Source of the DNA: Onthophagus taurus
Lineage: Eukaryota > Arthropoda > Insecta > Coleoptera > Scarabaeidae
Direction: 5' to 3'
NCBI RefSeq assembly: GCF_036711975.1
Contig: NC_091967.1
Coordinates: 10,354,001 to 10,418,000 of the forward strand
DNA: 64,000 nucleotides
The translations under genes were made by a program, and so were the position numbers. Below are positions 1 through 64,000 of the stretch, one piece after another. Position 1 is the stretch's first letter; the number at the start of each line of letters is the position of its first letter. The notes under the pieces are model-generated. The model did not search any database. It saw only the letters and a list, made by a program, of their open reading frames with translations, and was not told the DNA's origin.

Positions 1-2039
1 AGAACAACGGGAAATATTTAAAGGTGTGAAGTTCAATTTTAACACCTTTAAGTTTACAATTTCGGGGTATTTAACCTTTTTTCAAGTAATTCAATACAAT
101 TCATGGGTAAACATTTACTTAAAATGAGGGATAAATTCATCGGAAAACTCGGAAATAATTAACAACCAAAGATATGTTTGAGTGTTAATAGATTGTGCTA
201 ACTCCTAAATTGTAATTCGTGATCTGAAAATTTTCACCTATTACACCATATGTGCACATTTATGAGCAAAGAATATGTGAGGTAGAATCTTTCTTAAGCA
301 TACCTTTGATATCACTTTTCTTTAGATTACGCTGAAGATACTGAGCTTTATGATTCTTAAAATAAATTAAATAAAATTAATATAGTTATAATTTTTATGT
401 CACATACATGTTGCAGCTCACAGAAATTAACGTGTTTACTTGGATTTACCATATATGTATATTATATTTTTATAAAGCTTGGTGTTTCTCTATCAAATGA
501 TTTTATTTTCCTAATCGAGCAAAAGTCAGGTGTTTCATAAGAAATAATTACTCGACTTTGAGAATAAAATGTAGATAATTTATGCCACTATCAGTGTTAA
601 AATGCAATATCCACCAGATAATTCGAAACAATCAGTGCCGGATTAACGATAACTACTTTTCAATTGTCAAAAGAGATACATCATTAGTTTTTTCATCACT
701 CAATGGGTTTCTTTTATGTCATTTCGCTCTTTCTAAAGCAGAAAATGATCTGTCACTTCTAGCACTTGATGATAATTTTTTTTCTCTGATGAACTTCAAC
801 AGATTTCTGCGATATATATTATGATATGGGAATATTTATAACGGATATATTCGTGAAATAAACTATAATCTAGATCATTTGGACTCGTTCTTGAAGTATT
901 TAATTAAGGCAATTAAAATCTCCGAATTCGAATACAGACCCAACATCATACATACATCAGTATATATACGTTGTCGTTTCAATTCCAAGACAATATTATC
1001 AACCAATCATATCATTTCGACCACTAAATTCAACTTCGCCTTCTTTACTTTCATCAAAGTGGTTTTCCTAGATTTTCATCGTTTGATATCTAACGTGTAT
1101 GTCAGCGAGGTTGTAAGTTCTTGACCATATTTGAGAAGTGAATCATATAAATGAATAGGTTATATGTTGTGGAATCCCGAAGCGTACGCATACACTGTGC
1201 GTTTTAGTTTGAATTTAAGCCTAACTTGTTCAATTGTGTAATATCGCTATTAAACGTACAACATTTTTGTATAACTATATACTTAAGTGGAGAAGTTATA
1301 ATGTTATCTTTAAAGTGTGTTTCGAATAAGTTACACATTTCTTAATTTATATTTCTTAATGTTGCCACATCTATGTACTTAGTTTCAGGATAATATATAC
1401 TTTTTTGATGCTATATCTAAACTTTTCTCAATTCATCCGTAAATGATTTAGCACATCCAAACCTTTTTGCTTTCATTACGACTTATTTATAGAATTTTGT
1501 CCTTTTTATCATGATACATTCAAATATGTACAGTTTGTTTTTTGACATTTTTTAGAACAATTCATCACACATCTAATAGTCAACGGTAATTGTCTTCTCA
1601 TTCCATGCTTCTACATTCTCCCAATTATTTCTGTAATTTTGTAACACATTTATCCTGATTTCTATAATCTGCTACTTTAACTCTATGTTTGAATCTTATA
1701 AACCTTCAACGACGCTCCCATTCCTGATGATGTATGCTTATCATCTCATCACTCTCTTTGTCAAAAATCTCCTGCTGTATTGTCTAAATACCTATATTTG
1801 CAACATTCTTTAACATGTCTAAACTTGTGCGCGACAAAAGTGTATTTTGCGAACGCCGCGTGTTGTTGCCGCGTTATGTTTGGACACATCTTTAAAAATA
1901 TTTAAAAAAAAATAACCAAATAAATTGACTTTCAACAATTTATTTATTATTATTAATATATACAATTATGCATTAAATTAATATAGCCTTTGAATTACAG
2001 TGGATATCATATGGTAGCTGAATAACATAGCAGTATTCG

Positions 2040-2330
2040 AAATGACAAAACAAAGGGACCAAACGACTATTGAACTGAGAAAATTAATGATTCAACAGTC
2101 CCAGGAAAAGAAACCAGTGTGAAAGATCGCAAAAATTGAGGATAGCAGTTATTCTGCAATCCATGACTAAAAGACGCTTCAATATCAATAATTAGGCGGT
2201 GACCAAATCAGCGACATTTAGTACGAAAAATAAAGGATTATCCTAAAGCAGGAAAGTAGGAAAGAAGGCATTGTGTAAACCATCAAGAATATCATGATGT
2301 AGATATAATAAGCTATACAGGTGTTGCTGT
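2040..2330 (+). mobile_element. Decayed Tc1-like transposase remnant
   Basis: Broken plus-strand reading begins MTKQRDQTTIELRKL and continues, past stops, with pieces such as KIAKIEDSSYSAIHD and RFNINN. These resemble the N-terminal helix-turn-helix region of Tc1/mariner transposases, where a K-IAK-hydrophobic stretch is followed by a second helix. Stops and frame changes show it is dead. No terminal repeats were found around it. The assignment rests on pattern resemblance only. Confidence 0.3.
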
Positions 2331-2590
2331 AAGTCGTGGCATAATATGAATCACAAGTTAAGAAATATTTAAACATTTTCTCAAATATTTTCAATATGGT
2401 TTGTCTTAGAAAGATTAAAGTTGGGCAATGTTATTAGATCACTTTTGTAAAAATGTAACCACGGGATCAATGCTATACAGGTGTTCACAAAGGTTATTTC
2501 CTTAAATATTTTTATTATGTCTTAAACCCATAAAGTTTCTAACTTTTTTGGAGTTATTCGCAAAAAAATACTATCTCGTTTTTACAATAT

Positions 2591-2703
2591 TTTCATTAAT
2601 CGTAGGCGGCCATGAAAACAAATTGTAAATAAAGTAGTAAAACAACTGTCAAATTGTTACGTACGTTTTTTTTTGTTTTCATAGGCACCTACGATTAATG
2701 AAA
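2591..2703. repeat. Imperfect inverted repeat (about 32-bp arms)
   Basis: The left arm (2591-2622) and right arm (2672-2703) are reverse complements apart from a few mismatches around CGTAGGCGGCC / GGCACCTACG. They are separated by about 49 bp. A small fold-back element or structured transcript segment would explain it. Confidence 0.6.
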
Positions 2704-3133
2704 ACAATACAGAGATATATATCATATTGGTGGTATCGTCGTGTTTCGAATCGAGAAAAACATCTCTGAGGTCGCGAACGCAATACGACACTGTCCAGAG
2801 AAAGTAGGGTATTGGATGGAATTGTTGAGATAAATAGAAAATGCACGGCGGGCGGACGAGCGAAAAGAGAGAATAAGAGATTTGGCAACGTCGTGAAGAT
2901 TTCTCGTTACCTACCCAATAAATGACCGAAATTCCAAGATCTTTTTAATCGTTAATTAATTTCATTTCCACCTAAATCAACCCGCAGATAAGATTAATCT
3001 GAAGCGTTTAAAATGAATTACTATCTAATCTCCTATATTCAATAAGTAAAAAAAACGGTGGTAGACGGTTTTAAAATAAAATGTGACTGTTTGACAATGA
3101 ATTTGCTCAATAACACAGATTAAAAAAGCTTAC

Positions 3134-3261
3134 CTTGCAAATACAGTATCCTCGACGTCGTAAACATCGGAAATGGAAGAGTTCCTTTTTACTGAACGTA
3201 ATTCGTCGTCTGAAAGGCACAAAAGTCCTTCGCCGTTGGCCCTATCCTCGAGCATTTTCAT
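3134..3261 (-). CDS. First coding exon of an unrecognised gene (continues off left edge)
   Basis: Reading the minus strand from ATG at 3261 gives 42 codons beginning MKMLEDRANGEGLLCL, then LSDDELRSVKRNSSISDVYD, and ending in VFA. A phase-2 split codon and a strong GTAAGC donor follow at 3133. An in-frame TAA lies four codons upstream, so the start is well placed. The exon is acidic and serine-rich, has clean codon use and no transposon character. GC-rich sequence upstream to about 3740 looks like a 5' UTR and promoter. I do not recognise the family: no domain, signal peptide or membrane segment is visible in 42 residues. Later exons would lie beyond coordinate 1. Confidence 0.55.
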
Positions 3262-3740
3262 TGATTCCAATTAAAATTGTGCAATGTTTTTAAAATATTG
3301 ATCACAACTACTACTTGTCAAGAAAGAACACGAATAGTACGATCGTCGTTTGTTCCGTACACAGCCAGCTGTCTGTCGTCTGTCCGTTGAAAGTTTTAAA
3401 GGTTATGTCGTTGGGACGACGCTCGTTCTGTCGGTTGATCCGTTTACGTATTTCTTTCACAAATTAATTCGTGGAATTTTTATTTTAAACGAAATGCACA
3501 CGCAGAATGTTCGCAACTTACATATTTGAGGATAAAGACACTCGCGAAGGCCTTTCGGCGTGGAATACTGCTGAAAACATGGGATATCGCCTACAAAATC
3601 AAGCCGTAGTGACAACGCCAAGGCTTGCTATGCACTGAAGGCCAGATCTACCTCCGTTGATCCCAACGGTACGCATGCTTCCTCCTCTACTTGCATTGTT
3701 CCAGCCCGAGGAAGGGGACACTTTCAAAAAGAAAAAAAAA
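3262..3740 (-). promoter_or_regulatory. Candidate promoter and 5' UTR of the left-edge gene
   Basis: This stretch is richer in GC and CpG than its surroundings, with repeated TCGTC/TCTGTC tracts, and sits directly upstream of the minus-strand ATG at 3261. That fits a 5' leader and core promoter. No TATA box or precise start site could be assigned. From 3741 to the HIGD2A start the DNA returns to plain AT-rich spacer. Confidence 0.35.
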
Positions 3741-4373
3741 CTTTTTTTCACTACATCGCCATCTATTGATCAACTTTTAAACTAATATATTATTAAATTC
3801 GTATTTAAAATGTTTCATTTATAAAAATTATTTATTAACAATTAATTATTTTTTTTGTTATTATTACGTAAATAATAATAAAAATCGAAATTATAATTTT
3901 TTTAATTTTTAAGTTTATACAACCCAAATACCGCCATCTATAATATTCAAAATTTATCACAAAAAATTTGAAACAAGGTTTGACAATGTCACTTAACTTT
4001 TAAAAATTACATCTATTGGGATTAAAATCTATTAAAATTGATTATTTGAATTGAAATATGTATCAGAAGAAATGTAACAATGAAATCCTCTAAATAAAAT
4101 AACATCGTTTATATAACCCAAATAACGCCGTTACCAAAATCTCAAAATTAACTAAAACGTAAATACCTTTTCAAATAATATTACTATAACATATTAATTA
4201 TTAATAGTAAAAAATTACTAATAGAATTATTATATAACGTTGTTAAAACAACATAATAAACTATGTTGTTTTAATTAGTCAAATTTGATACAACATAACC
4301 TCAACTGTCATCGCCCTTAACCTACAAAAATATCAATTTATTTTCTTTTTAGCTCGAATTAAAACTTTAAACG

Positions 4374-4778
4374 ATGGGTAACAAACAAGAAGAGGTTGAA
4401 TTCGATTGGATTACCCTACATGATCAAATGGGGTTAATGGGTACTGAAACAACTAAGGATAAATTCATCCGGAAAATGAAGGAAAATCCTTTCGTTCCTA
4501 TTGGTAAAATTGCCACAAAACCTTGTTAATTCGGTACACAGAGTTTCTGTTGCCTTTATTTCTTTGTTTATTCATAAAGTTTATTATATAAATACAATTT
4601 TATTTATTGCATAGGATGTTTGGCTACAACGGCTGCTTTGGGTTATGGAATTTGGAGCTTTAGTAGTGGAAATACAAAAATGTCACAGATGATGATGAGA
4701 ACAAGAGTGGCTGCGCAAGGATTTACTATTGTTGCATTATTGGTTGGACTTGGATTAAGTATTAAAGATAAAAAGTGA
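4374..4778 (+). CDS. HIGD2A: HIG1 domain family member 2A-like protein
   Basis: Two exons, 4374-4503 and 4615-4778, joined in phase 1, give 97 residues. The N-terminal part contains KDKFIRKMKENPFVPIG and the second exon opens with CLATTAALGYG. This is the HIGD2A pattern: conserved NP-VPIGCLAT, a first membrane helix, a short loop ending in SQMMMRTRVAAQGFT, and a second membrane helix. The RTRVAAQ segment is the HIG1 family signature. Family members sit in the mitochondrial inner membrane and help assemble respiratory supercomplexes and complex IV. Length is close to vertebrate HIGD2A. Intron donor GTAAAA and acceptor CATAG are canonical; a further acceptor-like TTTTTAG just before the ATG suggests a 5' UTR intron. 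AATAAA signals lie near 4799 and 4811. The gene converges on HECW. Confidence 0.93.
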
Positions 4779-5955
4779 AATATGAAATGTTATTAGTAAT
4801 AAATATTAGTAATAAAAACAATTTTGTTTGTACATATGTAACTTAGAGTAATAGAATATAAATATTTAGAATCTTCTTTCATATTATTTTATAATTCGAA
4901 CGAGTCTATATTAGGAGCTTTTGACATAGAGGTGACAAAACCACCTTTAGAAGTATTAATCTGGCACTAGAATCTTAAAGAGTGCCATTGGTCATCACAG
5001 GCTGGATAAAAACAATGCTAGCAAGCTGAGTTGTTCAGGCTAAGGCGAAAGGTCACGCAGTACAGACAGCTGTGGTTGGTTTACAGATCCTGGGCTGTTT
5101 TTCTGATCTCTGAATGAACTGTAAATTGTGGGGATATACAAAGGACCCTCTGGGGCCTAAGTGTTTTGAAAGAATTCACCCCCACATGAAACTATATACA
5201 TCATTTTATAAGGATTATAAAAAGTACAAATTTATAAATAACAAACATTTATTTCGGGAATGTCTCAATCGTTACACAAAATTTCCAAAATTAAATACTC
5301 GCGCATATAAATAACATTGATAATGCACGTTCAGCCAGATTTGTTATGCGATAACTTACGCAAATAAAAAAAATCTCTTCCAACTAAAAAAATAAAAAAA
5401 GAACGTTACCATTAAAACTGCGCGGTTATTAATTACCATTTCGTATTCCCTAAATATTAAACGACCATATAGATAATCATAATATAATATTATTTCGATG
5501 ACTAGACTTTTTAAAATCACAATAACACATGACATAAAAAAAACCTGGGAAAAAATTACACTTATATAAATCATTTTCGCTTAGAAAAAAATCTCAAGAA
5601 TAACATTCATACAATTTGCCCATTTTTTTTACTTACAATTAATTTGGTAACGGTACAAAGTACACAAAGTATAAGTTATTTATGTAATAAAATGTTTTAA
5701 ATCTCTGCTTTTTTAAGATTGTTTTAACAATATACAAAAAAATCTTAGGAAAAAGACAAACGTTTCTATAAATAAAGAAAAAAGTTACTTCTAAAAGAAC
5801 ATTAACAGAGGTCAATCATCAAATTTAAGCCTTATTTTAATTTTTTTTAATGATCAAAGAAGTTATTGTCAAATTTAATATAGTTAAATAGATATAATAA
5901 CCTCAATACGAAAATATATGCGAACAAGAAATAATTTAAAACAAATTTAAAAACT
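4779..5955. other. Intergenic spacer between convergent HIGD2A and HECW
   Basis: AT-rich 3' flanks of two converging genes. A slightly GC-richer block at about 4920-5180 may be an old repeat, and a 66-codon open frame at 5114-5314 has no recognisable motif. Nothing else is supported. Confidence 0.5.
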
Positions 5956-39559
<33,604 letters not shown>

Positions 39560-40225
39560 GGTTTTTATTTATTATTTTTATGACGATAAAAAAATTCTAT
39601 TCGTTTGGAACTATTATTACGTACAAGATACCGTTAAGGCAATTAAACCGTGAATTAACACCACGTTGATGTTGTTCGAAGTTTATTTTCGGTTTTTTAA
39701 TGGGTTTTCGTATAAAACACATCTCTTTTAATTGAGAAACTCTTTAAAATATTCTAATCCTGTACTACTTTAATAACGGCACCTATAGCGTAGGGAGAAT
39801 CAAATATTGATTTCACGTATTTTAATTTGAGTTTAAATCATTCATTGTTATAAATGATATCTACACTACATACAACGGGTTTATGTTATTAAAAATGTTT
39901 ATATTTCAACTAAATTGTTTGAGCAGCTGATTTGACAACTACTTTTACACCTGCTACTAACAAACGTCAAATTTGGACGTTTACGTCAAATGTGATGGTT
40001 TAAGTTACATACTCGTCAACATTCATACCACCCAGAATTCATTTTTAAATTTAAAATTAATCAATAAATTATTAGATAATAATTTTTAATAAATAATATT
40101 TGGCGAAATTCTTTAATTTTTAATGGAAAATGAGTTAATTGCGAAATGTAGCTTTAGTTATTGGATATTAGATGGCAGTATAAAATTTGAATTGTCATAC
40201 TGATATCGTTTATAATTTTTTTATG
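39560..40225. promoter_or_regulatory. Divergent intergenic region between HECW and the CFAP107 pair
   Basis: About 670 bp separate the HECW start codon on the minus strand from the first CFAP107-like gene on the plus strand. It should carry both promoters. The sequence is AT-rich and no core promoter element can be singled out. Confidence 0.35.
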
Positions 40226-41088
40226 ATGTGTGATAATTCAAATTCGAGCCCACGATTTAATGAACACAAGGTACCTGTATATAGCAATAAATCACTATTG
40301 GGGAATTGGTATGAAGATAGATTACAATATAGAAAATATCGATACCTCCATGGGACTACTTATACTCAAGACTATATTCCTAGAGTTCCCCCATTGTCAG
40401 AAGATTCCTCAAAAAATGCTATTCAATCAGCTGTAAAAATAATGCCTATTAGTTAATTATTATAATGGTAAAATTATAATCAATTTTAATCAATTAGGGA
40501 CTTCCTAAGGCTATGTTGTTTGGACAACGCGAAGACGCGTACACCAACAATTTTTCAACAACTTACGATTTATCATATAATCATTTTGTTAAAAAAGCGA
40601 AAACTCACCCAACCGAACGGCATTGGGTTTGTAGGGATAATATTTGGTTACCAGAAAAAGACTTTACAAAAGATTATGTAAGACTTGATTTTTGATCATT
40701 TTGATGTTTGTTACTTATTCAAAGATGTGATTTTAAGGGTAATATTACTCGTTACGGAATATTCGAATACAAAACAAGTCTTTGGGAGCAAGAAAGAAAT
40801 CCTAGTCACAATCAAGAAGAGAAATCTGAGTATCAAGAATCATATGAGTGTGTTCCTAAAATGAAACCTGTGAAACGTTTTGCAACTCCTTTGTATTTAT
40901 TTTAAAATGATAACAAATTTGTTTTTAATTCATTATTTTTTAGAAAAAACTCGTCTTTAATGAATCCGTCAAATATATATTATCATACATTAACGTTAAG
41001 AGATATGCATTTGTGCACTGTAACACCAAACGAAGAAGTTGTAGTTATCCCAAGAAAACATCGCGATAATCCCATCACATGGGAATAA
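40226..41088 (+). CDS. CFAP107-like protein, copy 1
   Basis: Exons 40226-40432, 40498-40677, 40738-40892 and 40944-41088 give 228 residues. An extra in-frame ATG three bases upstream (40223) is possible. Recognisable blocks: NKSLLGNWYEDR near the start, TTYTQDYIPRVPP, a second exon opening GLPKAMLF and containing NNFSTTYDLSYNH and NIWLPEKDF, and ITRYGIFEYKTSLWEQ in the third. These match the order of GNW-EER, YR-EYIP, EGLP, STYDDHYN, LWLPEK-DF and NYGLYEQ in vertebrate CFAP107 (C1orf158), a microtubule inner protein of axonemal doublets. The C-terminus (TVTPNEEVVVIPRK, ending ITWE) appears insect-specific. In insects it is expected in sperm and ciliated sensory neurons. Exons are separated by 51-65 bp introns. 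Confidence 0.7.
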
Positions 41089-41209
41089 TAAGTATAATTA
41101 TTGTATTATTTTTATGAGTATAATATACAAAATGATATAAGTATAATTGTCTTTATCGTGAGTGTTTATTAAATGATAAACAATAATAAGATTTACGTAT
41201 GGGTTTTAT

Positions 41210-41478
41210 AGGCTGCAGCCCAGGGCCCCGGTCTACCAAGGGGCCCTCTTTCTAATTTACTGATTTAGTATTTTCAAAAAATGCAATTTATCTCGGCCTT
41301 TTTCTTATACAACCTTATGATATGATATGTTCATCAAATAAAAGGAATTATTCTCTATCAAAATATGCAAAAAAACATATTATATGCGTTAAAATTTTTT
41401 CAAATAGAGGGTGGTTGGAGATAGGGCTCCATTCAGTGGTATAGGCCAGGGCCCTCAAATTCAACGGTCCGCCCCTGG
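41210..41478. mobile_element. Possible DNA-transposon remnant between the CFAP107 copies
   Basis: One end reads GGTCCGCCCCTG (41466-41477), the reverse complement of CAGGGGCGGACC, a form common at hAT-type termini. The other side begins near GGCTGCAGCCCAGGGCCCCG at 41211. GC-rich ends surround an AT-rich, non-coding middle. The two ends are only partly complementary, so the call is tentative. Confidence 0.35.
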
Positions 41479-41811
41479 CTAGAACTGTTACATTGGGAAG
41501 TTTTGAATATCTCTAACAGTAGGAGAAACATCTGATATTGATGGAGAAGAATTGTGTGAAAAGCTAACAGCGATATACGGTTGCGCCTGGAAAAAGAAGT
41601 TTTTCTAGGTTTAAATTATTAAAACATATTTGATGAATTCGACAAAGAACAAAAGCCTCGCAAAGATCTACCGCGCTGTGCTAAGTTGTCAAGTTACCAT
41701 GTGATATTTGACAATTTAATTTTAATCTTATGATGTTCATCTGATATACCAGCTTTATGTTTAATAGAACTTTTTTTATAATACAAAAAAGAAAAGATTA
41801 AATTTTACAAA

Positions 41812-42751
41812 ATGTGTTCCAAATCAAAGAGTTCTGAACGATTTCAACTCGAAGTAATTCAATTCAAATTCTAAATAATTAATATGAAAGGTACTCGATT
41901 CTATTTTAGAAATATTCTCCCCCATTTTCAAACAAAACTCTTATCGGAAAATGGGTTGAAGAACGAAGCCGTTATAAAAAAGCAAGATACAGACACTACA
42001 CTACTTATAACCGAGATTATACACCACAACCACCGTCAAAAATCGATATCGACAACACGGATAAAAAAAATGTAAAAATATTTTTTTCGAAATTCGACGA
42101 CTTTTGAATTTGTTCGTTATTAGGGTATTGGTCCGCGATTGTTAATAGATATTAATGGGGACCAGTTTACAAAAAACTTTTCAACAACTTATGATTTATC
42201 TTATAATCATTATCCAAAGTTAAAAAGAATATGTAACCTCGAAAGAAACTGGAAAGTGTTGCAAAATAAATGGGTACCAGAAGATGATTACACAATTAAT
42301 TTTGTATGTTACTCAATCAAAAACAAATTACGATAAAAACATATCGAAATTTCAGGGAAGTGTAACTGAATATGGACTAAAAGCTTATAAAGAGCGCTTG
42401 TGGGAAGAACAAAAATCTGGAAAGGTATGCAATATAACTACATATGCAGACCATTATTTACCCCCAGATGATGAAGCTAGAAGATTTAAACGTTGGGGGA
42501 TCCCAGTGTAAGTAAAAAAAATAACACATAAAAAGCATTTATTTAAATTCTTTTATTATTAAAGGAAAAACTCATCACTTATGCATCAAAGTAACCTAGA
42601 TACATTATTATTAAAATTACGCGATCAACCTTCATTTTATGTAACACCAAATGAAGAGCTCGTCATTGTTCCAAGAGAAAAGAGATGTAATCCAATAACA
42701 TGGGAATGTTTTGGGAATCCTCCCAAAGAATCCAAACATTTATCGCAATAA
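41812..42751 (+). CDS. CFAP107-like protein, copy 2 (tandem duplicate)
   Basis: Exons 41812-41853, 41910-42071, 42124-42303, 42356-42507 and 42565-42751 give 240 residues. The first two exons replace a single exon in copy 1: MCSKSKSSERFQLE, then KYSPPFSNKTLIGKWVEER, lined up with MCDNSNSSPRF and SNKSLLGNWYEDR. Later blocks NFSTTYDLSYNHY, KWVPEDDY, VTEYGLKAYKERLWEE and the C-terminal VTPNEELVIVPREK with NPITWE follow copy 1 with the same intron positions and phases. The extra intron is only 56 bp. A plain open frame from 41884 reads the second exon out of frame and should not be used. Both copies look intact. The stop is 61 bp from the convergent YEATS4 stop. Confidence 0.7.
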
Positions 42752-42812
42752 TTCAAACTCACTTATTTATGTTCTATATGTACATCAATGACAAAATTAA
42801 AAATAAATAAAA

Positions 42813-43547
42813 TTACAAAATATATTGGTTATCTTGAGTTTTAGCAATTTCGTCTTTAAATTGAGAAATAGTTTCTCTGGATAATTTTAACCGATTTTTT
42901 AATGTCACAATTTCATTTCTAATTTTTTGTTTAGCTTCTAATATAGCTTTTAGTGTTTTCTCCTTTTTATCTTCAAAGTTTGTATGTTGTTCCCAATTGC
43001 CCATAGTTAACTGTTTTGTATTTGTCAACATGTGATGCATCAATTGAGTAGGATCTTGAAAAACAACTTCATCATAACTTTCAGATACCAAACCTTTCCC
43101 TTGGTCCATACCCAACTCAGTTGTACCCCCAGTATGAAACAATTTTAGTATGTGATACATAGTAACTGGTCTTTCATTTGGATCATTAAAATGAATTTTA
43201 ATTACAATTTCAAATTCTCCCCAACCGGTTTCGCTGATTTCATATGGTGGTTTTACAACTATACGATTCTGATTTGCATAACTTTCATGTAACTTAAAAT
43301 GTACCTTCTTGATGTAAACAGACATATCCTCATTATTATAAGGTTTTAAATAAACCGTCCATTGGTGTGTGTGTCCATCTTCTTCGCGTTTTTTACCGAA
43401 ATAACGAGCTACATTGCCATACACTATTGGTTTTACAATGCACACGCCCTACAAAATAAGATATGTATAAATTTGATGATGTATAAATAATAAACTTACT
43501 TTCATTCGCCCACCGGAATCTGGACCAAAATCCGCATGGAGACTCAT
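42813..43547 (-). CDS. YEATS4: YEATS domain protein GAS41 (YEATS4)
   Basis: Exons 43547-43500 and 43448-42813 (phase 0) give 227 residues, the usual length. The first exon encodes [16 protein letters not shown]. The second continues [20 protein letters not shown], then [20 protein letters not shown] and [15 protein letters not shown], the YEATS domain at residues 10-140. The aromatic acyl-lysine pocket residues around HTHQW and GWGEF are conserved. A C-terminal coiled coil (about 170-220, [18 protein letters not shown]) would bind partners. GAS41 reads acetylated histone H3 and is a shared subunit of the TIP60/NuA4 and SRCAP-type remodelling complexes in the nucleus. Start choice is supported by FGPDSGGR in exon 1 and by a consensus GTAAGT donor. 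Confidence 0.97.
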
Positions 43548-43997
43548 ATTTTTTATAATAACTTATTTGATTAAAAATCAAAAAAAGATTGAGGTTATGT
43601 TAATATTGTTGTTTTCAACAATCGAAATAGCCAACTGTTAGTTGGGAAATTAATATGTTTTTTTAATACCATTTATTTATTAAATGTACAATATATTTCT
43701 GATTTATTTTTATACTAAGTTTAATTTGGATATATTTAAATATCTAAATAACATTCTTATCCTTATTTAGTAGTCATTAGTAGTTTTTATATTTATAAGT
43801 TGGTACTAATTACTAGCGCGGTAATTGACAATTGTCTGTTTTGATAAACGTGATAAACGTAACCTATATTATTGTTTATAAATCATGAATTTATACTGTT
43901 TAAGCGATAAAAATATATAATTACAGGATATTTAACGAAGTATATAGTTCGTAAAGTATATCTAATAAGGAAAAGTATTGTAATATAAGTAATTAAC
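43548..43997. promoter_or_regulatory. Bidirectional promoter region of YEATS4 and SLBP
   Basis: The two start codons face away from each other across 450 bp, so both promoters must overlap or adjoin here unless long upstream leaders exist. The DNA is AT-rich; no TATA box or initiator could be assigned with confidence. Confidence 0.45.
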
Positions 43998-44953
43998 ATG
44001 ACCAGTGAATACAGGCGTTTTTCTGTGAATACAAGTTTAAGGGATGCTAATATATTTGAAGTACATATGTCATATTTTCTTTATTTAGGCTCTATCTAAT
44101 CAATGCTTTTAGGATTCTTCAAGTGCTGATGATACATTACATATAAAAGAAGAGCCCCTTGATGATTACCCCGAAACAAATACAGAATTATATAATGAAA
44201 ATTGCCGACTTTCTAAAGATAAGTCATTTACTTCTTTGGTAAAAGAAGAATTTAGTTTATTAAGCACCGACAGTCCCATTAAACAAGAAAGGATAGATTT
44301 CGAAAAGAAATTAACGTTTGACTCTGAAGATAATACAAATGAACCAGAATGTCCACCTCCTCCATCTATCAGTAGCAATGATATAAAAAAGGAAATGGTG
44401 TGTCCAACAGCACCGATTATTTCTGTAAAGAGAAATTTATTAAAACGGAAAAATGAGTCTTCAAAAAGAACAGCATCTGAGTGTGATTCAGAAATTGGTG
44501 TTTCACCTGTTAAAAGGGCTCATGTTGAGAAACATACTACTATATCAAAGTAATCCCTTTTTTTAATTTTATTCATAAAATATTTACAATTTTTTTTAGA
44601 CGTCAAATAGAGAGTGATCCTGAAGTTTTAAGGCGACGACAAAAACAAATAGACTATGGAAAAAACACTATTGGTTATGAACGATATATAACAGAAATAC
44701 CAAAGTAAAAAAAATGTTTTGAGAAATTTATTTTTGATTTTAATTGTAAAATTATGTTAATAGGCATTCACGTGGACAAAACGATCCCCAAACTCCTGAT
44801 AAACATAGAAAATATTCAAGACGAGGTTGGGATGGATTAATTAAACAGTGGCGTTTGCGATTGCACAGATTTGATCCATCTGATGATGAAGATGACGACG
44901 AAGACGACGAAATAAAAAAGGAAAAAATTGACATTAAAGAAGAGAATGATTAG
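43998..44953 (+). CDS. SLBP: Histone stem-loop binding protein
   Basis: Exons 43998-44060, 44113-44549, 44600-44704 and 44764-44953 give 264 residues. The RNA-binding domain at about 172-240 is diagnostic: [30 protein letters not shown], then [20 protein letters not shown] and LHRFDP. It keeps the TPxK threonine whose phosphorylation strengthens RNA binding, and the YGKNT-YxRY core. SLBP binds the 3' stem-loop of replication-dependent histone mRNAs and acts in their processing, export and translation. The N-terminal 165 residues are acidic and carry SPIKQE and SPVKRA, plausible proline-directed phosphorylation sites; the C-terminus is a run of Asp and Glu. Introns are 50-59 bp. The gene diverges from YEATS4 across 450 bp. 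Confidence 0.96.
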
Positions 44954-46579
44954 TAATTTTTGTAATTAAAAGAATTTTTGATTAAACTATTTTCGTAATT
45001 TACTTAAATATATTTTTAAGGATATGTTTCTCTTAGATAGTAGATTTGATTTTTTTTGTAGTAATACATTACGTTTTCACATTAGTGTTAATTTTTTTAC
45101 CTCACACAATATCAAAAAAATTTATTTTCAAAGTGTTTTATATTCCATAAAAGATTTTGTATTGAAATATGATTTACAGTTTAAACTCTTATCTTGGTTA
45201 TTTTTCTTTGGTGCATTCCATAATAAGTAATGTTATTTCATGAATTGAGTAAGGATCTATAAAGCTTGTATAACATACGCAGCTAAAACATCAACTAAAT
45301 AAGTCATGAGAGCCACAGAAATAAGAACCTTAAAAATTATTACAAGGTTAACAGGATTGGCGAGATATAGGATGTGGCCAGATGGACGAGATCCTGGAGA
45401 GATCATGTTGAAAAGGTAGATGAGGAAGACCACATAAACGTTGGCATGAGAGTTGGACGTCATCATCACAAGATAACAACCAATAGGAAAGGAAGTGGGA
45501 AGAGAGAGATTTGCTCGTATGTACTATCTGCAGAAAGTCAAGGCCCCTCACTTTAGAGATCGATATCTTCGTAACCGCTCAATGGAAAAAATTTCGGTAA
45601 AGTTTATTGTAATCAGTGAACATTTCTGCGTATCACATGTTAATTTGGAAATTTTCAGATTCGCGGTTTTTCTTTTATCGCGAGTTAAGTAAAAAAAGTA
45701 CCCGATTTTTGAGAGTTTTTTGCGATTTTTTTTCTCCAAAACTATTTGACGAAAAAAATTCAAATTTGAACTGGTGATAAACCGATGTGTTCTTAATGTG
45801 GGGCATATTTTATTTTTTTGCTATTCCATATAGTTTCGCGGAAAATCACAGTTTAGTAGGATGCGGTTATTTTGAAAACGAACTGGCAGATTTCAACGCG
45901 GTTTATTTACAGTACGTCGCGCCTTTATCTTACCTACATAAAGAAATGAGGCGCGACGTCCTGTCTGGGACACACTATCTGTTCCGATTGGACAGAACCC
46001 CCTTCACCCCGTAGAGCTTATTTCTGTTTCTCTTTAATTTGTAATTCCATTAAATCGCTCATAAAAAATTAGGGAGCTCTAATTTTAAAAAACTGATAAC
46101 GGAATCCGACAACCGACATTATTTGACATATTTTGGTCAAATTCGCGAGAAAATTCACCCAGCCAATTCTTGAAATGTATCAGTCCAATCTCAAGTATTT
46201 TACATAATCCATTGGTTCACAACTTTATATGCAGTTTAGTAAATTGATATGTGTATGCGTTTTCTTCATCCATATACATTTTGCCTTTTTTCATCAATTA
46301 AGATCATTGCACCAGACACTAATGCAATTTTACACTTCTTTGATGACAACCTTTATTACATCTGTTGGTATAAAGCACTAAAAATCAACTACATGTGTGA
46401 ACTTTCATGTGTAGTCAACAAAGGATTGGTCATAGCAGTTTAAGTATGTATAGTGAATGGAGGCATTTATGTGACCTATTAATAAACAACAATGGGAGTT
46501 ATTTATTTTTATTATAAAACACTTATTTACATTAAATTTAATTTTAACTTAATTTTAGTTTAATTTTAATTTAATAAAC
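44954..46579. other. Intergenic spacer between SLBP and SF3B6
   Basis: AT-rich convergent 3' flanks. A decayed LINE tail lies at 45250-45520. A block at about 45830-46015 has an open frame with somewhat higher GC but no recognisable motif and is not called as a gene. Confidence 0.5.
45250..45520 (+). mobile_element. Decayed LINE tail, plus strand
   Basis: Frame-broken reading gives ARWTRSWRDHVEKVDE and then GRPHKRWHESWTSSSQDN. This is the WAGHVAR ... GRPxxRWxDDI pattern at the C-terminal end of common insect LINE ORF2 proteins. Only the last part is present. Confidence 0.45.
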
Positions 46580-47042
46580 TTATTTCCGTTTCATTTCATC
46601 GGTGTTAATACCATACTTTGATTTCATTTTATCAATTTCTTCAGCTTTCTTTTCTAAATCAGTTTTCTTAAAAGCTTTACTGGCTTGATAATACAATACA
46701 ACCAGGTATCTATTACAAACGTTAAAACCAGATAAGTGATCGCACGCGTTTTTAGCATCGAAAATATCCTCGTAAACAACAAATGCAGTGCCTCTCGTAT
46801 CGGGGGTATTCCCAACTCGAATTTGTCGAATCGCGCCGTATTTTCCAAAGATATCATACATTTCTTCAGCTGTTATTTTATAGGGTAAGTTGCGAATGTA
46901 AAGAATTCGATTGATTTCGGGTGGTAAACGCACCTAAAAATTAAGTAAAAAAAGTTAGGTTATGTTTTAATTAAGTTTGAATTATATTGTTGGATTAATA
47001 AAGAATACTTACGTTTGCTTTTCTTTGCATAGCCAAAGCCAT
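46580..47042 (-). CDS. SF3B6: Splicing factor 3B subunit 6 (p14)
   Basis: Exons 47042-47013 and 46933-46580, phase 0, give 127 residues, the expected length. The start [11 protein letters not shown] leads into [20 protein letters not shown] and an RRM at about 18-93, with RNP2 ILYIRNL and RNP1 RGTAFVVY; next is [20 protein letters not shown] and a lysine-rich tail ending [14 protein letters not shown]3B6 is part of the SF3b complex of the U2 snRNP and lies next to the branch-point adenosine in the nucleus. Sequence is nearly invariant relative to animal orthologs. Donor GTAAGT and acceptor TTTTTAG are canonical. It is divergent from Dscam1. Confidence 0.97.
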
Positions 47043-47299
47043 TTTGAAATGATTTTTTTAAGATTTATTATATTAATACTAATATTAATTAATTTAGCTT
47101 TTTAAAGAAATTGACAAGTAAACAAAAATTAAGTGGCAGCACTTTCGCTTTTCGACTAGGAAACGTCAACACAACATTATAAAAATAAATATCACTAAAT
47201 TGTTAGCTTCAAAAATTGTTTTTAACAATTAAAATGTTGACTTAAACTTAAATCTGATATATTTAATGAACTACATGGGGTCTTTTTTTTAAATTAATT

Positions 47300-47521
47300 A
47301 TATTGGCGTAAAAAGTTTGCTACCGACGGTTAAATCTTCGATCGTCCCCTTCCCTTAATGTCTGTGGAAGGAGGAGCAAAAATCATTCTGTCTGTCTTCT
47401 CACATAGGCGTACGGGTGTCCATTGTGCGGAGTGTCTCTGTGTTTTTTCCAAAAAATTCGTGAATTTCTGTGAAACGGTGAAAGAAATTCGTCGTGTTAA
47501 CACCTCAAGGATAATTTATTG
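47300..47521 (+). promoter_or_regulatory. Putative Dscam1 promoter and non-coding first exon
   Basis: A GC-richer block with TCTGTCTGTCTTC and GTGCGGAGTGTCTCTGTG ends at a consensus donor TTG|GTAAGA (47521/47522). It lies between the SF3B6 start and the signal-peptide exon of Dscam1, whose 5' part is also untranslated and opens at an acceptor. A 5' UTR exon is the simplest reading; the true transcription start is unknown. Confidence 0.4.
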
Positions 47522-50500
47522 GTAAGAAACTCCCCCAATTTAACATTAAAATCACATAATCCCAGTCTACAACACCCACGCCGGTACTTTATTATGCTTA
47601 TAAATTAATTAATTCCTTTCTAATATTAATTTTTAAATCACAACTGCTTTAGTAGTTACAAAAAGAACCAAACAATCTTAAAAACAAAAATGATTTTAAA
47701 AAACACCCACTTCATTAAGTATTACTGAAGCTTTAAAAATCGTAATTAATAAAACCGTCTCTATAGAAGGTTCAACCCCCTTTTATCTTTTCACCATTTA
47801 ATATCACTTTATCCATAGAACATTTTGTCTCCTTGTTGGTGATGTAATTAATCGATGTCGAGTTTTGCGGTTTGAGTCATGCGAAAATTTCTTAGGAAAT
47901 TCTAACTTTAAATTTGGTTCTTAGTTTCTTGTAGCTATACCTGATTCTTTTTGTATCCGGACACACGAAATGTATAGAGAGATTATGCGGCGCTCCCGTA
48001 GACTTTGGGATGCTGCAGCTGTTCTTTGCCTGAACACCTGCTCGTTTGAAAAGGTCCTTCGAGACTTTACACTTGGTGCTAAGGAGAAAACGTCTCGTTT
48101 GTTTAAAACTTTAAGAAACTTAAGTATTCCGACGTATTAATCAACGTTATAAATAAATATTATTGATGATTTCAACAAAATGTAAAAAGATTGCGCATTA
48201 TCTTTTTCAGAGATAAAATTAATCCTTATATTGTTTATATATATATTTATAATTAAAGTAATGATTGTGGTATCTTTCTTTTTCGTTTTGGTTTTTGTTT
48301 TTTCGAACTTGATCAATTTCCTTTCAATTTCCATTGAAAATGTGAAAGTTAGGGATTACTTTTCAGGAGACGGCAGTATTGATTATTTTTTTCATCGTCT
48401 CTAAACTGCATTGAAGAGACTGCAACGTACAGATAATAAACGGACCAACTATAATTCTTTATAGCAATTGTATTTTGCCATTACGAAGAAACTTAATGAA
48501 ATAATAACATAGTTATAGTTTGCACCGCCTCTACAAAACTCAATTTATTATTTCTTTTTGTTGGAAATAACAAGTTTGTAATATTGTTTTAAATAGTAGT
48601 ACTTTAATGAAATAATAAAAACAGTTCTGAAGCTGGGTGAATATTTGCTGAATATTCACTGAATCCGCATTTTCTAACAAAATTTATTAAAACAAAAATG
48701 TGTCGCAGTTCAACATACCTCCTCATTTGGTAGTAATGAACAATACTGTTAAAAAAGTATTTATGAAAGTGCTCAAAGATTTATAAGGAATCAAAATACT
48801 CTAACACGCACAGTCATTGAAAAATTTTCTTCGGAAAAGCTTTGCTTGATTGATGAAGCATGTTCTGAAAGAGCGAACAACGAGAATATTCAATAGGTTG
48901 TGGTGGCAAATATGATAAGGTGCCTAAAGCTTGCAGAAAGATTAAATATGAAGGTGATGAATGGAAGTGAAGGCAATTCAATACTGTCTCACTCAAATTC
49001 CAATCTTAAAGACACATTGCCTTTAGTTACACCAATTTTATTGTTTACGAGTGTTTAAAAAAGCCGTGTCTTGAGGTTTTCTATATCAGGATGGGAAAGA
49101 GTAACAAGAATGCCAAAAAACTTTTATTGAAATTACAATGTGACAAACCGCATTGTTTTGAACGTTTTTCAAAGTCTTTAATGAGCTCCATGATAAAAGT
49201 GTCGATTCAGCATCTGTCTAATTTTATCAATCTCGATTTTTTCGGCTATTTCATGGTCTGCTATTTGAACAATAATTACTCGTCACCAATAAATATTTCA
49301 GAAAATAATGCCCATTTTTTGGTTTTCTTTTTTAATGTCCGTTTGATTCTGCGAAAGTCTTTTTAGTCAAATTGATTGTATGGGTCATTTTCAACTGATT
49401 CTCTTCTTTCTGGAAATATGTTGATTGCTCTCAAAACATAATCTGCGTAACACTGCTGATATTTTGCAAAAGTTTTAATTCTGTTTTGGCTAAGTCTTAT
49501 TTGTCTCAGAACAACTTTTATCACCTCTTGTTAAATTTATCCGACGAAATAATCGAACTGTTAACAAATGAGAGTATTTGATAAAACATGCAACAATCTT
49601 CTTCTTAGATTAACAAGAAGATGGTATAATATATGGTACCACAAAGATTCTTTGATGTTTTCATACTTATGCTGCATTCTCATCATTAGTGCGTTGACAC
49701 CAAGATTATAGCCAATAGCAAAGCTTTTCACAAGATTTTGTGCATCTATAACCACTTAAAATAAGCTAATCATCAAAAATTAATCTATTTTTTGTAAAGT
49801 ATTATTTTAACAAATTCAGTGCACAGTTGGTTAAGAAATATTAACGTATACTTAACGTATTAATCATGTATAATAAATAACACTATTTACCAACTAACGG
49901 TTTTCTAATATTTACAAGAATTAATTACAGCTTTCTCTGTAAAACGAACCGCACGTTTTCACGGTGATTCCACATTACACCGGCTACATTGCACTATTTA
50001 AACTCGCCCTATTTATTCACTACGCAACATAACATAGTCGGTTGCACCCGTATCAAAATATTTAAATTTTCTATTTGGTTATGTTTGTTTTGGTTTGTGT
50101 TTGAATTTCGTTGTGTTTGTTTTGAGCGATTGTATGTAATTAAAAGGGACCGCGCCACTTTTAGTATTTTATTATTCAAAAGGAACCGCCTTTCCTTTAT
50201 AAATACTTAACGTCCAACGAGATTCGTGATAGCAATTATCCTCCCTCGATACGAATCTAACGGTTCGAGAGCGTGGTTCGAAAGTTTCTAAGTTGAACGG
50301 TCCAATTTATTTTTCGAGCTTTTATATCTGAAGGTAATCTTGTATTAAACGGGAAATTGTAAAAGTGTATGAAGCAAAACTGTTCTTTACATCATCGATT
50401 TATTTATGCATATTCCGGGAATTAACGTGGTTTTATAATCAGTTTGAGTTGGTATTATCGTTTTTGAATAACAGCTCAGTAATGTAGGAATACTTTGCTT

Positions 50501-50721
50501 TTTTTTATTGAATTGATTAGCACACCATAAATTTGAATGAATGATAGATATGGATTGATTAATTGTTGGAATGTATTTAACAATTTTTATGTGGATTTTT
50601 CTTAAATGAGTCAGTTATTACTCACATTCCATTTTTAAGTTTCATTCTCATTTCTCACCATTTCATTGAATAATAATTTGTTAATTTATTAATTAATTTG
50701 TATTATTTTTATATTTTTCAG
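47522..50721. other. Putative Dscam1 first intron
   Basis: AT-rich. The short open frames at 49091-49366 and 49989-50210 have no recognisable motifs. A GC-richer stretch at about 47940-48090 has no exon character that I can defend. Confidence 0.45.
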
Positions 50722-51169
50722 TGTTCAACACCTACATCGGTGGTGCGTACGGTGAAGTGTTTTTTGGCAGTGCAGTGCCGCTTAAAAGCGATGTGTAAAC
50801 TTCGGCTATCATTGACTCTTGTCCTGGCAGGGCTGTTGCCCTTCTGGGGTGTGCTCGCGGCCGACGACACCGTCGGCCCGATATTCCTACGGGAACCGCC
50901 GAACCGCATCGATTTCTCCAATTCCACGGGATCCGTCGTTGAGTGCAAGGCCAGGGGTAACCCACCACCGGAAATCATCTGGGTCCGATCCGATGGAACC
51001 GCAGTAGGAGATGTCCCCGGCTTAAGACAAATTCTCGCCAACGGAAATCTCGTTTTTCCGCCGTTCCGCGCTGAAGACTATCGCCAAGAAGTCCACGCCC
51101 AGGTCTACTCTTGTCTCGCTAAGAATACCGTGGGCACTATTCATTCTAGGGATGTTAACGTTCGCGCAG
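50722..51169 (+). CDS. Dscam1: Dscam1 constant exon: signal peptide and Ig1
   Basis: Acceptor at 50721, start codon at 50791 (the only ATG in the exon), donor at 51170 in phase 1. It encodes MCKLRLSLTLVLAGLLPFWG, a clear signal peptide with cleavage likely near VLA-AD. Ig1 follows: GPIFLREPPNRIDFSNSTGS, the Cys of VECKARGNPPPEIIWVRSDG, and the second Cys in EVHAQVYSCLAKN. The Ig1 sequence is extremely close to fly Dscam1. Codon use is GC-rich compared with the introns. The antisense open frames here are shadows. Confidence 0.97.
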
Positions 51170-54100
51170 GTTGGTACTTGACCCTTTTTATAAATTTTTT
51201 GCTTGATATGGAGGTTTTTCCTTAAGGATTTTTTTTTTCTGGAGAGAAAGTGGCCACGAAAGATAAAAGCTAAGATTGAAGCGGAAGGTTGATGAGAGTT
51301 TCACAAAAAGTAATTTTTAAATTATTCATTAAGATCAATCAGTTTATAATAATTAAAGACGTCATAATAAAGACGTCATCCTCTTTCTTGATTTATTTAA
51401 ATTCTTAGAATTTCACAGTTTATACCACTTGAATCAGTGACAGGGCACTATAATAAACATGGTCCTCGATTAGCACTTCATTAACGAGTCTAAGTAGGCG
51501 TTAAGTGGAAACGTCTATTGTTTACTTGCGTGTGCAACTGTTTCGTATTGAAAACAAAACCTTTTTGAGGTACTTTCTGCGTTCGTAACTAATCGGGTGT
51601 TCGAGAATGCGTCGTAACTACGTGGATTGAATATTTTTAAAAACTGTTAACCTCTCGGTTTTAAACGTAAAACTGTGATTTCTTCAATATTCTATACGGA
51701 TAATTTTACAGTTAGTTTTATGTATTTGAATTGTATATGATCTTATGTCACTATTTTCTATTGAGTATATTCTTGAACGGATTTGTAGGAAGTGGTTTTG
51801 TACTGTTAAAGGTGCACACCGCTTTAGGTTAACCTATTTTGCATGGTGTTTGTTCTTCTTTGTTATGCAAATGACTTTGAATTATGTTTCATTATACGTT
51901 GTGCGCCTTTCGTAATTTTTAGTTAAATTAAAAAGAAATGATTTATAACAATTAAATGACCAAGAATAGATACACATATAAACATATTCAAAGTTTATTC
52001 TTTCAACAACTGCACTCCGCGTTTGTTTATTTACTTGTTTTTTTTAAACCCGCCTTTAAAAACTGTTGCATATCGCGTTTCTAGGCAGCTTTTCTCGGAT
52101 ATCAAATTTCGTTAGTATCCTGCCAATGAGTGTTGGAACAAATGTGAAACTCACAGCAACGCTTCTCGTTTTGTGTTCACCACTTATCTTTCTGGTTAGA
52201 TTAATTTTCTTACAGAACCGATGTATCAACATGTTTTATTTTTTGATTTATAAATCTTTAGATTATAGCAATAACAATTAGGTCATCATCAATATTTAGA
52301 CGCGCTCTATTTTTGTATATTAAATCGATATAATATAGGATTATTCAAAACAAATGCAAGATGGTATGTTATAAAATTGTGACTTACAAGTTTTATGTAT
52401 CTCAAAAGTACACATTTTTAATATTAAAGTAAGATAGGCCGAAAATGTTTTCGGCAAGTTTCGGAAATTCACGAACTTTGCGAGAACTTATAAGAACCGA
52501 GACTTTCTTTCTACGAAATAACTTCGCAACGACACATGTGGAGTTAGTCATAGATTTAAACCGATTGTCGTGTTTTACATTTAACACGAAAAGAAGATTT
52601 CCTTATCCATTTATTTTAATTTTGTGAAAATCGATGGTTTAACAATTTCTTGGCAAAAGTCAGAACTAAATAGTTTCATTGAGGTCTCAGTAATTTGAAA
52701 GGTGGAAGTAAACGATTTGAAATAGTTTATGAAAATACTAAGTTTATAGATGAAGCAAGAATAAGCTGGATGTTCCCGAAGAAGCAAATTTTCTTTTGAA
52801 TCGTCCTTTGGTGAAGAAACCAAATGGTAAATCGGATGTTCTGAGCAAAAGTAACTCGGTGATCAATGTAAACATGCAAAGTTACATGGTTACACGAACA
52901 AGAAATAGTAAAGGGGTAACAGGATTATATAAGAAGCTTTAACAAGAATAGGTTGGGTTGGAGGTTTATTTTAATTGACCTGAATATAACCTAATTTCTT
53001 ACTTTAAGATGGGATGGTGTTGACTTCGAGGTTGCTCCAATAGTCACCTTTAAGTGCAGTAGGGATCTCTGAGGTCATGTGCGCTACTCAGTGATGATGA
53101 AGCAAAGCAAACAACGAAAAATTAGCACATTGGGGATAGTGCGAAAATTAAGGATTTGATAAAGTCGTCGTGTATCGAGACTATAGATAAGTAAATAAAT
53201 AAGTAAGGAGTACTTGACAGGACAAAAGGAGCAGGTGGGATTTTAATTAAATTCCCGCAGAATGTGCTAAAAGCGAAGTAATGCAATTATACAAAAATTT
53301 AGCACGCAGAGTAGCCGTACAATTTTTCCGTGTGCATGGAATAGGGGGATGCTGAAAACAATGTCCTGTATTTTCGGCGAAAAATTATGGTCACCGTAAT
53401 TATGATTTGGTTATTAGGGTCGCATAACCCAAGTAATATTGTTAGATGTCACCCAATTTAAAATTTTCACAATTTGTTATGAGTTAATCAAATGACGAGT
53501 TTCTAAACTAGAAACGATTATTGGAACAGTGATGTAGTAATAGTTAACGTAATGGATAAGGAAATATCTTCTTTCTGAATTTGTTCGAGTTTAAAATTAT
53601 AGGAAAATGAAAGTGTTCATGTTAATTCACTTCGAGGTTAAAGAAGTTAACATAAATCTTACAAAGTTTGTTAATTTCCAATTTTCTACATATTATCATT
53701 TCTAATTTTGTAGTTTTGCAAAAAATCACAATGGAAAACTGAGTTTATAAACTTGTAAACTATCATAAAAATTATACAGAGAAGTTCAGTTATTCAGACT
53801 CACTTAAATTGTATAGTTTTGCAATTTATTTTAATAATAATATAATTGAATCACCCTATATAAAAACTTTTATTATTTCTTAAAAAAAGGCGTAATCTGT
53901 GAAGCCTCCTGTATTTGTTTGGAATTACCTTATAGAGATAGTCTATTTTTGGGCGCGGAATTTCTGATCCAAGCTGGTTTATTGGTTTAACATGCCGGAA
54001 GTTGTTATAACTCTGTCAGGGTAGTAGCTTGGTAAGCAAACCGTTGCCTATTCGGATTATACGTCTGGATTTTACATTATAAGACAAAATTATGATTTAA

Positions 54101-57100
54101 TTAATATGTTGATATTTTTTATTTGTGTGTATAATCATATAATTTTAATGTGTAATTTTTATGTTTAATAATAAACTTTACAGTGGTAGCTCAGTATTAC
54201 GATACAGATGTGAATAAAGAGTATGTAATTCGAGGAAATGCAGCTATACTAAAATGTCAAGTACCATCGTTTGTAGCCGATTTCGTTTCTGTGATTTCGT
54301 GGCATACCGATAGCGGAGACGATTTCTACCCGGACGCGCCAAATGGTATAGAAAACAAGCGCTGAATATGCACTAGACACTTTTCTCTTCACAGTTGTCC
54401 AGCAATTCTACCAGACGGAGGTGAACAATGAATACGTCATTCGTGGAAATTCTGCCGTGCTGAAGTGTTCTATTCCTTCGTTCGTGGCCGATTTCGTCCA
54501 GGTTGCTTCTTGGCAGGATAGCGAAGGAAACACGTTCGATAGGGACGACGAAAAAATTGGTAAAAAATTCGTTTCCACGGATGATCGGTGTTCGGTTCGT
54601 CCTCCGCCCGGGATTTCCTCTCTTTTTTATTATAGAAAAGTTCAGATATCGCTCGACCGCACATCCTGTCTGCAACCAGATATTATTTTTGATATAATCT
54701 CTTTCTGGTGGTGTATTTTTTTTTGATTTCTCAATTCCATTTCTCAGTCGTAAATCAATACTACGAAGCCGAAGTGGTGTCTGAGTACGTGATCAGGGGA
54801 AATACCGCGGTGCTGAAGTGTAATATCCCGTCGTTCGTTGCCGATTTTGTACGGGTCGAAGCTTGGGTGGGAAGCGACAAGAAAGAGTACTCTTACTCAA
54901 ATGAATTTGGTAATTTGTTAGGATCACTGAAATTGTTTCCCGTCCTTGATAAATCCAACTTTATAATATGTCCTTTTCGAGAAGATTTATTTTTGAAACT
55001 TATAAGTGTTTTTAAATTTTTAGCATTTGCACACCATATGTTATTTTAACTTCCCCAACTTTTGCTTCTGTGTCATTCAGTCATAGCTGAAATGATCCCA
55101 ACGTATTTTTACGACTCAGGCTAAAATAGGGTGAGGGGAACCACTGCGTGTAACACTACAATTTATAGGAGGGACCTTGTTAGTTTGTGCTTGCCCACGT
55201 TAAAAACACAAGATTAATCAATAAATATCATCACGCACTACTACCATTTATTAAACACGGTTAACTTTCATTAATAAATAATGTTTTAACCTCATAAATA
55301 AGAAATGTGCTCTATGAAAGTTCCTGATATCGTCTTGAAAACGCTAATTATTTTTTAATTTCGTATATTATAGTGGTTAATCAATTTTACAAGGCGGAGA
55401 TATTAACCGAGTACGTGATTAGGGGCAATACAGCAGTGTTAAAGTGCAGCATCCCATCGTTCGTGGCCGATTTCGTGCATGTAGAAGCTTGGATTGACGA
55501 ACGGGGTCACGAACTAAGAGTGTCCGACGATTTCGGTAATTGATGTTCTGGTTTTTTCTTGACAGTTGTTTCGCAGTTCTACATGACCGAGGCCGAGAAC
55601 GAGTATGTAATACGCGGAAACTCGGCCGTCCTCAAGTGCAAGATACCGAGTTTTGTGGCGGATTTTATATTCGTCGACGTTTGGATCGCCGACGACGGAA
55701 AACAGTACAAGTATCAACCGGAGCTGTTCGGTACGGGATTTCGGTATTTTAAGAACCAGAGCCTAGAAACTCGGTCCTTGGCATCTCTCATTCCTCTTAT
55801 TTCCGAAATCACACACATCACCAGATTTACATGCTCCAGATTTCCAATTTTATTAGAACTCTTCGTTTTTACTTGGAATTTCTTAGATAGACAGTTTTGG
55901 ATGTTGTCTTTCGGCTTCTGAATGGCTTTCATCCATTTCTGGATGTCGTTGAATTATTCAAAGGGGGCCTCATTGTTGTTCTAATATGGAATTACTCGAT
56001 TCTGGTTTCAAATTGTTTCATGGTGGAAGGTTACAAAAGGTTGTTGAAGGTGAATAATTCCACATTGAACTAATTCTATCACATTAATTGTAACTCAAAT
56101 GACAATATAATCATATTGTCGTTGAATGTCGATGAATATGTTTAATTTTAAGTAAACAAGTTTTGTAAAAAATTGTCTATATATATTTGTACTGCAGAAC
56201 ATAGAGTTACATTATGCTCAGTGCATTAAAGTTTCATTGAAACGCTATTAAAGCTTTATGCGTATAGAATTAATTGAATAATAGTCCTTAATACTAACGA
56301 TGTATTGAATCTCAAGTACGTCCTGTTTTGCTCTTTTCACGAGCACCAAATCCTTTCATGATGATCAACAGTATTTTTTAGCAAATTTTAATGGAAGATT
56401 TTAAAGGCAATTGAATATTTAATTTTATTATTAGTTGTTGCTCAATCGTACGAAGTGGAAGCAGATAACGAATATGTCATAAGAGGAAATTCGGCGGTGA
56501 TGAAATGTGAGGTGCCATCATTCGTTTCAGACTTTGTAGTTGTGGAAAACTGGCAGGACTCCAAAGGAAATACGTTTCTTCCCGGAGATAACTTCGGTAA
56601 CTTTACCTTAAAAACTTTCGGATCCCTGAAACACTTGCACAATTTCCTTATTGTTATTTTTATTTATTTATCCAAACTGTTCCTTGCAGTTGTCCAACAA
56701 TTTTATCAAGCCCGGGTCATCGACGAGTTTGTCTTGCGTGGAAATACGGCGATTCTAAAGTGTTTAGTACCTAGTTTTGTGTCCGATTTTGTCGAAATCG
56801 AAGCTTGGATTACGGACGATGGAAAAACGTTCAAACACCATAAAGATATTTCGAACGAGGGTAAAGATATCCGCAATTAAAGAGAACCATAATTTTCCTT
56901 TTTGTAATGATCCAAAGCTCTACTAGTCCTTTATTTTACCAATATTCTCTCTGTTCTTTTTCTTTCAGTTGTCAATCAATATTACGAAGCCCAAGTTTAC
57001 GATGTCTTTGTGATCAAAGGAAATACGGCCGTTTTCAAGTGCAACGTACCCTCATTCGTTTCAGATCACGTTGATGTTATTTCTTGGGAAGATACTAAAA

Positions 57101-60100
57101 ATAAAAAATATCTACCCCCTACTGATATATTTGGTACGATCGAATAATTATTTTAAAAATTTCCTTTAAATACAAATTCCTTTAATTAATACTCCCAACA
57201 TTTTTCCATGAAAATCAACAATTCCCAGCGATGAAGTTTAATTCCAAAACAAATCGGAATTAATCCTTCTAAATTAAGAAAGTCCTTGAGTAACAATTTA
57301 ATTCATTTATCGACAGATTCCCACGCAAACACTAGACACAGTCAGGGATTTTCTTTCGTATCTATCGAGAACAGTACAATCATTCATGCATTTTTGCTGA
57401 CATACTGGGGCGTATCAACAGGAATTTTACGATGGTGTCTATGTCTATAAATATCAACGTGGTGGGGTCATAACGAGCATGTAAAATGGATTTCGCGTTT
57501 GAATGTAATACTGGTTTGGAATTTCGTTTCAATTGGATTAGAATACAACTAGGCTAAATTCTTTATTGTATTAGATATGCAAGTGTATAAGTAGTATCTA
57601 TGGCATTTCCTGAAAAGTTACACTTTTTTTAAATTTTATCATCCTGAACTCGTAAATTATTAAAAAAATTAAACACTTTCTACATCATTCAAGTTTCACT
57701 TGCGGAAATTTTCTATTTTATTTTCTTTTCTTTGCAGTCGTTTCACAATCTTACACCGCGAACGTGATGGACGAGAGCGTGCTCAAAGGAAACACGGCAA
57801 TCTTCAAGTGCCACATTCCGAGCTTCGTCAGTGATTACGTGAGCGTGATCTCCTGGGTCCAGGATGAAAAACGCGAGATCACGCTGCAATCTTCCACTTT
57901 GGGTTCGTAGTCCTCGGTGTTTTCTTCTCGATTCGCCGTCTATTTTCGTTCTTCGCGGACTCGTTTCTTGTTTGTGTTGTCGTCGTTGCGACGACGTTCG
58001 AACCTCCAAACCGTTGAACGCAATCTTCTATACGGTTGAAATGGGGTTCCATTATATACTCGGGCGATATCTGGAGCTCTCTTTAGAACATGTCCCAGCT
58101 CTCTCCTATATCCCATTCTTCACCATCCTATTTTTAACCGTCCTCGCCTTGACCTTGTAGGCTTAAATGCTTTTAAGTAGATCGCATCAAATTCCATTTT
58201 AAGTAAAGTAATTCTTTGTTATTGACAAAATTGAAATTGATGTTTAAATATATGAAGGAATTTAATTTAAGAAAAATGATTGCAAAAATAGATTTCTTCA
58301 TATTAAATAGATTTGAGCATAAAACTAGAGCATACACATATTTCTCAACGATTGATTATTGTTTTTAATCTCATAAACAGATAGTAAATATTTGGTACTT
58401 CCATCTGGTGAATTACATATCAAGGACGTTGGACCAGAAGACGGATACAAATCTTACCAATGCCGCACGAAACATCGTTTGACTGGTGAAACAAGATTGA
58501 GCGCGACGAAAGGACGATTGGTCATCACTGGTGAGCGATTTTAAGCTGTTGTTTATTACGTAATCGATAAAATAACGAACCACATCGAATAATATGCGTT
58601 TTTTTTTAAGGTTTAAACAAAGTCTGGCGGAGTTAATCTTTAATTTAATCGTGCTAAAAGCAGTTTGCGTTGAAGATTGTTCAGAATAATTAGCATTCGT
58701 TAAAATCAGCGTATCCGTGGACGTGTACTTAAAAAGCGGGATACGCAGTCGTTGACACTGTTACGTTTCCGCGAGTCGTGGGCAAAGGATGGCTATCTGA
58801 TTGGAATAATAACGACCATTTAACGTTACGTTTTGTCGTTTCCGAGCGTGAATCCTCCTCTCGATTTATGACAGTACTAAATATAGGAATAATGATTAGA
58901 ATATTAAATGGGTTACACTGATTTAGTATTTATTTTTATATTAATCTCGTCAATGTTCAACGTCGAGTATATTTTACGTCTCGTTAAACGTTGGTGTCGT
59001 TGGTGGGTGTAACATTATACATGAAAGGCCGTTTTCAGGCCGTTTCCTGTGGAGCACATCGGCGCAAATTAGCAGGACTACGTCCCATTTAACGACAGGA
59101 CCGTATGTAGAGAGGCGGTTCGAGTAAAGCTACTGCTACCACCGCCACCGTTGCCGTCCGGTTCTCAATCGATCGGCCCGATTCTTTGTGCGAAAATGTA
59201 GTGCACGTTCTCGTGGTTCATGAATATCGCACGCTTGGCCGGATGTTAATTATGAATAAGCCTCAGGAGGATTGTCGAGGACACGCACGGAGACGACTTT
59301 GTTGTACATGTAAAAACCGTCAAACTCGTTTCATTTAATCTGAACGTAAAAATACATTCAAGAGAAACCTTGAATAATGATAACAAAACTAAGAAAAGAA
59401 TAACTCTCAATCACTGCCCTTCTTATCTGTTAGCTTAGAACGGATTCCGGCAATTTATTTAAATATGAAAATTGCCGACAATTTCCTCAAATTATTTCAT
59501 TGCGGATAAAGATATCAGTGCTTGGATTAGTTTTAACAGTAAAGATGTGTACAATAAGTAAAGATGTCGCGTGGGAGGTTAGATGAATATCTTTGCGGAT
59601 AAGGATGTTATTATTGCGGTAATTAAGGGACGGACGCAATTAATCGTCTGGTTATTTAATTTTAAACGATAACGGTCTTCGTAATTAAGCCGCTTTATTC
59701 AACACGGGGTTTAGTCATTTTTCTGAACGAGATCACTATGAGTAACACAGCTTTCATGAATCATAACACTTCTTCACAAACATACGGGTGCTAAATATGT
59801 TTATTAATTTAGTTTTAAAAGTGTATTATTCGATGTGGAGTTCTATTTTCACAATACATTCATAACAAAATTATTTATATTATTTACAAAGAATGTATTA
59901 TGAAAAGTTGCTATGTTTAAAATGTAAAAACAATGTTTTTGTTTTAATAATTTAATTCAATTTTATCTATAAACATTGTTTCTACATTAAATAATATCAC
60001 AAATTTTAATATAATAATGTTTTCAAATTTATTTATTTAATTAATTTGTGATTTTATTTAAATATAATTAAGTTATAATAAGATTTATTATGAGTACCCT

Positions 60101-63100
60101 ACAAATATCAAATTTATCGTAACTTTTGTAATTACAACTTCATAAAATATTTTTTGTATAGTACTCATAATAAAGCCCAGAAATGCCTGAATGTTGGGAT
60201 AGGGTACCCTTGCTTCATGAGCGGGCACGTCAAAATTTTCAAAATTTACCGCGTTTACTTAGTTTATTATAACGACCCTATTCAGTCGTTTGTAACAATC
60301 ATTGAATGAGTAGATTTATTTCCTAATGGTTTTCGTGGCGTTGTAGCTGTAATCGGTTAACAATTTATGGGTAGGTATAACTCGTTATCAAAGCATTTAG
60401 TTTTGAGCCATAATGGGTACCCTGGCCCTCTTAAATTACACGGTTATTCGTCGAGAGATGGCCAAGGTAAGTGGAGAAAGCGTTTAAGAAGAGGAAATTA
60501 TTAATTTAATTTTTAAGATTTAATTTAATTAAGTTGAACACAAAATCTATTAATTTCAATTACATGTGATCCCAGTATTTGTTTAAAAAATTACAAAAAT
60601 AAACATTGTAATATTATCTTTCAGAACCGATAGGAACTGTAAAGCCTAAATTTCCATTGGAAACTCGTAAAGAGTACATATTCCAGAGAAATTCATCGGT
60701 AAATCTTCTCTGTTCAGCTCAAGGGTACCCTCTACCTATAAAAAGGTATTTTATTTCGATTTTTACACGTTTCCTTTCAAAATTCAGAACCAGTTGGTAG
60801 CGTTTTACCAAAATTTTCCTCTTTGGAAATCTCAAAAACATACAAAGGCGATAGTGGGGGTTCCCTGACATTGCTTTGTCCTGCTCAAGCGTTTCCTGTT
60901 CCAATCTATAGGTTAGTTTCTTGCTCATTTATCAAGGGTACCTTTCAATTCAAATTCGATCAATTTTAATTTATTGCTCATATTTTGGATATTAGAACCT
61001 ATTGGAAGTACGCTGCCAAAGTTTCCTACGATTGACAATTCTAGAGGGTTCACTTCCAAAGTGACAGAAAGTGTTACACTTCTATGTCCAGCGCAAGGGT
61101 TCCCTGTTCCTTTATACAGGTACAAATAAATGTTAGAAAGGCTGTTTAATTTTCAGAACCCATGGGAAAAGTTAGACCTAACATTGCTAAATTACCACCT
61201 TTGGATAATGTATTGAAAGGTACCAGTTCGGCGATACTTTGTCCCGTGCAAGCATTTCCAGCACCTATATACAGGTACTTTCATTATTTCACTTAAATAA
61301 ATCATGATGATAAGTAAGAGTACGCAATTCCAACATAAAGGAAAACTACAGTTTTAGATTATGATTATTAAAATTTTAGAACCGGTTAATAGTGTGGCAC
61401 CAAGATTAACATCAGGGGATAAAATTAGAACGAAAGATGTCAAATTGAATCAAACAGCAACCCTTCTTTGTCCGATGCAATCATATCCAGTGCCGACATT
61501 CAGGTATTGATTCAATTTTAGCCAATAAATAATATTAACGATTGTGTAGAACCAATTGGGAGTGTAATCCCGCGTCTAACCTCAGGCGATCAATCCAGAA
61601 CAATATCTGGAGAGGGCACTCAACAAATAACTTTAATATGCCCCGCTCAAGCATTCCCCGTGCCTAAATATAGGTAATTGATTCTATTATTCATTAAAAC
61701 CACTTGAAAAGTCCTTGTTCAAGAAGCAGAGGGTACTCAATGTTATAATTATATCCATCTCAATTGGTCTTTTATTAAATTAGAACCGGTCGGTAGTGTG
61801 GCTCCTAGGTTTAGTACGGGAACATCAAAAATTCAAACTATCGATGGTAAAAGGAACACCAGTTTGACTTTAATTTGTCCCGGCCAAGCTTTTCCAGCGC
61901 CTAAACACAGGTAATTAATTATTTTTAAGCCTCCGAGCGTGAGGAAGTGTACCCTAAATCAAAACAACTGGCAACAAAACGGTATTGGTTATCTAATTAA
62001 AGCATCCTTTTTATTCTCTAAAAACAGAGCCGGTGAATAGCGTCGTTCCGAGGCTGACTTCTGGCGATAAAATTCGCACAAAAGACGTGGACGTAAAACG
62101 GAACTATACCGCCACTCTATTGTGTCCAATGCAATCGTATCCCGTACCTACATTCAGGTATATATGTAAATGTTTAAATTATCGATATGAATTGGGTAGG
62201 ATTATATAGGTGTTGAGAAAAGGTTACATATTCTATTTATAATACTCATCAGAAGGTGAAAACAACTACTTGAAATGAATACTTTTTGTAGAAACGAATT
62301 TCTCCGAATATCCCTAGACTTTGGCGAATAGCTATATTGATAGATCTCTCATAAAATATACAAAACTTAGGGCTTTTGCAATTTTTGCTAGGAACTAGAA
62401 ATCATAATTGGTTTTTCATAACCTTTCGTCTTATCATCCGGAACTATTATGCTGCAAAATATTTCTTTAGAGATTTACTTCGCTTCAACTTGTATTGTTT
62501 GTTCATCTTTGCCTCCCTTCCTTAAGATCAATAGGGAAAAATTTTCTGATAACAGCAATAACTGTCGTTGAGACTATACAGTTTGCTGACGAAATCTGTT
62601 GATAACTTTCATTTACTCTGGTCAGGATATCTTGGTGCTGTTTGTAAAAATATGATTAAGCTGACAATACAAATATTGTAGCTCAATTATTAACAGCACA
62701 TAAACTTTAGCGCTGTTTTAATATTTCTACGGTAATCTCAATTGATTTGCCGACTTTTGCTATATTTAATTTTTTTGCTTCTTTTGATGAGTATTATAGA
62801 CGCATAGAATATTCTACCTGTTTTATAGACCCTTATATATATTTTCGAAAAAATACAATCCGGACGTCTTATTTTATGTGACATTCTCAGAACCAATAAG
62901 TAGCGTAGGTCCGCGATTGACAACTAGCGATCAATGGCAAGTCGTCCTCGCCAGGATATCACAGGAAGTGACGCTGTTCTGTCCTGGGCAAGCATTTCCT
63001 GTTCCGAGACATAGGTAAACAAGCCACCGTCTATATTGACCCTATTTGAACATAATGGAAGTAAATTGATTGTTGAAACAACTTTTTTTTGAAGTCTTCG

Positions 63101-63985
63101 TTAATATGATTGAATCCTAAAGAATATGAATAAGGGTATCCTATATTTAGCGTGAAATAAATTAACTCACCCTGAAATATTTTTTTTTTATAAATAGAAC
63201 CGGTTGGAACTGCAAAACCAAAATTACCCCCAATTGAAAAGTATCGCACTCTCGAAGTTATGCTGAAAAAATCTCTTCCATTACTTTGTCCAGTTCAAGC
63301 TTTTCCAGTACCTAAATACAGGTAATTTACTCTGAGAATCTATTTTTAAATATATGTGAGCGAGGGTACCTTATATTCAATAAAATTATTAAAAAAATCA
63401 AAATTTTACATACATTTTTATACAAATAGAACCTGTTGGAACAGTGAAACCTAAATTACCTACAATAGAAAAATTACGTCTTCTGGAAGTTCCCGTAAAC
63501 AAATCTCTTCCGTTGCTTTGTCCTGCTCAAGCTTTTCCAGTACCAAAATACAGGTAAAAATTTAATATCATTGATTTTCACGTAAGAAGCAGGTCAATTA
63601 TTTCATTTTTTTAAAATATAAATACTTTCGCTTCTATTAAGTATCAACTAATAAGATATTTACGTTTAGAACCTGTTGGAACTGCTAAGCCTAAATTTCC
63701 TTCAATCGACAAACTGCGAGCATTTGAAGCTTCCGTTGAGAAACCGTTAACTTTAATGTGCCCAGCTCAAGCGTACCCAGTTCCAAAATACAGGTAATAG
63801 AAGCGAAATAATTAGATTAAAATTCGAATTTTAATAACAATACAATAAATTATACATTTAGAACCTGTTGGAACAGCAAAACCTAAATTCTCATCAATCG
63901 ACAAATTGAACGCCTTTGAAGCGTTAGTTACAGAACCGTTAACTTTAATATGCCCAGCTCAAGCGTACCCAGTTCCAAAATACAG
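50722..63985 (+). CDS. Dscam1: Dscam1 homophilic receptor, 5' part with exon 4 and exon 6 arrays (continues off right edge)
   Basis: Constant exon 50722-51169 and constant exon 5 (58381-58530) flank nine alternative exon 4 copies (54184-57902). Thirteen alternative exon 6 copies (60625-63985) follow, and the array is still running at the right edge. Each isoform takes one copy from each array: exon 4 supplies the N-terminal half of Ig2 and exon 6 the N-terminal half of Ig3. All exon 4 copies are phase 1 at both ends; all exon 6 copies enter in phase 1 and leave in phase 2. The arthropod receptor binds an identical isoform and drives neurite self-avoidance, with a role proposed in haemocyte immunity. 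The rest of the roughly 2000-residue protein (remaining Ig and FNIII domains, membrane span, tail) lies outside the window. Confidence 0.97.
51170..54183. other. Dscam1 intron before the exon 4 array
   Basis: About 3 kb without exons. A GC-richer stretch at about 53960-54070, just ahead of exon 4.1, could hold splicing control elements, but no pairing partner was identified by eye. Confidence 0.45.
54184..54345 (+). CDS. Dscam1: Dscam1 exon 4 variant 1
   Basis: 162 nt. It encodes VAQYYDTDVNKEYVIRGNAA and PSFVADFVSVISWHTDSG. This copy is the most like the fly exon 4 start. Acceptor TTTACAG, donor GTATAG. Only 49 nt separate it from variant 2. Confidence 0.95.
54395..54559 (+). CDS. Dscam1: Dscam1 exon 4 variant 2
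   Basis: 165 nt. VQQFYQTEVNNEYVIRGNSA, then PSFVADFVQVASWQDSEG. Acceptor TTCACAG, donor GTAAAA. Confidence 0.95.
54748..54909 (+). CDS. Dscam1: Dscam1 exon 4 variant 3
   Basis: 162 nt. VNQYYEAEVVSEYVIRGNTA, then PSFVADFVRVEAWVGSDK. Acceptor TTCTCAG, donor GTAATT. Confidence 0.95.
55374..55535 (+). CDS. Dscam1: Dscam1 exon 4 variant 4
   Basis: 162 nt. VNQFYKAEILTEYVIRGNTA, then PSFVADFVHVEAWIDERG. Acceptor ATTATAG, donor GTAATT. The next variant starts only 30 nt later. Confidence 0.95.
55566..55730 (+). CDS. Dscam1: Dscam1 exon 4 variant 5
   Basis: 165 nt. VSQFYMTEAENEYVIRGNSA, then PSFVADFIFVDVWIADDG. Acceptor CTTGACAG, donor GTACGG. Confidence 0.95.
56435..56596 (+). CDS. Dscam1: Dscam1 exon 4 variant 6
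   Basis: 162 nt. VAQSYEVEADNEYVIRGNSA, with MKCEVPSFVSDFVVVENW; Ser replaces Ala in SFVSDF. Acceptor ATTATTAG, donor GTAACT. It lies 704 nt after variant 5. Confidence 0.95.
56690..56860 (+). CDS. Dscam1: Dscam1 exon 4 variant 7
   Basis: 171 nt, the longest copy. VQQFYQARVIDEFVLRGNTA, then PSFVSDFVEIEAWITDDG and HHKDISNE at the end. Acceptor CTTGCAG, donor GTAAAG. Confidence 0.95.
56969..57133 (+). CDS. Dscam1: Dscam1 exon 4 variant 8
   Basis: 165 nt. VNQYYEAQVYDVFVIKGNTA, then PSFVSDHVDVISWEDTKN. Acceptor CTTTCAG, donor GTACGA. Confidence 0.95.
57738..57902 (+). CDS. Dscam1: Dscam1 exon 4 variant 9
   Basis: 165 nt. VSQSYTANVMDESVLKGNTA, then PSFVSDYVSVISWVQDEK. The most divergent copy and the last before exon 5. 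Acceptor TTTGCAG, donor GTTCGT. Confidence 0.94.
58381..58530 (+). CDS. Dscam1: Dscam1 constant exon 5: second half of Ig2
   Basis: 150 nt, phase 1 at both ends. It encodes SKYLVLPSGELHIKDVGPED and GYKSYQCRTKHRLTGETRLS. The Cys in SYQC closes the Ig2 disulfide with the LKC cysteine of whichever exon 4 is used. Acceptor AAACAG, donor GTGAGC. Confidence 0.97.
60084..60174. repeat. Perfect 14-bp inverted repeat ahead of the docking candidate
   Basis: TTTATTATGAGTAC (60084-60097) and GTACTCATAATAAA (60161-60174) are exact reverse complements with 63 nt between them. In pre-mRNA they could form a stem ending 24 nt before the docking core. Confidence 0.85.
60199..60220 (+). promoter_or_regulatory. 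Candidate exon 6 docking site
   Basis: The core ATAGGGTACCCTTGCTTC (60199-60216) lies in intron 5, where the known exon 6 docking site of insect Dscam1 lies. Its reverse complement, GAAGCAAGGGTACCCTAT, resembles motifs at 60933-60944, 61723-61736, 61941-61959, 63129-63144 and 63358-63374, each in the intron just upstream of an exon 6 variant. This is the docking/selector arrangement that brings one variant at a time into use. Confidence 0.6.
60415..60423 (+). promoter_or_regulatory. Candidate selector motif before exon 6.1
   Basis: GGGTACCCT repeats the core complementary to the docking candidate and lies about 200 nt before exon 6.1, the expected place for its selector. Confidence 0.45.
60625..60745 (+). 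CDS. Dscam1: Dscam1 exon 6 variant 1
   Basis: 121 nt. PIGTVKPKFPLETRKEY, NSSVNLLCSAQGYPLPIK. It has CSAQG where the others have CP-Q, and an N-glycosylation site (NSS). The coding sequence itself contains AAGGGTACCCT. Confidence 0.93.
60788..60911 (+). CDS. Dscam1: Dscam1 exon 6 variant 2
   Basis: 124 nt. PVGSVLPKFSSLEISKTY, SLTLLCPAQAFPVPIY. It starts 42 nt after variant 1 ends. Confidence 0.94.
60933..60944 (+). promoter_or_regulatory. Candidate selector before exon 6.3
   Basis: CAAGGGTACCTT in the 84-nt intron ahead of variant 3; complementary to the docking core over most of its length. Confidence 0.45.
60996..61119 (+). CDS. Dscam1: Dscam1 exon 6 variant 3
   Basis: 124 nt. PIGSTLPKFPTIDNSRGF, SVTLLCPAQGFPVPLY. 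Variant 4 follows after 37 nt. Confidence 0.94.
61157..61274 (+). CDS. Dscam1: Dscam1 exon 6 variant 4
   Basis: 118 nt, the shortest copy. PMGKVRPNIAKLPPLDN, SSAILCPVQAFPAPIY. Confidence 0.94.
61380..61503 (+). CDS. Dscam1: Dscam1 exon 6 variant 5
   Basis: 124 nt. PVNSVAPRLTSGDKIRTKDV, TATLLCPMQSYPVPTF. Closest to variant 8. Variant 6 follows after 46 nt. Confidence 0.94.
61550..61673 (+). CDS. Dscam1: Dscam1 exon 6 variant 6
   Basis: 124 nt. PIGSVIPRLTSGDQSRT, QITLICPAQAFPVPKY. Confidence 0.94.
61723..61736 (+). promoter_or_regulatory. Candidate selector before exon 6.7
   Basis: GAAGCAGAGGGTAC in the intron ahead of variant 7. It matches the reverse complement of the docking core (GAAGCA-AGGGTAC) with one inserted base. 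Confidence 0.5.
61784..61910 (+). CDS. Dscam1: Dscam1 exon 6 variant 7
   Basis: 127 nt. PVGSVAPRFSTGTSKIQT, SLTLICPGQAFPAPKH. Confidence 0.94.
61941..61959 (+). promoter_or_regulatory. Candidate selector before exon 6.8
   Basis: GAGGAAGTGTACCCTAAAT in the intron ahead of variant 8. It shares GTACCCTA with the complement of the docking core. Confidence 0.4.
62028..62157 (+). CDS. Dscam1: Dscam1 exon 6 variant 8
   Basis: 130 nt, the longest copy seen. PVNSVVPRLTSGDKIRTKDV, YTATLLCPMQSYPVPTF; it differs from variant 5 mainly by two extra codons. Confidence 0.94.
62158..62890. other. Large gap inside the exon 6 array
   Basis: 733 nt separate variants 8 and 9, against 37-183 nt elsewhere. No acceptor followed by a CP-Q exon is present, so neither an intact nor a clearly decayed variant is seen. 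Confidence 0.6.
62891..63014 (+). CDS. Dscam1: Dscam1 exon 6 variant 9
   Basis: 124 nt. PISSVGPRLTTSDQWQVV, EVTLFCPGQAFPVPRH. Confidence 0.94.
63129..63144 (+). promoter_or_regulatory. Candidate selector before exon 6.10
   Basis: AATAAGGGTATCCTAT, one mismatch from the complement of the docking core over AAGGGTACCCTAT. Confidence 0.5.
63198..63321 (+). CDS. Dscam1: Dscam1 exon 6 variant 10
   Basis: 124 nt. PVGTAKPKLPPIEKYRTL, LPLLCPVQAFPVPKY. First of four closely related copies. Confidence 0.94.
63358..63374 (+). promoter_or_regulatory. Candidate selector before exon 6.11
   Basis: GAGCGAGGGTACCTTAT, a near match to the complement of the docking core GAAGCAAGGGTACCCTAT. Confidence 0.5.
63430..63553 (+). 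CDS. Dscam1: Dscam1 exon 6 variant 11
   Basis: 124 nt. PVGTVKPKLPTIEKLRLL, LPLLCPAQAFPVPKY. Confidence 0.94.
63670..63793 (+). CDS. Dscam1: Dscam1 exon 6 variant 12
   Basis: 124 nt. PVGTAKPKFPSIDKLRAF, LTLMCPAQAYPVPKY. Confidence 0.94.
63862..63985 (+). CDS. Dscam1: Dscam1 exon 6 variant 13
   Basis: 124 nt. PVGTAKPKFSSIDKLNAF, LTLICPAQAYPVPKY. The last copy before the window ends, so the array count is a minimum. Confidence 0.94.
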
Positions 63986-64000
63986 GTAATATAAATAGAT

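Follow-up and report, generated by a model that had tools for sequence, protein, structure and literature searches.

A predicted docking-selector system for Dscam1 exon 6 in Onthophagus taurus, with most of the best selector sites in preceding exon tails

RESULTS

The stretch of Onthophagus taurus DNA analyzed here (64,000 nucleotides; the window, to whose numbering all positions refer) contains what we take, with a probability of roughly 0.92, to be an insect Dscam1 exon 6 docking-selector system with exon-tail selectors, a use predicted from the sequence. A docking site in intron 5 (60176 to 60229) would pair with one selector at a time, in competing RNA pairings, and the exon directly 3' of the paired selector would be joined to exon 5. 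An exon that follows a short intron would have as its selector the coding tail of the exon before it, together with that exon's 5' splice site. Given the established knowledge of insect Dscam1, such pairing probably drives exon choice in the cell.

Gene identity and the exon 6 array. The assignment to Dscam1 exon 6, proposed in an earlier note on this DNA, was borne out. A peptide translated from joined exons 6.5, 7, and 8 matched solved Dscam structures, presumably those of Drosophila, with a best E value of 6.4e-107, and 39 open exon 6 variants were found between exons 5 and 7, at 60625 to 69596 (numbering continued downstream of the window). Thirteen of them lie inside the window (Table 1) and the rest downstream of it. 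The 733-nt intron ahead of exon 6.9 was considered as a possible repeat insertion, an idea that was rejected after a genome search skipping common words gave no second copy. A search of Rfam with positions 45000 to 64000 gave no match up to an E value of 1.

The docking site. A blind scan of intron 5 was performed with 145 windows of 42 nt, each paired with 38 upstream segments. The top window, starting at 60184, reached a mean of -35.4 kcal/mol over the 38 segments; ranks 2 and 3 overlapped it, the best window after those reached -20.7 kcal/mol, and 181 control windows gave a mean of -13.5 and a best value of -22.4 kcal/mol. Similarly, the stretch from 60179 to 60220 paired at -32.1 kcal/mol, compared to a mean of -18.5 for its base shuffles (best of 60, -21.6). 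The core of the site, TGCCTGAATGTTGGGATAGGGTAC, occurred once in the genome when up to 2 mismatches were allowed, and all 24 of its nucleotides were identical to those of the Drosophila anchor printed in PMC1431710, the bases 3' of the core being different. Neither of the two outcomes named in the earlier note as refuting it (no conservation of 60199 to 60220, pairing no better than in shuffled introns) was obtained, although conservation of that stretch was partial in this comparison: 60199 to 60207 is common to both insects, and the remainder differs. The exact core gave no match in viral or prokaryote contig collections, a result that is uninformative on conservation among insects.

Selectors across the array. 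Pairing was expressed as RNAduplex energies of the docking site at 60176 to 60229, a measure that ignores proteins, kinetics, and competing folds. When the 150 nt upstream of each exon were compared with 300 shuffles, no more than 3 shuffles were as good for 27 of the 39 regions, and no more than 15 for 33 of them. Pairing was thus far above that of the shuffles, in agreement with the arrangement of one docking site and many selectors that had been recognized earlier. The six exons with no significant partner in the upstream 150 nt were 6.1 (232 of 300 shuffles as good), 6.9 (205), 6.12 (71), 6.30 (33), 6.36 (226), and 6.37 (32).

The partner sites listed in the earlier note were tested as 55-nt segments, each with 300 dinucleotide shuffles. 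Those at 60933, 61723, 61941, 63129, and 63358 held in every case (0/300), and so did that at 61317, ahead of variant 5, which had been called weak and turned out to be strong (0/300). The site at 60415, ahead of variant 1, was marginal (9/300), while 63585, suggested for variant 12, was unsupported (26/300). The search behind that list had been directed to introns, and some selectors are indeed intronic; however, 27 of the 38 best sites corresponded to the tail or boundary of the preceding exon (site midpoint no further than 8 nt beyond the end of the exon), and among the 11 classed as intronic one, that for 6.28, also starts within the exon. Missing from the list were the tail of exon 6.1 (60708 to 60753) and the exon-tail sites that serve variants 4, 6, and 13.

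Twelve of the 38 introns held a non-coding partner of their own at z below -2.3, with six of these below -5. Dead exon tails were considered as a source of the intronic selectors and found no support, a stretch of the intron ahead of 6.38 scoring only -0.1 bits against the exon 6 profile. In a pairwise alignment made for that one intron (FACDVIGYSISKF), 2 of 500 base shuffles were as good, one of them higher, and the alignment was partly driven by complementarity to the docking site. Among the matches listed for the masked introns, the best profile score was 2.2 bits, the docking antisense aside.

Table 1. Features of the exon 5 to exon 6.13 region (pairing energies in kcal/mol; fractions of 300 are shuffles as good, fractions of 400 are synonymous recodings as good)
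Feature	Positions	Strand	Comment
Constitutive exon 5	58377-58530	+	3' end 58530; open frame ...YLVLPSGELHIKDVGPEDGYKSYQCRTKHRLTGETRLSATKGRLVITG, then GTGAGC donor; 58377 marks where the open frame begins, not the exon start
Intron 5	58531-60624	+	2094 nt separating the donor of exon 5 from the acceptor of 6.1; holds docking site and upstream hairpins
Hairpin 1	59846-59906	+	arms 59846-59861/59891-59906, 16 nt, 94% complementary
Hairpin 2	59921-59988	+	arms 59921-59938/59971-59988, 18 nt, 94%
Hairpin 3	59987-60061	+	arms 59987-60005/60043-60061, 19 nt, 95%
Hairpin 4	60084-60174	+	directly 5' of docking site; arms 60084-60105/60153-60174, 22 nt, 91%
Docking site	60176-60229	+	as used in most computations; best-pairing intron 5 stretch in blind scan
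Docking core	60184-60207	+	equals Drosophila anchor, 24/24 nt
Antisense docking reading	60186-60233	-	exon 6 tail-like; exon 6 HMM, 19.7 bits
Palindrome	60202-60209	.	antisense of Gly-Tyr-Pro codons of exon 6 tail
Candidate selector ahead of 6.1	60400-60450	+	marginal, 9/300
Exon 6.1	60625-60745	+
Selector for 6.2	60708-60753	+	exon 6.1 tail plus its 5' splice site; -45.6, 0/300
Exon 6.2	60788-60911	+
Selectors for 6.3 (two)	60877-60968	+	exon 6.2 tail and intronic site
Tail selector for 6.3	60877-60922	+	in exon 6.2 tail; -42.6
Intronic selector for 6.3	60919-60968	+	-37.4, 0/300
Exon 6.3	60996-61119	+
Selector for 6.4	61084-61123	+	exon 6.3 tail; -46.6; 20/400
Exon 6.4	61157-61274	+
Selector for 6.5	61301-61342	+	intronic; -36.9, 0/300
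Exon 6.5	61380-61503	+
Selector for 6.6	61468-61509	+	exon 6.5 tail with 5' splice site; -43.2
Exon 6.6	61550-61673	+
Selector for 6.7	61710-61762	+	intronic; -40.5, 0/300
Exon 6.7	61784-61910	+
Selector for 6.8	61928-61974	+	intronic; -41.8, 0/300
Exon 6.8	62028-62157	+
Exon 6.9	62891-63014	+	150 nt upstream without supported selector, 205/300
Selector for 6.10	63115-63154	+	intronic; -32.6, 0/300
Exon 6.10	63198-63321	+
Selector for 6.11	63352-63383	+	intronic; -35.1, 0/300
Exon 6.11	63430-63553	+
Exon 6.12	63670-63793	+	without well-supported selector (71/300 upstream; 26/300 at 63585)
Selector for 6.13	63757-63797	+	exon 6.12 tail; -47.9; 29/400
Exon 6.13	63862-63985	+
Selector for 6.14 (exon beyond window)	63950-63989	+	exon 6.13 tail

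Synonymous tuning of exon tails. The pairing energy of the tails tracked the length of the downstream intron (rho = 0.78, n = 38; contrasts on the exon tree, r = 0.62). On average, tails before short introns outpaired their own synonymous recodings and tails before longer introns did not, with exceptions both ways. Thus, the mean z was -1.30 for the 15 exons before introns of less than 60 nt, compared to -0.01 for the other 23 exons, these values being modest for single exons and the exons sharing ancestry. Exon heads gave -0.03 (n = 39), and the last exon, 6.39, gave 0.13. The relation between tuning and intron length persisted in exon-tree contrasts (r = 0.58, P = 0.00015, same sign in 30 of 37), and mean tail z was 0.28 for the 12 of 38 exons followed by an intron with a partner of its own versus -0.89 for the other 26 (P = 0.008). 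As for the exceptions, exons 6.5, 6.16, 6.20, and 6.24 were untuned (z above -0.3) despite a downstream intron of less than 60 nt, whereas 6.9, 6.12, 6.30, 6.32, 6.33, and 6.34 were tuned (z below -1.5) before introns of 68 to 183 nt. The tail of exon 6.5, the selector for 6.6, was matched by 180 of 400 recodings.

Antisense reading of the docking site. The antisense strand of the docking site reads as LTCPLMKQGYPIPTFR, which resembles the tail of exon 6. It scored 19.7 bits against the exon 6 HMM, with none of 5000 shuffles as good, and ranked first among the 2767 windows scored outside exon 6 over 104 kb (19.1 bits; next, 10.8). The antisense of the Drosophila anchor reads VEYPIPTFR (9.9 bits, 2 of 5000 shuffles as good), and a 13-nt spacer is common to the docking site, that anchor, and the tail of exon 6.1. 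Neither exon 4 nor exon 9 yielded an antisense copy (best scores, 3.4 and 2.8 bits) in a partial scan with 9 exon 4 peptides over 51300 to 60600 and 18 exon 9-like peptides over 69700 to 84000, which left exon 9 copies unmasked in the scanned region.

Hairpins upstream of the docking site. Four hairpins precede the docking site; they were chosen among the 16 inverted-repeat pairs of this A+T-rich intron. The block from 59840 to 60178 gave a fold z of -5.6 (0 of 200 shuffles as good), and the region of hairpin 4 (60070 to 60240) one of -2.1 (5 of 200); in the predicted fold of the block, hairpins 2 and 3 belong to one branched domain. Tandem hairpins likewise lie downstream of exon 5 and ahead of the docking site in the RNA locus control region described for Dscam exon 6 (Wang 2012, as described in PMC8787164 and PMC8042237), which spans about 700 nt in Drosophila compared with about 330 nt here, the two being likened by description. 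The hairpins resemble such a region in the modeled fold, and a role in promoting inclusion of whichever exon is drawn beside them is putative.

DISCUSSION

A docking site for exon 6 of Drosophila Dscam1 is said to have been reported by Graveley in 2005. That work, Wang 2012, Dong 2022, and May 2011 are places where the antisense exon reading may have been mentioned earlier. No mention of it was found in the accessible parts of PMC1431710, PMC8042237, PMC6071210, PMC8787164, PMC11802352, and PMC2741454.

The Drosophila anchor (Anastassiou 2006, PMC1431710) occupies the same location as the site described here, in the intron between exon 5 and exon 6.1, with the 24 identical nucleotides, and both species have selectors ahead of almost every exon 6 and a weak match before 6.1. 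They differ in the number of exon 6 variants (39 here, 48 in Drosophila) and in the position of the best partners, mostly in exon tails here and in introns in Drosophila, where 41 of 48 selectors are reported as wholly intronic in PMC8042237. The same paper (Dong 2021) describes for the exon 6 cluster of Coleoptera short introns and selectors lying partly or wholly in the preceding exon, as found here for 27 of 38, and the 9 exon 4 variants present here are the commonest number in that order. Telomere motifs gave no information on lineage: TCAGG had no match, and TTAGG matched at one place (two overlapping matches) against 10 hits for its read-backwards control. The words "antisense," "synonymous," and "codon" do not appear in the main text of Dong 2021, and no mention of an antisense exon reading, of synonymous tuning, or of a masked 5' splice site was found in the parts of it examined. 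Silent-site constraint near the 3' boundary of exon 6 is common to both insects, codon bias having been described as reduced toward the 3' end of exon 6 variants in Drosophila (PMC2741454). Exonic splicing enhancers are invoked there, whereas here the tuning was measured against docking pairing and tracks downstream intron length.

The antisense reading raises the prospect, which we rate somewhat short of even, that the docking site arose by inverted duplication of an exon 6 3' end together with its 5' splice site, tail selectors being ancestral and the intronic selectors of flies derived. The top-scoring reading is in frame, the Drosophila anchor reads as a tail although most fly selectors are reported as wholly intronic, the 13-nt spacer fits a codon geometry that all 39 tails preserve, and the exon 4 and exon 9 profiles lacked an antisense copy in the partial scan. 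However, any site that pairs with a coding tail will read as a tail in antisense, so that here the reading is not independent of the pairing, and gradual growth of complementarity would look identical. In addition, the score of the Drosophila anchor comes mostly from the 24 nt common to both sites, the upstream TCP match requires a two-codon insertion, and the comparison is one of two species only. The duplicated stem-arm model (Ivanov and Pervouchine 2018, PMC6071210) also has selectors arising by duplication along with the exons, but starts from an intronic stem-loop, whereas the inverted-copy reading starts from coding sequence and a splice site.

Tail pairing may also hide the 5' splice site of the preceding exon, so that pairing of the exon n tail with the docking site would activate exon n+1 and silence exon n; we regard this as doubtful. 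UGCCU of the docking site paired in register with four or more of the five splice-site bases in 34 of the 39 tail duplexes, and adding the docking strand lowered the mean probability that the splice site is unpaired from 0.33 to 0.21 (below 0.2 in 27 of 39). This drop in accessibility is modest, however, and the value of the pairing as a specific signal is weakened by the control, in which 41 of 47 unrelated AGGTA sites also paired with UGCCU in this register (as did 2 of 22 exon 9-like donors). Several introns of 30 to 60 nt may, moreover, be too short to splice anyway. Tentative to the same degree is the joint account, in which the docking site would be a fossil inverted exon 6 3' end plus 5' splice site, so that the helix by which the tail of exon n selects exon n+1 would also hide the exon n donor, choice and exclusion being one event.

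A palindromic core at 60199 to 60216 had been singled out earlier as an unusual extra. The sequence ATAGGGTACCCTTGCTTC is present there, but the palindrome is restricted to the 8-mer GGGTACCC. With at most 1 mismatch, this 8-mer has 15 matches in the window versus 5.16 expected (0 of 100 shuffles reached 15), five of them in coding exons 6.1, 6.2, 6.3, 6.12, and 6.13. The palindrome is a by-product of a docking site antisense to the exon 6 tail, since GGGUACCC is the antisense of Gly-Tyr-Pro codons (GGG UAC CC). That GGGUACCC would let a docking site pair with that of another transcript, or one selector with another, and so add a layer of control is very improbable. The docking-docking duplex was computed as stable at -44.8 kcal/mol, on par with docking-selector pairing, and exact GGGUACCC occurs in 7 of 38 selector windows; however, each transcript has one docking site, so such a duplex needs two molecules. 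Selector-selector pairing averaged -16.5 kcal/mol (703 pairs) versus -40.8 for docking-selector pairing (n = 38), and a selector pair beat both docking pairings in 0 of 703 cases and at least one in 2, for which reason it was rejected as a main effect. Furthermore, Drosophila has GGGUACUC at this place, self-complementary if G-U pairs are allowed, so that the second half, and with it the perfect palindrome, is not conserved; the importance once attached to it was not confirmed.

Least credible is a passive by-product, in which exon duplication and a conserved protein would make the tails alike and one chance antisense stretch in intron 5 would seem to pair with all: after synonymous recoding of the tails, mean pairing energies remain at about -26 to -46 kcal/mol, and therefore the protein sequence alone supplies much complementarity, but this reading is largely refuted by the intronic non-coding partners and by the synonymous tuning that tracks intron length, and the core is identical in Drosophila.

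The docking-selector system is itself textbook; what is added is a testable account of the possible origin and of the conservation of the docking site, which reads in antisense as an exon tail in two insects. If true, the inverted copy together with masking would explain that conservation, the site being antisense to coding sequence common to dozens of exons, and would also explain the palindromic core. Where the following intron lacks the length for a selector of its own, silent sites in the tails on average favor pairing. Protein constraint and RNA code are thus joined in one sequence, which predicts that silent sites would affect exon choice.

The Dscam1 gene and its exon 6 array

The window (10354001-10418000 of its contig, in a genome of 291 Mb) was analyzed together with 40 kb beyond it. 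The finding is real: it is the docking-selector system already known from Dscam1 exon 6. The region codes for Dscam1, with a signal-peptide exon, nine exon 4 variants, exon 5 (ending at 58530), and then the exon 6 array; the joined peptide of exons 6.5, 7, and 8 matched solved Dscam structures (best E value, 6.4e-107). In the window plus the downstream 40 kb, 39 exon 6 variants were annotated, each with an open frame between AG and GT. Of the 38 introns between them, 33 measure less than 150 nt, and 15 of these less than 60 nt. The longest, between exons 6.8 and 6.9, has 733 nt, and exon 6.9 has no selector near its acceptor; no second copy of this intron was found in the genome by a search that skips common words. 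Exons 6.31 to 6.37 form a divergent subgroup with EPTNN/EPTGN starts.

Coordinates of Dscam1 features (window or window-plus-downstream numbering; L002, downstream extract)
Feature	Position	L002
Exon 4 variants (nine, same gene, upstream of array)	54183-57901	
Intron 5	58531-60624	
Other folded piece of intron 5	58872-59041	
Hairpin block	59846-60174	
Docking site	60176-60229	
24-nt docking core	60184-60207	
Antisense reading (minus strand)	60233 to 60186	
Exon 6 array	60625-69596	
Intron 6.8-6.9	62158-62890	
Exons 6.31 to 6.37	67357-69112	3357-5112
Intronic selector of 6.38	69176-69218	5176-5218

Docking site and selectors

The Drosophila docking site, or anchor, has 42 nt and is perfectly conserved across six Drosophila species (PMC1431710, available text). 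Twenty-four of these nucleotides are unchanged here, forming a core that occurs only once in the genome with up to two mismatches allowed, whereas the bases 3' of it differ (CCUUGCUUC here, UCGACAA in Drosophila). A 42-nt window was slid along intron 5 (145 positions) and scored by averaging its best pairing over the 38 upstream segments (116 nt each) of exons 6.2 to 6.39. The best position started at 60184 (-35.4 kcal/mol); ranks 2 and 3 overlapped it, and the following one gave -20.7, while 181 control windows elsewhere averaged -13.5 (best, -22.4). The stretch 60179-60220 scored -32.1, compared with -18.7 when reversed, -15.4 when complemented, -18.8 when reverse-complemented, and -18.5 when base-shuffled.

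Directly upstream of the docking site lie four neighboring hairpins, chosen among 16 inverted-repeat pairs of intron 5, which fold well as a block (z, -5.6; 0 of 200 shuffles as good); in the predicted fold, hairpins 2 and 3 share one branched domain. The block is like the Drosophila RNA locus control region in place and type (PMC8787164, available text). Among the other 170-nt pieces of intron 5, 58872-59041 also folds better than its shuffles (z, -3.2; 60 shuffles).

Pairing of 60174-60222 with the 150 nt ahead of each exon was equaled by no more than 3 of 300 dinucleotide shuffles for 27 of the 39 exons, and by no more than 15 for 33. More than 15 were as good over those 150 nt for exons 6.1, 6.9, 6.12, 6.30, 6.36, and 6.37; the match of 6.1 is also weak in Drosophila (PMC1431710, available text). 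The intronic selectors proposed in the earlier note at 60933, 61317, 61723, 61941, 63129, and 63358 were borne out as pairing sites (0 of 300 shuffles as good for each), that at 60415 less clearly (9 of 300), and that at 63585 was not supported (26 of 300). The note had overlooked the exon tails: 27 of the 38 best sites were classed as tail or boundary of the exon before, their midpoint lying no more than 8 nt beyond the exon end. The other 11 were classed as intronic, among them three weak ones (6.9, 6.36, and 6.37) and that of 6.28, which nevertheless starts inside the exon; by another count, 12 of the 38 introns have a partner of their own (z < -2.3). Exon-located selectors have been described in beetles (Dong 2021; PMC8042237, available text). 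The intronic selector of 6.38 (FACDVIGYSISKF) might be a dead exon 6 tail; pairwise alignment is suggestive of this, but the exon 6 profile is not.

Antisense reading of the docking site

Read in frame on the minus strand, the docking region gives LTCPLMKQGYPIPTFR, comparable to exon tails such as LLCPMQSYPVPTFR, and its last codon is split AG/G, as at the exon end. Of 2767 windows in 104 kb that lie outside exon 6, it scored highest with a 39-exon profile (19.1 bits, versus 10.8 for the runner-up), and 60170-60239 gave 19.7 bits (0 of 5000 shuffles as good). A second search with the same alignment (masked, 58532-69700) also placed it first: it scored 12.2 bits at the protein level (next, 2.2), and the DNA comparison gave an E value of 0.00045 (next, 1.2). 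In a partial scan with profiles of exons 4 and 9, no antisense copy turned up (top scores, 3.4 and 2.8 bits). In antisense, the anchor of Drosophila spells VEYPIPTFR and scores 9.9 bits (equaled by 2 of 5000 shuffles), a score largely due to the shared core. Antisense reading and pairing are not independent of each other in O. taurus; the Drosophila case is more telling, since 41 of 48 selectors are intronic there (PMC8042237, available text).

The spacer between UGCCU and GGGUAC has 13 nt here and in Drosophila. The codons from Gly-Tyr-Pro to the splice site set this same distance, again 13 nt in exon 6.1, and the codon pattern is kept in all 39 tails. Therefore, GGGTACCC is the antisense of the Gly-Tyr-Pro codons, and its palindromic nature is incidental; the Drosophila counterpart, GGGUACUC, is self-complementary only if G-U pairs count. 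The selector-selector pairing suggested from the palindrome proved weak (mean, -16.5 kcal/mol over 703 pairs, versus -40.8 for docking-selector duplexes; n = 38): none of the 703 was stronger than both docking pairings, and two were stronger than at least one. Docking-docking pairing between two molecules, computed at -44.8, would be possible in principle.

Possible masking of splice sites

Docking UGCCU, which presumably resembles the 5' end of U1 RNA, pairs in one register with four or more of the five bases of AG/GUA in 34 of the 39 tail duplexes. Unrelated AGGTA sites pair likewise in 41 of 47 cases (exon 9-like donors, 2 of 22), so it is the continuous helix that carries the masking argument (exon 6 tails averaged -40.2 kcal/mol and unrelated AGGTA sites -21.0), not the splice site alone. 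With the docking strand, predicted splice-site accessibility fell modestly, from 0.33 to 0.21. We hypothesize that the docking helix may mask the 5' splice site of the preceding exon. Exons 6.32, 6.33, 6.35, 6.36, and 6.37 have non-AG/GT donors, and exactly these five fail the register test; exon 6.21 also lacks AG/GT, yet passes.

Synonymous tuning of exon tails

The tail of exon n would serve as selector for exon n+1; where the intron is too short for a selector, silent sites of the tail should thus favor pairing. Against 400 synonymous recodings each, tails before introns shorter than 60 nt gave a mean z of -1.30 (n = 15), compared with -0.01 for the other tails (n = 23); exon heads (200 recodings each) gave -0.03 (n = 39), and the last tail, with no exon 6 after it, 0.13. 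On average, then, silent sites of tails before short introns favor pairing, with exceptions: 6.5, 6.16, 6.20, and 6.24 lack tuning despite short introns, and 6.9, 6.12, 6.30, and 6.32 to 6.34 show it (z < -1.5) before introns of 68 to 183 nt.

Intron length correlated with tail energy (rho, 0.78). The strengths of tail and intronic partners were inversely related, with a rho of -0.77 for energies, inflated because strong pairing is impossible for short introns, and of -0.51 for z values (P = 0.001), plain rank P values overstating the case because neighboring exons are related copies. Contrasts on a tree of exon heads, which are short sequences, related synonymous z to log intron length (r, 0.58; 30 of 37 of the same sign; P = 0.00015). 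In Drosophila, codon bias is lower at the 3' ends of exon 6 variants, which has been ascribed to splicing enhancers (PMC2741454, available text).

The literature searched, available in part, contained no prior mention of antisense reading, tuning, or masking; the founding papers may contain one. What is added to the known system is the antisense exon-tail reading of the docking site, the synonymous tuning of tails by intron length, and the idea that the docking helix may mask splice sites.
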